From: Geoglobus acetivorans
GTDB lineage: Archaea; Halobacteriota; Archaeoglobi; Archaeoglobales; Archaeoglobaceae
Reading direction: 5' to 3'
Assembly: GCF_000789255.1 (NCBI RefSeq)
Contig: NZ_CP009552.1
Coordinates: 62,001-126,000 of the forward strand
Length of the DNA: 64,000 bases
Both the position numbers and the translations under genes were made by a program. Under the pieces are notes generated by a model. That model had not been told where the DNA came from and did no database searches. It saw nothing but the letters and a program-made list of their open reading frames with translations. This document shows positions 1 through 64,000 of the stretch, piece by piece. How positions within the stretch are numbered: the stretch's first letter is position 1; each line of letters starts with the position of its first letter.

Positions 1-94
1 GTGACAGGGTTGGGGGACAACAGCCTCAGAAAAGCTGATTTATATGCGTATTGCCTGATTGAAGGTTTGGTAAGGCCATAAACTGAATAAATGA

Positions 95-240
95 GTTACA
101 GCAGCTTTAAAATGTTCCACAACTGATACGCTCCGAACAGCGCAGTCGGAATTAAAGCACAGATGAAAGGTTTTTCCAAACCCGATCTACCTTGAGTGTT
201 TAATTGCCAAAGTCCATATTACGAGATTTCAGTCCAAACA
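95..240 (-). pseudogene. Relic of a Yip1-family membrane protein gene (C-terminal end)
   Basis: The minus strand encodes a decayed copy of the C-terminus of the Yip1-like protein found intact at 2299-2673. Two matching segments are readable: WTLAIKHSR followed at once by a stop, and, in another frame, KPFICALIPTALFGAYQLWN ending at a stop at 95-97. The intact copy reads KAFICALIPTLIFGAYQIWS. At least one stop and one frameshift separate the segments, so the relic cannot be expressed. It lies beside cassette A just as the fuller Yip1 gene lies beside cassette B. Positions 1-94 show nothing recognisable. Confidence 0.8.
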
Positions 241-297
241 ATTTAGACACATTCAATACTTTTGGAAGATTTCAAAATTTTTAGACAAGAAAAAACT

Positions 298-306
298 TTT
301 ATATGA
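298..306 (+). promoter_or_regulatory. TATA box of cassette A
   Basis: The TTTATATGA element lies about 50 nt upstream of the ATG at 352. Transcription from it would leave a short leader containing the purine-rich GAAGGG at 337-342, a plausible ribosome-binding site. Confidence 0.55.
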
Positions 307-351
307 GAACAGTAAAGAATAAGTGGGACAAAAATTGAAGGGAATAATAAG

Positions 352-630
352 ATGTATGCTGTAAGGAGGTGGGATGAAGAAGTTGTGAAGTGGCTGGCTG
401 TGGGAATGGTTTTAGGGATGGTTGGGTTGACGATAGTTGGAGGCACTTTCCTTGATTTGTACGGGCAGTATTTATTGGTAAGCAAGGATCCGGCATCAGC
501 AGTGCCTACACTCGGCTTCATGATTTCAGATGCGGCTACTTTTGGGGTTCTCATTTACGCAGGTTTAGCAGCCGGACCTGCAGGATGGGCTGCAGCAGGG
601 ATAATTGCTGCAGGGGCAGCATTATGGTGA
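352..630 (+). CDS. Small hydrophobic precursor-like peptide, cassette A (circular-bacteriocin-like)
   Basis: This 92-residue protein has a charged N-terminus (VRRWDEEVVKW, residues 4-14), a hydrophobic stretch at about 15-34, a short polar part, and a Gly/Ala-rich hydrophobic C-terminus ending in tryptophan (AAGAALW). Its first 20 residues are nearly identical to those of the peptide at 3073-3366, while the rest has diverged. The next genes encode a multi-pass membrane protein and a SpoIIM/DUF95 protein. In known circular bacteriocin loci a short hydrophobic precursor, often ending in an aromatic residue, is encoded with a DUF95 protein. I infer a leader plus core peptide, with the core perhaps starting near the LYxxY motif at 36-40. 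It could instead be an ordinary small membrane subunit. The stop overlaps the next start (ATGGTGA). Confidence 0.6.
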   Translation: MYAVRRWDEEVVKWLAVGMVLGMVGLTIVGGTFLDLYGQYLLVSKDPASAVPTLGFMISDAATFGVLIYAGLAAGPAGWAAAGIIAAGAALW

Positions 631-1085
631 CGCACGACGTTAAAATAGAGAAAATTAAGGAATGGAGAACGATTTCAGCGATAATGTTTCCGATCTCTTT
701 TTTATTTGTTTTTTTAGCGTATTTCATAGCTTATATTTTTAAAGATAAGCTGCTTATTTTGTCACCATATTTAACGACTTACGTTATTGGTTTTGGTGTG
801 GGATATTTCTTCACGGAGAAATTTTCGAAATTCAGTGAATGGCTGACTCATGCGGAAGGTCAGCCCAATATGCGATTTTGGTTTTTGTTTGGAGTAACCA
901 TCAGTTATTTCATTGCAGTATCTGTTTCGTTCATATATGCCACTTTGCTCAGAATAGAGTACACTCTTGACAAGTGGTTGATAGGTTGGGGACTGTTGTT
1001 TGGAGTTACAACATTCATGGGATATTATGGTGGTGCATCTCTCTACATATACAAGAAAACTGGAGAAGTGATTGATGTTGTATGA
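624..1085 (+). CDS. Multi-pass membrane protein of cassette A (possible immunity or transport partner)
   Basis: This 153-residue protein has about four hydrophobic helices (roughly residues 17-38, 44-62, 83-108 and 115-140) and a charged N-terminus. The start at 624 is preferred because ATGGTGA overlaps the stop of the peptide gene, indicating translational coupling; an upstream in-frame start at 585 would add a cysteine-rich stretch read inside the peptide gene. I recognise no family. The matching gene of cassette B (3378-3788) has similar size and topology but little visible sequence similarity, as might be expected of a cognate immunity or export factor that co-varies with its peptide. That role is inferred from position only. 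Confidence 0.6.
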   Translation: MVTHDVKIEKIKEWRTISAIMFPISFLFVFLAYFIAYIFKDKLLILSPYLTTYVIGFGVGYFFTEKFSKFSEWLTHAEGQPNMRFWFLFGVTISYFIAVSVSFIYATLLRIEYTLDKWLIGWGLLFGVTTFMGYYGGASLYIYKKTGEVIDVV

Positions 1086-1641
1086 AATCATTGCTTTATT
1101 TTTTGCCAATAATCGTTTTTTTATGGGTTTTATCGTGGGATTAAAAAATTACAATACAGTTGATCTTCCAAAATCACGTATTATTATAATACCTGAATTT
1201 GACAATTTTACACATGAAAGTTTATCTTTTGGACTTATTCTTACCAACAACGTCAAAGTTGTGTTAGTCTGCATTTTTGGCTCCCTATTTTTGTCAGTTC
1301 CAACCTTATTAACGCTCTTTAGAAACGGATTTATTCTCGGCTATCAAACTGCCAGTTCCTTATCTACAATCGGTTTCCAAACGTTTGCTTATGTTTTTCC
1401 CCACGGCATCTTCGAAATCCCAGCAATAATCATAGCGGGAGCAGCGGGCTTCAAAATCCCCTATGAAATCATCAGATACTTAGCGGGAAAAAAGGAGCAA
1501 ATACCTACAAGAGGGGAAATAAAAGAGTATCTAACGCTTGCATTAATCTCAATAATCCTAGTCGTAATAACAGCATGGATTGAGGCAAACATAACGCTGA
1601 AAATAGCCAGATCAATGCTCAATTCGACAAAAGGTATTTGA
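1075..1641 (+). CDS. SpoIIM/DUF95-family membrane protein, cassette A
   Basis: This 188-residue protein has the signature of the stage II sporulation protein M (DUF95) family: a TNNVKVVLV helix, then NGFILGYQ, then PHGIFEIPAIIIAGAAGFKI, with several membrane helices. DUF95 proteins are a constant component of circular bacteriocin gene clusters, where they are linked to maturation or secretion; in other genomes they stand alone. The ATG at 1075 overlaps the previous gene by 11 bp. The C-terminal 66 residues from PHGIFE are identical at 54 positions to the paralogue at 3793-4329, while the N-terminal third differs strongly. No ABC-transporter ATPase, usual in bacterial loci, is nearby. Confidence 0.8.
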   Translation: MLYEIIALFFANNRFFMGFIVGLKNYNTVDLPKSRIIIIPEFDNFTHESLSFGLILTNNVKVVLVCIFGSLFLSVPTLLTLFRNGFILGYQTASSLSTIGFQTFAYVFPHGIFEIPAIIIAGAAGFKIPYEIIRYLAGKKEQIPTRGEIKEYLTLALISIILVVITAWIEANITLKIARSMLNSTKGI

Positions 1642-1665
1642 GACATAACGTTGTAAGCGAGTATT

Positions 1666-1890
1666 ATGGAGAGGATAGAAGTTGATTTAGGAAAGCTTGG
1701 CGGTAAACCGGTAATAAAGGGAACGAGGATTCCCGTGCATCTTATTCTTGAAATGCTTGCCAGTGGTATGAGTATCGAAGATATTCCGAAGGAGTATCCG
1801 GAATTATCCGAGGAAGACGTAAGGGAAGCGATAAGGTACGCCTCAAAGATTCTGAGCAGAGAGGAATCATATGAAATTCCTGTTGGATGA
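1666..1890 (+). CDS. DUF433 antitoxin-like protein
   Basis: This 74-residue protein reads ERIEVDLGKLGGKPVIKGTR at its start and continues with PVHLILEMLASGMSIEDIP, the DUF433 pattern, a small helix-turn-helix-like fold. DUF433 genes are commonly paired with a PIN-like DUF5615 gene and are predicted antitoxins. The downstream DUF5615 gene overlaps its 3' end by 20 bp, so the two are translationally coupled. It is the only toxin-antitoxin-type pair in this region with both partners intact. Confidence 0.8.
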   Translation: MERIEVDLGKLGGKPVIKGTRIPVHLILEMLASGMSIEDIPKEYPELSEEDVREAIRYASKILSREESYEIPVG

Positions 1891-2218
1891 CAACATTCCG
1901 TTAAGCGTTAAGATTTGGTTTCAGAAAAGAGGAATTTATGCCATTAAGGCATTTGAAGTTGGATTGAAGGGGGCAGACGACGAAACTGTTTACAGATACG
2001 CTTTAGAGAACGGCTTTAAAGTTCTGACTTTAGATTTGGACTTCGGTCATCTCTTTCTAAAATTTGGTAAAGGAACGATAATCGTTTTAAGACCTCGTGT
2101 AGCTGTACCTAAGGAAATATTAAAACTTCTTGAAAGTTCTTTCGATGTTTTAAAGGATAAGGAAGGTCTGATAATCGTCAAACCCAACAAGATAAGAATT
2201 ATCAAACCGCTGAGATAG
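1871..2218 (+). CDS. DUF5615 PIN-like toxin candidate
   Basis: This 115-residue protein starts KFLLDDNIPLSVKIWFQKRG, with the acidic pair DD near the N-terminus, and has a TLDLDFG motif at about residues 56-62. This is the DUF5615 (Mut7-C/PIN-like) pattern, in which conserved acidic residues are thought to form a nuclease site. It is paired with the overlapping DUF433 gene, the typical arrangement of a predicted type II toxin-antitoxin module. RNase activity is inferred from the family, not shown. Confidence 0.75.
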   Translation: MKFLLDDNIPLSVKIWFQKRGIYAIKAFEVGLKGADDETVYRYALENGFKVLTLDLDFGHLFLKFGKGTIIVLRPRVAVPKEILKLLESSFDVLKDKEGLIIVKPNKIRIIKPLR

Positions 2219-2298
2219 CCCGGCTCAGGAGTTCTGTGTCTGTATGTTTTGTAACCTCCTGAAGTGTTTTTTTAATTTATATAGCTTTTTGATGAGAA

Positions 2299-2673
2299 TC
2301 ACGACATTTTTAGGATTGACCAGATCTGATAAGCTCCAAAAATCAGCGTTGGAATCAAAGCGCAGATGAAAGCTTTTCTCAATTCAATTTCTCTTGCGTG
2401 TTTAATTGCGAAGCTCCAAATCGTAAGACTCCAGATTGTTACCGCTATGTTGATTATCAGATTTGAGTGAACGAAATCCTTAGGGATGAGGGAAAGCATT
2501 ACTTCTTTCATCACGTCGGGATTTTGTTGTAGTTGAGCAAAGCTTATTTTAGGGATTTCTGCCTGAGAGATGTAATGGAGAGACATAGGAACTGTTATGG
2601 CTGAACCGACTAAAGACGGAAGAAATCCGTAGCCGGCAAATTCGAAAGTTCTTCTAAAGCTTCCTTTTTCCAC
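2299..2673 (-). CDS. Yip1-family membrane protein, C-terminal part (frameshifted from the upstream part)
   Basis: This frame encodes 124 residues with hydrophobic helices (GYGFLPSLVGSAITVPMSLH and a C-terminal IPTLIFGAYQIWSIL) typical of the second half of archaeal Yip1-domain proteins. It begins as GTG-GAA-AAA and continues the protein encoded at 2654-2950: shifting frame by one base in the five-T run at 2665-2669 gives GGKGSFRRTFEF, a natural junction. The two frames are therefore most likely one gene broken by a single-base indel, through a real mutation, programmed frameshifting or an assembly error. Yip1 proteins are membrane proteins of uncertain role in archaea. Confidence 0.65.
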   Translation of the reverse strand: MEKGSFRRTFEFAGYGFLPSLVGSAITVPMSLHYISQAEIPKISFAQLQQNPDVMKEVMLSLIPKDFVHSNLIINIAVTIWSLTIWSFAIKHAREIELRKAFICALIPTLIFGAYQIWSILKMS

Positions 2674-2950
2674 CGAAGAAAGCAGATAAGCCGTGCATTA
2701 TCACAGCCAAGATTAACCAGACTGCAAACATCCCGATGAAAGAGCCCATTATTCCGATGTAAGCGCCAATGACGAAAAACCTTGCAAGCTCTTCGGGGAA
2801 AGCATGAGATATCTTCGTTACGAGCAGATACTGATACGATGAAATCAAAACTGCTAATGGAACGACTATCGTCAGCAACGGAATTCTTATTCTTGTATCT
2901 TTCTGCTTTAGATCTTCGAAAAATGCATTGGGGTTAGTTATCAGCTTCAT
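2654..2950 (-). CDS. Yip1-family membrane protein, N-terminal part
   Basis: This frame encodes 98 residues starting MKLITNPNAFFEDLKQKD, a typical Yip1-domain N-terminus in which an amphipathic NPxxFFxxL helix precedes the membrane segments. Helices run at about residues 23-43 and 58-88, then the frame stops shortly after HGLSAFFGGK. The remainder of the domain is in the overlapping frame at 2299-2673. The intact gene would encode about 217 residues. It is transcribed away from cassette B, with roughly 120 bp between the two start codons. Confidence 0.7.
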   Translation of the reverse strand: MKLITNPNAFFEDLKQKDTRIRIPLLTIVVPLAVLISSYQYLLVTKISHAFPEELARFFVIGAYIGIMGSFIGMFAVWLILAVIMHGLSAFFGGKRKL

Positions 2951-3019
2951 GCCAGCAAGTTAAAATCACATCTAATAAATTTTACTTTTTTGTCGAGAAA
3001 AAAAACATGAATATAAAAT

Positions 3020-3028
3020 ATTATATAG
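3020..3028 (+). promoter_or_regulatory. TATA box of cassette B
   Basis: ATTATATAG lies about 49 nt before the ATG at 3073, the same spacing as in cassette A. An AGGTGAT Shine-Dalgarno motif at 3061-3067 then supports the start at 3073. Confidence 0.55.
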
Positions 3029-3072
3029 GAGGAGAGTAAGGCATAAGTAGGATTGAGTTGAGGTGATATCAA

Positions 3073-3366
3073 ATGGATGTGTATGTAAGGAGGTGGGATG
3101 AAGAAGTTGTGAAGTGGCTGGCTGTGGGGATGGTTCTGTCGTTGGCAATCGGGCTTTTTGTGTTGAACAGTGTTGAAATAAACCCTGTGGCGAAGCTGTA
3201 TCTTGAGTATCAGCATGGAACTCTTGACTGGGGGACTCTGATCATGGCACTGCCCGAACTTATTGAATTTATAGCTATTGTCGGTGGAATGGCTGTCGCG
3301 GGAGCTCCAGCATTGGCAATATTAATTTGGGCTGCCATGCTTGGCTCGCCTTTAGCAATCGAGTAA
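3073..3366 (+). CDS. Small hydrophobic precursor-like peptide, cassette B (circular-bacteriocin-like)
   Basis: This 97-residue paralogue of the peptide at 352-630 shares YVRRWDEEVVKWLAVGMVL at its N-terminus and then diverges. The C-terminal half is very hydrophobic and rich in Ala, Gly and Ile (VGGMAVAGAPALAILIWAA). An LYxxY motif at residues 42-46 aligns with the one in peptide A. Unlike peptide A it ends in Glu (SPLAIE), so a simple rule of an aromatic last residue does not hold. Constant leader, variable core and a downstream SpoIIM gene fit a ribosomally made modified peptide. Other small membrane-protein roles are not excluded. Confidence 0.6.
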   Translation: MDVYVRRWDEEVVKWLAVGMVLSLAIGLFVLNSVEINPVAKLYLEYQHGTLDWGTLIMALPELIEFIAIVGGMAVAGAPALAILIWAAMLGSPLAIE

Positions 3367-3377
3367 AGGTTAGACGT

Positions 3378-3788
3378 ATGAACTGGCGTAAGCACTTGAC
3401 AATTTCGACAGGAATCGGTGTTGTTATTAGTTTTATTTACTCTATTTTTGTTCCGTATTTGATAGGAGTACCTGAGCAATTCTATCTGTCGTATCAAAGG
3501 TGGACATTCTTTATAGGATTCTCGACAGTGGCATATTTTTTCATCTTAAGCGTGTATTTCCTAAAAATCCAAGAAAGTGGTAGAGAGACAAAAAAACACA
3601 AATTCTTGGCAATAATTTTTGCTCTAATCGCTATATTTGGATTTCCAGCCTTAATCATCTTGTACGAGAATATTGAGAGTATTTCATTAAACGACTTACA
3701 GTTTATGGTGATGGGTGGAGTGATTTTGCTCTCACTCCTGCCAATAGCCGTAGTTTCAACCTACGCTAGCTTTGAACTGAAAAAGTGA
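3378..3788 (+). CDS. Multi-pass membrane protein of cassette B (possible immunity or transport partner)
   Basis: This 136-residue protein has about four membrane helices (near residues 8-28, 40-62, 74-95 and 104-128) and ends in a charged FELKK tail. The ATG at 3378 lies 11 nt after the peptide stop and follows a GTAAAGGT purine-rich stretch, so it is preferred to an upstream start at 3327 that would lie inside the peptide gene. It occupies the same position as the 153-residue protein of cassette A, but I see no clear sequence similarity beyond topology. A cognate immunity role is a positional inference. Confidence 0.6.
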   Translation: MNWRKHLTISTGIGVVISFIYSIFVPYLIGVPEQFYLSYQRWTFFIGFSTVAYFFILSVYFLKIQESGRETKKHKFLAIIFALIAIFGFPALIILYENIESISLNDLQFMVMGGVILLSLLPIAVVSTYASFELKK

Positions 3789-3792
3789 ATTT

Positions 3793-4329
3793 ATGAAAAC
3801 AAGAAATTTGGTTTATCTATCCTTAGTTTTTTATAGTATTAGTGCTCTCATCGGGTACTCTTTTTACTCGACCTCAATGGAAGCTCTAAAGAATAACAGA
3901 ATTATCGATAACACTAAAGCAGGAAGCTTTATTTCCATTTTGAATAATAATTTGCCAATAATTCTGTTAATAGCATTAGGAAGCTTCATCTTTTCATTAA
4001 CGACAGTAAAAATTTTGACTTTCAATGGAGTTATTTTGGGCAGCCTTTTAAAGCATGCGGTTGAAAATGATCGGATAACATATTTTATGTTTGCAGTCAT
4101 ACCCCACGCCATCTTCGAAATCCCCGCCATAATCATTGCCGGAGCAGCAGGCTTTAAAATACCCTACGAGATTATCCGTTATTTAGCAGGCAGAAAAGAA
4201 CAAATCCTGACAAAAGAAGACATAAAAGAATATCTAACTCTCGCATTGATCTCGATAATCTTAATCGTAATAGCCGCATTTGTTGAAGCTTACGTAACAC
4301 CAAGAATAGCGGAATACTTTTTAAGATGA
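3793..4329 (+). CDS. SpoIIM/DUF95-family membrane protein, cassette B
   Basis: This 178-residue DUF95 protein has an N-terminal membrane helix, a NNNLPIILLIALGSFIF segment, FNGVILGSLL, and the family signature PHAIFEIPAIIIAGAAGFKI. Its C-terminal 66 residues match 54 of those in the cassette A copy, yet the DNA carries many synonymous differences there, so the protein is under selection rather than freshly copied. It starts 5 bp after the preceding gene and completes the second precursor - membrane protein - SpoIIM cassette. Confidence 0.8.
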   Translation: MKTRNLVYLSLVFYSISALIGYSFYSTSMEALKNNRIIDNTKAGSFISILNNNLPIILLIALGSFIFSLTTVKILTFNGVILGSLLKHAVENDRITYFMFAVIPHAIFEIPAIIIAGAAGFKIPYEIIRYLAGRKEQILTKEDIKEYLTLALISIILIVIAAFVEAYVTPRIAEYFLR

Positions 4330-4362
4330 AAACAAAATAATCAAAGCTGAAAGGGTGAGAGT

Positions 4363-4602
4363 ATGGAACAGTTAGAAGTGAAGAAATTGAGGTTTCCCGT
4401 TATAGTAGAAGTCGACGAAGATGGCTATTACATTGTCAGCTGTCCACTGTTCAAGGGCTGTCACAGTTACGGTGAGACGATAGAGGAGGCTTTAGAAAAC
4501 ATAAAGGAAGTAATTGAGATGTGCTTGGAAGAAGAGGGATTGGATGAGGGTCTGAAATTCATAGGCTACAGAGAGGTGGAAATAGAATATGCAAAAGCTT
4601 AG
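4363..4602 (+). CDS. hicB: HicB-family antitoxin
   Basis: This 79-residue protein has the HicB partial RNase-H-like fold: FPVIVEVDEDGYYIVSCPLF, GCHSYGETIEEALENIKEVI, and an acidic helix. HicB antitoxins bind and neutralise HicA mRNA interferases and often autoregulate. A GGGTGAG motif lies just before the ATG at 4363. The hicA reading frame overlaps its end by 14 bp, but that toxin is frameshifted, so this antitoxin appears orphaned. Confidence 0.85.
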   Translation: MEQLEVKKLRFPVIVEVDEDGYYIVSCPLFKGCHSYGETIEEALENIKEVIEMCLEEEGLDEGLKFIGYREVEIEYAKA

Positions 4603-4830
4603 GGTTCTCAGTGGTAGAGAAGTTATAAAGATTCTATCGAAGTTTGGTTTCGAAGTCGCAACGCAGAGGGTAGCCACGTAAAGCTGAGAAGAGTTTTACC
4701 AGACGGGACTAAACAGACTTTGACCGTTCCGCTGCACGAGGAACTCGACAGAGGAACTTTGAAAGCAATAATCAGACAAGTCTCGAGTTTCATCCCGGAA
4801 GAGGTGTTGAAACGATACTTTTACCGGTAA
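4589..4830 (+). pseudogene. hicA: hicA toxin gene with a one-base frameshift
   Basis: The frame from ATG 4589 encodes MQKLRVLSGREVIKILSKFG, a HicA N-terminus, then breaks at the GGG run at 4668-4670 and stops. Restoring one G yields the conserved QRGSHVKLRRV, with the HicA catalytic histidine in GSH, continuing to a natural end (EVLKRYFYR) at 4828-4830. HicA is a double-stranded-RNA-binding-fold mRNA interferase. As sequenced, the catalytic His region is out of frame, so the toxin should be inactive unless the missing base is an assembly error. Confidence 0.8.
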
Positions 4831-4985
4831 TCTTTATTAAAAATGAAAATGAATGAGAAGAGAGATTGATAAGTGCGATTCCAAGGGACTTTTTGGGTAT
4901 AATGTCATTGAGTGTATTGAAAGTTAACGTGGGGTTATAGCAAGTTTACAGAAGGGGTCTTGGTCACTAAGACTTGATTGGTGAG

Positions 4986-6155
4986 TTATTTCGATAGTGT
5001 CAGAATCATATCGCTATAATCTATGTCTATTTCAGACTCTTCTGATGTTTTTTTGAGGTAGCTTAGTGTAGATGCGATCAAGCTTACATATTTTCGGGGA
5101 AGGATTTTGCCGTTGAGCATGGGCTCAACAAGATACCTTGGGAAAGCTTTAGATCCGTGAATTGCGCCGATAAAATATCCAACGATGGCACCTATGGTAT
5201 CGCTATCTTTGCTGTATGTAATTGCTTCAGTCAGTGCTGTGTAAGGCGTGTCAGCATGCATCATTAATGTGTAAAGAACAACTGGGATAGTTTCGAGCAA
5301 GTAAGCTCCCGATCCAATTCTGCTACTCAATTCTTTCAGGCTCCATTTTTCTTTAGAGGCATCTTCCAAGACTTTTTCGATAAAATACCATGCTGGGCCT
5401 TTGTACTTCAGTGTACCGTATCTGGTTGAATATGTGGTGTTGTCTCCCTCAAGCTCTCTTGCGACTGCCACATATTTTTCTATCCACCAATCCGCTTCGA
5501 GAGGCCTTTGAATTCTGAAACACTCCCACAATAGACTTACAAAAGCAACTGCAGATGCGATAGCAAGCCTGTCGTGATATATCAGATATGTCGTCACTAT
5601 CGCATCACACCAGAGCTCTTTCGAGGGGTTCAGGAGGTGCGGAATAACAAGGGGGGATAACCTCATGAGAGCACCATTACCGGCGCTGTTCACCCCTGCT
5701 AAGTACCACGGAACTCTTAGATCCTTGTAGTTCTTTATAAATGCTTTCATCGTTTTTCCTATTCCGGTAATTCTTTCCTTTGTGTATCTGTCTGCCAACT
5801 TTTTTGGATCAAGCCATCCCTGATTCAAGAATACCTCTAAGGTCCAGAATGTTAACTGGGTATCGTCAGTAATGTGTGCTTTTTGATGAAAGCCCTTAAT
5901 ATGTCCGTATTTATTAAGAATGTATTCTGGTGGGCGTGATTCGAATTTTACACCGAGCGCATCACCTATTGCTGTTCCGAATAGTATTCCCTCTACTTTA
6001 TTCAGGTACACCGTTTCAATTTTTGGCGGGGTAGTGTAGAGGAACTCTATGCGCTCCACATCCAACAATCCGCTTTCAAATAGGGCATCGACTATGCAAG
6101 AGTTTTTTCTGCATTTTCCCAAACGGGACTCTATGTCGAACAGGTTTCTTGCCAT
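4986..6155 (-). CDS. ADP-ribosylglycohydrolase family protein
   Basis: This 389-residue protein belongs to the ADP-ribosylglycohydrolase (DraG/ARH) family. Visible motifs are GILFGTAIGDALGVKFE, ITDDTQLTFWTLE (metal-binding TDDT) and SKDSDTIGAIVG near the C-terminus, which together form the binuclear Mg/Mn site. These enzymes remove ADP-ribose from proteins or other ligands. The family domain starts at about residue 52, so there is an N-terminal extension with three cysteines of unknown role. No ADP-ribosyltransferase or nitrogenase gene is adjacent, so the substrate cannot be inferred. Confidence 0.85.
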   Translation of the reverse strand: MARNLFDIESRLGKCRKNSCIVDALFESGLLDVERIEFLYTTPPKIETVYLNKVEGILFGTAIGDALGVKFESRPPEYILNKYGHIKGFHQKAHITDDTQLTFWTLEVFLNQGWLDPKKLADRYTKERITGIGKTMKAFIKNYKDLRVPWYLAGVNSAGNGALMRLSPLVIPHLLNPSKELWCDAIVTTYLIYHDRLAIASAVAFVSLLWECFRIQRPLEADWWIEKYVAVARELEGDNTTYSTRYGTLKYKGPAWYFIEKVLEDASKEKWSLKELSSRIGSGAYLLETIPVVLYTLMMHADTPYTALTEAITYSKDSDTIGAIVGYFIGAIHGSKAFPRYLVEPMLNGKILPRKYVSLIASTLSYLKKTSEESEIDIDYSDMILTLSK

Positions 6156-6208
6156 TTTTTAGACGTGACTTTAAAACGAAAGTTAAATTTTATCTTTACT
6201 TTAGGAAA

Positions 6209-6526
6209 TCAGCTCCTCACCATCACCAGAAGTATCTTGAATTTTGTCACTGCTTTCAGGGCGTGCGGCTCGTTGGCCGGCATCACTATCATGTCTCCCT
6301 CCTTCAGGCGGTATGGCTTGCCCGAGATCTTTACCTCAACCTCGCCCTCAACCACGTAAACCATCGCGTCGAATGGGGCGGTGTGCTCGCTCAGCCCCTG
6401 CCCCTCATCGAAGGCGAACAGCGTTACGGTGCCGGTTTCCCTGTCTACTATGGTTCTGCTCACTATTGAGTTTTCCTGATAGCTAACAAGGTCTTTAAGC
6501 CTGTAAACTTCCAACTCCGACGGCAT
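6209..6526 (-). CDS. Cupin-domain protein
   Basis: This 105-residue single-domain cupin contains the two cupin motifs: GLSEHTAPFDAMVYVVEGEV at about residues 44-63 and GDMIVMPANEPHAL at about 77-90, with the His and Glu residues used for metal binding. Small cupins of this kind are widespread in archaea and their substrates are usually unknown. It is a single gene with its own TATA element (GATATATAA, near 6557-6567 on the minus strand). Confidence 0.85.
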   Translation of the reverse strand: MPSELEVYRLKDLVSYQENSIVSRTIVDRETGTVTLFAFDEGQGLSEHTAPFDAMVYVVEGEVEVKISGKPYRLKEGDMIVMPANEPHALKAVTKFKILLVMVRS

Positions 6527-6662
6527 TCAGGTCACCGGTGTTTTTTGTTGTTGGAAGTTTATATATCTTTTTTACAGGCACTCAGAGGTATTTGTTTGTC
6601 TCAGCAATTGGGCAATCTGGTTTCAACTGGATGAAATGCGGGTTACTCACAGGGAGAAAAGA

Positions 6663-6689
6663 CCTTTATATCTTACCCACAAATGGGTA
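6663..6689 (+). promoter_or_regulatory. TATA box and palindromic operator candidate before the AbrB gene
   Basis: CCTTTATATC (6663-6672) is followed directly by the inverted repeat TACCCA-CAAA-TGGGTA (6674-6689), which ends three bases before the ATG at 6693. An AbrB/VapB-type antitoxin normally represses its own operon by binding such a repeat, which here would overlap the transcription start. Confidence 0.55.
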
Positions 6690-6692
6690 ATT

Positions 6693-6950
6693 ATGTCCAT
6701 AACCAGGATGGATCGAAGGGGCAGAATTACAATTCCCAAAGAAATCAGGGAAGAATTGAAGCTTAAAGAGGATGACGAACTCCTCATCTTCAAGCTTGCC
6801 AACAACATCCTGATTCTGAGAAAGGCTGACTTCAGCCATCTCATAGCTGAAGCGCTGAACGAGTTTAGAGAGCTGAGTGAAGAGGACATTGAAAGAATAA
6901 AGAAGGAAGTGAACAAACTTGCAGAAAAGAAAATTAAGGGTCTTTCCTGA
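6693..6950 (+). CDS. AbrB/VapB-type antitoxin (SpoVT-AbrB swapped-hairpin domain)
   Basis: This 85-residue protein starts SITRMDRRGRITIPKEIREE, the SpoVT/AbrB DNA-binding swapped-hairpin motif, followed by a charged helical C-terminus that would bind a toxin. The start at 6693 is chosen because it follows the TATA/operator directly; the upstream start at 6636 would put both inside the gene. The PIN-domain gene beginning at 6919 overlaps its 3' end, as in VapBC operons. That toxin is broken, so the antitoxin may persist as a regulator only. Confidence 0.85.
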   Translation: MSITRMDRRGRITIPKEIREELKLKEDDELLIFKLANNILILRKADFSHLIAEALNEFRELSEEDIERIKKEVNKLAEKKIKGLS

Positions 6951-7342
6951 CACCAACCTTTTCATCTCCTCTGCAAAATCAGGAATTGCAAAATCCACAG
7001 CCTTAATGTTCAGGCTATGTTTTTCCGAAGAGATTGAGCTTATCGGAAATTCGATTTTGCTGGAGGAATTCAAAAAATACGAAAAACTTCTCGGAAAATC
7101 AGGAAGAATTCTGCTTGAGATTATCAGAGGCAGAATTTAACTCATCGAGCCAGATTATGGAAGCATAGAGGTCTGCAAAAAATTCATGCCAGAAAATGAG
7201 TTTGCGGATCTTTACCATGGCTTCGACCTGCCTTAAGGCTGAAGCGGTAATGATTACAAATGATAAGCATTTTGACAAAATAAAGGAGGCAGGATTAATC
7301 AGGGTTTGGAGCATCAGCGAGGCTATCAGGGAGCTTCTTTAG
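6919..7342 (+). pseudogene. Broken PIN-domain toxin gene (VapC-like)
   Basis: A TTG at 6919 begins KRKLRVFPDTNLFISSAKSG, with the PIN-domain DTN motif carrying the first catalytic Asp. The frame is cut by a TAA at 7138-7140 in RGRI-stop-LIEPDYGS, where one substitution would restore Glu. A one-base frameshift near 7220 then separates EFADLYH from ASTCLKAEAVMITNDKHFDK, which contains the late PIN TNDKHFD motif. The last segment ends at a TAG at 7340-7342. Two independent lesions argue for true decay rather than sequencing error. Confidence 0.8.
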
Positions 7343-7421
7343 TGGGTCTTTTAGGAGTTTCCGATACCTTGCCGGTGGGTTAGGAGACCTGTATCTATTC
7401 TCCCAACAAATCTGTTTCGTC

Positions 7422-7517
7422 ATGCTGGAGGTTATAAAGGCAGTTTATGGGGGTGGCGTGTTCAAATCTCTTGAAGAGGTAAATCTAAAGGAAGGAAACG
7501 GCGATGAGGGAGTATAA
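7422..7517 (+). pseudogene. Truncated DUF104 (AF2212-like) antitoxin remnant
   Basis: The 31-codon frame MLEVIKAVYGGGVFKSLEEV continues NLKEGNGDEGV and stops. It matches the start of the small DUF104/AF2212-like antitoxins (VIxAVYExGVFKPLExVxLKEG), which are usually about 60-75 residues long and paired with PIN toxins. The C-terminal half is missing or out of frame. Confidence 0.6.
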
Positions 7518-7569
7518 ATGAGAGTGCGGTCGAAAAACAAGGGAAGTCTCCAAATAGAGGAGAGTGAAA

Positions 7570-7713
7570 GTGGAAGTTCTGCATAGTAATTGCTTTACCT
7601 CCCTACGAACTGAAAAGGAGAAACAACGAAAATTGAAATCGATTTCACTCCCGAATGATGCGCTTATTGCGGCAACAACGTTCGACAGAGGCTTTGAAAG
7701 AGTTGACTTTTGA
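7570..7713 (+). pseudogene. Remnant of a second PIN-domain toxin (C-terminal end)
   Basis: The open frame from 7570 ends LPNDALIAATTFDRGFERVD then F and stop. The PNDALIAA and FDRGFERVDF elements are the last PIN-domain motifs, but residues normally between them appear deleted, and nothing upstream in frame resembles the N-terminal PIN motif. Together with the DUF104 fragment just before, this is a collapsed VapBC-type locus. Confidence 0.6.
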
Positions 7714-7717
7714 AAGT

Positions 7718-7732
7718 CCTCACGCTGTGAGG
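7718..7732. terminator. Hairpin downstream of the thiolase gene, possible terminator
   Basis: CCTCAC-GCT-GTGAGG forms a six-pair stem 26-40 bp beyond the thiolase stop codon. Minus-strand RNA has a short U-rich stretch just before it rather than after, so a terminator role is only a suggestion. Confidence 0.3.
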
Positions 7733-7757
7733 GTAAAAAATGTGGGGTTTGAATTTT

Positions 7758-9032
7758 TCAGACCCTTTCAAACACAGCAGCAATCCCCATTCCGCCGCCT
7801 ATGCAGAGCGACACTAATCCGTAATCTGCCTTTCTCCTCTCCATCTCGTGGATGAGAGTCACGGTAATCCTCGCTCCTGTTGCCCCAATCGGGTGTCCCA
7901 GGCTTATCCCGCTGCCGTGCACGTTTACTCTTTCGAGATCAAGGTTCAGCTCCTTCACCACAGCCAGAGCCTGGGCAGCGAAAGCTTCATTCAGCTCTAT
8001 GAGGTCGATGTCGTCTAAGCTGATTCCGGCCCTCTTCACGGCCTTCTGTATCGCCGGTATTGGCCCGAGGCCCATGTATGCGGGATCAATGCCTGCCGAA
8101 GCGTAGCTCAGGATCCTGACCTTCGGCTCAAGGCCAAGCTCCTCCGCATACTTCTCATCCATCAGAAGCAGAGCAGCAGCACCATCGTTCACGCCACTTG
8201 CGTTTCCTGCCGTAACCGTTCCACCCTTCCTGAACACCGGCGGTAGCTTTGCGAGCTTTTCCAGACTCGTATCTCTTCTCGGATGCTCGTCCGTATCCAC
8301 AACCACTTCACCCTTCCTGGTTTTGATGACAACGGGTTCGATTTCCTGAGCAAAAATGCCATCATCTATGGCCTTTACTGCTCTCATGTGGCTCTCGTAG
8401 GCCAGTTCGTCCTGCTCCTCCCTGCTTATGCCGTAAAGCTCGGCTATATTCTCGGCTGTGTTCCCCATGTGGTAGCCGTAGAACTTCTCCCACAGCCCGT
8501 CATATACCATCACGTCAACAACCTCATCTATCGCGTTTATGCTCATCCTGTATCCCCATCTCGCCTTCCTCATCGCATAGGGCGCGTTGCTCATGCTCTC
8601 CATACCGCCTGCGACCACCGCTCTTGCCCCATCGCTGATCGATTGTGCTGCGGCTATTATCGCCTTCAGTCCGCTACCGCAGACCTTGTTGAGGGTGTAT
8701 GCGGGAATTTCCTTGGGAATCCCTGAGTAAATCCCGGCCTGTCTCGCGGGATTCTGGCCCTGTGCGGCCTGAAGAACGTTGCCCATTATGACCTCGTCTA
8801 TTTCCACCTCAACGCCGTCGAACTCGTAATCGCCCTCAAGCTCTATCCTGCCCTTCGGCAGCTTTGACGGATAGAAGTCGTATGAATCTTTGGTTGCAGC
8901 TGGTCTAACTCCAGCCTTTTTCATCAGAGCTCTTATCGCAATTGCTCCAAGTTCATAAGCCTGCAGGTCCTTCAGCGAGCCTCCAAATTTTCCCACTGGG
9001 GTTCTCACACCATCGACAATGACTGCTGGCAT
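7758..9032 (-). CDS. Acetyl-CoA C-acetyltransferase (thiolase)
   Basis: This 424-residue thiolase has all the usual catalytic elements: [10 protein letters not shown] (acylated Cys), [10 protein letters not shown] (His) and [10 protein letters not shown] (second Cys). It would interconvert acetoacetyl-CoA and acetyl-CoA, or cleave 3-ketoacyl-CoA at the end of beta-oxidation. Between KKAGVRP and [11 protein letters not shown] there is an extra segment of about 34 residues containing [20 protein letters not shown], not present in the bacterial enzymes I know. It stands alone here; beta-oxidation genes lie about 40 kb away. A TATA-like GATTATATTG lies upstream. Confidence 0.9.
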
Positions 9033-9034
9033 AA

Positions 9035-9054
9035 TGTCACAGTTGATGGTGACA
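9035..9054. promoter_or_regulatory. Inverted repeat between the thiolase TATA box and start codon
   Basis: TGTCAC-AGTTGATG-GTGACA is a perfect six-base inverted repeat that begins two bases upstream of the thiolase start codon and abuts the TATA element at about 9050-9060. Its position fits a repressor operator. Confidence 0.45.
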
Positions 9055-9086
9055 ATATAATCTTTCCGTTTTTGTCAACTTTTACG

Positions 9087-11363
9087 TTACTGTCCGTAGG
9101 TCTCTTCACTCCCCACCGTGACCGTTGGCTCCGGGTCAACGTACTTTCTTACGAGTATCCAGTCGTAGTGGGCGGGGGGATTATTTGCCTGTGTGCTCAA
9201 CCCAGGAAACTCTGGAGCAATTATGCCCACATAGTATGATCCGGATTTCGCATGGTTGTACAGGGCGTGGATGTATCCGTTGTAATACGCTATGCCTGCG
9301 ACCTGCCAGTTTGATGGATTCACAACATCGCCAATGGAAGATAATAGAGTTGCCTGCCGGTAATACGTAGGAGGTGCACTGTATTTAAGCAGGGTTTCCT
9401 CAGTACCGCTGATCCCCGTGCCATCGTAATGCGAGACCCTCATACTGGCGATATAGAACTCACCGCTGGCAGTTTTCATCAACGCACCGAGGGCATCGTC
9501 GTCTTCAGTGTATGCTCTGACCTCCACTGCGAAACTCTGTGGTAAATTCACATTGGCCGTCAGGAAGTAGTCAGCATTTGATGTGTCGGAGGTAACTTCA
9601 CTGTTCGCTGGATTCCATATGAATGTTGGATTGATACGAGACCAGCTCTCCCATACAGTATACAGGGAGCTCGAATCCGAATCAAAGTGGTCGAAGAAGA
9701 TGAACGTGGAACTTCCACTGCTTTCGGAATTTGTTGTGGGGTTTCCGTAGTACATGTAAATTGTAGTGGTGCTGCTCGCCGGAATGCTGGGCACCCTGAC
9801 CCAGATCTTCGCACTACTGCCGTAATTCCACTCCTCTATCCAGTAACTCAGTGGATTGCCGAGATCGTCAGTGAACCTTATGTCCGATCCATCGCTGTTC
9901 ACGTTACTCCAGTTGAATGAGGCGTTTAACGTGACGAGCACCTGGTAATCTGCCAGCGAATTGCCAGAATTCTCCCGGATTGTTATGGGGACGCGGTAAC
10001 TCCATCCGGGGAGCCAGAATGCCGTTACGTTTATCACATCCAGGCTGAGCACGTCTCCCGCATCACCGGCGAAGGCGTATATCTTTACGCTACCGTTTGA
10101 AAGTGCTGTGGCCTGCACATTAACGACTCCGTTGGTGTCTGTGAGTGCGGAGGTGGTGTTCAGTACAATGACCGAGGAATTTGTGACGGAAAATCTAACC
10201 TCCACACCCGGAACTGGTGAGGACTGGGAATCGACAACTCTTACGGACAGAGTCTTTTTAAGACCGTCTTTCCCGGCATCCCACACTCCACCGCTGTCAA
10301 GCCAGTTTACCTGCAGCAGTGAACTTGCATTCGTTCCCTGAGGCTGAATTACGGTTATGCTGTATGATGTGCTCAGACTTCCTGCTGAAAATATAACGCT
10401 TCCACTTCCAGCATTCTGGGCTTTGAACGACGTTCTCGCAACACCTGAAATATCGGTCTCTATGTTTGAAGGAACTGCATTTCCTATACCCCCGGAAACG
10501 GTTACGTTAACTTTCAAACCTGTTATTGGGTTCAGATAGTCATCCAGAAGTGCAGCACCAAGCTCCTGGATGTCTCCTGCAGACAGTGTGTATGAATCGA
10601 ATGGGTTGACTTTCAGCATGTACTTTGGACCTGGTTTGAACTCGTGGTCTGAGACAACGATAGTGGATAGAAATCCTGATGGAATGGTGGCCTTCACCTT
10701 GTTGCCCGAGACCGATAAACCCGCACTTGCCCAGTAGTCTGGATTTACGCTCTCAAATTCCACTGTGATGTTTTCTGCGTAGAATCTCCCACCCGAAGAG
10801 ACCGCTCTGAATGAGAACTCGTGGGGAGAATTGTATGCCCTGTTGATGCTCGAATTTACTATAACAAGATTGACCCCTCCGCTGAGCATTTTCTGGTCTC
10901 CCGCAATCCCTAATCCTCCGTTGCTTTTCTGAAATACAGCCGTATTTTCAAAGATGAAGGTTGTATCGGGATAGAAGTAGTTATCAATTTTCACGTATAT
11001 TCTGCTGGACTCATAGCTCTTTGAAAGTGTCAGTTTACTGCCATTTGGCAGCGTGATCTCGGCCGAGATGTTTACAGTAAATGGTTCCGTCCAGATTGAA
11101 AATCCTGCAGGTTCGGGTGTTAGCAGAAAGAGATAGTCGGGGTATTCCGGGGTTTTTACAAGCAGGAATGCATTATTTCCAGAGGATATGAGGGCTGAGA
11201 ATTTTTCCATTTCAGCCTTAACAGATTTCACATTGTCATACTCTATCTTTTTCAGCTGATCGGGAATCAGAGTGGTCTGAACAAAGGCAAGGAATATTAT
11301 CATTATCTGGAGCAGGAGTATGAATCCTATTATGGGTGAAACTCCACTGTTATCTCCAGACAC
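9087..11363 (-). CDS. Large pilin-like surface protein with Ig-like and DUF2341 domains
   Basis: This 758-residue protein begins SGDNSGVSPIIGFILLLQIM, like the N-termini of archaeal type IV pilin-type proteins, so cleavage near Gly7 by a prepilin peptidase is plausible. The hydrophobic helix is followed by beta-rich regions, two Ig/Big-like segments (about residues 250-345 and 346-445), a DUF2341 domain from about 455 (WSYRVPITI, IYMYYGNP), and a C-terminal lectin-like region. The start is GTG 11363, about 26 nt after GCTTTATATT, so probably leaderless. It is divergent from a pilus-type ATPase operon 84 bp away, suggesting a surface-displayed adhesin or minor pilin. Confidence 0.75.
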   Translation of the reverse strand: MSGDNSGVSPIIGFILLLQIMIIFLAFVQTTLIPDQLKKIEYDNVKSVKAEMEKFSALISSGNNAFLLVKTPEYPDYLFLLTPEPAGFSIWTEPFTVNISAEITLPNGSKLTLSKSYESSRIYVKIDNYFYPDTTFIFENTAVFQKSNGGLGIAGDQKMLSGGVNLVIVNSSINRAYNSPHEFSFRAVSSGGRFYAENITVEFESVNPDYWASAGLSVSGNKVKATIPSGFLSTIVVSDHEFKPGPKYMLKVNPFDSYTLSAGDIQELGAALLDDYLNPITGLKVNVTVSGGIGNAVPSNIETDISGVARTSFKAQNAGSGSVIFSAGSLSTSYSITVIQPQGTNASSLLQVNWLDSGGVWDAGKDGLKKTLSVRVVDSQSSPVPGVEVRFSVTNSSVIVLNTTSALTDTNGVVNVQATALSNGSVKIYAFAGDAGDVLSLDVINVTAFWLPGWSYRVPITIRENSGNSLADYQVLVTLNASFNWSNVNSDGSDIRFTDDLGNPLSYWIEEWNYGSSAKIWVRVPSIPASSTTTIYMYYGNPTTNSESSGSSTFIFFDHFDSDSSSLYTVWESWSRINPTFIWNPANSEVTSDTSNADYFLTANVNLPQSFAVEVRAYTEDDDALGALMKTASGEFYIASMRVSHYDGTGISGTEETLLKYSAPPTYYRQATLLSSIGDVVNPSNWQVAGIAYYNGYIHALYNHAKSGSYYVGIIAPEFPGLSTQANNPPAHYDWILVRKYVDPEPTVTVGSEETYGQ

Positions 11364-11447
11364 GTTTTCAATTCTGTCACTTCAATAATATAAAGCCTTC
11401 TAAAAATCGAGGAAAGATTTATTATTTTCTTGGAATAATTCATCTCG

Positions 11448-12986
11448 ATGCTCAACAATCCTTACTATCTCAGTATCAGAAACTTCATTGAGGATGCCGG
11501 AATGGAGCTTGTTGAGGGAGAAGATGTTCCCGAAGGTTATACTGTTGTTGATGAGTACTGGCTCATTGACAGGCTGGCTCTGGTCAGGATTCTTGAAAGT
11601 GTTGAGAGTTACAGAAAAAAATACTGGTTGATAGAACCCCAGATATCTGAAGATGAAGCAATGCTCCTTTATACCATCTATGAAGACGTGAGGCAGAGTT
11701 TCCTTTATCTTATGGGGGAAGATAACTTCGACAGACTTTTCAAAAGTTTGAAAAAGGTTCTTGGAGACTATGCGGTGAAAACGAAAGATGAGCTGTTTTA
11801 CAAGCTCCTTTACTATTTCGTTAGGGACTTTCTCGGACTCGGGATCGTTGAACCAATCCTGTTCGATGAAAATGTCGAGGATGTGAGCTGTGATGGATAT
11901 GGGGTTCCGATTTTCGTCTATCACCGAAAATACGGGAACATGTCTACCAACATAGTGCTTGAGAAGGATGTGCTCGACAACTACGTTCTTTTGCTCGCTC
12001 AGCGAGCCAACAAGCATCTCAGCTACTCCAGTCCAATCATTGATGCAACCCTCCCTGATGGGAGCAGGATCCAGATAACCTATGGCTCGGAAATCTCCAC
12101 ACGGGGAAGCACATTCACAATACGGAAGTTCAGAGAAGAACCCTTTACCCCAGTTGAGCTGATGGATTTTGGCACGATTTCTGCAAGAATGCTTGCATAC
12201 TTCTGGATTTTAATTGAGAACAAGAAGAACGTCATGGTCATTGGTGAGACTGCAAGCGGTAAGACCACAACGCTCAATGCTCTCCTTATGTTCATACCCC
12301 CTGACAGCAAAATTGTCTCCATAGAGGACACGAGGGAGATCCAGCTCTATCACGAAAACTGGATACCCGAGGTCACACGGCTGAGCATAGAGGGACAGGA
12401 AATCGATATGTATGATCTGTTGAGAGCAGCCCTAAGGCAGAGGCCTGAATACATAATTGTTGGTGAGGTGAGGGGTAAGGAAGCACAGACACTGTTTCAG
12501 GCAATGGCCACAGGTCATGCGGCCTACGCAACATTCCATGCCGGCGATGTGAACCAGCTCATCCACAGGCTTGAAGAAGACCCTCTAAATGTGCCGAGAG
12601 TCCTCATCCAGTATCTCGATGCCGTTGCGATTCAGGGCAGATGGGTTACGAAAACCGAGAAAAAGAGGAGAATTAAATCCGTGTACGAGATTCTTGGAAT
12701 TGAGCCAACAACAAAAGAACTTTTGCTGAATCCCGTTTACAGGTGGGAACCTCATGATGATCGGTTCATCGAGACATCTTCTTCCGCCAAACTTGAGTCG
12801 ATTTCGAGTTCAACGGGGCTATCCGTGTCTGAATTGCTTGAGGAGCTTGATAGGCGGACAAAGTTTCTGGAAATGCTGAGAGAAAAGGGGGTCAAGAGGT
12901 TTGGGGAGTTTGTAAAGTATGTTTCACTGTATAACGCAAATTCAGAGATCGCATTCGAGAAGCTCCAGGAAACGGAGGTATCCTGA
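11448..12986 (+). CDS. Type II/IV secretion system (pilus-type) ATPase
   Basis: This 512-residue GspE/TadA-type ATPase has an N-terminal domain, then the Walker A motif GETASGKTTT at about residues 266-275, an Asp box SIEDTREIQL, Walker B YIIVGEVRG at about 333-341, and a His-box region (GHAAYATFHAG). Such hexameric ATPases drive assembly of archaeal type IV pili or related fibres from the cytoplasmic side. It overlaps the platform gene by one base and is divergent from a pilin-like protein, so a dedicated pilus or adhesin system is likely. A TATA-like GATTTATTA lies about 30 nt before the ATG. Confidence 0.9.
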   Translation: MLNNPYYLSIRNFIEDAGMELVEGEDVPEGYTVVDEYWLIDRLALVRILESVESYRKKYWLIEPQISEDEAMLLYTIYEDVRQSFLYLMGEDNFDRLFKSLKKVLGDYAVKTKDELFYKLLYYFVRDFLGLGIVEPILFDENVEDVSCDGYGVPIFVYHRKYGNMSTNIVLEKDVLDNYVLLLAQRANKHLSYSSPIIDATLPDGSRIQITYGSEISTRGSTFTIRKFREEPFTPVELMDFGTISARMLAYFWILIENKKNVMVIGETASGKTTTLNALLMFIPPDSKIVSIEDTREIQLYHENWIPEVTRLSIEGQEIDMYDLLRAALRQRPEYIIVGEVRGKEAQTLFQAMATGHAAYATFHAGDVNQLIHRLEEDPLNVPRVLIQYLDAVAIQGRWVTKTEKKRRIKSVYEILGIEPTTKELLLNPVYRWEPHDDRFIETSSSAKLESISSSTGLSVSELLEELDRRTKFLEMLREKGVKRFGEFVKYVSLYNANSEIAFEKLQETEVS

Positions 12987-14929
12987 TGCCCTATACTCCT
13001 GCGTTTTTGAGGAGAATGTATGCCAGGAAATGGCTGAAAAACAGAAAGAGATATGCTGATATAGATAGGGCCATCAAAGCTTCCAGGTTAAATTTCACCG
13101 TGTATGAGTTTCTTGCAGCTGCTGCTTTTTACTCATGTCTGGTATTTGTACTCTCGTTCGTCTTTCTCAGTCTTGCCGTAAAGGTGTTTTTTGACGATGT
13201 TGCAAGATATGCAGTAAGCATTACCATGAATGAGCTGGTCAGGTTCCTGATGCCCACTGTGAAAAATGTTCCCCATTTCGGGATTGGAGATACGGTTTCG
13301 GAATACTCGCCCATAGTGAGGTATTATGCTGAAAAGTATTATTACATCGCCATGCTCATCCCCTCTTACCTGTTTTACAGACTTGCCAGATACTCCATTC
13401 TGTCCTATCCTTTCTTTCTGGCCAAAAGGAGAAAGGGCGAGATAGACCTGTATCTCCCACATGCTGTAAATATGATGTATGGAATGGCTGTGGGTGGTTT
13501 GAGTCCTGTAGAGGTTTTGAAGGAAGTCTCAAAGCTTCACTATCTCTTTGGGGAGGTCAGTGTTGAGCTGAAAGAGGTTATCAAGCATTTTGAGGTGTTC
13601 AGGAAGGATATTTTTTCGAGCATGAGGTATGTCAGAGACACCACACCCAGCAAAAAGCTTTCAGCGTTTTTGGATAGCCTGATAGTGGTGTTGCAGGGAG
13701 GAGGGAGCCTGGTGGATTATCTCAAGTCCAAGTCTGAAGAATATGAGGAGGAAAAGGACATCGCCTTTGATGAGGTCACGAGCTTTATGGAAATCCTGTT
13801 TGAGATCTACATTTCCATATTCATGATGTTTCCGTTGCTGCTGCTAATCGTACTTGTCGTTTCAAAATTCATCTCTCAGGACATAATGGATGGGTATGTT
13901 TACATGATTTATTTCCTGCTACCGGTTTCGGCAGTGTTCATAATCTATCTGGCGAAGTCAACTCTCCCGTTTACGGGGTCTTCCATTGTGGCGGTTAAGG
14001 ATGAGGGTCTGGCGGTGAATGTTTATGTTTATTCCAGGAAGGTGAGGAGGTTCAAAAGGAGCCTGGTGAAAAGGATTGTTAACAGAATTGTCAGATTTGC
14101 TCTGCACCCCTATACGACACCTATCGCATACATGGACTCAAAAATAGTGGCGGTGCATGTGCTCATTTATTCTGCTGCTGCATTCTACATTTTATGGAGC
14201 AGAAATTACATTGAACCTGAAAATTACGCAATACCCGCTTTTGCGCTTTTTTCCATACTTACTGTAATCTTTGAGATGAAGCACAGGGTGATTTCACGGG
14301 CTGAAGAAAGGCTGCCTGAATTCTTCAGCGAGATTGCGATGCTTAACGAGTCGGGTGTTTCGATTTTTGATGGGATAAGGCTGGTGTCCAGAGGAGGCAC
14401 CGACATACTTTCAAGGGAATTTGCCGACATAGGCAGGTACGTCGAGATCGGCCTCCCCGTCACGAGATCTTTTTCGAGACTGGCATATCGAATAAAAAGC
14501 GATATTTTTGCAAAGGCGATCCCCATAGCGGTAAAGACTCTCGAAACAAACTCCACAGTAAAGGATGCGTTTACAACGGTTTCCCGGTTTATTGAGTCTG
14601 AGATTCTATTCAGAAAAAGGTTGAAGTCCAGTCTCATGCCCTACCTTGCCATAGTTTACCTTTCTGTTGGAGTTTTCATCTTTGTAACCTATCTGCTCAT
14701 TTCCAAGTTTCTTGTCGTCTTCTCGGGAATGGACGTGGAGGTCATGGGTATGAAGGCGTCATTTGATGTTGAGATGATAAGACAGACTTTCATGAGGACT
14801 CTTTATCTCATTTCATTCCTTTCGGGGATCATTGCAGGGACGATATCTGAGATGAGGGTTACGGGAGGATTCAAACACGCCTTATTCCTGACCTTCATTA
14901 CCTATGTATCTTTCACGTATTTTGTATGA
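12986..14929 (+). CDS. Type II secretion F-domain (TadC/PilC-like) membrane platform protein
   Basis: This 647-residue membrane protein has two type II secretion F domains: the first around residues 155-255 (HAVNMMYGMAVGGLSPVEVL) and the second around 440-545 (FFSEIAMLNESGVSIFDGI), each followed by membrane helices. Archaeal platform proteins are often such tandem duplications. It would sit in the cytoplasmic membrane and work with the ATPase encoded immediately upstream, whose stop it overlaps (TGATG). No prepilin peptidase or further small pilin gene is seen in this window. Confidence 0.9.
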   Translation: MPYTPAFLRRMYARKWLKNRKRYADIDRAIKASRLNFTVYEFLAAAAFYSCLVFVLSFVFLSLAVKVFFDDVARYAVSITMNELVRFLMPTVKNVPHFGIGDTVSEYSPIVRYYAEKYYYIAMLIPSYLFYRLARYSILSYPFFLAKRRKGEIDLYLPHAVNMMYGMAVGGLSPVEVLKEVSKLHYLFGEVSVELKEVIKHFEVFRKDIFSSMRYVRDTTPSKKLSAFLDSLIVVLQGGGSLVDYLKSKSEEYEEEKDIAFDEVTSFMEILFEIYISIFMMFPLLLLIVLVVSKFISQDIMDGYVYMIYFLLPVSAVFIIYLAKSTLPFTGSSIVAVKDEGLAVNVYVYSRKVRRFKRSLVKRIVNRIVRFALHPYTTPIAYMDSKIVAVHVLIYSAAAFYILWSRNYIEPENYAIPAFALFSILTVIFEMKHRVISRAEERLPEFFSEIAMLNESGVSIFDGIRLVSRGGTDILSREFADIGRYVEIGLPVTRSFSRLAYRIKSDIFAKAIPIAVKTLETNSTVKDAFTTVSRFIESEILFRKRLKSSLMPYLAIVYLSVGVFIFVTYLLISKFLVVFSGMDVEVMGMKASFDVEMIRQTFMRTLYLISFLSGIIAGTISEMRVTGGFKHALFLTFITYVSFTYFV

Positions 14930-14972
14930 GCCATAAAAAATATTGATGTGGTTTTTAACAAGTTATTTTTAC

Positions 14973-15746
14973 ATGGTACTGATTGAGCTTCTCGACGAAG
15001 CATTGAGTATGAGGTATTCCAGATTGCCTGAGATCGAGTCTGAAACATTTTCGGTAATAGGTGATATTCATGCCGACTCCAGAGCCCTGAAAATCCTGAC
15101 AGAGGATGCGTTCAGGCCCGTAGTCTTCTTAGGAGATTATGCTGACAGGGGTGATGAGCCGGTTGAGGTTTACAGGGCAATTCTCGAGGGTTATATCAGC
15201 GGGGATTACATTCTCCTCAGGGGAAATCATGAGTCTGAGAATGTAATACCTCATGATTTGCCTTGCAGGCTGGGGGAAGAGGAATGGGGAGAAGAGTTTT
15301 ACAGAAAACTTCTGAAATTCTGGAAAACGCTCCCCTGCTGCTGCATAATAAATGGTGAGATTTTTGCAGTGCATGGTGGAATCTACACAAAGGGCTGCAG
15401 GATTGTTGGTGAGGGTATAAAACGTTCGGAATTAATGCGGGATGATGCTGAGATTGAGCTGATGTGGAATGACCCCTGGGAAAACAATGAATGTGCGCGG
15501 AATTTTGAGAGGGGAATCGGTTACAGATTTGGGGCTAAAGCCACCGGCAGATTCCTCGAGGATCTCGGTCTGAAAGTTGTGGTGAGGAGTCATGAACCCT
15601 ACAAGGTTCTGAAGGTTGAACATAATGGTATGGTTGTCACCATCGGGTCGACTGGGGTATATGGCACGAGAATAGCGAGACTTAATGTTTGTGGAAAATT
15701 CAGAGATGGATACGATTTATGTCAAAATTTTGGAGAAATTTTTTAG
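14973..15746 (+). CDS. PPP-family serine/threonine phosphatase (metallophosphoesterase)
   Basis: This protein of about 257 residues has the PPP signatures GDIHAD, GDYADRGD and LRGNHESEN in order, then a late His motif (VHGG and RSHEPY) completing the two-metal site. It would dephosphorylate proteins or small phosphoesters in the cytoplasm. The ATG at 14973 (MVLIELLDEALSMRY) is preferred because the upstream alternative at 14943 adds a short hydrophobic stretch uncommon in this family. It follows the pilus platform gene by 43 bp on the same strand, which could link it to control of the pilus, though that is speculative. Confidence 0.85.
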   Translation: MVLIELLDEALSMRYSRLPEIESETFSVIGDIHADSRALKILTEDAFRPVVFLGDYADRGDEPVEVYRAILEGYISGDYILLRGNHESENVIPHDLPCRLGEEEWGEEFYRKLLKFWKTLPCCCIINGEIFAVHGGIYTKGCRIVGEGIKRSELMRDDAEIELMWNDPWENNECARNFERGIGYRFGAKATGRFLEDLGLKVVVRSHEPYKVLKVEHNGMVVTIGSTGVYGTRIARLNVCGKFRDGYDLCQNFGEIF

Positions 15747-15970
15747 CTTTTTGTCCTGTAGCTGGTGTATACTCTCAGGAGGCCGTTTATTGCGAGGAGC
15801 GCAGCGACGAGTCCTGCAATTACGTGCACCCCACCTTCGTATGCCGGGATGGCACCTGAGCTGAGGACCCATAGCCACATGAATGCCAGCTGAAGACCTC
15901 CTACCACAAGTCCTGCAAATACCAGCATTATGAATATCGTTTTCAGGTCAAAGGTCTCAAAGAGCTTCAT
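15743..15970 (-). CDS. Small two-helix membrane protein
   Basis: This 75-residue protein has two hydrophobic helices (about residues 12-36 and 44-66) flanked by charged ends; a conserved-looking GGVHVIAG lies between them. I do not recognise the family. It follows the 12-haem cytochrome gene on the same strand with a 43 bp gap, so it may be an accessory membrane subunit of the same redox system. It overlaps the phosphatase gene tail to tail by 4 bp. Confidence 0.6.
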   Translation of the reverse strand: MKLFETFDLKTIFIMLVFAGLVVGGLQLAFMWLWVLSSGAIPAYEGGVHVIAGLVAALLAINGLLRVYTSYRTKS

Positions 15971-16013
15971 ATGTCAAAAAAGTTGAAAAGAGTATTTAAA
16001 AATTTTTCCACTT

Positions 16014-16871
16014 TTATTTGTGACAGGTTGTGCATTTGAGTGTGGGGTAGTGGTCTTTCCTGTCTGTGTGGCATGTTTCGCAGACTGTCCTGACATCTAT
16101 GTTCTTGTGGGGCACGTGGCAGGACTTGCAGTCCTTGTCTGCGTGGTACTTGTGGATTGGCTTGTTTGGCAGGCTGTGGCAGGTCTGGCATGAGAACGGC
16201 TCTGCAGTTATATGCGGCTGGTGGCAGTTGCTGCACTCGCTCTCTGAATGGGCACCTTCTGGCAGTGCGAGGATAATGTCTCTATCCTTGTGGCACTTCT
16301 TGCAGTCCTGAGACGTTGGAAGGATGTTCTCTCCGTTTGTCTTCACATCGGCTAAGAAGTTGTGGCAGTTGGTGCAGTGGAAGTCCATCTGCGGAACTTT
16401 CATGGATATGTCGCTGTGGCACTTCTTGCACTCCGAGTTATCCGGCACGAATTTGTGGACTCTTCCACCATGGCAGTCTATACAGTTGGCCTTGGCGTTT
16501 TCCAGATGATATTTGTGTCCTGCAGTATCTGCAACGTATGGCCATTTCTCTGATTTCTGGAAGTGGCAATTTTCGCATTTTTCATTGGGTATCACTACGT
16601 GGACATCGTCTGAAACCTCTTCTGGCTGGAGGGTGAAGTATGTTACGAGCAGTCTCATGTTGTCCTGTATGCTTGCCTCATGGCACTCGTGGCACGTTAT
16701 TCCCTGGTGCGGGCTCTGGTTCCATTTGTTCCATGCCTCTTCCATCAGGTGGCAGGTTTTGCAGAATCTTGGATCCTTTTCGATGAACATGAACGTGTTG
16801 TAGCCTTCGGCAGCCACTATTATGCCCGCTACTATCAGGAAAAGGAGTAGCATTGCAGCCCTTCGTTCCAT
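16014..16871 (-). CDS. Dodecahaem c-type cytochrome, N-terminally anchored
   Basis: This 285-residue protein contains 12 CxxCH haem-binding motifs (from CKTCH at about residue 37 to CTTCH at the C-terminus) and one N-terminal hydrophobic helix (residues 5-25), placing it outside the membrane and probably anchored as in NapC/NrfH-type proteins. Haem density is high, about one per 22 residues after the helix. It would pass electrons from the quinone-linked complex encoded upstream (17035-19475) to an extracytoplasmic acceptor or reductase. Which acceptor is not shown by the sequence. A TATA-like AATTTTTATTAA lies upstream. Confidence 0.85.
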   Translation of the reverse strand: MERRAAMLLLFLIVAGIIVAAEGYNTFMFIEKDPRFCKTCHLMEEAWNKWNQSPHQGITCHECHEASIQDNMRLLVTYFTLQPEEVSDDVHVVIPNEKCENCHFQKSEKWPYVADTAGHKYHLENAKANCIDCHGGRVHKFVPDNSECKKCHSDISMKVPQMDFHCTNCHNFLADVKTNGENILPTSQDCKKCHKDRDIILALPEGAHSESECSNCHQPHITAEPFSCQTCHSLPNKPIHKYHADKDCKSCHVPHKNIDVRTVCETCHTDRKDHYPTLKCTTCHK

Positions 16872-17034
16872 GGCTTTCCCACTTTCCCAGTTAATAAAAA
16901 TTTTGCGTATTGTACCTCAAATGCAAAAGAAAATAAAGTTCATTAGTGGATTTTCTCAAAGTTTCAAAAACCGCAAATCTTAATGATTTAATGCTTTGAA
17001 TTGCTGAAGCATTCCCAGAAAAATAAAAAGGTAA

Positions 17035-18237
17035 TTACTCGGTTTCTGTTTTCTCCCACTCGTGCGGGTGTTCCCACGGGGGCAGCAGCTTGATCAGCAC
17101 CGCCAGTATTATGAACGGCAGTATCCAGATGGCCAAGGCGAGTGAGAGGCTTTCTGGGCCGAACAGCGGCATTATGTATGTTGTGTATCCGAGGTACGTC
17201 TTTGATATCAGCTGACCGCCTATCACCACGTTCCATCTCATTGCGAAAACGCCGATGAGTGTCAGGGTGGTGACGAATATGTATATCCACTTTCTGACGT
17301 TGAACCTGAATATGCCTGTCCTGGCAAGAATCAGCAGGAATATCGGTACGAGGGTGCCAAGGAAGACCTGAATCACAATGAATGTCCAGAACAGTTTATC
17401 TGTTATCAGCACTCTTATTGCATCTATGCCCTCCTCCTGGGTGTAGAACAGGTGAGCAAGCTCCATGAACTCTAAGGAGAGGTCCAGCAGATATGCGTAG
17501 AGCAGATAATTGGCGAGCGTATCAGTACAGGCTCTGTCAAGCTCAACTCCTCTTATGTAGCTGCTGGCTATGTATATCAGCAGGACGAGTGCAATTCCGG
17601 AGACCATCGCTGAGAACAGGAAGATGATTGGCATCAGAGGTGAACTCCACCAGTGATTCGCCTTAACGCTTCCGAATATGAATCCAACGTAACCGTGCAG
17701 GAACGCAGCCGATGGGAGACCGATAACAGTAACGATGTTCACGATTTTGTTGTCTGCTTTGACGGCCTCATCGCTTATGTTGTAGTCTCCGAGGGTGAGT
17801 ATCTTGTATATGAATCCCTTAATTCCGCCAACTTCCTGGGACCACATTACAATGTCCCTTCTGTAGTCGAAGTAAAGCTCTATCAGCAGCACAGCCATCA
17901 GGTACCAGGCATAGACGAAACCGAAACCTGCCATTGCTGACGATAGGTGCGGAGTCATCATTATCTCAAGAGCCCTTTCAGGATGTCCCAGATGCGCGAC
18001 CAGCGGCAGTGGAGCGCATAGCAGGAAGGCGAGAGCCGTTAACAGTGCAAGCCTGTAGGTGGGCTTCACAGCCTCGACTTTGAATATTCTTTCAAGAGAT
18101 GCGACAATAAAGGCTCCAGCCACGAGACCGGTTATGTAGGGATAGAGGGCAATGAGAACACTCCAGTTAACCTCGACTTCGTTGGGATAGATGTATCCCT
18201 GAACGTGCTGGAGAATCTGCCAGAGAATTTCGCTCAC
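17035..18237 (-). CDS. NrfD-type quinone-interacting integral membrane subunit
   Basis: This 400-residue protein has about ten membrane helices and the NrfD/PsrC/HmcC-like pattern, including PLPLVAHLGHPERALEIMM, where the conserved region faces the quinone site. Proteins of this family exchange electrons between the menaquinone pool and a partner FeS subunit. The GTG start at 18237 follows GGAGGTGAG and overlaps nothing; it is two bases after the FeS gene, so the two are co-translated. Its partners are the ferredoxin-like and cytochrome subunits upstream, forming a CISM-type complex (Nrf/Hmc/Qrc-like). Confidence 0.9.
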   Translation of the reverse strand: MSEILWQILQHVQGYIYPNEVEVNWSVLIALYPYITGLVAGAFIVASLERIFKVEAVKPTYRLALLTALAFLLCAPLPLVAHLGHPERALEIMMTPHLSSAMAGFGFVYAWYLMAVLLIELYFDYRRDIVMWSQEVGGIKGFIYKILTLGDYNISDEAVKADNKIVNIVTVIGLPSAAFLHGYVGFIFGSVKANHWWSSPLMPIIFLFSAMVSGIALVLLIYIASSYIRGVELDRACTDTLANYLLYAYLLDLSLEFMELAHLFYTQEEGIDAIRVLITDKLFWTFIVIQVFLGTLVPIFLLILARTGIFRFNVRKWIYIFVTTLTLIGVFAMRWNVVIGGQLISKTYLGYTTYIMPLFGPESLSLALAIWILPFIILAVLIKLLPPWEHPHEWEKTETE

Positions 18238-18238
18238 T

Positions 18239-19000
18239 TCATCTCACCTCCGAGTCAAGCTCAATATAGTAAACCTGGGGTAACGTTCCCATATCGGGCT
18301 TAAGCACCTGAACTCTCCTTTCTTCTATGATCTTTCTGACTTCGTCTTCCGGATCCATCAGGTCACCGAATTTTCGCGCTCCAACAGGGCACACTTCAAC
18401 GCATGCGGGTTTGTAGCCCCTTGTAATTCTGTGGTAGCACCATGTGCATTTATCAGCGGTGTTTCTCCTGGTCTCTCTCGGACCATCGGCTGGATAGAGA
18501 TATCTTGCTCCATACGGACATGCCTGGATGCAATACCTGCATCCAATGCAGTATTTCTCATCCACAAGAACGACACCGTCTTTCGTCTTGTATGTTGCAC
18601 CAACTGGACAGACCTGAACGCATGGGGGTCTGTCACAGTGATTGCAGAGCTTTGGGACGTAGTAGGATTTCGATATCATTCTCTCGTCGTATGTGGGAGG
18701 GAATCCATCAAATCCACCGTTTGGAGAATCCACCTTGGGACCCTCTTCATCTTTAAGCCATACCCATCTTTCCACCCATGTCCTGAAGTAAAATGGCTTC
18801 ATTGGAACTTCATTCTCAATCTTGCAGGCCCTCACGCACCTTCCGCACCCAATGCATCTCGTTGTATCGACGACAAATGCATACTTGTGCCTGTTCCAGT
18901 CATAGCCTTCAACCGGCTCCTGAGCTGCCACTCTTCTCTTAAAGCTGGCAAATCCAGCGACAGCAGCTATCACGGCCAGGAACTTTCTTCTACTGACCAT
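18239..19000 (-). CDS. Tat-exported 4Fe-4S ferredoxin subunit (DsrO/HmcB/NrfC-like)
   Basis: This 253-residue protein starts MVSRRKFLAVIAAVAGFASF, a twin-arginine-type signal, and carries four cysteine clusters typical of a four-cubane polyferredoxin: CIGCGRCVRAC, CNHCDRPPCVQVCP, CIGCRYCIQACP and CTWCYHRI...CVEVCP. The start at 19000 is chosen because it is preceded by GAGGTG and gives the signal peptide; a longer frame from 19126 would read through the cytochrome gene. It would wire the NrfD-type membrane subunit to the cytochromes on the outer face. Confidence 0.9.
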   Translation of the reverse strand: MVSRRKFLAVIAAVAGFASFKRRVAAQEPVEGYDWNRHKYAFVVDTTRCIGCGRCVRACKIENEVPMKPFYFRTWVERWVWLKDEEGPKVDSPNGGFDGFPPTYDERMISKSYYVPKLCNHCDRPPCVQVCPVGATYKTKDGVVLVDEKYCIGCRYCIQACPYGARYLYPADGPRETRRNTADKCTWCYHRITRGYKPACVEVCPVGARKFGDLMDPEDEVRKIIEERRVQVLKPDMGTLPQVYYIELDSEVR

Positions 19001-19475
19001 TGTCAACACCTCTCTTGAACACCCACGGTGAGTGAGGGTTGTGGCACTCAACACAGGCAAACCCGTAACCGTGGTCGTCAGTGAACTTCTGAGGAAAGTC
19101 TTCAGGCCTTGTGGGGTTGAACTCATGGCAGAGCTTGCACAGCTCTCTTGTGGTATCTATCTCTGGGTGATATGTGGTGGGATTTTCTACGTGCTTCATG
19201 CTTGGTCCATGACATGTCTCACAGCTCAGGGTCGAATGTTTGCCCCGGTTCAGAAATTCAACCTTTTCTGGATGACACTGTTCGCACATTTCTTTCGTGG
19301 CGAATTTCATGTCATACTGCATAATTTCTCGGACTGAATCCCCTCTAAACCATCTGTAGGTGTAGTCGTCTGTAAATTCCCCGAATGTGGGGGGGACGAT
19401 AACGGTTCTCAGCATTAAAAATACTAAGACGAATGTCAGGTATATCAGCAAAAATCTCCTCGTCGCTGCCCGCAT
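18990..19475 (-). CDS. Tetrahaem c-type cytochrome, N-terminally anchored
   Basis: This 161-residue protein has an N-terminal membrane helix (LLIYLTFVLVFLMLRTVIV) and four CxxCH motifs: CEQCH, CETCH, CKLCH and CVECH, with spaced histidines as distal ligands (HGPSMKH, HNPH). It is the first gene of a three-gene operon with the FeS and NrfD subunits, overlapping the FeS gene by 11 bp. The ATG at 19475 is preceded by GAGGTG, and a TATA-like AATTTTTAAAG lies further upstream. It probably forms the electron exit or entry of the complex. Confidence 0.88.
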   Translation of the reverse strand: MRAATRRFLLIYLTFVLVFLMLRTVIVPPTFGEFTDDYTYRWFRGDSVREIMQYDMKFATKEMCEQCHPEKVEFLNRGKHSTLSCETCHGPSMKHVENPTTYHPEIDTTRELCKLCHEFNPTRPEDFPQKFTDDHGYGFACVECHNPHSPWVFKRGVDNGQ

Positions 19476-19633
19476 CTTTTAACACCTCTTGTTTTTCACT
19501 ATTAATCAAGTCTGAGCTTTCTTTAAAAATTTTACTGGTATTTTACAGTATTAATAATTAACTTTATCGTTATGTGCACTTTCATTTTACGATGTGTTAA
19601 TATAAAAAATTACTTTTCTAAAAGAAAAAGTTT

Positions 19634-19945
19634 TTAAAGTCCAAGACCTCTTGCGATAGCCTGAAAAACGTCGTTTGTTATGTTGATTCCGTTCATCTCT
19701 AGAATTATGTTAAGCACGGCTCCGATTACCGCACCCACGATAAGGGAGGATATTATCCTGATTTTGATTATCAGAATTAGTGCTATCACCAGCAGAACGA
19801 GGGTGGAAACTGCACCAATCTGAGCCAGCTGCTGTGCGGTCTCTTCCATGGCCATGTTCATGAAATTGAAAAGGGTCGCTATTCCGGACATGCCGAAAAG
19901 AAGACCTATTATCAGCCCGATGGCAACAAACGTGTTATCCGCCAT
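19634..19945 (-). CDS. Small membrane protein of unknown function
   Basis: This 103-residue protein has three hydrophobic segments (about residues 7-31, 43-62 and 66-85) and a short polar C-terminus. I recognise no family; size and helix pattern resemble small channel-like or holin-like archaeal proteins but without a diagnostic motif. A TATA element (GATTATATG on the minus strand, centred near 19971) lies about 26 nt before the ATG, suggesting a leaderless transcript. It is not obviously part of the neighbouring cytochrome operon, which has its own promoter. Confidence 0.6.
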   Translation of the reverse strand: MADNTFVAIGLIIGLLFGMSGIATLFNFMNMAMEETAQQLAQIGAVSTLVLLVIALILIIKIRIISSLIVGAVIGAVLNIILEMNGINITNDVFQAIARGLGL

Positions 19946-19983
19946 GATTTAAAGTGGGACAAACTACATATAATCTTAACGAC

Positions 19984-20934
19984 ATGTTTATTATTCCATG
20001 GCTCAGCCAGCCATTGATGGATGGGCTTAGAGACACAAATCCTGATTTTTTCAGGAAATATGAGGACATAGATGATACTGAGGAGTTCCTCCATTATATG
20101 ATGCTGCCCTTAAGACAGAGCTTCAGGGTCAACACGCTTAAAGCCGGGATTGATGAAGTCGTTGAAAGACTTTCTGAGGAATTTGAGCTGGAGAGTGTTC
20201 CCTGGGTTAGGGAGGGTTTTTTTGTATATGGCGGGGAGATAACCAACACACCTGAATTCGCACTTGGGCTGATTTTCATGCAGGAAGCGAGCTCGATGAT
20301 ACCTGCTGCGGTTCTTGATGTCGAGCCGGGAATGCTCGTTCTTGACATGGCAGCATCACCGGGATCGAAAACTACCCAGATGTCGGCGTACATGGAGAAC
20401 AGGGGCTGTATAATTGCAAATGATGTAAAATACCCGAGGATAAATATCCTGATATCCAACATCCAGAAATTCGGGTCTGTCAACGTAAGGGTTACGATGA
20501 AGGACGGCAGGTATTTTGGAAGGTTCAGAGATACGTTTGATCGTGTTCTGCTTGACGCTCCGTGCAGCAACGTGGGCATGATACGGAAGAATTACAAGTA
20601 CCTGAGACTCTGGAGGCAGAGAGATGTCGAGGCACTGTCGAGACTTCAGAAGGAACTTATAATGGCTGCCTACAGGGCACTGAAACCGGGAGGAGTTCTT
20701 GTTTACTCGACATGTACACTCGACCCTGAAGAAAACGAGGAGGTTGTGGATTATCTTTTGAGCAATACTGATGCGAACCTCGAAAAAATTGACCTTCCCC
20801 TGAAGTCCCATGAGCCCGTAACCGAATTCAGAGGGAAAACATACACTGATGAGGTCAGGAAGTGCCTTAGAATCCACCCTCAGGACAATAACACAGAGGG
20901 ATTTTTTGTTGCGAAGGTGGTAAAGGATGAATGA
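19984..20934 (+). CDS. NOP2/Sun-type tRNA/rRNA cytosine-C5-methyltransferase
   Basis: This 316-residue protein is a NOL1/NOP2/Sun RNA m5C methyltransferase. Visible motifs are VLDMAASPGSKTTQMS (SAM binding), LLDAPCSNVGMIRKN (motif IV, with the PC cysteine) and VYSTCTLDPEENEE (motif VI, with the catalytic TC cysteine). It would methylate C5 of cytidine in tRNA or rRNA using SAM. The start at 19984 omits ten residues read from a leader. The next gene, a PUA-like RNA-binding protein, overlaps its stop by 8 bp, so the two probably act together. Confidence 0.9.
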   Translation: MFIIPWLSQPLMDGLRDTNPDFFRKYEDIDDTEEFLHYMMLPLRQSFRVNTLKAGIDEVVERLSEEFELESVPWVREGFFVYGGEITNTPEFALGLIFMQEASSMIPAAVLDVEPGMLVLDMAASPGSKTTQMSAYMENRGCIIANDVKYPRINILISNIQKFGSVNVRVTMKDGRYFGRFRDTFDRVLLDAPCSNVGMIRKNYKYLRLWRQRDVEALSRLQKELIMAAYRALKPGGVLVYSTCTLDPEENEEVVDYLLSNTDANLEKIDLPLKSHEPVTEFRGKTYTDEVRKCLRIHPQDNNTEGFFVAKVVKDE

Positions 20935-21328
20935 GCGAGAGATACTTGAAAAACTCAGGGAACAGTTTGGCGTTGAAAAGCTGGAGTTCAGGCTGAAACT
21001 GATGGGCAAGAACAGAATTTACGCTTACAGAGAATGCGGACCCGATGTTGATGAAAGGCATTCAGGGGTTTATTTTGGTAGAATAGAAAGGGATGGCATA
21101 AGACTATCGATTGAAGGGTGCTATCTGCTGAACGACGAAATCAGAAAGAACGTGGTTGAGTTCAGCAAGGAAGAGATGATAAGGTGGCTTAAGGGCGAAG
21201 ACATTGAAAGTGAAGTGCATGGATACGTTGTTTTAAAATGGGGAAATTACTGGCTGGGATGTGGCAGGGGCAATGGAAAGGTCATACGAAATTTCGTTCC
21301 CAAAGACCGGAGATTGAGGGGTGATTAG
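20927..21328 (+). CDS. PUA-like RNA-binding partner of the m5C methyltransferase
   Basis: This 133-residue protein resembles the C-terminal PUA-like domain attached to RsmF-type m5C methyltransferases: HSGVYFGRIERDGIRLSIEG, then EEMIRWLKGEDIE, then YVVLKWGNYWLGCGRG and a basic end. In many archaea the domain is part of the enzyme or encoded next to it. Overlap with the upstream gene (ATGAATGA) supports co-translation and a role in positioning the RNA substrate. Confidence 0.75.
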   Translation: MNEREILEKLREQFGVEKLEFRLKLMGKNRIYAYRECGPDVDERHSGVYFGRIERDGIRLSIEGCYLLNDEIRKNVVEFSKEEMIRWLKGEDIESEVHGYVVLKWGNYWLGCGRGNGKVIRNFVPKDRRLRGD

Positions 21329-21381
21329 AACAGGGAAATGTATTTACTTTATCGGCCATTAATTTTGATCAGGTGAATGGG

Positions 21382-22167
21382 ATGAAACTCAGGGTTTCCG
21401 CCGTGCAGTGCCTTACTGGCAAAAAGGCATTTGAAAGTGCTGAAAAATTGATCTTCTCGTCAGACTCTGACCTTTATCTGCTTCCTGAATACTTTTCCTA
21501 TTCGGATGATGTATTTAACGGCAGTATAGCGGAAACGACGATTGACTGGTTGAAAAGTATCAGTAAAGAGAAAGGGGCAATTGTGGCAGGAAATGCTGTG
21601 AGAAGAGATGGTGAGGGGTATTACAACACTCTGTATGTTTTTCACGATGGGGATCTGGTGGCAGTACAGGACAAGATTCACCCGACGGAAGGCGAAAGGA
21701 AAAGGGGAATACGCTGCGGAGAAAAGCTGAAGGTTTTTGAGGTGGCAGGAATCAGGTATTCGGCTTTAATCTGTGCTGATATTCTGTATCCGGAGCTGTG
21801 CAGGATTCCGGGGCTTAAGGGAGTGGACATTGTGCTTAACCCTGTCGTTTCGTTCAAGAAATCTCAGCTACCTGCGCAGGAGTTCAGACACTGTCTTTAC
21901 TTTACGAGGTCATTTGACAATTCCTATGCGATAGTTAAGGCAGGGGGAGTGGGAACAACATTTACCGGTGAGATATGTGTCGGGAGGAGTCTTATCGCCA
22001 CTCCTGAAGGAATTGTCGCCAGATATGATAACGAGGACTCAGAGGAGCTGATTGAGGCGGTGATAGATGTTGGCAGGATCAGAGAATACAGGAAGGTAAA
22101 CTACTCTTTGAGGGATAGAAACATTCCGGCAATGAGAGAACTGCTGGATGGGGGTATTGAATGCTGA
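21382..22167 (+). CDS. Carbon-nitrogen hydrolase (nitrilase superfamily)
   Basis: This 261-residue protein has the nitrilase-fold catalytic triad in order: Glu36 in LLPEYF, Lys in QDKIHP, and Cys in ALICADILYP. These enzymes hydrolyse amides or carbamoyl groups; the substrate cannot be told from sequence. The start at 21382 is preferred because AGGTGA at 21371-21376 is correctly spaced before it; an in-frame GTG at 21373 lies within that motif. The truA gene overlaps its end by 7 bp. Confidence 0.88.
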   Translation: MKLRVSAVQCLTGKKAFESAEKLIFSSDSDLYLLPEYFSYSDDVFNGSIAETTIDWLKSISKEKGAIVAGNAVRRDGEGYYNTLYVFHDGDLVAVQDKIHPTEGERKRGIRCGEKLKVFEVAGIRYSALICADILYPELCRIPGLKGVDIVLNPVVSFKKSQLPAQEFRHCLYFTRSFDNSYAIVKAGGVGTTFTGEICVGRSLIATPEGIVARYDNEDSEELIEAVIDVGRIREYRKVNYSLRDRNIPAMRELLDGGIEC

Positions 22168-22934
22168 GGGTGGCTTTCAAGTATGCCTATTTTGGCTGGG
22201 ATTATTATGGAAACCAGTTTCAGCCACACCTCAGAACAGTTGATGGTGAAATTTTCAGGGCATTTGAAAAGCTCGGCATCAATGCCAGGGAAAGGAGGTA
22301 CAGGATTGCGGGAAGGACCGATGCGGGCGTCAGCGCGTTTGGCAACGTTTTTGCAGTCAATCTCGACTCTTTTGAGCCGTGGTTTTTGAGAGTCCTCAAT
22401 TCGAATTTACCCGATGACATTTCGGTATGGGCATACTGCATTGTTGATGAGGATTTCAACCCGAGGAAAGCTCTTTCAAGGGTTTACAGGTATGTTCTGC
22501 CAGATGAGGGATTTGATGTTGGAGCGATGAAAAATGCGGCACAGATGCTGCTGGGAAAGCACGACTTTTCTGGCTTTGCAAAAGCCTGCAAGCCATGTGT
22601 CAGGGAGATCCTGCGTTCGGAAATTGAAAAGAGGGGAGATTTTATTATCTATACTGTTGAGGGCAACGCATTCGCCTGGAACATGGTGAGGAAGATCGTA
22701 ACTGCCCTGAAAATTGCGGGAATGAGGAGTGATACGGAAATAGTTGAACTGGTTCTTTCAGGGGAAAACATACCTCTGACTCCCGCAAGCCCGTACGGGC
22801 TGATACTCCTTGATGTGAAGTACCCTTTCGAGTTTAAAAAGGATGAAAAAATTTACGGGCTGCTGCAGGAGAGAATTCAGGAAAGGATGAAAAAATTTGC
22901 ACAGCTTTACGGTATTTTCAGGTTTTTGAGGTAA
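22161..22934 (+). CDS. truA: tRNA pseudouridine synthase A
   Basis: This 257-residue protein is a TruA-family pseudouridine synthase. It starts with FKYAYFGWDYYGNQFQP, has the catalytic Asp in RIAGRTDAGVSAFGNV, and later GKHDFSGFAKA and FAWNMVRKIV. It would isomerise uridines at positions 38-40 of the tRNA anticodon arm. It overlaps the upstream gene by 7 bp and the cobA gene tail to tail by 28 bp. Confidence 0.95.
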   Translation: MLRVAFKYAYFGWDYYGNQFQPHLRTVDGEIFRAFEKLGINARERRYRIAGRTDAGVSAFGNVFAVNLDSFEPWFLRVLNSNLPDDISVWAYCIVDEDFNPRKALSRVYRYVLPDEGFDVGAMKNAAQMLLGKHDFSGFAKACKPCVREILRSEIEKRGDFIIYTVEGNAFAWNMVRKIVTALKIAGMRSDTEIVELVLSGENIPLTPASPYGLILLDVKYPFEFKKDEKIYGLLQERIQERMKKFAQLYGIFRFLR

Positions 22935-23656
22935 TCCTTCACTTTTTCGGATACCTCTGTCACTCCCCCGATTACTATCACTGCCGGAGCCTTCACATTT
23001 TCTCTCTCTGCAATCTCTGCGATGCTGGATAGCCTGCCCCTCACAATTCTCTGTTTCTCTGTGGTTCCATTTTCGATTATTGCAACAAGAGTGTTCGGGT
23101 CTTTACCGTGGTTCAGAAGTTTTTCGACGTTTTCCCTGAGGTTGGATACTCCCATGAGTATCACGATAGTTGCGTTAAGCCTTGCAAGTGCCTCCCAGTC
23201 AAGCCTCTCTCTTTCCTGCTTACCCGTTATGAACACCAGTGCGGGGTCATATTTCCTGTGAGTTACAGGTATGCCTGCATAGGCCGGAACGGCTATTGCT
23301 GAAGTGATTCCTGGCACAACTTCAAACTCTATCCCGTGTTCTGCAAGAACCTCTATTTCTTCTCCACCTCTGCCAAAGACGAAGGGATCACCGCCCTTGA
23401 GCCTTACAACTCTGTCATATTCTTTTCCATACTTCACAAGCAGTTCGTTTATCTCGTCCTGCTTTTTCTTGTGTTTTCCGGCCCTTTTTCCCACATCAAT
23501 CAGGATTGCTCTGCTCTCTCTTTTAATCAGCTCTTTTATGTCTTCGCCAATGAGTTCGTCGTAAAGAATGACATCAGCTTCTCTTATCAATCTCAAAGCT
23601 TTGAGGGTCAGCAGTTCAGGGTCTCCCGGACCTGAGCCAACGATATATACTGTCAA
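22907..23656 (-). CDS. cobA: Uroporphyrinogen-III C-methyltransferase (SUMT)
   Basis: This 249-residue enzyme starts TVYIVGSGPGDPELLTLKAL and contains VRLKGGDPFVFGRGGEE, both characteristic of SAM-dependent uroporphyrinogen-III methyltransferase. It makes precorrin-2, the precursor of sirohaem, cobalamin, and the archaeal alternative haem route. It is the last gene of the hemA-hemB-hemL-hemC-cobA operon and overlaps hemC by 4 bp. Uroporphyrinogen-III synthase (hemD) and precorrin-2 dehydrogenase are not in this window. Confidence 0.95.
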   Translation of the reverse strand: MTVYIVGSGPGDPELLTLKALRLIREADVILYDELIGEDIKELIKRESRAILIDVGKRAGKHKKKQDEINELLVKYGKEYDRVVRLKGGDPFVFGRGGEEIEVLAEHGIEFEVVPGITSAIAVPAYAGIPVTHRKYDPALVFITGKQERERLDWEALARLNATIVILMGVSNLRENVEKLLNHGKDPNTLVAIIENGTTEKQRIVRGRLSSIAEIAERENVKAPAVIVIGGVTEVSEKVKDYLKNLKIP

Positions 23657-24528
23657 GGTATCACTTCCCTGAGAACTTCTCTAACATCGCTCTGCGAGTA
23701 ATCTCTATCCAGTTTTTCGTCAATTCTGGCAACAACTTCTCCGTTTTCTTTGAGGATCTCGCACACGAGTCTTATTCTCCTGCCGTCACTTTCTGCATAG
23801 ACTCCAGCCGGAATTGCACATCCTATCCCCAGTTCGCTGATCACAGCCCTCTCGAGCATAGCCTCTCTGTATGTTTTTTCGTGATTCATAAAGCTGACAA
23901 TCTCTTTTTCATTCTCCCTCGTGGCTATGGCGATTATCCCCTGATTGGCTGATGGCACGAATATCTGGGGGTCGAGCCGCTGATAGTTCAGCTTTTTGTC
24001 CCACCCGAGCCTGATCAGTCCCGCTTCGGCAAGAAAAATTCCATCATACATTCCCTCAGTCAGTTTTCTCAACCTCGTGTCAACGTTTCCTCTGAGATTC
24101 TCTATCTTCAGGTCCCTCCTCAATTTCAGAACCATCGCCCTTCTTCTCAGCGATGATGTACCGATTATGGATCCGCTCTCAACTTCCTCGAATCTCTTTT
24201 CTTCCCTGGTTATGAAGGCATCGCATGGCGACTCTCTTTCAAGAACTGCGGCAATCACCGTCCCCTCTACCCTTTCAGTTGGAACGTCCTTGAGACTGTG
24301 GACGGCAATATCCACCTCGCCCCTTTTCAGTGCGAGATCAATCTCTCTTACAAATGCTCCGATTCCTTTGAATTCATGCAGGGGTCTGTCTTTCTTAATG
24401 TCTCCAGATGTCCTGATTATTTTAAGCTCTGTTTCGAATCCTTCCTCTTCCAGTATTTCCTTTACCTTTTCCGCCTGTGCCAGGGCAAGTTTGCTGCCTC
24501 TTGTGCCGATTACAATGCTCTCAGGCAT
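23653..24528 (-). CDS. hemC: Hydroxymethylbilane synthase (porphobilinogen deaminase)
   Basis: This 291-residue protein begins VIGTRGSKLALAQAEKVKEI and contains VHSLKDVPT and the dipyrromethane-cofactor cysteine in ELGIGCAIPAG. It polymerises four porphobilinogen molecules to hydroxymethylbilane. It overlaps hemL by 19 bp upstream and cobA by 4 bp downstream, indicating a tightly coupled operon. Confidence 0.95.
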   Translation of the reverse strand: MPESIVIGTRGSKLALAQAEKVKEILEEEGFETELKIIRTSGDIKKDRPLHEFKGIGAFVREIDLALKRGEVDIAVHSLKDVPTERVEGTVIAAVLERESPCDAFITREEKRFEEVESGSIIGTSSLRRRAMVLKLRRDLKIENLRGNVDTRLRKLTEGMYDGIFLAEAGLIRLGWDKKLNYQRLDPQIFVPSANQGIIAIATRENEKEIVSFMNHEKTYREAMLERAVISELGIGCAIPAGVYAESDGRRIRLVCEILKENGEVVARIDEKLDRDYSQSDVREVLREVIP

Positions 24529-25778
24529 TTCACAATCACTTCTGCCGTTTTTTCCACGTCTTCCGGTTCATGAGCCACGCTCATAAAGCACGTCTCGTAC
24601 TGGGATGGAGGGAAGAACACTCCGTTTTCAAGCAGTTTCCAGTAGAACTCCATGAACTTTTCGTTGTCCAGTTTCAGAGCTGATGAATAGTCTCGGGGTT
24701 TTTCTCCGAAGTAAATGCAGAACATTGATTCAATTGAGCCAATGCTTACATTGAGTTTCGCATCATGAATCTCATCTTTCAGCGCTTTCACCAGATTTTC
24801 GGTCTTTTTCCTGAGCTCATCATACGGTTTTTCCTCCTCAAGGATTCTTGCTGTGGTGTATCCTGCCGTGAGGCTTATCGGATTTCCGCTGAATGTTCCA
24901 GCCTGGTAAACTGGCCCGGAAGGACTGAATTTCTCCAGTATCTCTTTTCTTCCTCCGACGATACCTATCGGGAACCCTCCACCGGCAATTTTTCCGAGAG
25001 TGGTTATGTCCGGCTCAACGCCAAAATACTCCTGGGCACCGCCGAGCGAAAGCCTGAATCCTGTTATGACCTCATCAAAGATGAGCAGAACGTCGTTCTC
25101 CATGGTGATTTTCCTGATTTCCCTCAGGTAACCGTCGTCTGGAATTATCAGTGAAGCGTTGCCCATCACCGGCTCGAGAATCAGGGCAGCGATATCTTCT
25201 CTGTTCTTCTCAATAACCTCCGAAAGAGCTTCAACATTATTGTAAGGGGCCTGAAGCGTATTTATCACAAACTCTTCAGGAACTCCCGCCGAGTTTGGTG
25301 TTCCGTGTGTTGTGGCTCCGCTGCCTGCCTTGACAAGCACGGAATCATGGGCACCATGGAAACTTCCTTCAATTTTTATGAACTTCTTTTTACCCGTGAA
25401 CCCTTTGGCAAGCCTGAGTGCCGCCATAGTCGCCTCGCTGCCGGTGTTTGTGAACCTGACCATGTCTATTGATGGGTAGATGTCGGTTATGAGTTTTGCA
25501 TATTCGATTTCCAGCTCTATGGGCGTCCCGTAAACCCAGCCATCTTCAAGCCTGTCTTTAACCGCGTTCTTAACTCTTTCATTTCCGTGGCCAAGAATTA
25601 ATGGCCCATACGCCATGCAGTAGTCTATGTATTCGTTTCCATCGACATCGTATATCTTTGAACCCTTCGCCTTTTTCGTGTAAAACGGGAACGGCTTTAC
25701 GGCTCTAACCGGACTTGAGACCCCTCCAGGCATCAGACTCCTGGCGGTTTCATAAAGCTCCTTTGATTTCCCCCACAT
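24510..25778 (-). CDS. hemL: Glutamate-1-semialdehyde 2,1-aminomutase
   Basis: This 422-residue PLP enzyme has PGGVSSPVRAVKPFPFYTKK at the N-terminus, VRFTNTGSEATMAALRLA, and the PLP lysine in TLGKIAGGGFPIG. It converts glutamate-1-semialdehyde to 5-aminolevulinate in the C5 route that begins with HemA, two genes upstream. It starts immediately after the hemB stop codon. Confidence 0.96.
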   Translation of the reverse strand: MWGKSKELYETARSLMPGGVSSPVRAVKPFPFYTKKAKGSKIYDVDGNEYIDYCMAYGPLILGHGNERVKNAVKDRLEDGWVYGTPIELEIEYAKLITDIYPSIDMVRFTNTGSEATMAALRLAKGFTGKKKFIKIEGSFHGAHDSVLVKAGSGATTHGTPNSAGVPEEFVINTLQAPYNNVEALSEVIEKNREDIAALILEPVMGNASLIIPDDGYLREIRKITMENDVLLIFDEVITGFRLSLGGAQEYFGVEPDITTLGKIAGGGFPIGIVGGRKEILEKFSPSGPVYQAGTFSGNPISLTAGYTTARILEEEKPYDELRKKTENLVKALKDEIHDAKLNVSIGSIESMFCIYFGEKPRDYSSALKLDNEKFMEFYWKLLENGVFFPPSQYETCFMSVAHEPEDVEKTAEVIVKCLRAL

Positions 25779-26744
25779 TCACAAAACCTCCGCAATTTCC
25801 TTTGCATGATAGGTGATTATCAGATCAGCACCCGCCCTTTTTATTGAAGTGAGTATTTCATAGGCTATGCTCATCTCATCGAGCCATCCCATTCTGCCAG
25901 CAGCCTTGACCATGCTGTATTCCCCGCTAACATTATAGGCTGCAACGGGAACCTTGAACTCCTCTTTGACCCTCCGTATGATATCCAGGTAGCTGAGTGC
26001 GGGCTTGACCATGACTATGTCAGCCCCCTCTCTCAAATCGAGTTCGACCTCTCTCAACGCCTCATTGCTGTTGTGGAAGTCCATCTGGTAGCTTTTCCTG
26101 TCTCCAAAGGCATATCCGCTTTCAGCAGCCTCTCTAAATGGTCCGTAGAATGATGATGCATATTTGGCAGAGTAGCTCATTATTGCGGTATTTTCAAATC
26201 CGCTCTCGTCAAGAGCACTCCTTATGGCTTTTATCATTCCGTCCATCATTCCGGAGGGAGCAACGATGTCTGCCCCGGCTCTGGCATGGCTCACAGCAAC
26301 TTTTCCAAGAACTGGCAGGGTTGGATCATTCAGAACTTCTTCATTCTGGACAATACCGCAATGCCCGTGAGTGGTGTACTCGCACAGGCAGACGTCTGTT
26401 ATCAGCACCGCATCATCAAAGTCCTGCCTGGCGTTTCTCAAAGCCTTCTGTATCACACCATCATCGTCGTATGCGGAACTTCCAATTTCGTCCTTGCTGG
26501 CAGGTATGCCAAAGAAGATAAATGCTCTTACACCCAGCTCCATTGCCTTTCCAATCTCGTCAGATATGCTGTGAAGGGGGATCCTGAAGTATCCGGGCAT
26601 TGAGGGAATTTCCTGCCTTGATGAAATGTTCTCATCAACAAAGATGGGCATTATCAGGTCTTCCTTAGACAGCTTCGTTTCCTGCATTAGGGGACGAATT
26701 CTGTTCTTTCTCAATCTTCTCATTCTTACCTTTGGAAATTCCAT
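25779..26744 (-). CDS. hemB: Delta-aminolevulinic acid dehydratase (porphobilinogen synthase)
   Basis: This 321-residue enzyme has the zinc-binding cysteines in [14 protein letters not shown] and the Schiff-base lysines in [13 protein letters not shown] and [13 protein letters not shown]. It condenses two 5-aminolevulinate molecules to porphobilinogen. The ATG at 26744 is preceded by GGAGGTG at a suitable distance, which decides it against a longer frame from 26798. This start lies 80 bp inside hemA, so the two coding regions overlap in different frames. Confidence 0.95.
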
Positions 26745-27987
26745 CCTTAACACCTCCGAATAAAAACTCCACAGCATCCACCACTTCCGGTTTTCCATTA
26801 CGTGCGGCCTGTCTCAGTCTGACAGTTGGCTTCCTTAGGAATTTTTTAATGAGTGAGTTTGCAAAGCTTTCGAGCAGGGGCAGCACTTCTTCATCAACGC
26901 CATATTTTGCGTGAAGTTTGTTGTAAAGCTCTATAATCTCCTCGTTTTTTATGTAATCTGCGTGGGAATACATCATGCAGATGGCATTTCTTGCTTTTAA
27001 CTCCTTCAACCTTTCGATGAGGTCTTCAAGCTCCTCTTTTATTATTTTTTCAGCTTTTTCTGCTTCTTTCAATCTTCTCCTCAGATTCTCTCTGCTGATC
27101 TCCCGGAGGTCATCTATCGTGTGGAGGAGGACGCCTTCAACCTCTGCCACTTCCGGTTCCACGTCTCTTGGCAGGGCTATATCGACAAGAAGAACTGCCT
27201 CTTTTCTGATCTCCATGATTTTTTCCATCATGCTTTTTGTTATGACGTAGTGGGGGGCGGAGGTGGCTGAGATCACAAAGTCACATTCAGTGATGTATTT
27301 CTCGACCTTGTCAAACGGTACAGCAATTGCCTTTTCGCCAACCTCCTGAGCGAGAGCTCTGCCTCTCTGGAGAGTTCTGTTTGCTATGTATATTTTATCG
27401 AGATTCTTGTGTGCTATTGCCTTTGCAACGAGCTTACCCATCTCTCCAGCCCCAATAATCAACGCCTTTTTTCCAGCGAGGGTCCCCAGCCTTCTTTCGG
27501 CAAGCTCAACAGCCGCACTCCCGATGCTTACAGCGCCTTTGTTTATCTTTGTCCGGTTCCTGACTTTTTTGCCCACCTGAATTGCCTTGGAGAAAACCAG
27601 GTCAAGGACTTCACCGATGCTTCCGTATTCCTTTCCCATGCTGTAGAAATCTTTAACCTGTCCGAGAATCTGATCCTCTCCAACCATCATCGACTCGAGA
27701 CCCGACGCAACTCTCAGGATGTGTTCAAGGGTCTCTCCATTTTTGTGGATCTCGATGATCCTTTCAGGAACACCCATCGACCTGGCAAACTTTCTGAGGG
27801 TTTCTATGGTGCCGGACCCGTAAACGTAAACCTCGACTCTGTTGCAGGTGAGGAGGATGGCACATTCTCTTATGTTCGAGAAGGACATCACCCTGTCGAG
27901 TAGCGTTTTATAATCGCCATGCCAGGCTTTTTGAATCTGATCGATTGAAGCTTTTTTGTGAGATATCACAAGGTTGGCTATTTCCAT
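26665..27987 (-). CDS. hemA: Glutamyl-tRNA reductase
   Basis: This 440-residue protein has the catalytic Cys in [14 protein letters not shown], the [14 protein letters not shown] region, a NADP-binding [14 protein letters not shown], and a C-terminal dimerisation helix. It reduces glutamyl-tRNA to glutamate-1-semialdehyde and commits carbon to tetrapyrroles. It is the first gene of the operon. Its last 26 or so residues ([14 protein letters not shown] and following) are charged, look unstructured, and are encoded over the hemB start region. Confidence 0.95.
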
Positions 27988-28107
27988 TTCATCACCTTGT
28001 TTTAATCCTGAGATAGGGAGTAATTTAAACTTTAGGTTTGCTGTAAAAGAATTTCCGGCAAATCGGCCTGTTGGAATTAGGATTATTAGAAAAGATAATT
28101 ATAAAAT

Positions 28108-28290
28108 TCAGGTCTTTGCACCAGCTATGCTCTTGGGGCTTCTTTTTATCTTTCTTCTCTTTTTGCCATCCGATGTGTACTTCTGGTTTGGACCTGGCTT
28201 TTTGTGGAGCTGATACTTTGTTGGCACAAGCCTGGTACCGCCCTTTCTGTTCTTTATCTTGATCCATTGAGTCGTTCCAGTCTTACCCAT
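28108..28290 (-). CDS. Small basic DUF5350-like protein
   Basis: This 60-residue, very basic protein (MGKTGTTQWIKIKNRKGGTR, then KKPGPNQKY and a lysine/arginine-rich tail) resembles the short conserved euryarchaeal family annotated as DUF5350. The net charge suggests nucleic-acid or ribosome binding, but its function is unknown. It lies 120 bp upstream of hemA on the same strand and is divergent from the HTH gene at 28385. Confidence 0.6.
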   Translation of the reverse strand: MGKTGTTQWIKIKNRKGGTRLVPTKYQLHKKPGPNQKYTSDGKKRRKIKRSPKSIAGAKT

Positions 28291-28384
28291 GATTGTGCCT
28301 GAAACAAGCAGACTTAAAAAACTTTTCTCTCATAATATTGGTGATGCAAAATAATAAATACCGCAAGAGCAGATTATATCAGAG

Positions 28385-28900
28385 ATGGTAAGAAGGGCAA
28401 AGCTTGTAAATGATGCGGTGGAGCTTGTTCCAGTTCTGCAGCTTTTCTCAACCGAGACCTACAGGAGAGTTTATGAAACTTTGCTGAGTGAGTGGAGGAC
28501 TCTGGAAGAGCTGAAACAGCTTTACGGGGAAGGTGTGGAGGAGGCGCTGAGAATCCTTAAAAACGCGGGCATGCTCGAGATCAAGTGGAGAATGCCTTCT
28601 GACCCTGCAGGAAAGCCGGAAAAGGAGTACCATGTCAGTTACACGCATCTGAGCATAAACGTTTACATCTCCCTCAAAGAACTCAACACGATACTGAATG
28701 CGATTTTTATGGCTGAGGATGAGGAAAGCGAGATAGTTGACAGAATACTTGAGCAGATTGGCAGGGGGAGAATTTCCGTTCAGCATATAAGCAGGGAAAC
28801 CGGACTTGATAACCTGTTTATCAGGGCACTGGCGAAGAAATCACTGAAGCTCAATTTGAAAGGTCAGCTTGTTGAGCCAGCAAAAAATGAAGAAGTCTGA
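28385..28900 (+). CDS. Winged-helix transcriptional regulator (ArsR-like)
   Basis: This 171-residue protein has an N-terminal winged helix (LVPVLQLFSTETYRRVYETL, then TLEELKQLYGEGVEEALRIL and a wing with KEYHVSYTH), a helical middle, and a second short helical region at about 120-160. It looks like a euryarchaeal regulator of the ArsR-like class with unknown ligand. AATAATAAATA centred near 28356 is about 27 nt before the ATG, so the transcript is probably leaderless. The DUF504 gene overlaps its end. Confidence 0.75.
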   Translation: MVRRAKLVNDAVELVPVLQLFSTETYRRVYETLLSEWRTLEELKQLYGEGVEEALRILKNAGMLEIKWRMPSDPAGKPEKEYHVSYTHLSINVYISLKELNTILNAIFMAEDEESEIVDRILEQIGRGRISVQHISRETGLDNLFIRALAKKSLKLNLKGQLVEPAKNEEV

Positions 28901-29168
28901 GATCAAGGTAATTCTGGACAAATTCAGATGGCATCCTGAATATGATCTGAGGAACGTGCTTATCAAATATATAGACAGGCCGAAGGGCTACTCTGTGATT
29001 TCGGGTGAGCAGATACGTGAGATTGGACATGCCTTCATCTATACCGAAAGCTCGACAATTCCTCATCACAGGGTTATTGAGATTTCGTACTGTGGAAAGA
29101 CGGTCTGGAAAAAGTTAATTAATTCCGGTGAATTAGCTGACAGAGATGACGGTGAGAAGCAGGCTTGA
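28887..29168 (+). CDS. DUF504 (UPF0248) protein
   Basis: This 93-residue protein contains the DUF504 pattern: KVILDKFRWHPEYDLRNVLI, IKYIDRP, and TIPHHRVIEISYCGKTVW. The family has been linked to RNA repair or processing because it is found fused to or near RNA ligase-like proteins in other archaea; no activity is certain. The ATG at 28887 (ATGAAGAAG) overlaps the end of the HTH gene by 14 bp, and its stop overlaps argH by 23 bp. Confidence 0.82.
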   Translation: MKKSEIKVILDKFRWHPEYDLRNVLIKYIDRPKGYSVISGEQIREIGHAFIYTESSTIPHHRVIEISYCGKTVWKKLINSGELADRDDGEKQA

Positions 29169-30600
29169 TAAAAAAATGGATGAGTACGCTCTCAAGCTGA
29201 CTACTTCTATGGATTTTGATGAAAACATCTTTTACTATGATATTCTCGTTGATTACGCCCATGTCATCATGCTTGAAAAAAGGGGTATAATCGACAGAGA
29301 TTCTGCGAGAAAAATTATCCTGGCTTTGAAAAAAATCGAATCAGATGGCTTTTCTTCTCTGTCAAAAGAATATGAGGATGTGCATGAGGCCATTGAGGCA
29401 AAGGTAATTGAGCTTGCAGGTGAAAACGGAAAAAAGATGCATACTGCGAGAAGCAGAAATGATGAGGTGGCCACATGCCTGAGGCTGTTTGCAAGAGATA
29501 AGCTTACAGAAATAATGGCCGAAATCCTTGAAATTAAATCTGTACTGCTTAAAAAATCTAAAAAGCATTTGAATGACGTGATGCCGGGTTTCACTCACCT
29601 GCAATACGCCCAGCCAACCAAATTATCGCACCACCTTCTGGCATATCACGACATGATTTCAAGGGATTTCGAAAGGTTCCTTGAGGCTTTCCGGAGAACG
29701 AATCTCTCCCCACTTGGCTCTGCAGCCTTTTCAGGAACGAGTTTTCCCGTTGACCGGTCTCTGACTTCAAAGCTTCTTGGCTTCGATGGAATTGTTGAAA
29801 ACTCAATGGATGCGGTAGCAACAAGGGACTTTCTTGTAGAGTGCATTTTTGCCTGCACGTCTTTGATGATCTCTTTCAGCAGGATCTGCGAGGAAATAAT
29901 CCTGTGGTCTTCTGAGTTCGGGTTTGTGAATCTTCCCGATGAATTTGCTTCATCATCAAGCATAATGCCCCAGAAAAAGAATCCGGATACTGCCGAAATA
30001 ATAAGGGCGAAGGCTGGAAAGATGATTGGCAACCTTACTGCTGCAATGACGATCTACAAGGCATTGCCCTTTGCATACAACAGAGATTTTCAGGAAATGA
30101 ATCGTCTGCTGTTTGAAGTGCTGGATGAAACCCTAATCTCTGCCAGAGTCATGGCTGGACTGCTGGAGAAAATTGAATTCAGGACAGATGTCTTGAGAGC
30201 AAAGTCGTCCAAAGGCTTCTCTCTGGCAACTGATATAGCGAATCTACTCGTTATGAAGGGCATACCTTTCAGAGATGCTCACAGGATTGTCGGGGAGCTT
30301 GCAAAGCTTGAGAAAGATGAGATTGGCGCTGAAGAGCTTGCAGATGTTTTTGAGAAATTCGGATTGAGCTTGGAAATCGCGCCAGAAGAGCTTGATATGT
30401 TCGGAAGGCCAGAAAATGCTGTCGAGATGAAGAGAAGTGAAGGTGGCACGAGTGAGGACAACATAACGGGCATGATTGCTAAAAGACTCGAAAAGCTGAA
30501 GAAAGACGAAACAGTACTGATGCAGATTAAATCCAGGATTGAAAATTCTCTGAATGGTCTGATGGAGGAGGTGGAAAGCTTTGAAAATGAAGAGAGTTAA
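29146..30600 (+). CDS. argH: Argininosuccinate lyase
   Basis: This 484-residue lyase of the fumarase/aspartase superfamily contains MHTARSRNDEVATCLRLF, GFTHLQYAQPTKLSHHLLAY, and the signature SSSIMPQKKNPDTAEIIRAK. It splits argininosuccinate into arginine and fumarate, the last step of arginine synthesis. It lies in a run of overlapping plus-strand genes from 28385 to 31810, of which only this one and gatD have clear functions. Confidence 0.95.
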   Translation: MTVRSRLDKKMDEYALKLTTSMDFDENIFYYDILVDYAHVIMLEKRGIIDRDSARKIILALKKIESDGFSSLSKEYEDVHEAIEAKVIELAGENGKKMHTARSRNDEVATCLRLFARDKLTEIMAEILEIKSVLLKKSKKHLNDVMPGFTHLQYAQPTKLSHHLLAYHDMISRDFERFLEAFRRTNLSPLGSAAFSGTSFPVDRSLTSKLLGFDGIVENSMDAVATRDFLVECIFACTSLMISFSRICEEIILWSSEFGFVNLPDEFASSSSIMPQKKNPDTAEIIRAKAGKMIGNLTAAMTIYKALPFAYNRDFQEMNRLLFEVLDETLISARVMAGLLEKIEFRTDVLRAKSSKGFSLATDIANLLVMKGIPFRDAHRIVGELAKLEKDEIGAEELADVFEKFGLSLEIAPEELDMFGRPENAVEMKRSEGGTSEDNITGMIAKRLEKLKKDETVLMQIKSRIENSLNGLMEEVESFENEES

Positions 30601-31810
30601 AATAAAGGCGAAAGGCAGGATATTTGAAGGAGTGGCGCTCCCATCGGATGACAACAAACTCGTGTTAAAGCTTGATAGCGGTTATAATGCTGGATTTTAC
30701 GATTACGAAATCCTTGAAGAGAAGGAAGTGGAAATGCATGAATTTGTGCCTGAAAGGTTTGAAAGCAGAGAAAATCTGGGTACGATAAAGGTAATCTCGA
30801 CAGGAGGCACGATTGCGAGCAAGGTGGATTACAAAACTGGCGCCGTTACAAGCCAGTTCTCTGCAGAGGAGATCGTTGCGGACATTCCAGAGCTACTCGA
30901 GATTGCAAATATCGATGCGGAACTGCTCTACAACATCCTGAGTGAAAACATGAAACCTGATTACTGGGTGAAGCTTGCAAGGCGTGTGCACGAGGCCGTG
31001 AGGGACGGATATGATGGTGTTGTTGTAACCCACGGGACTGATACGATGCACTATTCCGCATCAGCACTGGCGTTCATGCTAAGGACTCCTGTACCAGTGG
31101 TTTTCGTTGGTGCTCAGAGAAGCTCTGACAGACCGAGCAGTGATGCTGCGATGAACATGATTTGTTCTGCCCATGCTGCACTCAGTGATCTGGGTGAAGT
31201 CACCATCGTCATGCACGGGACAACTGCAGACGAGTTCTGCTACATTCACAGGGGTGTCAAGGCGAGAAAGAATCACACTTCAAGAAGAGATGCCTTCGAG
31301 AGCGTGAATTACTCCCCACTCGGAAAAGTGTTTCCTGATGGTAGGATCGACTGGATTGCAGAAAGATTCAGACGGAACGAGAGGGAGCTTGAGCTTTATG
31401 ATAAGTTCGAAGAAAAAGTCGCCCTGATAAAATACTATCCTGGACTTGGACCTGAGATACTGGAATTCTTCCACGACAGGGGTTACAGGGGTTTCGTAAT
31501 TGAGGGCACTGGATTGGGACATGTATCCACGGACTGGGTGGAGACGGTGAAAAGGGTTGCGGAGGACAGCGTGATTGTCATGACCTCTCAGTGTTTATGG
31601 GGCAGAGTGTGTGACCGGGTTTACGATACTGGCAGGTATCTGCTGAAGGCCGGAGTCATAGAGGGAGAGGACATGCTGCCCGAGACAGCCCTGATAAAGC
31701 TCATGTGGCTTCTCGGCAACTTTGACGTCGAGGATGCAAGAATGCTGGTAAGGGAAAACATCGTGGGGGAGATAAATCCGATGCTCGGATATGAAGACCT
31801 GACAATTTAA
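30581..31810 (+). CDS. gatD: Glutamyl-tRNA(Gln) amidotransferase subunit D
   Basis: This 409-residue protein has an N-terminal beta domain (to about residue 80) and an L-asparaginase-type domain with ISTGGTIASKVDY and VVTHGTDTMHYSA carrying the nucleophilic threonines. GatD releases ammonia from an amide donor for GatE, which converts Glu-tRNA(Gln) to Gln-tRNA(Gln) in archaea. A GAGGTGG motif at 30568-30574 best fits the TTG at 30581; ATG 30587 is an alternative. gatE is not in this window. Confidence 0.93.
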   Translation: MKMKRVKIKAKGRIFEGVALPSDDNKLVLKLDSGYNAGFYDYEILEEKEVEMHEFVPERFESRENLGTIKVISTGGTIASKVDYKTGAVTSQFSAEEIVADIPELLEIANIDAELLYNILSENMKPDYWVKLARRVHEAVRDGYDGVVVTHGTDTMHYSASALAFMLRTPVPVVFVGAQRSSDRPSSDAAMNMICSAHAALSDLGEVTIVMHGTTADEFCYIHRGVKARKNHTSRRDAFESVNYSPLGKVFPDGRIDWIAERFRRNERELELYDKFEEKVALIKYYPGLGPEILEFFHDRGYRGFVIEGTGLGHVSTDWVETVKRVAEDSVIVMTSQCLWGRVCDRVYDTGRYLLKAGVIEGEDMLPETALIKLMWLLGNFDVEDARMLVRENIVGEINPMLGYEDLTI

Positions 31811-31861
31811 CTTTGTGAGTGGGATAAAGAATTTATATATCCATCCCTGCAATATTTAGCC

Positions 31862-32857
31862 ATGGACAGGTTGACAGTGGCAGTAGGAACGTTCATCGTC
31901 ATCTTGCTTGCGGCAGCCGCTTCAATTGTGCACTTCTTCGGGATTAAGTTGCTGATTCAGATAGTTTTTGGGCTGGGCTATCTCGGACTTCTGGCAGTTT
32001 TTGGATTGATGACTGCGCTAACGTTTTATGCAAGGTCTTTTAAATACGGTCTCGTAACGCTTTTGGGGACGCTTCTTTCTGCTTATGGACTTTATTCCGT
32101 GTATTTGTGGCACGTGAATGAATTCCTCACTGTTCTTGCGGTTTTTGTAATTGCCTTTGCTGTGTTTGTCTGGTACATTTCTGAGCCTGACCTGAGTCTG
32201 GCAGAGAGGTTCTCAAGTCCAGAGTCCCTGATGAAAAAGGGCAGATACAGGGCAGCTGGCCGAAAATTCGAAAAGAAAGGAGATTATGTCAGGGCGGCAG
32301 AGGCATATATCAAGGCAGAGATGCTCGAAAGTGCGGCCTGGGCATACGAGAAGGCTGAAAAATATACTGAGGCGGCAGATGTTTATGCAATGCTTGCGGA
32401 GAGAGAGAAGGATGTGTATTACTGGAAAGAGGCTCATGAACTCTACAAAAAAGCAGGCGATCTGACAAAAGCGGCTGAATGCCTTGAGAGGTATGCGGAA
32501 GATGAACCATGGTTCTGGGAGGATGTCGCTGAACTGTACCGCAATACTGGTAATGAGGAAAAATACTTGGAAGCTCTGAAAAAGGCTCTCGAATATTACA
32601 AGAAGGAAGCTGAGGAAGAAGGAGTTTTCTGGGAGGATGTTGCCAAGCTTTATGAGGCTCTCGGAGAGGAAGAACTTGCTAAGGGAGCATGGACGAAGTT
32701 TGCTAAATACTGCGAACAGGAGGCTGAAAATGACCCGATGTGGTTCAAACACGTGGCTGAAGCATATGAGAAACTCGGGTTGATTGATAAAGCAGAAGAA
32801 GCCAGGAAAAAGTACGAGGAATACAGAAAGAGCATCTCAAAAACTGCTGGAGATTGA
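31862..32857 (+). CDS. Membrane-anchored TPR-like repeat protein
   Basis: This 331-residue protein has four or five N-terminal membrane helices (to about residue 108) and a helical repeat domain. Repeats such as AAEAYIKAEMLESAAWAYEK, then AADVYAMLAE, HELYKKAGDLTKAAECLERY and two unusual WFWEDVAELYRNTG / VFWEDVAKLYEALG units resemble tetratricopeptide repeats with a Trp-rich variant. It probably scaffolds protein partners at the inner face of the membrane. A strong TATA element (AATTTATATA, 31830-31839) lies about 26 nt before the ATG, suggesting a leaderless transcript. I do not know its partners. Confidence 0.75.
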   Translation: MDRLTVAVGTFIVILLAAAASIVHFFGIKLLIQIVFGLGYLGLLAVFGLMTALTFYARSFKYGLVTLLGTLLSAYGLYSVYLWHVNEFLTVLAVFVIAFAVFVWYISEPDLSLAERFSSPESLMKKGRYRAAGRKFEKKGDYVRAAEAYIKAEMLESAAWAYEKAEKYTEAADVYAMLAEREKDVYYWKEAHELYKKAGDLTKAAECLERYAEDEPWFWEDVAELYRNTGNEEKYLEALKKALEYYKKEAEEEGVFWEDVAKLYEALGEEELAKGAWTKFAKYCEQEAENDPMWFKHVAEAYEKLGLIDKAEEARKKYEEYRKSISKTAGD

Positions 32858-32951
32858 TAAGCCACTATTATTTTTCATTCAGGAATTAATTATAGAAAAC
32901 TTTATATACTTTTCTACAGAGCGTTATGAAATTGGAAGGTAGGTGTTTGAA

Positions 32952-33149
32952 ATGGAATTTGAAAGGAAGCCACCTGTAAAGGTGGGAGATGTAAGGAAAG
33001 TTAGGATTGAGAACATTGGAAGCGGTGGAGATGGAATTGCGAGAATCGAGGGCTATGTCGTGTTTGTGCCCGGTGTGGATGTGGACGAAGAAGTTACAGT
33101 CAGAATAACGAAGGTTTTGAGAAAATATGGATTTGCAGAAGTAGTTTAA
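32952..33149 (+). CDS. TRAM-domain RNA-binding protein
   Basis: This 65-residue protein is a stand-alone TRAM domain: VRKVRIENIGSGGDGIARIE and VFVPGVDVDEEVTVRITKVL. Such small euryarchaeal proteins bind RNA and have been described as RNA chaperones. ATG 32952 is preceded by AGGTG at 32941-32945 and a TATA element (TTTATATAC, 32901-32909), so it has a leader with a ribosome-binding site, unlike many neighbours. Its stop lies tail to tail with the probable end of the minus-strand HTH gene. Confidence 0.9.
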   Translation: MEFERKPPVKVGDVRKVRIENIGSGGDGIARIEGYVVFVPGVDVDEEVTVRITKVLRKYGFAEVV

Positions 33150-33188
33150 ATAATCTTGGACAGTTCTTCAATTTCATCAATGCATTTT

Positions 33189-33446
33189 CTAATTTCTTGA
33201 ATGTCTTTTTTTCATTTTTTCGATCTTTTCGTAAGCGTCGTCCGGAATTACGGCACCGTGCTGGGACGGCTCGATAACTCCGGCCTGCTCAAGTACTCTC
33301 AGCGAATACCTGACCTTGTGTTTTGGCATGTTGAGGATTTCGGATAGTTTGAATATCCCTATTGGCTGATTTTCCTTTACTGCCTTGAGGACCAGGAAAT
33401 GCCTCAGTGCTATTTCGGCCTCATACTTAAGCTTCCTCAAACTCAT
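33189..33446 (-). CDS. Winged-helix transcriptional regulator (probably frameshifted near its end)
   Basis: This 85-residue protein is a winged helix-turn-helix regulator: ALRHFLVLKAVKENQPIGIF, then KLSEILNMPKHKVRYSLRVL and EQAGVIEPSQHG. The frame ends MKKRHSRN just after a run of seven T/A pairs at 33206-33212. Removing one base gives KKDIQEIRKCIDEIEELSKI and then I and stop at 33146, a coherent coiled helix, so the original protein was probably about 100 residues and ended against the TRAM gene. Whether the extra base is real cannot be decided here. Confidence 0.75.
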   Translation of the reverse strand: MSLRKLKYEAEIALRHFLVLKAVKENQPIGIFKLSEILNMPKHKVRYSLRVLEQAGVIEPSQHGAVIPDDAYEKIEKMKKRHSRN

Positions 33447-33482
33447 TTTTATCCCCAGTTTAAAAATCTATATAATAGTATA

Positions 33483-33941
33483 TTAATCTTCCTCCATGGG
33501 GAAATAGACTGTCTCTATGCCTGCCTCCTTCAGGAACTCCAGACCCCTGTTGTCTGCATAGTCCTTCCCGTACACGACCTTCTTTATCCCGGCATTAATT
33601 ATCATCTTGGCACACATTATGCATGGCTGGTGGGTTGTGTACAGCGTGGCATCCTTTATGCTCACACCATGGTATGCTGCCTGGATTATGGCATTCTGCT
33701 CGGCATGCACTGCTCTGCAAAGCTCATGTCTCTCGCCAGAGGGTATGTTGAGCTCTTTTCTCAGACATCCTATGTCAAAACAGTGGGGCAGGCCCATTGG
33801 AGCCCCGTTATATCCTGTGGAGAGGATTCGTTTGTCTCTCACAATAACTGCTCCAACGTTCTGTCTCAGACAGGTGGATCTGCTGGCCACAAATCTTGCA
33901 ATGCCCATAAAGTATTCATCAAGTGATGGTCTTCTGTGCAT
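33483..33941 (-). CDS. Deoxycytidylate deaminase-family protein
   Basis: This 152-residue zinc deaminase has [11 protein letters not shown] (zinc His and catalytic Glu) and [10 protein letters not shown] (two zinc cysteines), with [19 protein letters not shown] at the N-terminus, the pattern of ComEB/dCMP deaminases. It would convert dCMP to dUMP for thymidylate synthesis. It starts 73 bp from the divergent dtdA start. Confidence 0.9.
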
Positions 33942-34013
33942 GCGAAAGCATATCCTTCTGAAAAATAAGTGTTTCTCCGATTATTTTTTGTGTCCCGACA
34001 TGAACCTGAGATC

Positions 34014-34844
34014 ATGAAACTGATAGTCTGCAGTAAAGAAGACCTGGCCGGTCAGAACATCAAAAATGTCTTACTCTCAACTGGCGATTTTGACAGTAAG
34101 GTTGTCGGAGACTATGTGTTTCACACTTCGGAAAAATTCGCCATTGTCGAGGTTAAGGAACGGCTTATATACTGTGATAATCTTGATGAGCGTCTTTCAA
34201 AGCTTGTTGAGTTTGATGAAATTGTATTTGCTTCAAGACATTCAAGCAAGGATGGGAGGAAGATCGTAACTGCTCACGTTTCCGGTAATGTCGGGAGGGC
34301 AGATTACGGCGGTCTGCCATACAGACTCGCAAAACCTGCGCCAGTTACGATGAAAAACTTTTCAATTGCCGTAAGCAAGAAAATACCCGATACTGAGTAC
34401 GAATTCACACTTGAAGCGACACATCATGGCCCGTCCGAGATAAAAAAGCCGTGTGCATTTTATGAGATCGGTTCAACCGAAGAGGAGTGGAAGGATGAGG
34501 ACATCGCACATATTGTTGCTGATGCGATACTTGAGGCTTTGGACGGGGAGAATAACTGGAAGGTTGCTGTTGGTGTTGGAGGGACGCATTACGTTCCCAG
34601 ACAGACTGAAATAGAGCTGAACACTGTTTTTGCCTTTGCACACAACTTCCCAAAGTACACGTTTCAGGACCTCACACCGGAATTTCTGAAATATGCGATT
34701 GATCTCAGCAATGCCGAGATAATAATTTTTGACGAGAAGTCTGCAAACTCTAAAGTGAAGCAGCTGATAAAAGAGGTGGCAGAAATGGTTGGAATTGAGG
34801 CAATCAGGTCCAAGGAGGCCAAGAAATTTATCTGGGATACATAA
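34014..34844 (+). CDS. dtdA: D-aminoacyl-tRNA deacylase, archaeal type
   Basis: This 276-residue protein has features of the archaeal/plant-type D-aminoacyl-tRNA deacylase (DTD2): KLIVCSKEDLAGQNIKNVLL, FASRHSSKDGRKIVTAHVSG, LEATHHGP and VGVGGTHYVPRQTE. It frees tRNAs wrongly charged with D-amino acids. The start at 34014 is chosen over the longer frame from 33969 because the family begins at MKLIVCS. Confidence 0.92.
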   Translation: MKLIVCSKEDLAGQNIKNVLLSTGDFDSKVVGDYVFHTSEKFAIVEVKERLIYCDNLDERLSKLVEFDEIVFASRHSSKDGRKIVTAHVSGNVGRADYGGLPYRLAKPAPVTMKNFSIAVSKKIPDTEYEFTLEATHHGPSEIKKPCAFYEIGSTEEEWKDEDIAHIVADAILEALDGENNWKVAVGVGGTHYVPRQTEIELNTVFAFAHNFPKYTFQDLTPEFLKYAIDLSNAEIIIFDEKSANSKVKQLIKEVAEMVGIEAIRSKEAKKFIWDT

Positions 34845-34885
34845 GCATACAAAGATATTTATACCCTGTGGGCCATTTATCCACA

Positions 34886-36403
34886 ATGAAGGTGAGGGCG
34901 GCTGTTCTTCCAATTAATGCAGGTAAATTTGCGGTTGCCTTAAATCAGGATGATGCTGCAGAGATTGGTGTTTCTGAAGGAGACAGGATCAGAGTCATAA
35001 AATCCGGGAAGAGTGTAAGTGCGATAGTTCAAATAGCTTTTGGCCTGATTTCCCGGGGGAAAATTGGCGTTTATGAGGAAATTGCAGCAGAGCTGAATCT
35101 TAAAGATGGGGACGAGGTTGACATATATCCAGTTTCAAGACCGTCCAGTGTTGAATTCATAAGAAAAAAGCTCAGCGGGAAGAAATATTCGAGAGAAGAA
35201 CTTTACAGCATAATTTCTGATGTCGTTGATGGCAATCTTGCAGAAGTCGAACTCACGGCATTTGTTCTTGGCAGCTATCTTGTGGGGATGGATTTTGATG
35301 AAATTGAATGGATGACAAGGGCGATGATTGATACTGGGGAAGCCATAGAGTTCGAGAAAGGTGTTGTGGTTGACAAGCACAGCATAGGTGGAGTTCCCGG
35401 AAACAAGGTGAGTCTGCTCATCGTACCCATAATTGCGGCATCCGGGTTGCTGATTCCCAAAACAGCAAGCAGGGCAATAACCTCTGCAAGCGGTACTGCG
35501 GACACAATGGAAGTGCTTGCAGATGTCAGCATGTCTGTTGAAGAGATTAAGGAAATAACCCTGAAAACAGGAGGCGTAATTGCATGGGGTGGTGCAACCA
35601 ACATAGCTCCTGCTGATGACAAGATAATCAGGGTGGAGTATCCTTTATCCATAGACCCAAGGCCTCAGCTTCTGGCAAGTGTAATGGCGAAAAAAGGGGC
35701 AGTCGGTGCGAGGCACGTTGCGATAGACATCCCGGCAGGAAACGGGACGAAGATATCCACTGTCGAAGAGGGCAGGAAGCTTGCCGGAGAGTTTGTGGAG
35801 CTTGGGAGGAGACTCGGCCTGAATGTTTCATGTGCCATCACCAATGGTTCACAGCCTGTTGGGAGGACCGTCGGACCTGCTCTGGAGGCCTGGGAAGCAC
35901 TGAAAACGCTTGAAGAAAGAAAAGGTTCGTCAAGCCTGATAGAAAAATCCCTTGGAATTGCAGGTTTGCTTTTTGAGATATCCGGGTTTGCACAGGACGG
36001 ATATGATCGTGCAAAAATGATTTTCGAGAGTGGAAAGGCTCATCAAAAGCTCCTGGAGATAATTCAGGCTCAGGGCAGTAAGGGAATACTCAAGTCTGAC
36101 GACGTTCCAATAGGCGAGGAAAAATATGTGATTGAGAGCAAATTTGAGGGTGCGGTTGTCGACATTCTGAATCAGAGGGTTGTCCGGTTGGCAAGACTGG
36201 CTGGGGCTCCGAAGGACAAGGGGGCAGGTGTTTACATTCACAGGAAGAGAGGAGAGGTTGTGAAAAGGGGCGATCCTCTGATTACGATTTATGCTGAAAC
36301 GGCCTGGAAGCTGGAAAAGGCTATTGAATATGCGATGGAAAATCCTCCGATAGTCGTTTCAGGGATGATACTGGAGAAGTACCCCTCTTTCAAGGTTGTT
36401 TGA
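34886..36403 (+). CDS. deoA: AMP phosphorylase
   Basis: This 505-residue protein of the thymidine phosphorylase superfamily has the archaeal-type N-terminal extension (residues 1-80) and motifs DKHSIGGVPGNKVSLLIVPI, SRAITSASGTADTMEVL and NVSCAITNGSQPVGRTVGPA. It converts AMP and phosphate to adenine and ribose-1,5-bisphosphate, feeding the archaeal AMP/RuBisCO III route; those partners are not in this window. AGATATTTATACC at 34853-34865 is about 26 nt before ATG 34886, so the gene is probably leaderless. Confidence 0.93.
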   Translation: MKVRAAVLPINAGKFAVALNQDDAAEIGVSEGDRIRVIKSGKSVSAIVQIAFGLISRGKIGVYEEIAAELNLKDGDEVDIYPVSRPSSVEFIRKKLSGKKYSREELYSIISDVVDGNLAEVELTAFVLGSYLVGMDFDEIEWMTRAMIDTGEAIEFEKGVVVDKHSIGGVPGNKVSLLIVPIIAASGLLIPKTASRAITSASGTADTMEVLADVSMSVEEIKEITLKTGGVIAWGGATNIAPADDKIIRVEYPLSIDPRPQLLASVMAKKGAVGARHVAIDIPAGNGTKISTVEEGRKLAGEFVELGRRLGLNVSCAITNGSQPVGRTVGPALEAWEALKTLEERKGSSSLIEKSLGIAGLLFEISGFAQDGYDRAKMIFESGKAHQKLLEIIQAQGSKGILKSDDVPIGEEKYVIESKFEGAVVDILNQRVVRLARLAGAPKDKGAGVYIHRKRGEVVKRGDPLITIYAETAWKLEKAIEYAMENPPIVVSGMILEKYPSFKVV

Positions 36404-36413
36404 GGTGATTATT

Positions 36414-37541
36414 ATGGGTGCAGTTAATGGCCTTAAGGATGTTGTTGCTGCTGAGTCGAGCATATCGCGGATTGCCATCGAGGACGGGAAGGCGATACTG
36501 GAATACAGGGGATACAATATTCATGATCTCGCAAGACATTCGACCTACGAAGAGGTGGCATACCTGCTGCTTTTCGGCGAGCTTCCATCAAAGAGTGATC
36601 TGGAATACTTCAGTGAGGATCTGAAAGAGAGGAGGGAACTACCACCTCAGATAGTAGGCCTGCTCACAAACCTCTCACCTTTCTGTCATCCCATGGTTGC
36701 TCTGAGAACTGCGGTGAGTTTTCTGGGAACGATGGACAAGCACATCTCATTTACAGGCCACGAAAAGAGTATTGAAAAGGCAAAAAACCTCATTGCCAAG
36801 TTTCCGACCATTGTCGCTTACTTCCACAGAATCAGGATGGGTGAAAAGCTGGTTCATCCCAGCGAGGATCTCGGACATGCAGCCAACTTTCTGTACATGC
36901 TCCATGGCGAAGAGCCTACAAAGACCATGGAAAAAGCCCTTGACCTGGATTTCATCCTTCATGCTGATCATGAACTCAACGCCTCCACTTTTGCGGCAAG
37001 AGTGGCAGCATCGACGCTTGCTGACATGTATGCCTGCGTTGTTGCCGCAACAGGAACCCTCATTGGGCCTCTGCATGGGGGTGCGGCTCAGAGGGTAATG
37101 GAAATGCTCAGGGAGGTGGCATTGCCAAAGAGAGCGGAAAGGTATGTGCTTGAGAAACTGTCAAAGGGAGAGAGAATCATGGGTTTTGGGCACAGAGTGT
37201 ACAGAAACGTCATAGATCCGAGGACTGTTGAGCTGAAGAGGCTTGCAAGAATGCTTTCGAAAGAGAAGGGAACAAGATGGTTTGAGATCAGCGAGGCAAT
37301 AGAGGAGGCAGTTCACAGGCACAAAGGACTTTTGCCAAACGTTGATTTTTATTCTGCCAGCGTTTATGCGAATCTGGGTATCCCGGATGACCTCTTCATA
37401 AACATTTTTGCCATCGGAAGGGTTTCTGGCTGGACTGCACACATCATTGAGCAGTATGAGAACAATGTTCTGATAAGGCCGAGAGCGGAATATGTTGGGC
37501 CAGCAGGGAAAAAATTCCTGCCCCTGAGTGAGAGAGAATAA
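36414..37541 (+). CDS. Citrate synthase
   Basis: This 375-residue citrate synthase has the active-site sequences LSPFCHPMVALRTAVS, HADHELNASTFAARVAAST (catalytic His) and ERIMGFGHRVYRN, and a late Asp in NVDFYSASVY. It condenses acetyl-CoA and oxaloacetate. The ATG at 36414 follows GAGGTGAT at 36402-36409, which is why the longer frame from 36396 is rejected; that motif overlaps the end of the AMP phosphorylase gene, so the two may be co-transcribed. Confidence 0.93.
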   Translation: MGAVNGLKDVVAAESSISRIAIEDGKAILEYRGYNIHDLARHSTYEEVAYLLLFGELPSKSDLEYFSEDLKERRELPPQIVGLLTNLSPFCHPMVALRTAVSFLGTMDKHISFTGHEKSIEKAKNLIAKFPTIVAYFHRIRMGEKLVHPSEDLGHAANFLYMLHGEEPTKTMEKALDLDFILHADHELNASTFAARVAASTLADMYACVVAATGTLIGPLHGGAAQRVMEMLREVALPKRAERYVLEKLSKGERIMGFGHRVYRNVIDPRTVELKRLARMLSKEKGTRWFEISEAIEEAVHRHKGLLPNVDFYSASVYANLGIPDDLFINIFAIGRVSGWTAHIIEQYENNVLIRPRAEYVGPAGKKFLPLSERE

Positions 37542-37560
37542 GTTTTTTATAATCTTTTTT

Positions 37561-37580
37561 CACCTCAGTTTCAGGAGGTG
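37561..37580 (+). promoter_or_regulatory. Hairpin sequestering the dapL ribosome-binding site
   Basis: CACCTC (37561-37566) pairs exactly with GAGGTG (37575-37580) across an eight-base loop. The right arm is the Shine-Dalgarno of the TTG start at 37586, so folding would hide it. TTTTTTATAATC at 37544-37555 upstream is a TATA candidate, which would place the hairpin near the 5' end of the RNA. Confidence 0.4.
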
Positions 37581-37585
37581 TTACT

Positions 37586-38740
37586 TTGTTTGAGTTAGCT
37601 GAGAGGCTGAGAAAATTACCGCCATATCTTTTCGCAGAGCTTGACGAAATGAAGGCGAAGAAGGAAAGCGAGGGAGTGAGTGTCATAGACTTCGGAGTGG
37701 GCGACCCTGATCTGCCGACTCCAGAGCATGTTGTTGAGGCAATGAAAAAGGCTGTGGAAAAAGTTGAGAATCAGAAATATCCAAGCTATGCCGGGAAGTA
37801 TGAGTTTAGAGAAGCGGTCTCAAACTTTTACAGGCGGAGAAAGGGCGTTGAGGTTGAACCTGACAGCGTCATCGCTCTGATTGGGTCAAAAGAGGGTATT
37901 GCTCACCTCCCTCTTGCGTTCGTGGAAAGTGGAGACTATGTCATCTATACCGAGCCAGGATATCCTGTTTATCACTCATCGGCCATCATGGCCGGAGGAA
38001 TACCGTACGAACTGTCCCTGAAGGAAGAAAATGGGTTTTTGCCCGATCTGGATAGCATTCCTGACGAGGTCGCAAGAAAAGCAAAAATCATGTTTCTGAA
38101 CTATCCGAACAACCCCACAACAGCTGTTGCCGAAATGGATTTCATTAAGGAGGTAGTGGATTTCTGCAATGACAATGGAATCATTCTTGCCCACGATGCT
38201 GCATACAGTGAAATTGGTTTTGATTACCGGCCCAGGAGTTTTCTTGAATACGAAAATGCCTTTGAATGTGTGATCGAGTTCGGATCTCTTAGCAAAACCT
38301 ACAATATGACTGGCTGGAGGATAGCCTATGCTCTCGGAAATGAGGAGGCTGTGAAAGGCTTGCTGAAGGTGAAGACCAACGTAGATAGCGGTGTTTTCAA
38401 TGCAGTTCAGGATGCTGGTGTGGCAGCGCTGAACGGGGATGACCGCATCATTGAGGAGAATAACCGGATTTACCGGGAAAGGAGAGACAGACTTGTTGAT
38501 GGGCTCAAGGAGCTCGGTTTCGAGGTTGAAAAACCAAAGGCAACGTTCTACGTCTGGCTCAGGGTGGGCATGCCCAGCATGGAGTTTGCCAAGCAGCTTC
38601 TCGACAGGGCAGGTGTCCTTGTAACTCCCGGCGTTGGATTCGGAAAGAGCGGAGAGGGGTACGTCAGATTTGCCCTTACAAGGGATGTTGCCGTGATTGA
38701 GGAAGCTCTGAGGAGAATGGAGGGAGTCGATATTGTTTAG
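37586..38740 (+). CDS. dapL: LL-diaminopimelate aminotransferase
   Basis: This 384-residue class I/II PLP aminotransferase has VIDFGVGDPDLPTPEHVVEA, KYPSYAGKYEFREAVSNFY, FLNYPNNPTTAVAEMDFIKE and the PLP lysine in SLSKTYNMTGWRIAYALG. Placement next to lysA indicates the LL-diaminopimelate aminotransferase of the short lysine route. The start is TTG 37586 behind AGGAGGTG, with no better ATG. lysA overlaps its end by 8 bp. Confidence 0.9.
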   Translation: MFELAERLRKLPPYLFAELDEMKAKKESEGVSVIDFGVGDPDLPTPEHVVEAMKKAVEKVENQKYPSYAGKYEFREAVSNFYRRRKGVEVEPDSVIALIGSKEGIAHLPLAFVESGDYVIYTEPGYPVYHSSAIMAGGIPYELSLKEENGFLPDLDSIPDEVARKAKIMFLNYPNNPTTAVAEMDFIKEVVDFCNDNGIILAHDAAYSEIGFDYRPRSFLEYENAFECVIEFGSLSKTYNMTGWRIAYALGNEEAVKGLLKVKTNVDSGVFNAVQDAGVAALNGDDRIIEENNRIYRERRDRLVDGLKELGFEVEKPKATFYVWLRVGMPSMEFAKQLLDRAGVLVTPGVGFGKSGEGYVRFALTRDVAVIEEALRRMEGVDIV

Positions 38741-39992
38741 CTCCAGAGATGGGATACTTCTCATAGAAGAGGTTGGTTTTGAAGAAATAGTGGAGAAAAC
38801 CGGCACCCCTGTTTACATCACCTCAAGGAAAAAGCTCGAAGAAAACATCAGAGTATTCCGGGAGAACTTTGGATTTGCCAGAATGCTCTATGCAGTCAAG
38901 GCCAACAACAACCTTACCATCATGAGAATTTTTGCAAAATATGGCTTTGGTGCCGATGTTTTCAGCCTGGGGGAGCTTTATCTTGCTCTGCTTGCCGGTT
39001 TTGATCGAAATTTCATCCTGTTCAACGGAAACTCCAAAAGTGATGAGGAAATCGAGGCTGGAATTAGGGCTGGGGTGAAGTTCAGCGTTGACAGCCTTGA
39101 CGAGCTTTACACGATTTCAGAGATTGCTCAAAATTGCGGAAGGGAGGTAAAGATTGCCTTCAGGGTGAATCCCGATATAGGTGCGGAGACTCACCCCAAG
39201 ATCGCAACGGGCCTGAAAACATCAAAATTCGGAATTCCGGCTGAGCAGATTCTTGAAGCCTATGAAGTCGCAGTTCAGGCTGATGGTGTGGTTCCGGCTG
39301 GAATTCACTGCCACATAGGAAGTCAGATCAGGGATGTGGAACCTTTCGTGGACGAGCTTGAAAAGATGTTTGAAATTGCATCAGAACTTGAAAAACTTGG
39401 TGTGAGGCTCGAGTTTCTGGACATGGGCGGTGGATTTGGCATAGATTACGAGGAGGATGGAGAATGCAGGGTGGAAAAATTCGCTCAGCCACTAAGGAAA
39501 ACGTTTGAGAGGGGGCTCCAGATGTTAAAATCTGAGCCGGAACTCTGGATTGAGCCTGGGAGGAGTCTTGTTGCCAACACGACAATTCTGCTGACCAGAG
39601 TAAATGCGGTGAAAAAAGCCCACAGGAACTTTGTTGCTGTTGATGCAGGCTTCAATCTGCTCATAAGGCCGGCCATGTACGACTCATATCACAGGGTGGC
39701 GGTTGCGAACAAAATGGGGATGCCGGCAGAAGAGCTGTACACAATTGCCGGTCCGATATGTGAATCTGGAGATATTCTTGCAAAAGACAGAAAGCTTCCG
39801 AAAGTTGAGAAGGGAGATTACATCGCAGTTTTCGATGCGGGAGCCTACGGCTTTGCGATGAGCAGCCAGTACAATGGACGTCCAAGGTGTGCCGAGGTTC
39901 TTGTTGATGGTGGCTCTTTCCATATCACCCGGGAAAAGGAAACCGTTGGAGATCTCATCGCAAAACAGAGAATCCCGGAAGAACTTTTTTAA
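38733..39992 (+). CDS. lysA: Diaminopimelate decarboxylase
   Basis: This 419-residue fold-type III PLP enzyme has the PLP lysine in YAVKANNNLT, GIHCHIGSQI, LDMGGGFGIDY, EPGRSLVANT and the active-site CESGDILA. It decarboxylates meso-diaminopimelate to lysine, the last step of the pathway that includes the upstream dapL. It starts with TTG 38733 inside the dapL stop region; GGAGGGAG upstream supports it. Confidence 0.95.
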   Translation: MFSSRDGILLIEEVGFEEIVEKTGTPVYITSRKKLEENIRVFRENFGFARMLYAVKANNNLTIMRIFAKYGFGADVFSLGELYLALLAGFDRNFILFNGNSKSDEEIEAGIRAGVKFSVDSLDELYTISEIAQNCGREVKIAFRVNPDIGAETHPKIATGLKTSKFGIPAEQILEAYEVAVQADGVVPAGIHCHIGSQIRDVEPFVDELEKMFEIASELEKLGVRLEFLDMGGGFGIDYEEDGECRVEKFAQPLRKTFERGLQMLKSEPELWIEPGRSLVANTTILLTRVNAVKKAHRNFVAVDAGFNLLIRPAMYDSYHRVAVANKMGMPAEELYTIAGPICESGDILAKDRKLPKVEKGDYIAVFDAGAYGFAMSSQYNGRPRCAEVLVDGGSFHITREKETVGDLIAKQRIPEELF

Positions 39993-40022
39993 TCTTTTAA
40001 AACAATATAAAAAATTTGGAAA

Positions 40023-41882
40023 TCAGATCCCGAGGGACCTTCTCTTGTCAAGTATGACCTGCTCTATCTTTTCAGCGGCCTTGACCGGGTCCTCCTCAAC
40101 AAGTACTCTTCCTCCGGTCAGCTTCTGAACATCTTCTGTAAACAGTCTAACTGCCTTGTCGCTGCCCGTTATTGGTGGTACCGGTGATACATGTGTCACA
40201 ACACCGTACGCCACGGCGAAAACTGCATCTATCGTGGCTTTCTGTTCCATGTACTCTGGAGCGGTTGCTGCTATGGGCAGATCAGGTATGTCCACTCCAA
40301 GTTTTTCAGCAAGAATTCTGAGCAGGTATGCGAGCCTGCCAGTATCTGTACAGGTTCCGAAGCTCAGCACAGGCGGGATGTTGAGAGCCTCACAGACCTT
40401 CTTCAGGTTATCTCCTGCAAGGTCCTTCGCATCCACTGAAGTCAGACCAGCCACCTGAAGTGCTGCATTTCCACAGCCGAGCGAAAGAACAAGGATGTCT
40501 CTCTTGATCAGTTCCTTTGCTATGGTTACCGTGCTGTTGTCGTGTGGTCCGTTCTTTAGCGTGGTGCAGCTCACCAGGCCGACCACTCCCTTTATGGATC
40601 CACTTTTGATAGCTTCAAGCAGATTGTCCACACCGACGAGCTTGTCTATTGCTTCGGGCGAGAATCCGACGACAATTTTTTGCTTTTTACCAACTCTTAC
40701 TGCTTTTGTCTTGTCTCTCTTTTTGAAGTTCTCTATTGCGATTTCAATAAGCTCTCTTGCTATCTCCTCAACCTTTTCAGGCTCGTAGTCCAGACCCTCG
40801 TCTATTCCCTTAAATCTCACCAGTTTGCTGACGGGAACTATCTTTACACCGTACTTTTCATATTCTGGCAGTGATGGAAGGGAGCAGTTCATGTCTGCCG
40901 CAAAAACGTCAACAGCTCCAGTGGCGAGAGCATATTCCTGCACGATCCAGTTTCCTACAATTCCTGCAAAGACAGGGCTGTCAACTCTTTGAAGTATCTC
41001 CTGTCCCGTTTCGATGAATCCCACTATTCTCAGTCCTTTTGCTCCGGCTTTCCTTGCCATTTCCTGCACTTCTTCTTTTTCCGCCAGCTTTATCAGTGCC
41101 ATGCCTACAAAAGGCTCATGTCCGTTGACCGCTATGTTAACGTACTCCGGGTCGAGAATTCCGAGGTCGGCATAGGTTTCGTGAGGCATTGGAGTCCCGA
41201 ACAGAATGTCCTGTATGGTTTCGAGAGCGATCTGGGCTGCAAGGCACGTGGATATGCCCAAGGACATGGATTTTTTGGCAAGCGAGACATAGTTGCTGTC
41301 AACATTGGTCATGGAGGATGATCCAACCGTTAAAAGCTCCAGAAAAACTCCGCTGGGCATCAATCCGAGCTCCTTCCACAGCTCCTTCCTTTTTTCAGGA
41401 GCAAGTATCTCGACGAGTTTGCTTTTTTCTGTGGAACTCAGGTCGGATATCACAAAATCTGCAACCCTGATTGCGAGCTCTTTTATGTTTTCTCCCTCAA
41501 TTCCGAGCAGTCCGGCAAACCATTTGAGTTTTTCAGGTTCCTTTATCTCAAATGGTGTTTTCCCCTCAGCAGTGGCCCTCAATGTTTTTGCGGCCTCAAT
41601 TGCATGATATGTGTACGCCTCCGTCCCAAGCATGTTCTTGTGAACAAAATTCCTTACAACCATTCCTGCTGCATCTATACCGCAGGCACCGTAGGGATTG
41701 GTCTGGGTTATTCTGCAGGGACCCATGCTGCACAGCTGGCAGCTCAAACCCTTTTCGCAGAATGGACATCTTGTTTTTTCCTGTGCGTTAAATCTGTCCA
41801 CGATGTTTGTTGTCTCGTTTTTCACTTTCTTGTACATTTCATTTACTGTCTCGTGGTAGCTAACAGTTTCTTCCAGTTTCAT
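40023..41882 (-). CDS. cooS: Anaerobic carbon-monoxide dehydrogenase catalytic subunit
   Basis: This protein of about 619 residues is a Ni-Fe CO dehydrogenase of the CooS type. The N-terminal cysteine cluster (CPFCEKGLSCQLCSMGPCRI) holds the D- and B-clusters, GACGIDAAGMVVRN follows, and later Cys/His residues (VSCTTLKNGPHDN, SLGCGNAALQ, FGTCTDTGRL) build the C-cluster. It oxidises CO or reduces CO2 with ferredoxin-type partners. No cooF, cooC or ACS genes flank it. A TATA element (AAAAATATATG, minus strand near 41903-41914) precedes ATG 41882; an IS element begins 17 bp further upstream. Confidence 0.93.
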   Translation of the reverse strand: MKLEETVSYHETVNEMYKKVKNETTNIVDRFNAQEKTRCPFCEKGLSCQLCSMGPCRITQTNPYGACGIDAAGMVVRNFVHKNMLGTEAYTYHAIEAAKTLRATAEGKTPFEIKEPEKLKWFAGLLGIEGENIKELAIRVADFVISDLSSTEKSKLVEILAPEKRKELWKELGLMPSGVFLELLTVGSSSMTNVDSNYVSLAKKSMSLGISTCLAAQIALETIQDILFGTPMPHETYADLGILDPEYVNIAVNGHEPFVGMALIKLAEKEEVQEMARKAGAKGLRIVGFIETGQEILQRVDSPVFAGIVGNWIVQEYALATGAVDVFAADMNCSLPSLPEYEKYGVKIVPVSKLVRFKGIDEGLDYEPEKVEEIARELIEIAIENFKKRDKTKAVRVGKKQKIVVGFSPEAIDKLVGVDNLLEAIKSGSIKGVVGLVSCTTLKNGPHDNSTVTIAKELIKRDILVLSLGCGNAALQVAGLTSVDAKDLAGDNLKKVCEALNIPPVLSFGTCTDTGRLAYLLRILAEKLGVDIPDLPIAATAPEYMEQKATIDAVFAVAYGVVTHVSPVPPITGSDKAVRLFTEDVQKLTGGRVLVEEDPVKAAEKIEQVILDKRRSLGI

Positions 41883-41930
41883 GATCAATTTCACAAGAAT
41901 ACTTCATATATTTTTTGACCCTAAGATTTT

Positions 41931-41960
41931 TGTGTCTTTTCCCGAAATTATTTCCCACTT
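41931..41960 (+). repeat. Left terminal inverted repeat of the IS481-type element
   Basis: Begins TGTGTCTTTTCCCGAAAT and ends in ATTTCCCACTT; about three quarters of the bases match the reverse complement of 42869-42897, with one base of gap. Confidence 0.75.
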
Positions 41961-41974
41961 CAACAAACCCCCAT

Positions 41975-42880
41975 GTGAAACTTGACGAGAAAGCGATAAA
42001 ATGGATTATCAGAGAGAAAGGGAAGGGTACACCGACAAAGGAGATAGCAGAGATCGAAAACATAACACCAAGAAGAGTAAATCAGATCTACAAGCAATAC
42101 AAAGATACTGGAGAAATACCAAAGCCAAAGAAACCAGGTAGACCTAAAAAAGAACTATCAGAAGAAGAAATAGAAGCCATAAAAGAAGCCTATGAAGAGT
42201 ACAGGTGTAATGCAGTAGTTCTCCAAACAATCTTAAAGGAAAGAGGTTACAGAATAAGCAAGAACAAAATACACGAAGTGTTGAGAATGAACGGCTATGC
42301 TAAGGAGGAGAAGAACAAGAAAAAGCGTAAAAAGTGGATAAGGTATGAGAGAAAGCACTCTATGGAATTATGGCATGCAGACTGGTTTTTCTATAACGGG
42401 AAGTGGATAATTGCTTATCTGGACGATGCTTCCCGTCTGATTACTGGTTACGGAGTATTTGATAAAGCAACATCTGAGAATGCCATAAAAGTGCTAAAAG
42501 AAGCCATGGATGATTATGGCAGGCCGGAATCAATCCTGACGGATAGAGGTACTCAGTTCTACGCATCTGCAGGGGAGAAGAAGGCTAAAGGAGTATCTAA
42601 ATTTGAGAAATTCCTTGCAGAGAATGAAATTAAGCATATTGTGGGTAGGGTGAATCACCCACAAACGAATGGAAAGATAGAGAGGTTCTATGGAACGCTG
42701 GAAGCTAAAATCAAGTATTTCGATACAGTAGATGAATTCATGGAGTGGTACAATCACAAAAGACCCCACATGAGTCTCAACTTAGATGAACTGGAGACTC
42801 CCTATAAAGCATTTTTGAGAAAGTTGACTCCTGAGAGAATATTGAGTTATTCGTGGAGGTGGTTTGATGGTGGGAAATGA
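41975..42880 (+). CDS. IS481-family transposase (DDE)
   Basis: This protein of about 301 residues has an N-terminal helix-turn-helix (EIAEIENITPRRVNQIYKQY), a basic linker with KKPGRPKK, and an rve-type integrase core with the DDE triad in WHADWFF, ILTDRGTQFY and NGKIERFYGT. The GTG at 41975 is preferred since it lies inside the element; the frame stays open back to 41915, which is outside the left terminal repeat. All catalytic residues are present, so the element may be active. Confidence 0.88.
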   Translation: MKLDEKAIKWIIREKGKGTPTKEIAEIENITPRRVNQIYKQYKDTGEIPKPKKPGRPKKELSEEEIEAIKEAYEEYRCNAVVLQTILKERGYRISKNKIHEVLRMNGYAKEEKNKKKRKKWIRYERKHSMELWHADWFFYNGKWIIAYLDDASRLITGYGVFDKATSENAIKVLKEAMDDYGRPESILTDRGTQFYASAGEKKAKGVSKFEKFLAENEIKHIVGRVNHPQTNGKIERFYGTLEAKIKYFDTVDEFMEWYNHKRPHMSLNLDELETPYKAFLRKLTPERILSYSWRWFDGGK

Positions 42881-42897
42881 TTTTAGGAAACTACACA
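42869..42897 (-). repeat. Right terminal inverted repeat of the IS481-type element
   Basis: The plus strand reads GGTGGGAAATGATTTTAGG and ends in CTACACA; it overlaps the last codons of the transposase gene. Its reverse complement matches the left repeat. Confidence 0.75.
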
Positions 42898-43005
42898 TCA
42901 CCGCTGAGAACCGAGCCAGTAAACCGAACAGAAAATGCCCGAAGCCCATGTCTGATGTCCAGAATCCATGGGAGAATTTTTAAGCCATACAAACAAACCC
43001 CTCGC

Positions 43006-43503
43006 ATGGTCGAACTGCGCAGAACATATCTGTTGGGAGTGCTGCTCATAATACTCGGCATTGTTATAGCAGCCAGTGGGTACCTGGGGCTTCAAAGCCA
43101 GGATGATTTCAGGGTTATCAATATTGTAAAGGGCGATGACGCAATCAGAATGACAAAATCAATCCATCTCGGCAATTTCAGCATTGCAAACGCCGCAATT
43201 CTTGATCTCGAAGGTAAGGGGCAGATAAGGGTCTGGGTGGCATGGACTGGCAGCAAGGAAGAGGCCAGAAATCTGACAGAAAAAATGGCCGAAAAGGTAC
43301 ATCTGTACTTTTCGGAGCCAGAAATAGTTAAAATCGGAGATTTGAAGGCATACAGGACGTACAAGGGTGGTGAAACCCACTACTTCTTCAGCTACAGGGA
43401 CATGGTGATATGGATTCAGTTCGAAAACCCCGACCAGAACTACCACATGCAGGTAATCGAGTCCCTGATCCTGAAAAATGGCCTGGAAAGATATTTAAAT
43501 TAA
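43006..43503 (+). CDS. Membrane-anchored protein of unknown function
   Basis: This 165-residue protein has one N-terminal hydrophobic helix (TYLLGVLLIILGIVIAASGY) and a soluble alpha/beta domain, probably outside the membrane, with no motif I recognise. The start at 43006 follows a TATA-like GAATTTTTAAG at 42974-42984; the longer frame from 42877 would start inside the IS element. It is the first gene to the right of the insertion sequence. Confidence 0.6.
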   Translation: MVELRRTYLLGVLLIILGIVIAASGYLGLQSQDDFRVINIVKGDDAIRMTKSIHLGNFSIANAAILDLEGKGQIRVWVAWTGSKEEARNLTEKMAEKVHLYFSEPEIVKIGDLKAYRTYKGGETHYFFSYRDMVIWIQFENPDQNYHMQVIESLILKNGLERYLN

Positions 43504-43523
43504 ACTCCGTTAAAAGATCAATC

Positions 43524-43724
43524 ATGCCAATGGAAATTGAAAGCTCAAAGGCATTGCGGTGCGATAACTGCGGGAAACTGATAACAGGAAAACCGCTGTC
43601 GTTCAAAACCTGCTGTGTGAACAAGCCCAAAAATTTCTGCAGCAAACAGTGTTTCATGAAGTGGAGAAGTGAATGGCTCAGAAACCAGGAGCAGATAAAG
43701 AGGACCGGAAATATAATTTTTTAG
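43524..43724 (+). CDS. Small TRASH-type zinc-finger protein
   Basis: This 66-residue protein has LRCDNCGKLITGKPLSFK, a CC pair, and NFCSKQCFMKWRSEWL, a cysteine pattern like TRASH/MYM-type metal-binding fingers of archaea, which are thought to bind zinc or sense metals. The ATG at 43524 is chosen over a longer frame that overlaps the previous gene. It ends 4 bp inside the minus-strand transporter gene. Confidence 0.7.
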   Translation: MPMEIESSKALRCDNCGKLITGKPLSFKTCCVNKPKNFCSKQCFMKWRSEWLRNQEQIKRTGNIIF

Positions 43725-44539
43725 CTTTTACTCGTTGTGAGGTAAATCCCTACCAGTATTACCAGCAGATACAGATAGGCCAGAGGTGTCAGCACCTGGC
43801 CAAGGAAGATGGCCGCCAGCAGTGCTGATCCCGCCACTTCTCCCAGCACGCTCCCCGTCACGACAACAACCTTCATCCGTCTAATGAGGTAGTTCAGAAC
43901 CGTGTGCCCGAAACTCATGGGGATTATCGCCAGGAGAACAAAGTAGAAGAACGTTTCTGCCGAATAACCTGTTAGGCTCACCCCCAGAACAAAGGCTCCC
44001 AGGCCTGAAAAGACGGCCGCCATTAGGTACGTGGAGACAACATAATCACGGAAATCAACGGACTGAGAGAATCGTGCAAGAGAAAAATACAGCCCGCCGG
44101 ATACTGCTCCGATAAAGGCAAGAACTATACCAGCAGGCTCTGCATACGTGTCTGCTCCGCTGAGAAGGAAGATTCCCGCAAGTGCAACAAAAATGCCGGC
44201 AACTTCACGCAGTCTGAACCTCTCCCCCGCAAACGATGCAAAAATTCCTGAAAATATCGAGTGTGTGCACACAATGGCTGTGCTGAGAGCAACAGATGCG
44301 CGAAAAAGCGATTCTATCCATGAGGCCATGTGAAGCGCAAGAGCAAGCCCGGCAATGGCGGAATACCTGAGCACATCCTTTCTGAAGCCAAACGTTCTGT
44401 AATATGCACCCATCACAATTCCCGAGATCAGAAACCTCCAGAAACTCGCGGCTATTCCGGGAGCATTTGCCAGGACTGCAAATATGGAGGCTGTTGAGAC
44501 CGCAAGGACACCCGCAAAAAGCAGGACATAGTGCAGCAT
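43721..44539 (-). CDS. EamA/DMT-family transporter
   Basis: This protein of about 272 residues has ten hydrophobic helices in two EamA repeats; the first carries SIFAVLANAPGIAASFWRFL and the second SFGHTVLNYLIRRMKVVVVT. DMT transporters export or import small metabolites; no substrate can be assigned. The frame is open back to 44629, but starting at MLHYVLLFAGVL (44539) places the first helix at the N-terminus as is usual. Confidence 0.85.
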   Translation of the reverse strand: MLHYVLLFAGVLAVSTASIFAVLANAPGIAASFWRFLISGIVMGAYYRTFGFRKDVLRYSAIAGLALALHMASWIESLFRASVALSTAIVCTHSIFSGIFASFAGERFRLREVAGIFVALAGIFLLSGADTYAEPAGIVLAFIGAVSGGLYFSLARFSQSVDFRDYVVSTYLMAAVFSGLGAFVLGVSLTGYSAETFFYFVLLAIIPMSFGHTVLNYLIRRMKVVVVTGSVLGEVAGSALLAAIFLGQVLTPLAYLYLLVILVGIYLTTSKS

Positions 44540-44642
44540 CTGGAAGACCTGGGTTATCCAGAATAAAAGTTTTCTCACCCCCGGAATGAAAACAATCACA
44601 AAACCCAGTAACCCTTTTTTAAAACCCATACTGAGAAAATCT

Positions 44643-44954
44643 GTGAAATGTCTGATAGTCAGGGAGAGGCTGCACAGCTACGCAAAAGAGCTTGAAAAGG
44701 GAGATGACTGGAACATACCATTCATATCCATAGAACTGAAATCCAGCAGCCCTGAGACATACTTTACGTGGTGCAATGAAATGGACAGACTTGAGATCAT
44801 CTCGGTGAGGGGAGAAGCGGGCGACGAGCTTGTTGAGTTTGAGATAACAAGTAAAGAAAGCTCAGTCAGGATTCTGTTTAACGGAGACCTGGCAAAAGCC
44901 ATCTCCGGATTAATAAAAAATGCCAAAGAAATAAAGAAATCAATGGAGAGATGA
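44643..44954 (+). CDS. Small conserved-type protein of unknown function
   Basis: This protein of about 103 residues has an alternating beta/alpha pattern (KCLIVRERLHSYAKELEKGD, LEIISVRGEAGDELVEFEIT, and a final long helix). No family is recognised. A GTG at 44643 is the first sensible start after the TATA-like CTTTTTTAAAACC at 44613-44625; the frame is open back to 44586, but that part overlaps the promoter. The end overlaps the acyl-CoA synthetase gene tail to tail by 15 bp. Confidence 0.6.
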   Translation: MKCLIVRERLHSYAKELEKGDDWNIPFISIELKSSSPETYFTWCNEMDRLEIISVRGEAGDELVEFEITSKESSVRILFNGDLAKAISGLIKNAKEIKKSMER

Positions 44955-46970
44955 TCTCCTAAGAGCATACCGTGTAACCTTACCGAGAACCTCTACAGCG
45001 GTGATGGCGTTTGGATATACAGGAATTCCGTTGATCTCGTATTCGTTTTTCAGCTCAAACACCATGTCTCTCCTGCCCTCAATAACAAAGTAAACCGGCT
45101 TCCCGTAGGATTTTACCCACTTGAAGTCGGGCCGATAGTTCTCTCCAAGACTTCCAAAACCGCTGGCAAATATTGCAACGATCAGCGAATCAACGTTTTG
45201 ATCAGTCATCAGAGCCTCGATCACAGCATTGTACGCGTTGTGCGAGCCATGATACTCGACCATGGGCCAGATGTCGACAGGGTTGTTCACCTGATGCCAC
45301 TCAGGGGTTACCCGCCTTATCTTTCTGACAGTCTTCTCTCCAAGCTTTGCGAGGTTCAGGTTGTTCAGATACACGGTATCAGCAGCCTGGACGCATCCAG
45401 AGCCGGTGTAATGTACGACAGCCACGTTTTTACCCTTTGGTAGAGGTTGCAGGGACAGGGCCTTAGAAACGTTGAATAGTTCGTCGAAGCTGTATACTCT
45501 AACCATATTTGCCTGCTTTACAGCGGCATTGAAGATATCATCATCTCCTGTCATGGATGCTGTATGGCTGAGAGCGGCTTTTTTCCCGTACTCAGTCCTT
45601 CCACTCTTGAAAACCACCACCGGCTTGTCTGCATTCCTTGCAACATCAAAAAAAGCCCTTCCGTTCCTCAAACCCTCTATGTACATCCCGACAACGTCCG
45701 TTTTCTCATCGGAGAGAAGGTAATTCAGAACCTCGTAGTCCTCAACATCTGCCTTGTTCCCCATGCCGATGACCTTGCTGAAGCCTATGCTGGGATGGTT
45801 GGAGACGACCATTTCCATCATTACCCCGAGGAAGAGTCCTGTCTGGGCAATAACTCCAATCCTCCCTGCCCTGACCACGGGAAGAAGAGCAAACGTCGTT
45901 ATGAACCCGTTGTCCGTGTTGAGGACTCCAGTGGTGTTTGGACCGAAGATCCTTATTCCGGCACTTCTTGCAATCTCGAGGACCTCTCTTTCAAGCTCCT
46001 TCCCCTCTTCACTCTCCTCGCTGAATCCAGAACTTACGATTACCACGCCCTTGATACCCTTTTCAGCACATTCCCGCATTACCTTGGGAACCATCCTTGC
46101 AGGAACGCCAATTATGGCAACATCCACGTTATCGGGGATGTCGAGCACAGAAGGATAGCATTTATAGCCCAGAATCTCCTTTGCATTGGGGTTAACGGGG
46201 TATATCTTTCCAGTGAATTCGTGCTGCTTCATGTTCCACACAATGTTGTATCCGGGCTTTCCAACGTGCCTCGATGCACCGATTACCGCAACGCTTCTCG
46301 GGTTGAAAAGAAATCCTATTTCCTCCAGAGAGTAGGAAAAGTCCCTTCCCTCACCAACGACCATCCTCGCATCTGCCACGTAGCAACCGCTTTCGCTGGC
46401 AAAAACTGGGTTCAGGTCAAGCTCAAGTATGTTCTCATCCTCCACGAGCCGGCTTACGTTCACAAGAAGCTCGACAATTGAGTCCACGTCTGCTCTGAAG
46501 CCCCTGTAACCCTCAAGCAGCCTGTATCCTCTTATCTCCCGGATCATCTCCTCCGCATCTTTTCTGCTCAGCGGTGCAAGCCGGTAGGAGACGTCTCTCA
46601 AAACCTCCGCAAAAACTCCTCCAAGTCCGAACATCACGTAACTTCCAAAATGCTCGTTCTCCCCGCCACCAACAATAAGCTCAATCCCGGCCAGAGTCTC
46701 CTGAACCGTCACCCCTTCTGCATCCTCAATGGCAATCAGCTTTCTGAAGGCCCTTCTCACCTCATCCTCGCTTTCAATTCCGAGAATAACACCTCCAGCA
46801 TCGCTTTTGTGAACGATTTTTCTGGAGGCGACCTTCATCACGACAGGAAAGCCTATCTGCTTTGCTGCCCTGACCGCCTCATCTTCACTCTCGCAGAAGA
46901 TCGTTTTCGAGCTTTTAATACCGCAATTCTCCAGAATTTCCTTTGCTTCATGCTCAGGAATGTATTTCAC
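44940..46970 (-). CDS. ADP-forming acetate/acyl-CoA synthetase, fused with the beta part first
   Basis: This 676-residue protein joins an ATP-grasp (beta-type) domain at residues 1-215 (PVVMKVASRKIVHKSDAGGV) to a CoA-binding and ligase (alpha-type) region from about 220 (FNPRSVAVIGASRHVGKPGY), including the phosphohistidine-type loop AALSHTASMTGDDD. It would interconvert acyl-CoA, ADP and phosphate with acid, ATP and CoA, making ATP from acyl-CoA. In the best-known archaeal enzymes the alpha part comes first. The Lrp gene starts 12 bp upstream on the same strand, and divergent beta-oxidation genes lie beyond it. Confidence 0.88.
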   Translation of the reverse strand: MKYIPEHEAKEILENCGIKSSKTIFCESEDEAVRAAKQIGFPVVMKVASRKIVHKSDAGGVILGIESEDEVRRAFRKLIAIEDAEGVTVQETLAGIELIVGGGENEHFGSYVMFGLGGVFAEVLRDVSYRLAPLSRKDAEEMIREIRGYRLLEGYRGFRADVDSIVELLVNVSRLVEDENILELDLNPVFASESGCYVADARMVVGEGRDFSYSLEEIGFLFNPRSVAVIGASRHVGKPGYNIVWNMKQHEFTGKIYPVNPNAKEILGYKCYPSVLDIPDNVDVAIIGVPARMVPKVMRECAEKGIKGVVIVSSGFSEESEEGKELEREVLEIARSAGIRIFGPNTTGVLNTDNGFITTFALLPVVRAGRIGVIAQTGLFLGVMMEMVVSNHPSIGFSKVIGMGNKADVEDYEVLNYLLSDEKTDVVGMYIEGLRNGRAFFDVARNADKPVVVFKSGRTEYGKKAALSHTASMTGDDDIFNAAVKQANMVRVYSFDELFNVSKALSLQPLPKGKNVAVVHYTGSGCVQAADTVYLNNLNLAKLGEKTVRKIRRVTPEWHQVNNPVDIWPMVEYHGSHNAYNAVIEALMTDQNVDSLIVAIFASGFGSLGENYRPDFKWVKSYGKPVYFVIEGRRDMVFELKNEYEINGIPVYPNAITAVEVLGKVTRYALRRSSLH

Positions 46971-46982
46971 ACAACCACCTCC

Positions 46983-47480
46983 TCAGATAATGCTTCTCCT
47001 GTGATCTTTGTGAGTCTTACCGCTGATGTACGCTTTAAAGTCGTCAACGAGAATTCCATTTCTGTTCATCCACCTTATAAACAGATCGTTTTCTTTCATC
47101 GCTTCCTCAAGCCCCCTGAATCTTACAATCACACACAGATCGAACTCGCCGCCAATGATTTCAAACACATTCTCCACGTAATCCAGACGCTTCAAATGCT
47201 CAATCAGCTTAACCAGGTCATCTCTCGAATTTTTAACAGAGAGAAGAACCACCGCAATCGTGTCAAGCCCTATCCTTCTGTAATTCACTTCCCACACGCC
47301 CTTTTTCTTCTCCACTATGCAGCCCCTCTTTTCAAGCTGTTTGATCCTGTTCTGGACTGTTCTCACAGCCACGTTCAGCTCTTCAGCGATTTCATCCAGC
47401 GTCTGATTCCTCAGCAGACCTTCAAGAATTCTTTTATTAACTGGATCCTCAATTTCCGATTTACAGATTTCATTTTCCAT
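46983..47480 (-). CDS. Lrp/AsnC-family transcriptional regulator
   Basis: This 165-residue protein has an N-terminal helix-turn-helix (LLRNQTLDEIAEELNVAVRT, then VQNRIKQLEKRGCI) and a RAM-like ligand domain (VVLLSVKN...YVENVFEIIGGEFDLCVIVR). Lrp-type proteins sense amino acids or other small molecules. Lying between the acyl-CoA synthetase gene and the divergent hydroxyacyl-CoA dehydrogenase gene, it is the obvious candidate regulator of both, by position only. Confidence 0.85.
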   Translation of the reverse strand: MENEICKSEIEDPVNKRILEGLLRNQTLDEIAEELNVAVRTVQNRIKQLEKRGCIVEKKKGVWEVNYRRIGLDTIAVVLLSVKNSRDDLVKLIEHLKRLDYVENVFEIIGGEFDLCVIVRFRGLEEAMKENDLFIRWMNRNGILVDDFKAYISGKTHKDHRRSII

Positions 47481-47566
47481 TGTAATTCAGTTTATCAGAA
47501 CTAATATTTTATATTTTTGCATGATACCCGAAACGATTAAATAGTTCTGCAGGCAAACATTACATC

Positions 47567-49504
47567 ATGATAGATGGTGTTAAAACGGTTCTTGTTGTTG
47601 GAGCAGGGACCATGGGCCACGGAATAGCAGAGGTGTGTGCAATCTCAGGCTACAGGGTCATTCTTGTGGATGTGAGCGAGCAGGCACTTCAGAAGGCGAC
47701 TGAAAAAATAGAATGGAGCCTGAAAAAACTGGAAAAGAAGGCAAAAATCAATGAAAACGAAGTTATGGGCAGAATACAGACATCCACAGACCTTGCGGAA
47801 TCTGCAAAAGGTGCAGACCTGGCCATAGAGGCGGTTGTTGAGAGAACGGACATAAAGAAAGAGATATTCAGCACCCTCGATGAAAACTGCAGGGATGATG
47901 TTATTCTCGCAACAAACACATCCACAATTCCGATCGGAGAGATAGCCTCAGCAACGAAAAGACCAGATAAGGTTATTGGACTGCATTTCTTCAATCCTCC
48001 AACGCTCATAAGGTTGATTGAAATAGTCAGGGGTGATGAAAGCTCCGCTGAAACCGTTGAATTTGCCAGAGAGTTTTCAAAATCAATTGGGATGGATTAT
48101 GTGGTTGTAAAAGATGTACCAGGATTCCTGGTTAACAGAATAAACGCGAGGGTGTTCACACAGGCCGTAAGGCTCCTCGAATCAGGGTTCACCGCCGAAC
48201 AGATTGATGCGTGTGTCAAATACAGGCTGGGCATGCCGATGGGTGTATTTGAGGTGATTGATTTCAGCGGTGTGGATGTGCTTTACAACGTTCTGAGAGA
48301 GCTTTCAAACAGAGGATTCGACATCACAATTCCTGCTATTCTCGAAAAAATGGTCTCGGAAAACAGGCTCGGAATGAAAACCGGAGAGGGATTCTACAAA
48401 TATTCGGGATTCTACGGAAGGGCTGAAATACCAAAGAGCAGGGCATACGACGTCAATCCCCTCATGATTATTGCTCCCGCAGTAAACGAGGCCTGCTGGA
48501 TTATAAGAAACAGGGTTGCAAGTAAAGAAGATGTCGAAAAGGCCATGAAACTCGGAATGGGATACAGAAAGGGGATACTCGAAATAGCAGACATCTACGG
48601 AATAGATAAAGTTGCTGAGGTTCTGAAAGGGATTTCAATTACTCCAGACCCGCTGCTCGAGAAGATGGTTGCGGATAATAAAACCGGGAAGAAATCAGGA
48701 GAGGGATTCTTCAGGTGGAGCCATGAAAGAAGGGCCTTTGGCCCTGTTGAATACGAGAAGAGAGACTCCTATGCAGTCATCAGAATGAAGAGAATTGACA
48801 AGCTCAATGCCCTGAATGAAGAAATGTGGACCGGAATCAGAGACGCCCTGATTTACGCTGAGAGAGACAGAGAGGTTAAAGCCGTCATTATCACCGGAGA
48901 GGGAAGAGCTTTCTCGGCCGGAGATGATATTGCAGTGATGAAATCATGGAAGGGTATCGTTGATGGCCAGAAGTTCTTTGAAAAAGTTGCTGGACCGCTC
49001 ATTTATACCCTCGTGGAATACGAAAAGCCGGTGATATCTCTCGTCAACGGTCTCGCCTTTGGAGGGGGGATGGAGCTGAACCTCCTCATGGATGTTGTGA
49101 TCTCTGGCAGAAAAGCAAGGTTTGCCCTTCCCGAAGGACTCATAGGTGCTTTCCCCCCAATAGCTTCTTCCGTAGGATTCTTCATGAACAGAGGGATTAC
49201 CAGGTACTGCATCACGGGTGAAGAATTCGATGCTGAAGAGGCTTTCAGACTTGGTCTTGTGGATATCGTTGTTGATGACGCCCAGCTTGAGCTTGCGGGA
49301 ATTGAGCTGGCAGAGAGCATCTCCGAGGTTGCACCACTGTCGCTCAAGGCTGTAAAGAAAATAAAGAACACTGTTTTCCAGATCTGCAGAAATTCACTCG
49401 AAAGCGCTGTCAGAGAGCTGATAATACTCTCAGCAACTGAGGACTTCAAGGAGGGTATGAAATCCTTTGCAGAGAAGAGGAAGCCAGTGTGGAGGGGGAA
49501 GTGA
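47567..49504 (+). CDS. 3-hydroxyacyl-CoA dehydrogenase/enoyl-CoA hydratase fusion
   Basis: This 645-residue protein carries a NAD-binding 3-hydroxyacyl-CoA dehydrogenase at residues 1-390 ([43 protein letters not shown]) and an enoyl-CoA hydratase domain from about 400 ([33 protein letters not shown]). It performs the hydration and oxidation steps of beta-oxidation. It is followed directly by an acyl-CoA dehydrogenase gene, overlapping by one base (TGATG). Confidence 0.93.
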
Positions 49505-50640
49505 TGAACTTTGAGTTAAGTGAAGACCACAGAATGATTCAGCAGGCGGTGAGAGAGTTCGCCGAAAAGGAGATAATGCCCTACGGAAGAGAACTGGACG
49601 AGAAGGGTGAATATCCATTCCATCTTTTCAGAAAGGCTGCAAAACTCGGGTTCATCGGCATTGACCTGCCAGAGGAGTACGGCGGACAGGGGCTCGACTA
49701 CACATCAAACGTGGTTATCTGCATAGAGCTTGCAAGAGCTGACAGCAATGCGGGCAGTGCCATAGCATCATCGACTCTCGGATGTCCAATGCTGAAGTAT
49801 TTTGGAAGCGAGGAGCAGAGGGAGAAATACCTCTCAAGGGTTCCAAAAGGGGAGACCACGTCAGGAATTGCAATAACAGAACCCGATGCGGGGAGTGATG
49901 CGGCCAAAATAAAAACAAGGGCCGAAAAAACCGAAAACGGCTGGAAGATAAACGGTAACAAGGTGTTTATAACAAACGGAAGCATTTCAGACTGGATAAT
50001 TCTGCTCGCAAGGACTGCTGGAGAGGGTTACAGAGGGATATCAGCATTCGTCGTCGAAACGTCAGCAGAGGGATATGAAGCAAAGCCTATAAAGAAGATG
50101 GGGCTCAGCTGCCATGATACTGCCGAAATAAGCCTGAAAAATGTTGTTGTGCCTGAAGAAAATCTCGTAGGCAGGGAAAACAATGGTTTTTACCAGCTGA
50201 TGAGGTTCTTCAACGAGAGCAGAATTATGATAGGGGCAATTCAGCTCGGCATGGCCATCGGGGCATACGAAAGAGCACTTGAGTATGCGAAGGAAAGGAA
50301 GAGCTTTGGAAAACCCCTGATAGAGCATCAGGCCATAGCCTTCAAGCTTGCCGACATGTATAAAGACATAGAGGCGGCGAAGCTTCTTGTCTTCAAGGCG
50401 GCATGGCTTGTCGATAACGGTAAGGCTGATCCGGCCTTAAGCTCTGCAGCAAAGCTGTTTGCGAGTGAGGTTGCAGTAAAGGTTACCTACGAGGCCGTGC
50501 AGATCTTTGGAGGATACGGGTTCAGCAAGGAGTATGATGTTGAGAGATATTACAGGGATGCGAGGGTTGGAACGATTTATGAGGGGACGAGCGAAATTCA
50601 GAGGCTGATAATATCGAGATCTCTGGCAGGAAAGCTGTGA
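49504..50640 (+). CDS. Acyl-CoA dehydrogenase
   Basis: This 378-residue flavoprotein has [39 protein letters not shown], and the C-terminal [20 protein letters not shown] followed by [17 protein letters not shown] with the catalytic Glu. It introduces the alpha,beta double bond in acyl-CoA. ATG 49504 overlaps the preceding stop; GGGGAAG just before supports it, and the longer frame from 49489 would overlap more. The electron acceptor, normally ETF, is not encoded nearby. Confidence 0.93.
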
Positions 50641-50719
50641 TGAAATTGGCGAGCCAGAATGGTAACATATTTATCCCACCTATTTTTCAAGATTAATTGT
50701 TAAAAATGGAGGTGCGCAG

Positions 50720-52372
50720 ATGAGATTCGTTAAGGGATTTCCCGCAACAACAATGGAGGAATACCAGCTGAACGTAATAAACGTGCTGAAGTATGCGGCA
50801 AAGTATTTTGAAGATAGAGAGATAGCATCGAGGCTCCACAACGGAGAAGTGTTCAGATACAGCTACGGTGAAGCTTACAGAAGAGTCAGAAAGCTTGCAG
50901 ATTCTCTCGAAAAGCTCGGAATAAATCCGGGAGATAGGGTGGGTGTGCTGAGCTGGAACACCCACAGATTCTACGAGCTGTTCTTTGCAATTCCCGGAAT
51001 GGGGGCGGTTTTGCTGGAGATGAACCTCAGGCTCCATCCAAAAGAGATAGTTTATGTTGCAAACCACAGTGGAGCAAAGGTAATTTTCGTGGATGAAACC
51101 CTGATCAAGCTTGCCGAGGGTATAGCTCCGCACATCAAAGCCGAGAAGTACATCATAATGGCCGACGGGGATCTTCCCGAGACCAGTCTCGAGAATGTTT
51201 ACAGCTATGAAGAGCTCGTAAGGAATGGAGACGAAAATTACGAGTTTCCGGTTGTCGATGAGCATTCCGCAGCAACTGCCTGCTACACATCCGGAACGAC
51301 TGGAAATCCGAAGGGGGTTTACTATTCAAATCGAGCAATGGTTCTGCACTCCCTCGCAGAAATACACGCTCTCGGTCTGAGGCCGGATGACGTTTACATG
51401 CAGCTCGTGCCCATGTTCCATGCAAACGGATGGGGGCTGTTCTATCCTGCCACGATAGCGGGAGCGAAGCTCGTTTTCCCGGGAAGGTATGCTGTGGATA
51501 ATCTCGGGCCAGTTCTGGAGCTCATGCAGAGTGAGAGAGTAACGGTAACGGCCGGAGCGCCCGCCATCTTTCTGCCAATGCTGAAATACCTGGACAGTCT
51601 CGAAGATCCTCCCAGGTTCAACCTGAGAGCCTGGAGCGGCGCAACAGAACCGCCACTGGCCATGATGAAGGGGCTGCTCAAATACGGAATAGAGGTAATT
51701 CATGCATACGGTGCAACAGAAACATCTCCTCTCGTATGCTACAATTTCATAAAACCCGGGCTGGAGGATATGAGCGAGGACGAGCTCTGGGACATGAAAA
51801 GGAAACAGGGCATCCCTGTTTTCGGTGTCGAGGTCGCCATAGCAGACGAAAACGGAAACTTCCTCCCGTGGGATGGAAAAAGCATAGGGGAGCTGTACAT
51901 CAGGGGGCACTGGATAACGGGCGAGTACTACAAAGACCCGAGAACATTCGACTCATTCGCAGAGGATGGCTTCCTGAAGTGGTGGAAGAGCGGGGATGCT
52001 GCCACGATAGACGAACACGGATACATAAAGATAGTGGACAGGTTTAAAGACCTTATCAAAAGCGGAGGAGAGTGGATAAGCAGTGTGGACCTCGAAAACT
52101 TCCTTGTTGCCCATCCCGCCGTTTTTGAAGCGTGTGTTGTGGGCATACCGCATCCAAGGTGGGAGGAAAGACCGCTGGCATTTGTCGTCCTGAAAGAGGA
52201 GTACAGGGGAAAGGTCAGCAGGGAAGAGCTGTTTGAACATTTAAGCCAGAGGTTTGCAAAATGGCAGCTGCCAGACGAGATACTGTTTGTGGATGAAATA
52301 CCGAAAACCAGCGTGGGTAAAGCGAGTAAAAGGACTCTCAGAGAAAAATACAGGGAGTTTTACACAAAATAA
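50720..52372 (+). CDS. AMP-forming long/medium-chain acyl-CoA ligase
   Basis: This 550-residue ANL-superfamily ligase has the AMP-binding loop ACYTSGTTGNPKGVYYSNRA, VIHAYGATETSPLV, the core KWWKSGDAATIDEHGYIKIV, and the catalytic lysine in PKTSVGKASKRTLREKY. It activates fatty acids to acyl-CoA for the beta-oxidation enzymes encoded just upstream. GGAGGTG is correctly placed before ATG 50720. Confidence 0.93.
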   Translation: MRFVKGFPATTMEEYQLNVINVLKYAAKYFEDREIASRLHNGEVFRYSYGEAYRRVRKLADSLEKLGINPGDRVGVLSWNTHRFYELFFAIPGMGAVLLEMNLRLHPKEIVYVANHSGAKVIFVDETLIKLAEGIAPHIKAEKYIIMADGDLPETSLENVYSYEELVRNGDENYEFPVVDEHSAATACYTSGTTGNPKGVYYSNRAMVLHSLAEIHALGLRPDDVYMQLVPMFHANGWGLFYPATIAGAKLVFPGRYAVDNLGPVLELMQSERVTVTAGAPAIFLPMLKYLDSLEDPPRFNLRAWSGATEPPLAMMKGLLKYGIEVIHAYGATETSPLVCYNFIKPGLEDMSEDELWDMKRKQGIPVFGVEVAIADENGNFLPWDGKSIGELYIRGHWITGEYYKDPRTFDSFAEDGFLKWWKSGDAATIDEHGYIKIVDRFKDLIKSGGEWISSVDLENFLVAHPAVFEACVVGIPHPRWEERPLAFVVLKEEYRGKVSREELFEHLSQRFAKWQLPDEILFVDEIPKTSVGKASKRTLREKYREFYTK

Positions 52373-52393
52373 GGTAAGAAACAACTCAATTTT

Positions 52394-52816
52394 TTATTTT
52401 ACCACAGGGTATCCCTTTGCCATCCACTGCATAATCCCCCCTTCCATTTCGTAAACTTTCTCAAAGCCCAGCTCGTCCATTATATTCATAGCCTCACCAG
52501 ACCGGTGTCCCGTTCTGCAGTAAATAAGATACGTCTTGGACCTGTCAAGTCCGCTGAGTTCGTCCCTGAACTTGGGAGAGTAAAAATCGATGTTGATCGC
52601 CCCCTCAATGTGCATCTGAGCATATTCCTGTGGAGTCCGAACATCAATAATTATGAAATCCGGATTACCTCTGTTCTCCTGAATCAGTTTGTAAGCCTCA
52701 TCCACAGAGACTCTTTTAAGAACCCTGTCATCCTTCTGCACGCATCCGGGGATAACTGATACTGCAAGAGCAAAGAGAACAAGGGTTGCTGCCAGAATAT
52801 ACTTTGTTTTTCTCAT
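52394..52816 (-). CDS. Rhodanese-domain lipoprotein
   Basis: This 140-residue protein has a hydrophobic signal with a lipobox-like VIPGC at about residues 21-25, so it is probably anchored outside the membrane. A rhodanese domain follows (IIIDVRTPQEYAQMHIEGAI) with the active-site Cys in YLIYCRTGHRSGE. Rhodaneses carry persulfide sulfur; an extracytoplasmic one may serve sulfur or thiosulfate metabolism. Confidence 0.87.
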   Translation of the reverse strand: MRKTKYILAATLVLFALAVSVIPGCVQKDDRVLKRVSVDEAYKLIQENRGNPDFIIIDVRTPQEYAQMHIEGAINIDFYSPKFRDELSGLDRSKTYLIYCRTGHRSGEAMNIMDELGFEKVYEMEGGIMQWMAKGYPVVK

Positions 52817-52940
52817 GAACTGAGGGAGGTTTTACAAACTTAATTAACCTTTCTTGCTTCTGAAGGCCGCTGCAAATTCGAGCGTTCACTGCACATCACC
52901 ATTCCAAAAATTAATGTATCCCCGGATGCCAGAAATGTGC

Positions 52941-54206
52941 ATGTACTCAATCGCGATAAACAACGGACTCTGCTTCATCAATGGAAAATTCATCAGAGCT
53001 TCTATAGGGATAGAGGGGAATAAAATAGCAAGAGTATCCAAGGAAGAGCTGAAAGGAGAAATCGAATTTGATGCATGCAGGAACATAATCATTCCTGCAT
53101 TCTTCAACGCCCACACCCACGCTGCAATGACTCTGCTGAGGGGAATAGCAGAGGACATGGAACTGAACACCTGGCTTAAAAACGTCTGGAGGCTTGAGCG
53201 GCTTCTCACTCCAGAGGACATCTACTGGGGCACGATGCTTGCGATTGTTGAGATGATGAAAAGCGGGATCGCTGGCTTCAGCGACCTTTACATCCACATG
53301 GACGAGGTTGCAAAAGCGGCTGGAGAAGCAGGCCTCAGAGCTGTGCTCTGTTACGGAATGGCGGACAGGGGGGATGAAGAGAAAGCGAGAAGAGAACTCG
53401 ATATCGGTGAGAAGTTCATATCGGACTGGGACGGAGCGTTCGATGGCAGGATAAAAGCAATTTACGGCCCCCATGCACCCTATACATGCACGCCTGAATT
53501 TCTGAGAACGGTGAAGGAAAGGGCAGACAGGCTGGAAACCACGATTCACATCCACGTTTCAGAGACACAGTGGGAAATTGAAGAGATAAAGAAGCGGTAC
53601 GGGACCACACCGGTCAGATTGCTCGAAAAGATTGGTTTTCTCGATGATAACGTCATCATAGCCCATGGTGTGTGGCTCGACGATGAGGAGCTTGAAATTC
53701 TCAAAAAGAGGGGCGTGAGTGTGGTTTACAACCCGGTGAGCAACATGAAGCTATCATCGGGAATCGCGAGGGTCAGAGACATGCTCGACACCGGCATCAC
53801 CGTTGCCCTCGGCACAGATGGGGCGGCGAGCAACAACTCCTACAACTTTTTCCAGGAGATGAAGTTCGCATCACTCCTCCAGAAAATAAAGTACATGAGG
53901 GCTGATGCGGTTAAGGCAGAGGATGTCCTCAGAATGGCCACTGAAAACGGATATGCTGCATACGGAATCAGGGGAGGAAGAATCGAGGAGGGTTATCTCG
54001 CAGACATCGCAGTTTTATCAAAATCCCAGCACCTGTATCCGCTCTACAACCCTACATACGGCCTCGTGTACTCTGCAAGCGGCGAGGAGGTGCAGCATCT
54101 AATCGTCAGCGGCGAGATCATCATGGAGGACAGGGTGATTCTGACCGTGGATGAGGAAAAAATTTTTGATAAGGTGGAAGGGCTGAAGGAAAAATTCACT
54201 TCCTGA
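52941..54206 (+). CDS. Amidohydrolase, 5'-deoxyadenosine / S-adenosylhomocysteine deaminase-like
   Basis: This protein of about 421 residues is a metal-dependent deaminase of the MTA/SAH/5'-deoxyadenosine group. It has IIIPAFFNAHTHAAMTLLRG (metal HxH), IHIHVSETQWEIEEIKKRYG, NVIIAHGVWL and GTDGAASNNS (metal Asp). It would deaminate adenosine-type by-products of SAM and radical-SAM reactions to inosine forms. Several ATGs are in frame (52926, 52935, 52941); MYSIAINNG at 52941 best matches the family start. It overlaps iorB tail to tail by 11 bp. Confidence 0.87.
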   Translation: MYSIAINNGLCFINGKFIRASIGIEGNKIARVSKEELKGEIEFDACRNIIIPAFFNAHTHAAMTLLRGIAEDMELNTWLKNVWRLERLLTPEDIYWGTMLAIVEMMKSGIAGFSDLYIHMDEVAKAAGEAGLRAVLCYGMADRGDEEKARRELDIGEKFISDWDGAFDGRIKAIYGPHAPYTCTPEFLRTVKERADRLETTIHIHVSETQWEIEEIKKRYGTTPVRLLEKIGFLDDNVIIAHGVWLDDEELEILKKRGVSVVYNPVSNMKLSSGIARVRDMLDTGITVALGTDGAASNNSYNFFQEMKFASLLQKIKYMRADAVKAEDVLRMATENGYAAYGIRGGRIEEGYLADIAVLSKSQHLYPLYNPTYGLVYSASGEEVQHLIVSGEIIMEDRVILTVDEEKIFDKVEGLKEKFTS

Positions 54207-54795
54207 GTTTTTCACCGAGCTGAAAACCTTCCCTCAAAGCTTTGATATTTGCCTCAACCATTTTTTCTGGCAGCACCTCTCCCAGTGCTTTTTCAACCGA
54301 ATTTAGTTTCAGAGGTATACCCAGTCCAATGAGAATTCCGGCCATAACAACGTTCGTTGCCTGAATGGTTCCTGCAAGCCTTTCGGCAATTTCAGATGCG
54401 TTTACTGTGTACAGCTCGCCAAGATGGGGTCTTATCCTGTCAGCTATCTCTTCAAGCTCCGGATACTTCGCAACTCCGGTGGAGACGCTCGGTGGAGATA
54501 TTGGCCGGGTATTGACAACAGCAACAGTATTATCGCCCATGTAATGGCCGTACCTCAGTATTTCAACCGGCTCAAGAGATGCTATGAAGTCCGCATGCCC
54601 GTATGGAATGAGAGGAGATCTCACATCTCCTATCCTGAGATGTACCTCCACACTCCCTCCTCTCTGAGCCATTCCATGCGTCTCTGCAGAAACTACATTC
54701 AACCCTTCTTCCATCGCAGCTCTTGCCAGAATGCCAGATGTTGTCAGAACGCCCTGACCGCCAACCCCGACTATGAGAATGTTTACCTTCATCAT
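54196..54795 (-). CDS. iorB: Indolepyruvate:ferredoxin oxidoreductase, beta subunit
   Basis: This 199-residue protein is the gamma-type catalytic domain of 2-ketoacid oxidoreductases: NILIVGVGGQGVLTTSGILA, VVSAETHGMAQRGGSVEVHL, then GHADFIASLEPVEILR. With IorA it oxidatively decarboxylates aryl pyruvates from aromatic amino acid transamination to aryl-CoA, reducing ferredoxin. Its start lies one base after the iorA stop. Confidence 0.93.
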   Translation of the reverse strand: MMKVNILIVGVGGQGVLTTSGILARAAMEEGLNVVSAETHGMAQRGGSVEVHLRIGDVRSPLIPYGHADFIASLEPVEILRYGHYMGDNTVAVVNTRPISPPSVSTGVAKYPELEEIADRIRPHLGELYTVNASEIAERLAGTIQATNVVMAGILIGLGIPLKLNSVEKALGEVLPEKMVEANIKALREGFQLGEKLRK

Positions 54796-54796
54796 C

Positions 54797-56668
54797 TCAC
54801 CTCGCTGCCCTTATCGCCCTGTGCGGACAGACCGACGCACAGACTCCACAACCCACACACAGTGCTGGATCGATTTCCGGCTTTCCTTCCTGGATGTATA
54901 TTGCCGGGCAGGTGAATTCATTAACGCATTTCATGCATTCCCTGCAATCATCAGTTATCTCAAGCGATCTTATTTTGATCCCCTTTCTTCTCCTCTCTCT
55001 CGTCCAGAGAATTGCGCATGGCTGTTTTGCAATTATAACTGCAACACCGTCATGACTCAGCGCCCGTTTCAGGGAATCTTCAACCGCCCTCAGGTTATAC
55101 GAGTGCACCACCTCAACAAACTTAACTCCCAGAGCTCTGCAAACATCCTCAATCCTGATGGAATCTGCCTTCTCACCACAACCCCTAACATCAACCCCAG
55201 GGTGAGGCTGATGTCCGGTCATGCCGGTCGTCGAGTTGTCGAGAACAACAAGCACGAATTTGTTTCCGTTGTACACGGCATTTATCAGGGGCGGAATGCC
55301 AGTATGGAAAAAGGTGGAATCACCTATGGTTGCGATTACCGGGTTAGAAAGCACGTAGCTCAATCCGTTGGATGATCCGGCACTCGCCCCCATGCAGATT
55401 GTGATGTCTACACCCTCAAGAGGTTTGTTTATACCGAGAGTATAACAGCCAATATCGCTCGGAAGAGCTGTCCTGCCAATTTCGTTCACAACATTTCGTA
55501 TTGCGTAGAAGACTGCAGTGTGGGGGCAGCCCGGACATAAAACCGGAGGTCTCGGCGGTGCAATCTTCACAAGCTCGGCTGCAGTGGTCAGATAACTGGA
55601 ATAATCAAAATCCTTTCCTGCAAGTCTCGCAATCCCCTTCTGAACGATTGAGACGTTGTATTCATAGTTCTCAGGCAGGTAGCCATCCATCTTCCCGTGA
55701 ACCCTGACACCAAACTCTGCAGCCATCACCCTTACCTGCATCTCAACAACAGGATCAACCTCCTCGACCACCAGCACCTCGTCGAGGTTCGAGAGGAAGT
55801 CAGTGATGAGCTTTCCGGGCAGAGGATTCATCGAGGAGAGCTTGAGAACGGGCATCTCAACCCCAAGGTTCTCCATCGCCTCTACGGCGTAGTTGTAGCT
55901 CATTCCACAGGCAATCAGACCCTTTCTGCCATCGCCCTCATCAACCCAGTTATAGTCCCAGCCATTAAAGTAATCCTCAAGCTTTTTCAGTTTTTCCTGA
56001 AGTCTGGGCTTGAGCCTTCTCGCGTGAGCCGGCAAAACAACATCAGTTTCTGGATGCCTCTCCCATTCAACCTTCTCGATTTTCTTGTATGGAATTTCAC
56101 CAAGCTCGACGACACCACTTGAATGGCTAAGTCTCGTGTAGCTCCTCAAAATGAACGGCAATGAGAAGTTCTCAGAAAGCTCAAACGCATTCTTTGTGAT
56201 CTCTTTTGCCTCGTTCACGCTGGAAGGCTCAACCACCGGCACCTTTGCAGCTATCCCATACCACCGGTTATCCTGCTCATTCTGACTTGAGTGCATTGAT
56301 GGATCATCTGCAGAAACGCAGACAAAAGCGCCCCTCGCTCCAACATAAGCGAAGCTGAAAAGTGGATCGGCAGCAACATTCAATCCGACATGCTTCATCG
56401 CAGTCATACCTCTTTTACCAGCAAGCGACACCCCTATCGCAACCTCAAAAGCCACCTTTTCATTTACCGCATATTCCATCCGGTATTCCATCCTGTCCTT
56501 AAGATGACTGCAGGCAGCGTTCAGGGTGTCAGTTATCTCAGAAGAGGGAGTGCCAGGATAGGCAGAAAAAACGTCAATCCCGGCCTCAATCGCTCCTCTC
56601 GCAATTGCTTCATTCCCCAGAAGGAACACTTTTTTCCCTGGTGCATCCAGTATGACATCCTTTAACAT
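54797..56668 (-). CDS. iorA: Indolepyruvate:ferredoxin oxidoreductase, alpha subunit
   Basis: This 623-residue subunit has the pyrimidine-binding domain (GAIEAGIDVFSAYPGTPSSE), the thiamine-diphosphate domain (ATIGDSTFFHTGIPPLINAV, GDS motif) and a C-terminal two-cluster ferredoxin (CRECMKCVNEFTCP and CVGCGVCASVCP). It pairs with IorB encoded just downstream. The aryl-CoA product could be used by the ADP-forming acyl-CoA synthetases of these organisms to make ATP. Confidence 0.94.
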   Translation of the reverse strand: MLKDVILDAPGKKVFLLGNEAIARGAIEAGIDVFSAYPGTPSSEITDTLNAACSHLKDRMEYRMEYAVNEKVAFEVAIGVSLAGKRGMTAMKHVGLNVAADPLFSFAYVGARGAFVCVSADDPSMHSSQNEQDNRWYGIAAKVPVVEPSSVNEAKEITKNAFELSENFSLPFILRSYTRLSHSSGVVELGEIPYKKIEKVEWERHPETDVVLPAHARRLKPRLQEKLKKLEDYFNGWDYNWVDEGDGRKGLIACGMSYNYAVEAMENLGVEMPVLKLSSMNPLPGKLITDFLSNLDEVLVVEEVDPVVEMQVRVMAAEFGVRVHGKMDGYLPENYEYNVSIVQKGIARLAGKDFDYSSYLTTAAELVKIAPPRPPVLCPGCPHTAVFYAIRNVVNEIGRTALPSDIGCYTLGINKPLEGVDITICMGASAGSSNGLSYVLSNPVIATIGDSTFFHTGIPPLINAVYNGNKFVLVVLDNSTTGMTGHQPHPGVDVRGCGEKADSIRIEDVCRALGVKFVEVVHSYNLRAVEDSLKRALSHDGVAVIIAKQPCAILWTRERRRKGIKIRSLEITDDCRECMKCVNEFTCPAIYIQEGKPEIDPALCVGCGVCASVCPHRAIRAAR

Positions 56669-56699
56669 ACCCTTAAGCCAAAAAATTTGCTTTAAAAAA

Positions 56700-56999
56700 T
56701 TAGCGTTTTAAAAGAGATTCGAGAACATCTCCGACGAAAGTGCCAATGATGAACACCACCCCAAAATAAAGCGCAATAAAAACCCCCGCCACGACGCCCG
56801 CCAGTCCTCCGAGAAGAGGAATGAACGGCACAAACAGTCCAACGGGAAGCGTAAATACAAAAAACAGCAGAGCGATCAACACTCCGAAAACAAACCCAAC
56901 AGCAAGCGAATTTCTCAGGAGTCTGAGCTTGTTTTCTCTGCCGGGGTTTACAAACCCATAGACAAGGCCTATCAGAAACACAAGAAACGTTAGATTCAT
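56700..56999 (-). CDS. Small membrane protein of unknown function
   Basis: This 99-residue protein has three hydrophobic segments (residues 3-17, 31-54 and 60-85) and a short basic end; glycine-rich GGLAGVVAGVFIALYFGVVF is a notable stretch. It resembles the many small archaeal membrane proteins without assigned family. It is separate from iorA, 31 bp downstream on the same strand. Confidence 0.6.
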   Translation of the reverse strand: MNLTFLVFLIGLVYGFVNPGRENKLRLLRNSLAVGFVFGVLIALLFFVFTLPVGLFVPFIPLLGGLAGVVAGVFIALYFGVVFIIGTFVGDVLESLLKR

Positions 57000-57029
57000 G
57001 AAATAAATTTGGAAAGCAGGTTTAAAAAA

Positions 57030-57731
57030 CTAATCCTCTTCCGGCTTTATCCTCGTCGCCAGATAGATGAACGGCGTGTCCATCAGCGCAACAACGAACT
57101 TCATGATGTACGAGGTTATGAAAATCTCCCAGATTCCCTGCCAGCCAAGCTCCGCAAACAGTTCAGGATTGAACACCACGAAGAAGAGCAGAGTGAACGT
57201 AGCATTATCTATCAGCTGTGAGACAAGCGTTGATGCGTTGTTTCTCAGCCAGAGGAACCGGCCCTTGGTCTTTTCCTTCCAGAAGTGGAAAGCCCAGACA
57301 TCGTGAAGCTGGGAAATCAGGTATGCTGTAAGACTTGCAATGGTAACGTCAGGCATGAAACCAAAAATCTGCTGCAATGCTGGATCTAAAGCGTCTTCAG
57401 GTGCAGGAGTGAATGCGAGTGTGATCTGCATTATGATCGTCGTCGCGATCAGCACGAAAAAGCCTATGAACACTCCTTTCCTTGCGTATTTCTTGCCGTA
57501 CTTCTCAGCAAGGATATCGGTGGCAAGGAAGGTGGAGCCGTAGATGATGTTGCCCATTGCGGTCATCAGTCCGAAGAACTCTATCAGCTTCGCTACCTGA
57601 ATGTTCGCCAGAATTATTGCCATACCTATCCATACATAAAGCCCTACCCTGCCAAATAGCCTGTAAGCCAGAGTTATCAGAGCAAAGCTGACCATCAGCA
57701 GAATGAACCACAGAACTTCGTTGGACAGCAT
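57030..57731 (-). CDS. Queuosine-precursor-type transporter (YhhQ/VUT family)
   Basis: This protein of about 233 residues has six or more membrane helices and the YhhQ pattern: IYGSTFLATDILAEKYGKKY at about residue 60-80, then ISQLHDVWAFHFWKE and RNNASTLVSQLIDNATFT. Bacterial YhhQ proteins import 7-cyano-7-deazaguanine or 7-aminomethyl-7-deazaguanine; in archaea this would feed archaeosine synthesis. Start MLSNEVLW (57731) is preferred to a methionine four codons earlier. Confidence 0.88.
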   Translation of the reverse strand: MLSNEVLWFILLMVSFALITLAYRLFGRVGLYVWIGMAIILANIQVAKLIEFFGLMTAMGNIIYGSTFLATDILAEKYGKKYARKGVFIGFFVLIATTIIMQITLAFTPAPEDALDPALQQIFGFMPDVTIASLTAYLISQLHDVWAFHFWKEKTKGRFLWLRNNASTLVSQLIDNATFTLLFFVVFNPELFAELGWQGIWEIFITSYIMKFVVALMDTPFIYLATRIKPEED

Positions 57732-57776
57732 GGGGTAACCCAAATACTTATTTAATTTAAAAGTTTTCCCGGATTC

Positions 57777-58379
57777 ATGGACTTCATCACATTCATCCTC
57801 ACAGCTGTCTTCATATCCCTGAGCGGCGTTCTCGCCCCAGGACCGATGCTTGCATTAACACTCACAGAAGGAAGAATGAACAGGCTGGCCGGAATTGAAA
57901 TCTCCGCAGGTCATGCAATTGTCGAACTCCCCATTATTGCAGGGCTTTTCATGGCAGGGAAATCCTTCGAGATGGGAATATTCAGGGAAATCCTCGCTTT
58001 ATCGGGGGGAATTTTAATGCTCTACCTCGCATTCAGAGAGCTGAAAGATAAAAACTCAGAAATCAGAATAAAGGGGATTCTCTCAGGGATTGCCGTCAGC
58101 GCACTGAATCCGTACTTCATAATCTGGTGGCTCACCATCGGCTTCACCCTCATTCTTATCTCCATGAATTTCGGTCCCGCAGGAATTGTCGCATTTGCGA
58201 TTGCACACGTAGCATGCGATTTTGGATGGTACGGTGGGGTCGCTCTATTTGCAAACAGAATTTCCGGAATGAAAAACATTAACAGGATTCTGAGCATTAT
58301 CTCGGCATCAATCCTTGCTGTCTTCGGACTGTATTTCATTGTGTCCTCAATAAGGGCATTACATTTATATTTCAGATGA
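57777..58379 (+). CDS. LysE-family exporter
   Basis: This 200-residue membrane protein has the LysE/RhtB features: an N-terminal helix with GVLAPGPMLALTLTEGRMN, a second with AGHAIVELPIIAGLF, and AVSALNPYFIIWWLTIGFTL. LysE proteins export basic amino acids or other metabolites. It starts 46 bp from the divergent YhhQ gene. Confidence 0.87.
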   Translation: MDFITFILTAVFISLSGVLAPGPMLALTLTEGRMNRLAGIEISAGHAIVELPIIAGLFMAGKSFEMGIFREILALSGGILMLYLAFRELKDKNSEIRIKGILSGIAVSALNPYFIIWWLTIGFTLILISMNFGPAGIVAFAIAHVACDFGWYGGVALFANRISGMKNINRILSIISASILAVFGLYFIVSSIRALHLYFR

Positions 58380-58393
58380 AAAAACCCTGAATT

Positions 58394-59167
58394 ATGTCAT
58401 ACAGTGAAAGGAACATAACCAGAATAATCGTAAGGGAGGCTGCAAAGGACTGGGAAGATATTAGCGATACTGATGTTGTTATTGTCGGAGCAGGTCCGGC
58501 CGGGCTGACTGCTGCCTATTACCTCAGAGAATTCGGATTTGATGTGGTTGTTTTCGAAAGAAGGCTCAGCTTTGGTGGAGGCATAGGCGGAGGAGGAATG
58601 CTCTTCCACAAAATAGTTATCGAGGAAGAAGCGAAAGAAATTGCAGAAGGATTCGGAATGAAGCTGAAAGAAGTCGAAAGCGGACTTTATTCCGTAGATT
58701 CATCAGATTTTCTGGCAAAACTGTCATATTCCGCTGTTGAGAGCGGAGCCAAGGTCCTCCTGGGAGTCACTGTTGATGACGTGGTGTTCAGACCAGACCC
58801 TCTGAGGATTTCGGGTGTCCTCGTCCAGTGGAGTGCAGTCCAGATTTCCGGACTTCATGTTGATCCGCTGATGATAGAGAGCAGGGCCGTTGTCGATGCG
58901 ACGGGCCATGATGCCGAAGTTATAAGCATCGCTGCAAGAAAAATACCCGAACTCGAGATATTCATCCACGGCGAGAAATCAGCCTACAGTGAAATGAGTG
59001 AGAAGCTGGTTGTAGAGAAAACAGGAAAGGTTGCTGATGGTCTTTACGCTGCGGGAATGGCAGTCGCTGCAGTACACGGTCTTCCAAGAATGGGTCCGAT
59101 ATTTGGTGGAATGCTGATGAGTGGAAAAAAGGTTGCGGAACAGATTATGTTTGATCTCAAAAAATGA
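58394..59167 (+). CDS. thi4: Sulfide-dependent ADP-thiazole synthase (Thi4, archaeal type)
   Basis: This 257-residue protein has the Thi4 dinucleotide-binding start [40 protein letters not shown], and [20 protein letters not shown]. In yeast Thi4 a cysteine donates its sulfur and the enzyme works only once; here the matching stretch reads [10 protein letters not shown] with His in place of Cys, the sign of the archaeal catalytic form that uses free sulfide. It makes the thiazole of thiamine from NAD and glycine. A tiny zinc protein gene overlaps its stop. Confidence 0.93.
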
Positions 59168-59295
59168 AGTGCGAGATCTGCAAAACGAGAATGGCTCATC
59201 AGAGATGCAGGAGGTGTGGAAGGGCAATTTGCACGAAATGCCACTTTCACCATGGACTTTGCACGGAATGCAGGGGCAGGCTGAGAGGTCAGTAG
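59164..59295 (+). CDS. Tiny cysteine-rich zinc-binding protein
   Basis: This 43-residue protein begins [20 protein letters not shown] and has four CxxC pairs (residues 3-6, 15-18, 23-26 and 33-36) plus HFHH, enough for two structural zinc sites. Its ATG overlaps the thi4 stop (ATGA), so it is co-translated. I know no family name. It ends 66 bp before gatC. It is short enough to be missed by gene callers. Confidence 0.65.
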
Positions 59296-59361
59296 TACAA
59301 TTTCCCCAGCTTTTCGGGATTTGAAGAAAATTTATTAATTCATCCCTTTTAGGACTGAAGG

Positions 59362-59643
59362 ATGATTGACGAAGAAACCGTGAGGTATGTTTCCAATCTT
59401 GCAAAAATAGAACTGAAAGATGATGAAGTGGAAAACTACAAAAACGAGTTCGGGAAGATTCTCGAGTTTTTCGATCAGCTTGATGAAATTGATCCCGACG
59501 TCGAGCCCACATATCACGTTATCCCCCTCAAAAACGTTTTCAGAAAGGATGTGCCGGGAAAGAGCCTTGACAGGGATGAAGCACTCAAGAATGCAAGGCA
59601 TAGGGAAGAAGGATACTTCAAAGGTCCGAGGGTTGTGGAATGA
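59362..59643 (+). CDS. gatC: Asp/Glu-tRNA amidotransferase subunit C
   Basis: This 93-residue protein has the GatC pattern: VRYVSNLAKIELKDDEVENY, FFDQLDEIDPDVEPTYHVIP and LRxD-like FRKDVPGKSL. GatC tethers GatA and GatB of the amidotransferase, which in archaea usually makes Asn-tRNA. It overlaps gatA by 4 bp. Confidence 0.92.
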   Translation: MIDEETVRYVSNLAKIELKDDEVENYKNEFGKILEFFDQLDEIDPDVEPTYHVIPLKNVFRKDVPGKSLDRDEALKNARHREEGYFKGPRVVE

Positions 59644-61007
59644 TAACGGTTGGAGAGTGGAAGGAAAGGCTTGAAAACGAAAAAGCATACGACCTCGTTT
59701 CCGAACTGATTGACAGAATAAGGAAAAGCAAGCTGAATGCATACATCACGGTGACAGAAGACCAGGCCCTTAAACTTGCTGAAGACTTCGATAACGGAAA
59801 AAAAGAAGGGAAGCTCGCCGGAATCCCGATTGCAGTTAAGGACAACATATCCACGGAAGGGGTAAGGACGACATGCGCATCAAAAATGCTTGAAAACTAC
59901 ATCCCTCCCTTCGATGCACATGTTGTGGAGAAGCTGAAAAAAGAGGGTGCCATAATAATCGGCAAGACGAACATGGACGAATTTGGAATGGGAACGACAA
60001 CAGAAAACTCCCATTTTGGAGTTGTCAGAAATCCGCACGATACCGGGAGGGTCGCCGGAGGTAGCAGCGGGGGAAGTGCCGCAGCAATCGCCGGAAAAGA
60101 GACGGTTCTGGCGCTTGGCACCGACACGGGAGGGAGCATAAGGTGTCCTGCAAGCTTTACAGGCGTTTACGGATTAAAACCAACCTACGGACTCGTTTCA
60201 AGATACGGGCTGGTTGCCTACGCCAACAGCCTCGAACAGATAGGCCCAATGGCTGGCAGCATAGACGATCTCGGACTTCTCCTCGAGGTTATAGCAGGTA
60301 GAGACGACAGGGATTCTACCAACGCTGGAAGAGGGTTTACATACTCTCCTGTCAGCAAAAAATTCAGAGTTGGCATAATAGAAGAAATGCAGGCAAATGC
60401 TGAGGTTAAGGAGCATTTTAATTCGTTTGTCGAAACTCTGAGAAAATTTGCTGATGTTGAGACAGTCAGTCTCCCATCGCTGAAGTATGCATTGCCTGCA
60501 TATTACATAATTGCGATGAGCGAGGCTTCATCCAACCTCGCAAGGTATGATGGCGTGAGATATGGATTTTCCCTCGAGAATCTGGACAGCTGGAGCAGAT
60601 ACTTCTCTAAAGTCAGAGCAGAGGGCTTCGGAACAGAGGTGAAGAGAAGAATAATGATGGGGAGCTACGCACTCTCGGCAGGATACTACGGAAAATACTA
60701 TCTCAAGGCTCTGAAGGTCAGGACTCTCGTCATCGAAGATTTCAGGAGAGCCTTTGAAAAATTCGATGTTCTAATTTCGCCAACAATGCCATCCACAGCA
60801 TTCAGAATTGGCGAGATCGCCGATCCTGTAACAATGTACATGGCGGACGTGAACACAACACCGATAAACCTCGCAGGGTTGCCTGCATTGTCAATGCCAA
60901 TAGGCGAGAGCAATGGACTTCCCGTGGGATTGCAGGTCATAGGTAATTACTTTGAAGAGAATACTGTTCTCGGTTTTGCCAAGGCGGTTGAGAGAAATGA
61001 AGTTTAA
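59640..61007 (+). CDS. gatA: Asp/Glu-tRNA amidotransferase subunit A
   Basis: This 455-residue amidase-signature protein has the Ser-cisSer-Lys triad: Lys in PIAVKDNIST, and the serines in RVAGGSSGGSAAAIAGKE and TGGSIRCPASFTG. It hydrolyses glutamine and delivers ammonia for Asn-tRNA (or Gln-tRNA) formation with GatB, which is not in this window. gatC precedes it and sepS overlaps its stop by 11 bp. Confidence 0.94.
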   Translation: MITVGEWKERLENEKAYDLVSELIDRIRKSKLNAYITVTEDQALKLAEDFDNGKKEGKLAGIPIAVKDNISTEGVRTTCASKMLENYIPPFDAHVVEKLKKEGAIIIGKTNMDEFGMGTTTENSHFGVVRNPHDTGRVAGGSSGGSAAAIAGKETVLALGTDTGGSIRCPASFTGVYGLKPTYGLVSRYGLVAYANSLEQIGPMAGSIDDLGLLLEVIAGRDDRDSTNAGRGFTYSPVSKKFRVGIIEEMQANAEVKEHFNSFVETLRKFADVETVSLPSLKYALPAYYIIAMSEASSNLARYDGVRYGFSLENLDSWSRYFSKVRAEGFGTEVKRRIMMGSYALSAGYYGKYYLKALKVRTLVIEDFRRAFEKFDVLISPTMPSTAFRIGEIADPVTMYMADVNTTPINLAGLPALSMPIGESNGLPVGLQVIGNYFEENTVLGFAKAVERNEV

Positions 61008-62589
61008 TGCTGAAGAATGGCTGGAAAAGGCAAGAAAGGATTTTGAGAGTGCATGGCTGAACAGTGAGGTAGTCCTCAGTGAGCGCCCGCTCGGTGAAAG
61101 ATATCCGCTCAGGGGCTACGAGGAGGGGAGGGCTCACCCTGTATTCGACACGATACAGAAACTGAGGGAGGCGTACCTGAGGATCGGATTCAGTGAGGTC
61201 ATCAATCCGCTCATTGTCGAGGAGGTTCACGTGAGGAAGCAGTTTTCCAAGGAAGCACTTGCAGTTCTGGACAGATGCTATTACCTCGCAGGCCTTCCAA
61301 GACCTAACGTCGGAATTTCTGAGGAGAGAATCAGGAAAATTGAGGAAATAATTGAAAAGAACTTCGATCCGGACGAGCTCAGAAAGATTCTCCACATCTA
61401 CAAGAAGGGAAAAATCGATGGAGATGACCTCTCCGCAGAAATTGCCCGTGTTCTCGGAGTAGAGGACCAGATTGCCCTCAAGGTCATAGATGAGGTGTTT
61501 CCGGAATTCAAAACCCTCATGCCCGAGCCAACCACACTCACGCTGAGGAGCCACATGACCACGGGCTGGTTCATCACCCTCTCGAAGCTTTCCGGAAAAT
61601 ATCCTCTCCCTGTGAAGCTATTCTCAATCGACAGATGTTTCAGAAGGGAGCAGAGTGAGGATCCCACACGTCTGTACACTTACTTCTCGGCAAGCTGTGT
61701 TATAATGGCCGAGGACGTGAGTGTTGATGACGGAAAGGCTGTAGCCGAGGCTCTTCTGAGACACTTCGGCTTTGAAAAATTCAGATTCAGGAAAGATGAC
61801 AAGAGGAGCAAATATTACATACCCGGAACTCAAACGGAGGTGTTCGCCTACCATCCACATCTCGAAAACAACAGGAAATACGCTGATGGCTGGATAGAGA
61901 TTGCCACATTCGGAATATATTCTCCAACAGCCCTTGCAGAATACGGCATAGAGTATCCGGTGATGAACCTCGGACTCGGAGTTGAGAGGCTTGCAATGGT
62001 TCTGCACGACTATTCGGACGTCAGAGAAATGGTCTACGGGTTCAGACACATTGAACTCAGCGATCTGGATATAGCGAGGAAAATAAAGCTGAAAGATGTG
62101 CCACTGACACCCAAGGGAATTGAAATCGCAGGCAGAGTTATCCAGGCCTTCGAGGAGAACGCAGCCGCCCAGGGACCCTGTGAGTTCACGGCTTACAGGG
62201 GAAGATTGTTTGAAAAGGACGTTGAAATCTTCGTTTTCGAGAGAGAAAATGCAAAGCTCTGCGGACCTGCATACGCAAATGAAATAGTCGTGCATGATGG
62301 AAACATATATGGCGTCCCAAAGAACGAGAAGTTCAGAGAGCTGTTTGATGAGGGAGTCAGCACGGGGATAAGATATCTCGACTCGTTCGCTTACTGCGCT
62401 GTAAGAAGGATAGAGGAAATGATAGCAGAGGGCAGAGAAGATGGAGAGGTCAGATCAAGAGTCGTTGAGAACCTGTCAGACATCAATCTGAAGCTCGAAG
62501 AGGGTCTGATGAATTACCTGATATCAAGAGGGAAGAGCGTGGACGTGAGAGGACCCCTTTTCCTCAGCGTTGGGTTCAGATTGCTATGA
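60997..62589 (+). CDS. sepS: O-phosphoseryl-tRNA(Cys) synthetase (SepRS)
   Basis: This 530-residue class II synthetase has EGRAHPVFDTIQKLREAYLR, MPEPTTLTLRSHMTTGWFIT, SIDRCFRREQSEDPTRLYTY, and motif 3 (LGLGVERLAMVLHDY). It charges tRNA(Cys) with O-phosphoserine, which SepCysS then converts to Cys; the route is found mainly in methanogens and Archaeoglobales and was an argument for the taxon. The start at 60997 (MKFNAEEW) overlaps the gatA stop; the frame upstream to 60952 is inside gatA. Confidence 0.93.
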   Translation: MKFNAEEWLEKARKDFESAWLNSEVVLSERPLGERYPLRGYEEGRAHPVFDTIQKLREAYLRIGFSEVINPLIVEEVHVRKQFSKEALAVLDRCYYLAGLPRPNVGISEERIRKIEEIIEKNFDPDELRKILHIYKKGKIDGDDLSAEIARVLGVEDQIALKVIDEVFPEFKTLMPEPTTLTLRSHMTTGWFITLSKLSGKYPLPVKLFSIDRCFRREQSEDPTRLYTYFSASCVIMAEDVSVDDGKAVAEALLRHFGFEKFRFRKDDKRSKYYIPGTQTEVFAYHPHLENNRKYADGWIEIATFGIYSPTALAEYGIEYPVMNLGLGVERLAMVLHDYSDVREMVYGFRHIELSDLDIARKIKLKDVPLTPKGIEIAGRVIQAFEENAAAQGPCEFTAYRGRLFEKDVEIFVFERENAKLCGPAYANEIVVHDGNIYGVPKNEKFRELFDEGVSTGIRYLDSFAYCAVRRIEEMIAEGREDGEVRSRVVENLSDINLKLEEGLMNYLISRGKSVDVRGPLFLSVGFRLL

Positions 62590-63245
62590 ACCTCAAAAGG
62601 CTCAGAGAAATACAGAACGAGATATCGAACAGAGTAACAATTTCCGAAGTGGAGGAAATAGAATATGTTGCAGGAGTTGATACCGCATTTTTCAGACACT
62701 CAGGGACAGAATACGCAGTATCTTCAGCTGTACTCATGAGCTATCCTGAGCTTGAACTGATGATAGCTGAAAGCGTGGTCGATACCGTCGACTTCCCGTA
62801 CATTCCCACGTACCTCATGTTCCGGGAGAGCAGAACCGCAATAAAAGCTCTGAAAAAGGTTTTGAGAGAGAAAACAGTGGTAATGGTGGACGGAAGCGGT
62901 CTTGCCCATCCCAGAAGGTGTGGAATAGCCACATACATTGGAGTTGAACTTTCCCTGCCTGCAATAGGCATTACGAAAAAGAGGCTCTGCGGGGAAATTG
63001 CCGGGGAGGGTGACGTGAAAAAACTCATTGTGGACGGGGAACATGTTGGATATGAAATTCTCACCTGCAGGAGATGCAAACCGATTTACGTTTCAGTTGG
63101 GAACCGGATTACACCTGAAAAAGCTCTGGAAGTAGTGATGAACTGCCTGCGAGGCTACAAACTTCCGGAACCGGTAAGAATTGCGGACAAGTACTCGAAA
63201 AAAGTCAAATCACAGTATCTCTCCGATCTCGACTCCACCTTCTAA
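62586..63245 (+). CDS. nfi: Endonuclease V
   Basis: This 219-residue protein has the endonuclease V motifs EEIEYVAGVDTAFF (first Asp), FRESRTAIKALKKV (Glu), and VMVDGSGLAHPRRCGIATYI with a further Asp. It nicks DNA near deaminated bases such as hypoxanthine, a frequent lesion at high temperature. Its ATG overlaps the sepS stop by 4 bp and its end overlaps the minus-strand gene tail to tail by 36 bp. Confidence 0.92.
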   Translation: MNLKRLREIQNEISNRVTISEVEEIEYVAGVDTAFFRHSGTEYAVSSAVLMSYPELELMIAESVVDTVDFPYIPTYLMFRESRTAIKALKKVLREKTVVMVDGSGLAHPRRCGIATYIGVELSLPAIGITKKRLCGEIAGEGDVKKLIVDGEHVGYEILTCRRCKPIYVSVGNRITPEKALEVVMNCLRGYKLPEPVRIADKYSKKVKSQYLSDLDSTF

Positions 63246-64000
63246 GGGAATCTGTTTTGCCGTGACGATGACGGCCGTTGCCGGACATCCTCTGTCCTCG
63301 GTGTCAGCGATATTCAGCTTTCCCCCTGCAACCGATGCGGCATACAGACATGCCTCCCTCACGCCGTCTCCCTTAACAGGGAAAATTGAGTTTGCCCTGC
63401 CCTCTGAAACCAGTTCTGCGAGCTTTCTGAACAGAGCAGTGTCGGGCAGCTCCCCACCGACCAGTTCACCACCACTCAGGATTTTTCCGTAGAGGAATAT
63501 TTTGTCACCCCTTTCAGGAACGTTCTTAACGCTCATGTCTCTGAGGCCGATTACTGCAGCGCCAAAGAAACTCTGGACAGTCTCTGCAAAATCCTCCGAA
63601 TCGGTAAGAACAACCCTCTCCCTGACCTTTTTCCTGAAGCTTCTGTAAAACTCAAGAGCATATTCCAGCTCATTTCCGGAGAAAAGAAGAATGGCGAGGG
63701 GTTTGCTGAACCTGCACAGACTTTCCACCTCAATCTGGTAGGCCATAATCTCCGCTACCCTCTCAACATCCACCCTCAACCAGTCCCCTTCCTTCCTGCC
63801 TATACCGCCATAAGCAACGCTGAAAACAGCCAGAGAGACATTGTTACCGAGATCGACAGATATGGCGTTTCTCTCGGCATACACATCCAGCTTTGGAGCC
63901 AGTAGTGAAGGCTTGAAGTAGAAGCCAATGTTTTCTATCAGAGAAAGATAAATCGTTATTGCCTGTCTTATAAGCTCACTTCTCGAAATCAGCAGTTTTG
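63210..64000 (-). CDS. RHH-type protein with a conserved C-terminal domain (runs off the window)
   Basis: The frame is open from the right edge. The first visible part, ISRSELIRQAITIYLSLIEN, is like a ribbon-helix-helix (CopG/NikR-like) DNA-binding domain; then follow AISVDLGNNVSLAVFSVAYG, a long alpha/beta region and the C-terminus. A methionine at 63884 could be taken as a start, but the coherent coding upstream argues against it. I do not recognise the C-terminal domain. The missing N-terminus lies outside the window. Confidence 0.65.
   Translation of the reverse strand, partial: KLLISRSELIRQAITIYLSLIENIGFYFKPSLLAPKLDVYAERNAISVDLGNNVSLAVFSVAYGGIGRKEGDWLRVDVERVAEIMAYQIEVESLCRFSKPLAILLFSGNELEYALEFYRSFRKKVRERVVLTDSEDFAETVQSFFGAAVIGLRDMSVKNVPERGDKIFLYGKILSGGELVGGELPDTALFRKLAELVSEGRANSIFPVKGDGVREACLYAASVAGGKLNIADTEDRGCPATAVIVTAKQIPLEGGVEIGEIL

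Follow-up and report, generated by a model that had tools for sequence, protein, structure and literature searches.

The five-gene cluster described here probably encodes a menaquinol:cytochrome c oxidoreductase that comes with its own outgoing haem wire. It most likely belongs to an established class of complexes, from which it differs in the exceptional length of its haem partner, and the chain would hold up to sixteen haems. Geoglobus species are obligate Fe(III) reducers, and the cluster bears on how electrons are routed from quinol to mineral in archaea that lack an outer membrane. The cluster lies in a window of 64,000 nucleotides, the whole stretch of DNA that was analysed, from the genome of the heat-loving, iron-respiring archaeon Geoglobus acetivorans, and its features are collected in Table 1.

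Table 1. Features of the NrfD/12-haem cluster, with positions numbered from the first base of the window
Feature	Position	Strand	Remarks
75-aa protein, two predicted membrane helices	15743..15970	-	simple hydropathy count
12-haem cytochrome, 285 aa	16014..16871	-	12 CXXCH; PF03264 37.4 bits (cut-off 24.1); PF14522 52.2 bits
Gap between NrfD and 12-haem genes	16872..17034	-	163 bases
NrfD-type membrane subunit, 400 aa, GTG start	17035..18237	-	PF03916 129 bits (cut-off 25.8)
Tat-type FeS protein, 253 aa, four predicted [4Fe-4S] sites, NrfC/CbcT/DsrO-like	18239..19000	-	Fer4_11 88.7 bits
Tetrahaem c-type cytochrome, 161 aa	18990..19475	-	4 CXXCH; Pfam c-type haem families; one N-terminal transmembrane anchor

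Motif counts and Pfam matches bore out the gene content given in the initial annotation, with a tetrahaem cytochrome, a Tat-exported four-cluster FeS protein, an NrfD subunit, a 12-haem cytochrome and a small membrane protein all encoded on the minus strand. The tetrahaem and FeS genes overlap by 11 bases, and a single base separates the FeS gene from the NrfD gene; the gap listed in Table 1 then precedes the 12-haem gene, which is followed after 43 bases by the gene for the small protein. The initial annotation had also placed the 12-haem gene under a separate promoter. A 12-haem unit separate from the core is supported by the independent movement of this unit elsewhere in Archaeoglobales: genomes G023, G024 and G031 have it unlinked, and in G055 it is convergent. 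A promoter of its own is plausible, as judged from a candidate archaeal TATA-like, AT-rich stretch seen by eye at about positions 16891 to 16904, 20 to 33 bases upstream of the 12-haem ATG; a sigma-70 promoter scan describes bacterial sites and is not applicable to this archaeon. The corresponding gap varies in length among Geoglobus genomes. As the initial annotation had stated for terminal reductases, no catalytic reductase gene, DsrMKJ-like gene or NrfA was found among the proteins of the cluster. A 103-aa protein at 19634 to 19945 was compared with the small membrane protein that is encoded upstream of cluster C, and the two gave no match at an E value of 0.05.

The three-gene core is predicted to be an NrfD-type menaquinol:cytochrome c oxidoreductase of a kind that is widespread and occurs mainly in bacteria. 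The haem motifs of the tetrahaem protein exceeded those of 20,000 shuffled sequences (mean, 0.02; maximum, 2), and His80, His95, His135 and His148 were almost invariant in its alignment (A4, which includes one empty row). For the FeS protein, the start at 19000 (MVSRRKFL, containing the twin-arginine motif) was judged best, rather than the longer mechanical start at 19126. Arg4, Arg5 and 16 cysteines (positions 49, 52, 55, 59, 119, 122, 127, 131, 151, 154, 157, 161, 185, 188, 200 and 204) were invariant in all 10 aligned relatives. Both its family and its predicted structure point to the NrfD protein as the quinol-oxidising subunit. For the AlphaFold2 model (pLDDT 82.5), the best structural match was the alternative complex III subunit ActC (6lod_C; Z 35.0, rmsd 3.2, 366 aligned), with ActC structures overall giving Z values of 33 to 35 over 365 to 366 aligned residues at 14 to 19% identity; a PsrC structure containing menaquinone was also matched (Z 21.2, rmsd 3.3, 248 aligned). 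ActC and PsrC are both quinone-site subunits, so that the model supports a quinone link, and family, predicted fold and context together back the initial description of the module as quinone-linked. Subunits of bd-type oxidases fell between ActC and PsrC in the structure ranking (up to Z 22.4, 8 to 11% identity), a likeness that was taken as a common helix arrangement only. DsrP, QrcD and HmcC were absent from the list of structure matches, which excludes none of them.

The architecture of the core is conserved from archaea to bacteria. The order tetrahaem-FeS-NrfD is kept in relatives, including genome G026, where the gene order is the same as in the window; orthologues of the tetrahaem gene adjoin NrfC/NrfD genes, and cyt4 and FeS genes adjoin NrfD in 68 of 76 bacterial loci drawn from the best 80 of 560 relatives. 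No Geobacter locus was among these best 80 of 560. Plasmid-borne relatives of NrfD were found in five haloarchaeal records (28 to 31% identity). Within the same phylum, three genomes that bear mcrA, and that we presume may be Methanoperedenaceae, carry cyt-NrfC-NrfD with an NrfD 48 to 50% identical to that of the window, and two of them have a neighbouring 12-haem protein. Orthology with the window protein was rejected for the 12-haem proteins found in G335 and G341, which were treated as analogues because they share only 28% identity with it and their haem spacing is shifted. The NrfD tree came from a quick search with SH-aLRT as its sole support measure, and a possible long-branch join was flagged in it for L044 and the rows of the three mcrA-bearing genomes. 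Its bacterial rows came from the same best 80 of 560 relatives, 4 of the 76 being removed by a length filter, and the direction of transfer cannot be read from it.

The 12 CXXCH motifs of the 12-haem protein likewise stood far above 20,000 shuffles (mean, 0.17; maximum, 4). The protein is built from an uncleaved-looking N-terminal helix, a NapC/NrfH-type head containing haems 1 and 2 (CXXCHXM) and then c7/c3-like haems. Its whole frame matched the NapC profile at 46.6 bits, the second half of the profile included. The NrfH structure 2j7a_C matched it at an E value of 6.4e-9, the first matched stretch being the helix and haems 1 and 2. The NapC-type anchor is predicted to root the protein in the cytoplasmic membrane. 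All 12 haem motifs, Met43 and all 13 other histidines were invariant in the nine orthologues, which come from related genomes and are not nine independent cases; therefore, there are ligands enough for six-coordinate haems throughout, and the invariant positions would fit a haem wire. AlphaFold2 run with the nine orthologues gave a pLDDT of 42.4 and a pTM of 0.19 for this protein, and the model was not used. The 75-aa protein had no match in Pfam or NCBIfam; it was present in eight of the nine genomes that have the 12-haem protein and is a candidate small subunit or partner of it.

The head of the 12-haem protein raised the alternative that this protein works independently of the NrfD complex, as a fusion of a wire with a quinol dehydrogenase like CymA or NrfH. 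The NapC/NirT match above its cut-off and the NrfH match over the helix and first two haems agree with such a role, as does the separate unit, unlinked in three genomes. However, among 57 Archaeoglobales genomes, the 9 that have the 12-haem protein are also the 9 that have NrfD clade A, and the two occur together even where they are unlinked. In addition, when the nine orthologues were read by eye, nothing conserved between haems 2 and 3 corresponded to the quinol-site lysine of the NapC family, and we consider an independent dehydrogenase unlikely. The distribution of the 12-haem protein overlaps NrfD clades B and C only partly; since its gene adjoins the clade C cluster rather than clade A in G031, it may serve both A and C.

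Alternatively, the 12-haem protein could be the terminal reductase of Fe(III) oxide at the cell surface, the role proposed for GAH_00286 of G. ahangari. In the published account, the size of GAH_00286 (39.1 kDa) was matched to that of haem proteins at the surface that oxide reduction requires (PMC4600277), but agreement in size says little for or against. Against a terminal role, the N-terminal helix is of the NapC type and was followed by no conserved cleavage site in the 12-haem alignments, as judged by eye, and all 12 haems can be six-coordinate. Moreover, the MtrC/OmcA-type Fe-oxide motif (S/T-hydrophobic-P-S/T) occurred in neither the 12-haem nor the tetrahaem protein, although this is a weak test. 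A surface reductase is on balance quite improbable. Of the roles that the initial annotation had offered, that of a wire-like carrier was favoured by the conserved haems and ligands and by the co-occurrence with NrfD clade A, whereas that of a terminal metal reductase or of contact with another cell is tentative: the NapC-type anchor would root the protein in the cytoplasmic membrane, and the oxide motif is missing.

Genome-wide, only two NrfD proteins and only two NapC-type proteins were found, and these form two NrfD/NapC clusters, the second of which encodes a NapC-headed polyhaem protein with 10 haems. The bc-type cytochrome b family PF13631 had no matches in the genome, and the MqnA family of menaquinone synthesis is present. 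With only two NrfD proteins, two NapC-type proteins and no PF13631 match found, these two clusters stand out as the exits from quinol to c-type haem. Each has a named quinol subunit and a named putative haem wire, and with the evident candidates in this genome reduced to two small operons, the quinol-exit question becomes testable.

In the proposed mechanism, NrfD would oxidise menaquinol within the membrane, and the electrons would move along the four clusters of the Tat-exported FeS subunit to the membrane-anchored tetrahaem cytochrome. The tetrahaem cytochrome would in turn reduce the 12-haem protein, rooted in the same membrane by its NapC-type helix. Along the 12-haem chain the electrons would travel outward, cross the space beneath the S-layer and reach other multihaem cytochromes and, in the end, Fe(III) oxide. 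We infer the direction of flow, the order from tetrahaem to 12-haem protein, the final acceptor and the contact among the five proteins. A broader and doubtful possibility is a repeating two-part quinol exit in iron-respiring archaea, made of a bacterial-type cyt4-FeS-NrfD core and a NapC-headed polyhaem wire whose head could also oxidise quinol; if it did, two entry points of different potential would lead into one conduit. The polyhaem wires concerned have 12 haems in the cluster described here and in two mcrA-bearing relatives, and 10 in the second cluster of this genome.

The core might also run in reverse, as a Qrc-like or electron-uptake quinone reductase that supplies the menaquinone pool with electrons drawn from cytochromes on the outside. 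NrfD complexes are known to work in both directions, and the QrcD model was weakly matched by 8 of 34 NrfD relatives. Yet the window proteins fell far under the Qrc cut-offs (QrcA, 17.3 of 180 bits; QrcC, 115.4 of 400 bits), and organisms that depend on Fe(III) reduction must have a way out for electrons, so that reversal appears very unlikely. That the cluster is left over from, or related to, the Dsr, Nrf or Hmc respiratory complexes and serves sulfur or nitrogen acceptors is hardly credible: the FeS subunit narrowly passed the DsrO cut-off (204.8 of 200 bits) and the NrfD protein matched the NrfD and DsrP models, but at low score (58.2 of 347.6 and 39.3 of 350 bits), while NrfC (154.8 of 377.6), HmcB (114.4 of 420) and, for the 12-haem protein, HmcA (13.9 of 400) also lay below their curated cut-offs, and the cluster proteins include no DsrMKJ-like or reductase gene. 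The curated cut-offs thus support a separation from Nrf, Hmc and Qrc, systems with which the initial annotation had suggested a comparison, with the 5-bit margin of the FeS subunit over DsrO as the exception.

Among known systems, alternative complex III provides, in ActC, the closest solved fold to the NrfD model. Its further subunits are the large ActB and ActD-F; no other large Act subunits are in the cluster, which has only the five genes described. Like the NapC/NirT/NrfH quinol dehydrogenases, the 12-haem protein has an N-terminal helix, a haem 1-2 head with CXXCHXM and a PF03264 match above the cut-off, but with 12 haems rather than 4 it is an extended relative at most, and its quinol site is putative. 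Geobacter Cbc4 (CbcSTU), a complex of Fe(III) reducers, is assigned as a menaquinol:ferricytochrome c oxidoreductase (PMC11434368, PMC10989804), and as described there it resembles the core in having a tetrahaem cytochrome, a 4Fe-4S protein and an NrfD/b-type membrane subunit in one operon in that order, the tetrahaem gene taking the place of CbcS. Unlike Cbc4, the window cluster is archaeal and paired with a NapC-headed 12-haem protein; the two are likened by gene organisation, not by sequence, and no Cbc model was among the NCBIfam matches listed for the window proteins. In the metal-reducing archaea of the Methanoperedenaceae, similar clusters of NrfD, FeS and multihaem proteins have been named menaquinone:cytochrome c oxidoreductases (PMC7327174), and one of them is described as highly expressed during Mn(IV) reduction (PMC7082337). 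The ANME Mco (methanophenazine:cytochrome c oxidoreductase) was set aside as a counterpart, its membrane subunit being described as a VhtC-type cytochrome b (PMC9012536). In G. ahangari, the tetrahaem GAH_00283 and the 12-haem GAH_00286 are already listed in print (PMC4600277), and GAH_00286 has been published as a candidate surface carrier that delivers electrons to Fe(III) oxide (PMC4600277, PMC8280799). The main text of the former paper does not use the term NrfD, and the paper is not known to join GAH_00283 to GAH_00286 into one complex. In print the 12-haem protein is treated as a surface carrier acting on its own, a view that should widen to that of an NrfD-linked module.

Five consecutive genes, identified by gene calls and family searches, run along the minus strand from 19475 down to 15743. 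The cytochrome, FeS, and NrfD genes abut or overlap, and intervals of 163 and 43 bases set off the last two genes. When the sequences were shuffled, at most 4 and 2 haem motifs were obtained for the 12-haem and tetrahaem cytochromes, respectively, so that the observed 12 and 4 are far above chance. The cysteines of the FeS protein, enough for four clusters, were unchanged in 10/10 relatives, and 19000 is the best reading of its gene start. The sixteen-haem module claimed in the initial annotation, consisting of 4-haem and 12-haem cytochromes, an FeS protein, NrfD, and a small membrane protein, was present in full. The genome is a single contig of 1,860,815 bases. Directly upstream of the tetrahaem gene lies a gene for a three-helix protein that is conserved in all five of the Geoglobus loci that carry the core but was not found in any other locus fetched.

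Features of the haem cluster and its surroundings (window coordinates)
Feature	Position	Strand	Basis
Tetrahaem cytochrome	first of five genes	-	haem motifs, family search
Tat-type FeS protein	18239-19000	-	twin-arginine start, 16 Cys
NrfD	third of five genes	-	family search
12-haem cytochrome	fourth of five genes	-	haem motifs, family search
75-aa protein, two helices	last of five genes	-	gene calls
103-aa three-helix protein	19634-19945		
Archaeal type IV pilin-like protein, secretion-type ATPase (T2SSE), membrane platform (T2SSF)	9087-14929		
Haem/sirohaem synthesis genes (CobA-, HemC-, HemL-, HemB-like)	22907-26798		by reading alone

Clear orthology of every subunit with a complex of known acceptor, which would have refuted the reading in the initial annotation, was not apparent from NCBIfam profile searches: the window proteins fell far short of the curated Nrf, Hmc, and Qrc cutoffs, and the FeS subunit narrowly passed that of DsrO (204.8 versus 200) while NrfD failed that of DsrP (39.3 versus 350). 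Because the FeS subunit exceeds its cutoff, automatic annotation may label it DsrO, though the adjoining NrfD is far from DsrP. The best structural match of the predicted NrfD model (pLDDT 82.5) was the alternative complex III subunit ActC (Z 33 to 35; rmsd 3.2-3.4; 365-366 residues), followed by PsrC with bound menaquinone (Z 21.2; rmsd 3.3; 248 residues); bd-type oxidase subunits gave Z values similar to that of PsrC.

Among the best 80 of 560 NrfD relatives, 76 were bacterial, with plentiful members in Acidobacteriota, Bacteroidota, and Ignavibacteriota at 53-61% identity; these are closer to the window NrfD than the other NrfD encoded in that genome is (39%). Cytochrome and FeS genes both lay immediately upstream of NrfD in 68 of the 76 bacterial loci (cytochrome alone, 6; FeS alone, 1; neither, 1), and the cytochromes found carried 4 motifs in 61 cases, 8 in 10, 3 in 2, and 2 in 1. 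Two bacterial loci (L094 and L125) have an 8-haem form of the core with Rieske- and cytochrome b-like genes and more multihaem cytochromes downstream, and L100, L123, and L129 were judged likewise from similar gene lengths. In a quick 98-row NrfD tree, the window's clade A (9 rows) was split off by one branch (support, 90) and joined 5 of 6 clade B rows (support, 99); these rows and mcrA-bearing archaea lay among bacterial groups, and clade C was separate. This nesting suggests, from sequence, that the core was exchanged between domains, in either direction. The core is ordinary in type; its place is important and its haem partner unusually long.

Archaeoglobales hold three paralogous NrfD clusters, of which the window's genome has only A and C. 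Clade B has an upstream 8-haem partner of about 520 aa. Clade C has an upstream small protein with 3-4 helices and a downstream NapC-type cytochrome with 10 haems (11 in G027) and an N-terminal zinc-ribbon-like stretch. In two of the 10-haem proteins (L050:6417-7466 and L047:7696-8730) this stretch, CPFC...CEVC, precedes the membrane helix and would be cytoplasmic. The genome's own clade C cluster (L050; G000:C1 1112417-1116346) encodes a tetrahaem-type cytochrome of 228 aa with 8 CXXCH motifs, versus 4 in each of the six other clade C clusters fetched. GAH_01256, a NapC-type decahaem protein of G. ahangari discussed as CymA-like in the available text of two papers (PMC8280799, PMC13104607), fits clade C by family and haem number rather than by mapped locus tag.

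Nine of the 392 genomes sampled from the phylum encode the 12-haem protein. Within the order it occurs in 9 of 57 genomes, which are exactly those with NrfD clade A; the Fisher value for co-occurrence (1e-10) ignores kinship and should not be taken for a probability. The protein shared 7 of 10 genomes with clade C and 3 of 12 with clade B (genomes with either). The 12-haem and NrfD genes adjoin in Geoglobus and G055, are distant in G023, and lie on separate contigs in G024 and G031. The neighbour of the 12-haem gene in G031 is clade C, which counts against strict pairing with clade A. The small two-helix protein accompanies it in 8 of the 9 genomes, G055 having none.

Every one of the 12 haem motifs, the Met43 that follows haem 1, and all 13 other His were invariant in 9/9 aligned orthologues; therefore, two axial ligands are possible for every haem, and the protein may act as a relay and not as an open catalytic site, in agreement with the wire-like alternative in the initial annotation. 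Family and structure-profile matches assigned its N-terminal helix and haems 1-2 to a NapC/NrfH-like head, which would anchor the wire in the membrane alongside the core. The genome encodes two NrfD and two NapC-type proteins and an MqnA family member; no bc-type cytochrome b was matched by PF13631. Electrons would likely pass from menaquinol through NrfD, the FeS protein, the tetrahaem cytochrome, the 12-haem protein, and other surface cytochromes to Fe(III); we infer the path after the FeS protein and the last acceptor.

Pilin-like, ATPase, and platform genes lie beside the cluster, and in four more Geoglobus genomes, as well as in Ferroglobus G023, the latter two are again near the core; electron exit and attachment appendages may be encoded together. 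Haem/sirohaem synthesis genes also lie nearby, with partial synteny in L031 and L033.

The available part of a G. ahangari table includes GAH_00283 (4 haems) and GAH_00286 (12 haems), the latter, an orthologue of the window's protein, proposed from a size match among four outer-surface terminal carriers (PMC4600277), as a review repeats (PMC8280799). Added here are the NrfD link, which may have been printed before, the co-occurrence, the ligand conservation, and a membrane-rooted reading. For this genome, the evident candidates for archaeal electron exit are narrowed to two testable clusters. Fe(III) is the sole acceptor described for Geoglobus species in the accessible review text (PMC8280799). 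Geobacter Cbc4 has the same three-part makeup as the window core and is termed a menaquinol:ferricytochrome c oxidoreductase in the portions available (PMC11434368, PMC10989804), and the NrfD-FeS-multihaem clusters of Methanoperedenaceae are given the same assignment in excerpts of two further papers (PMC7327174, PMC7082337).
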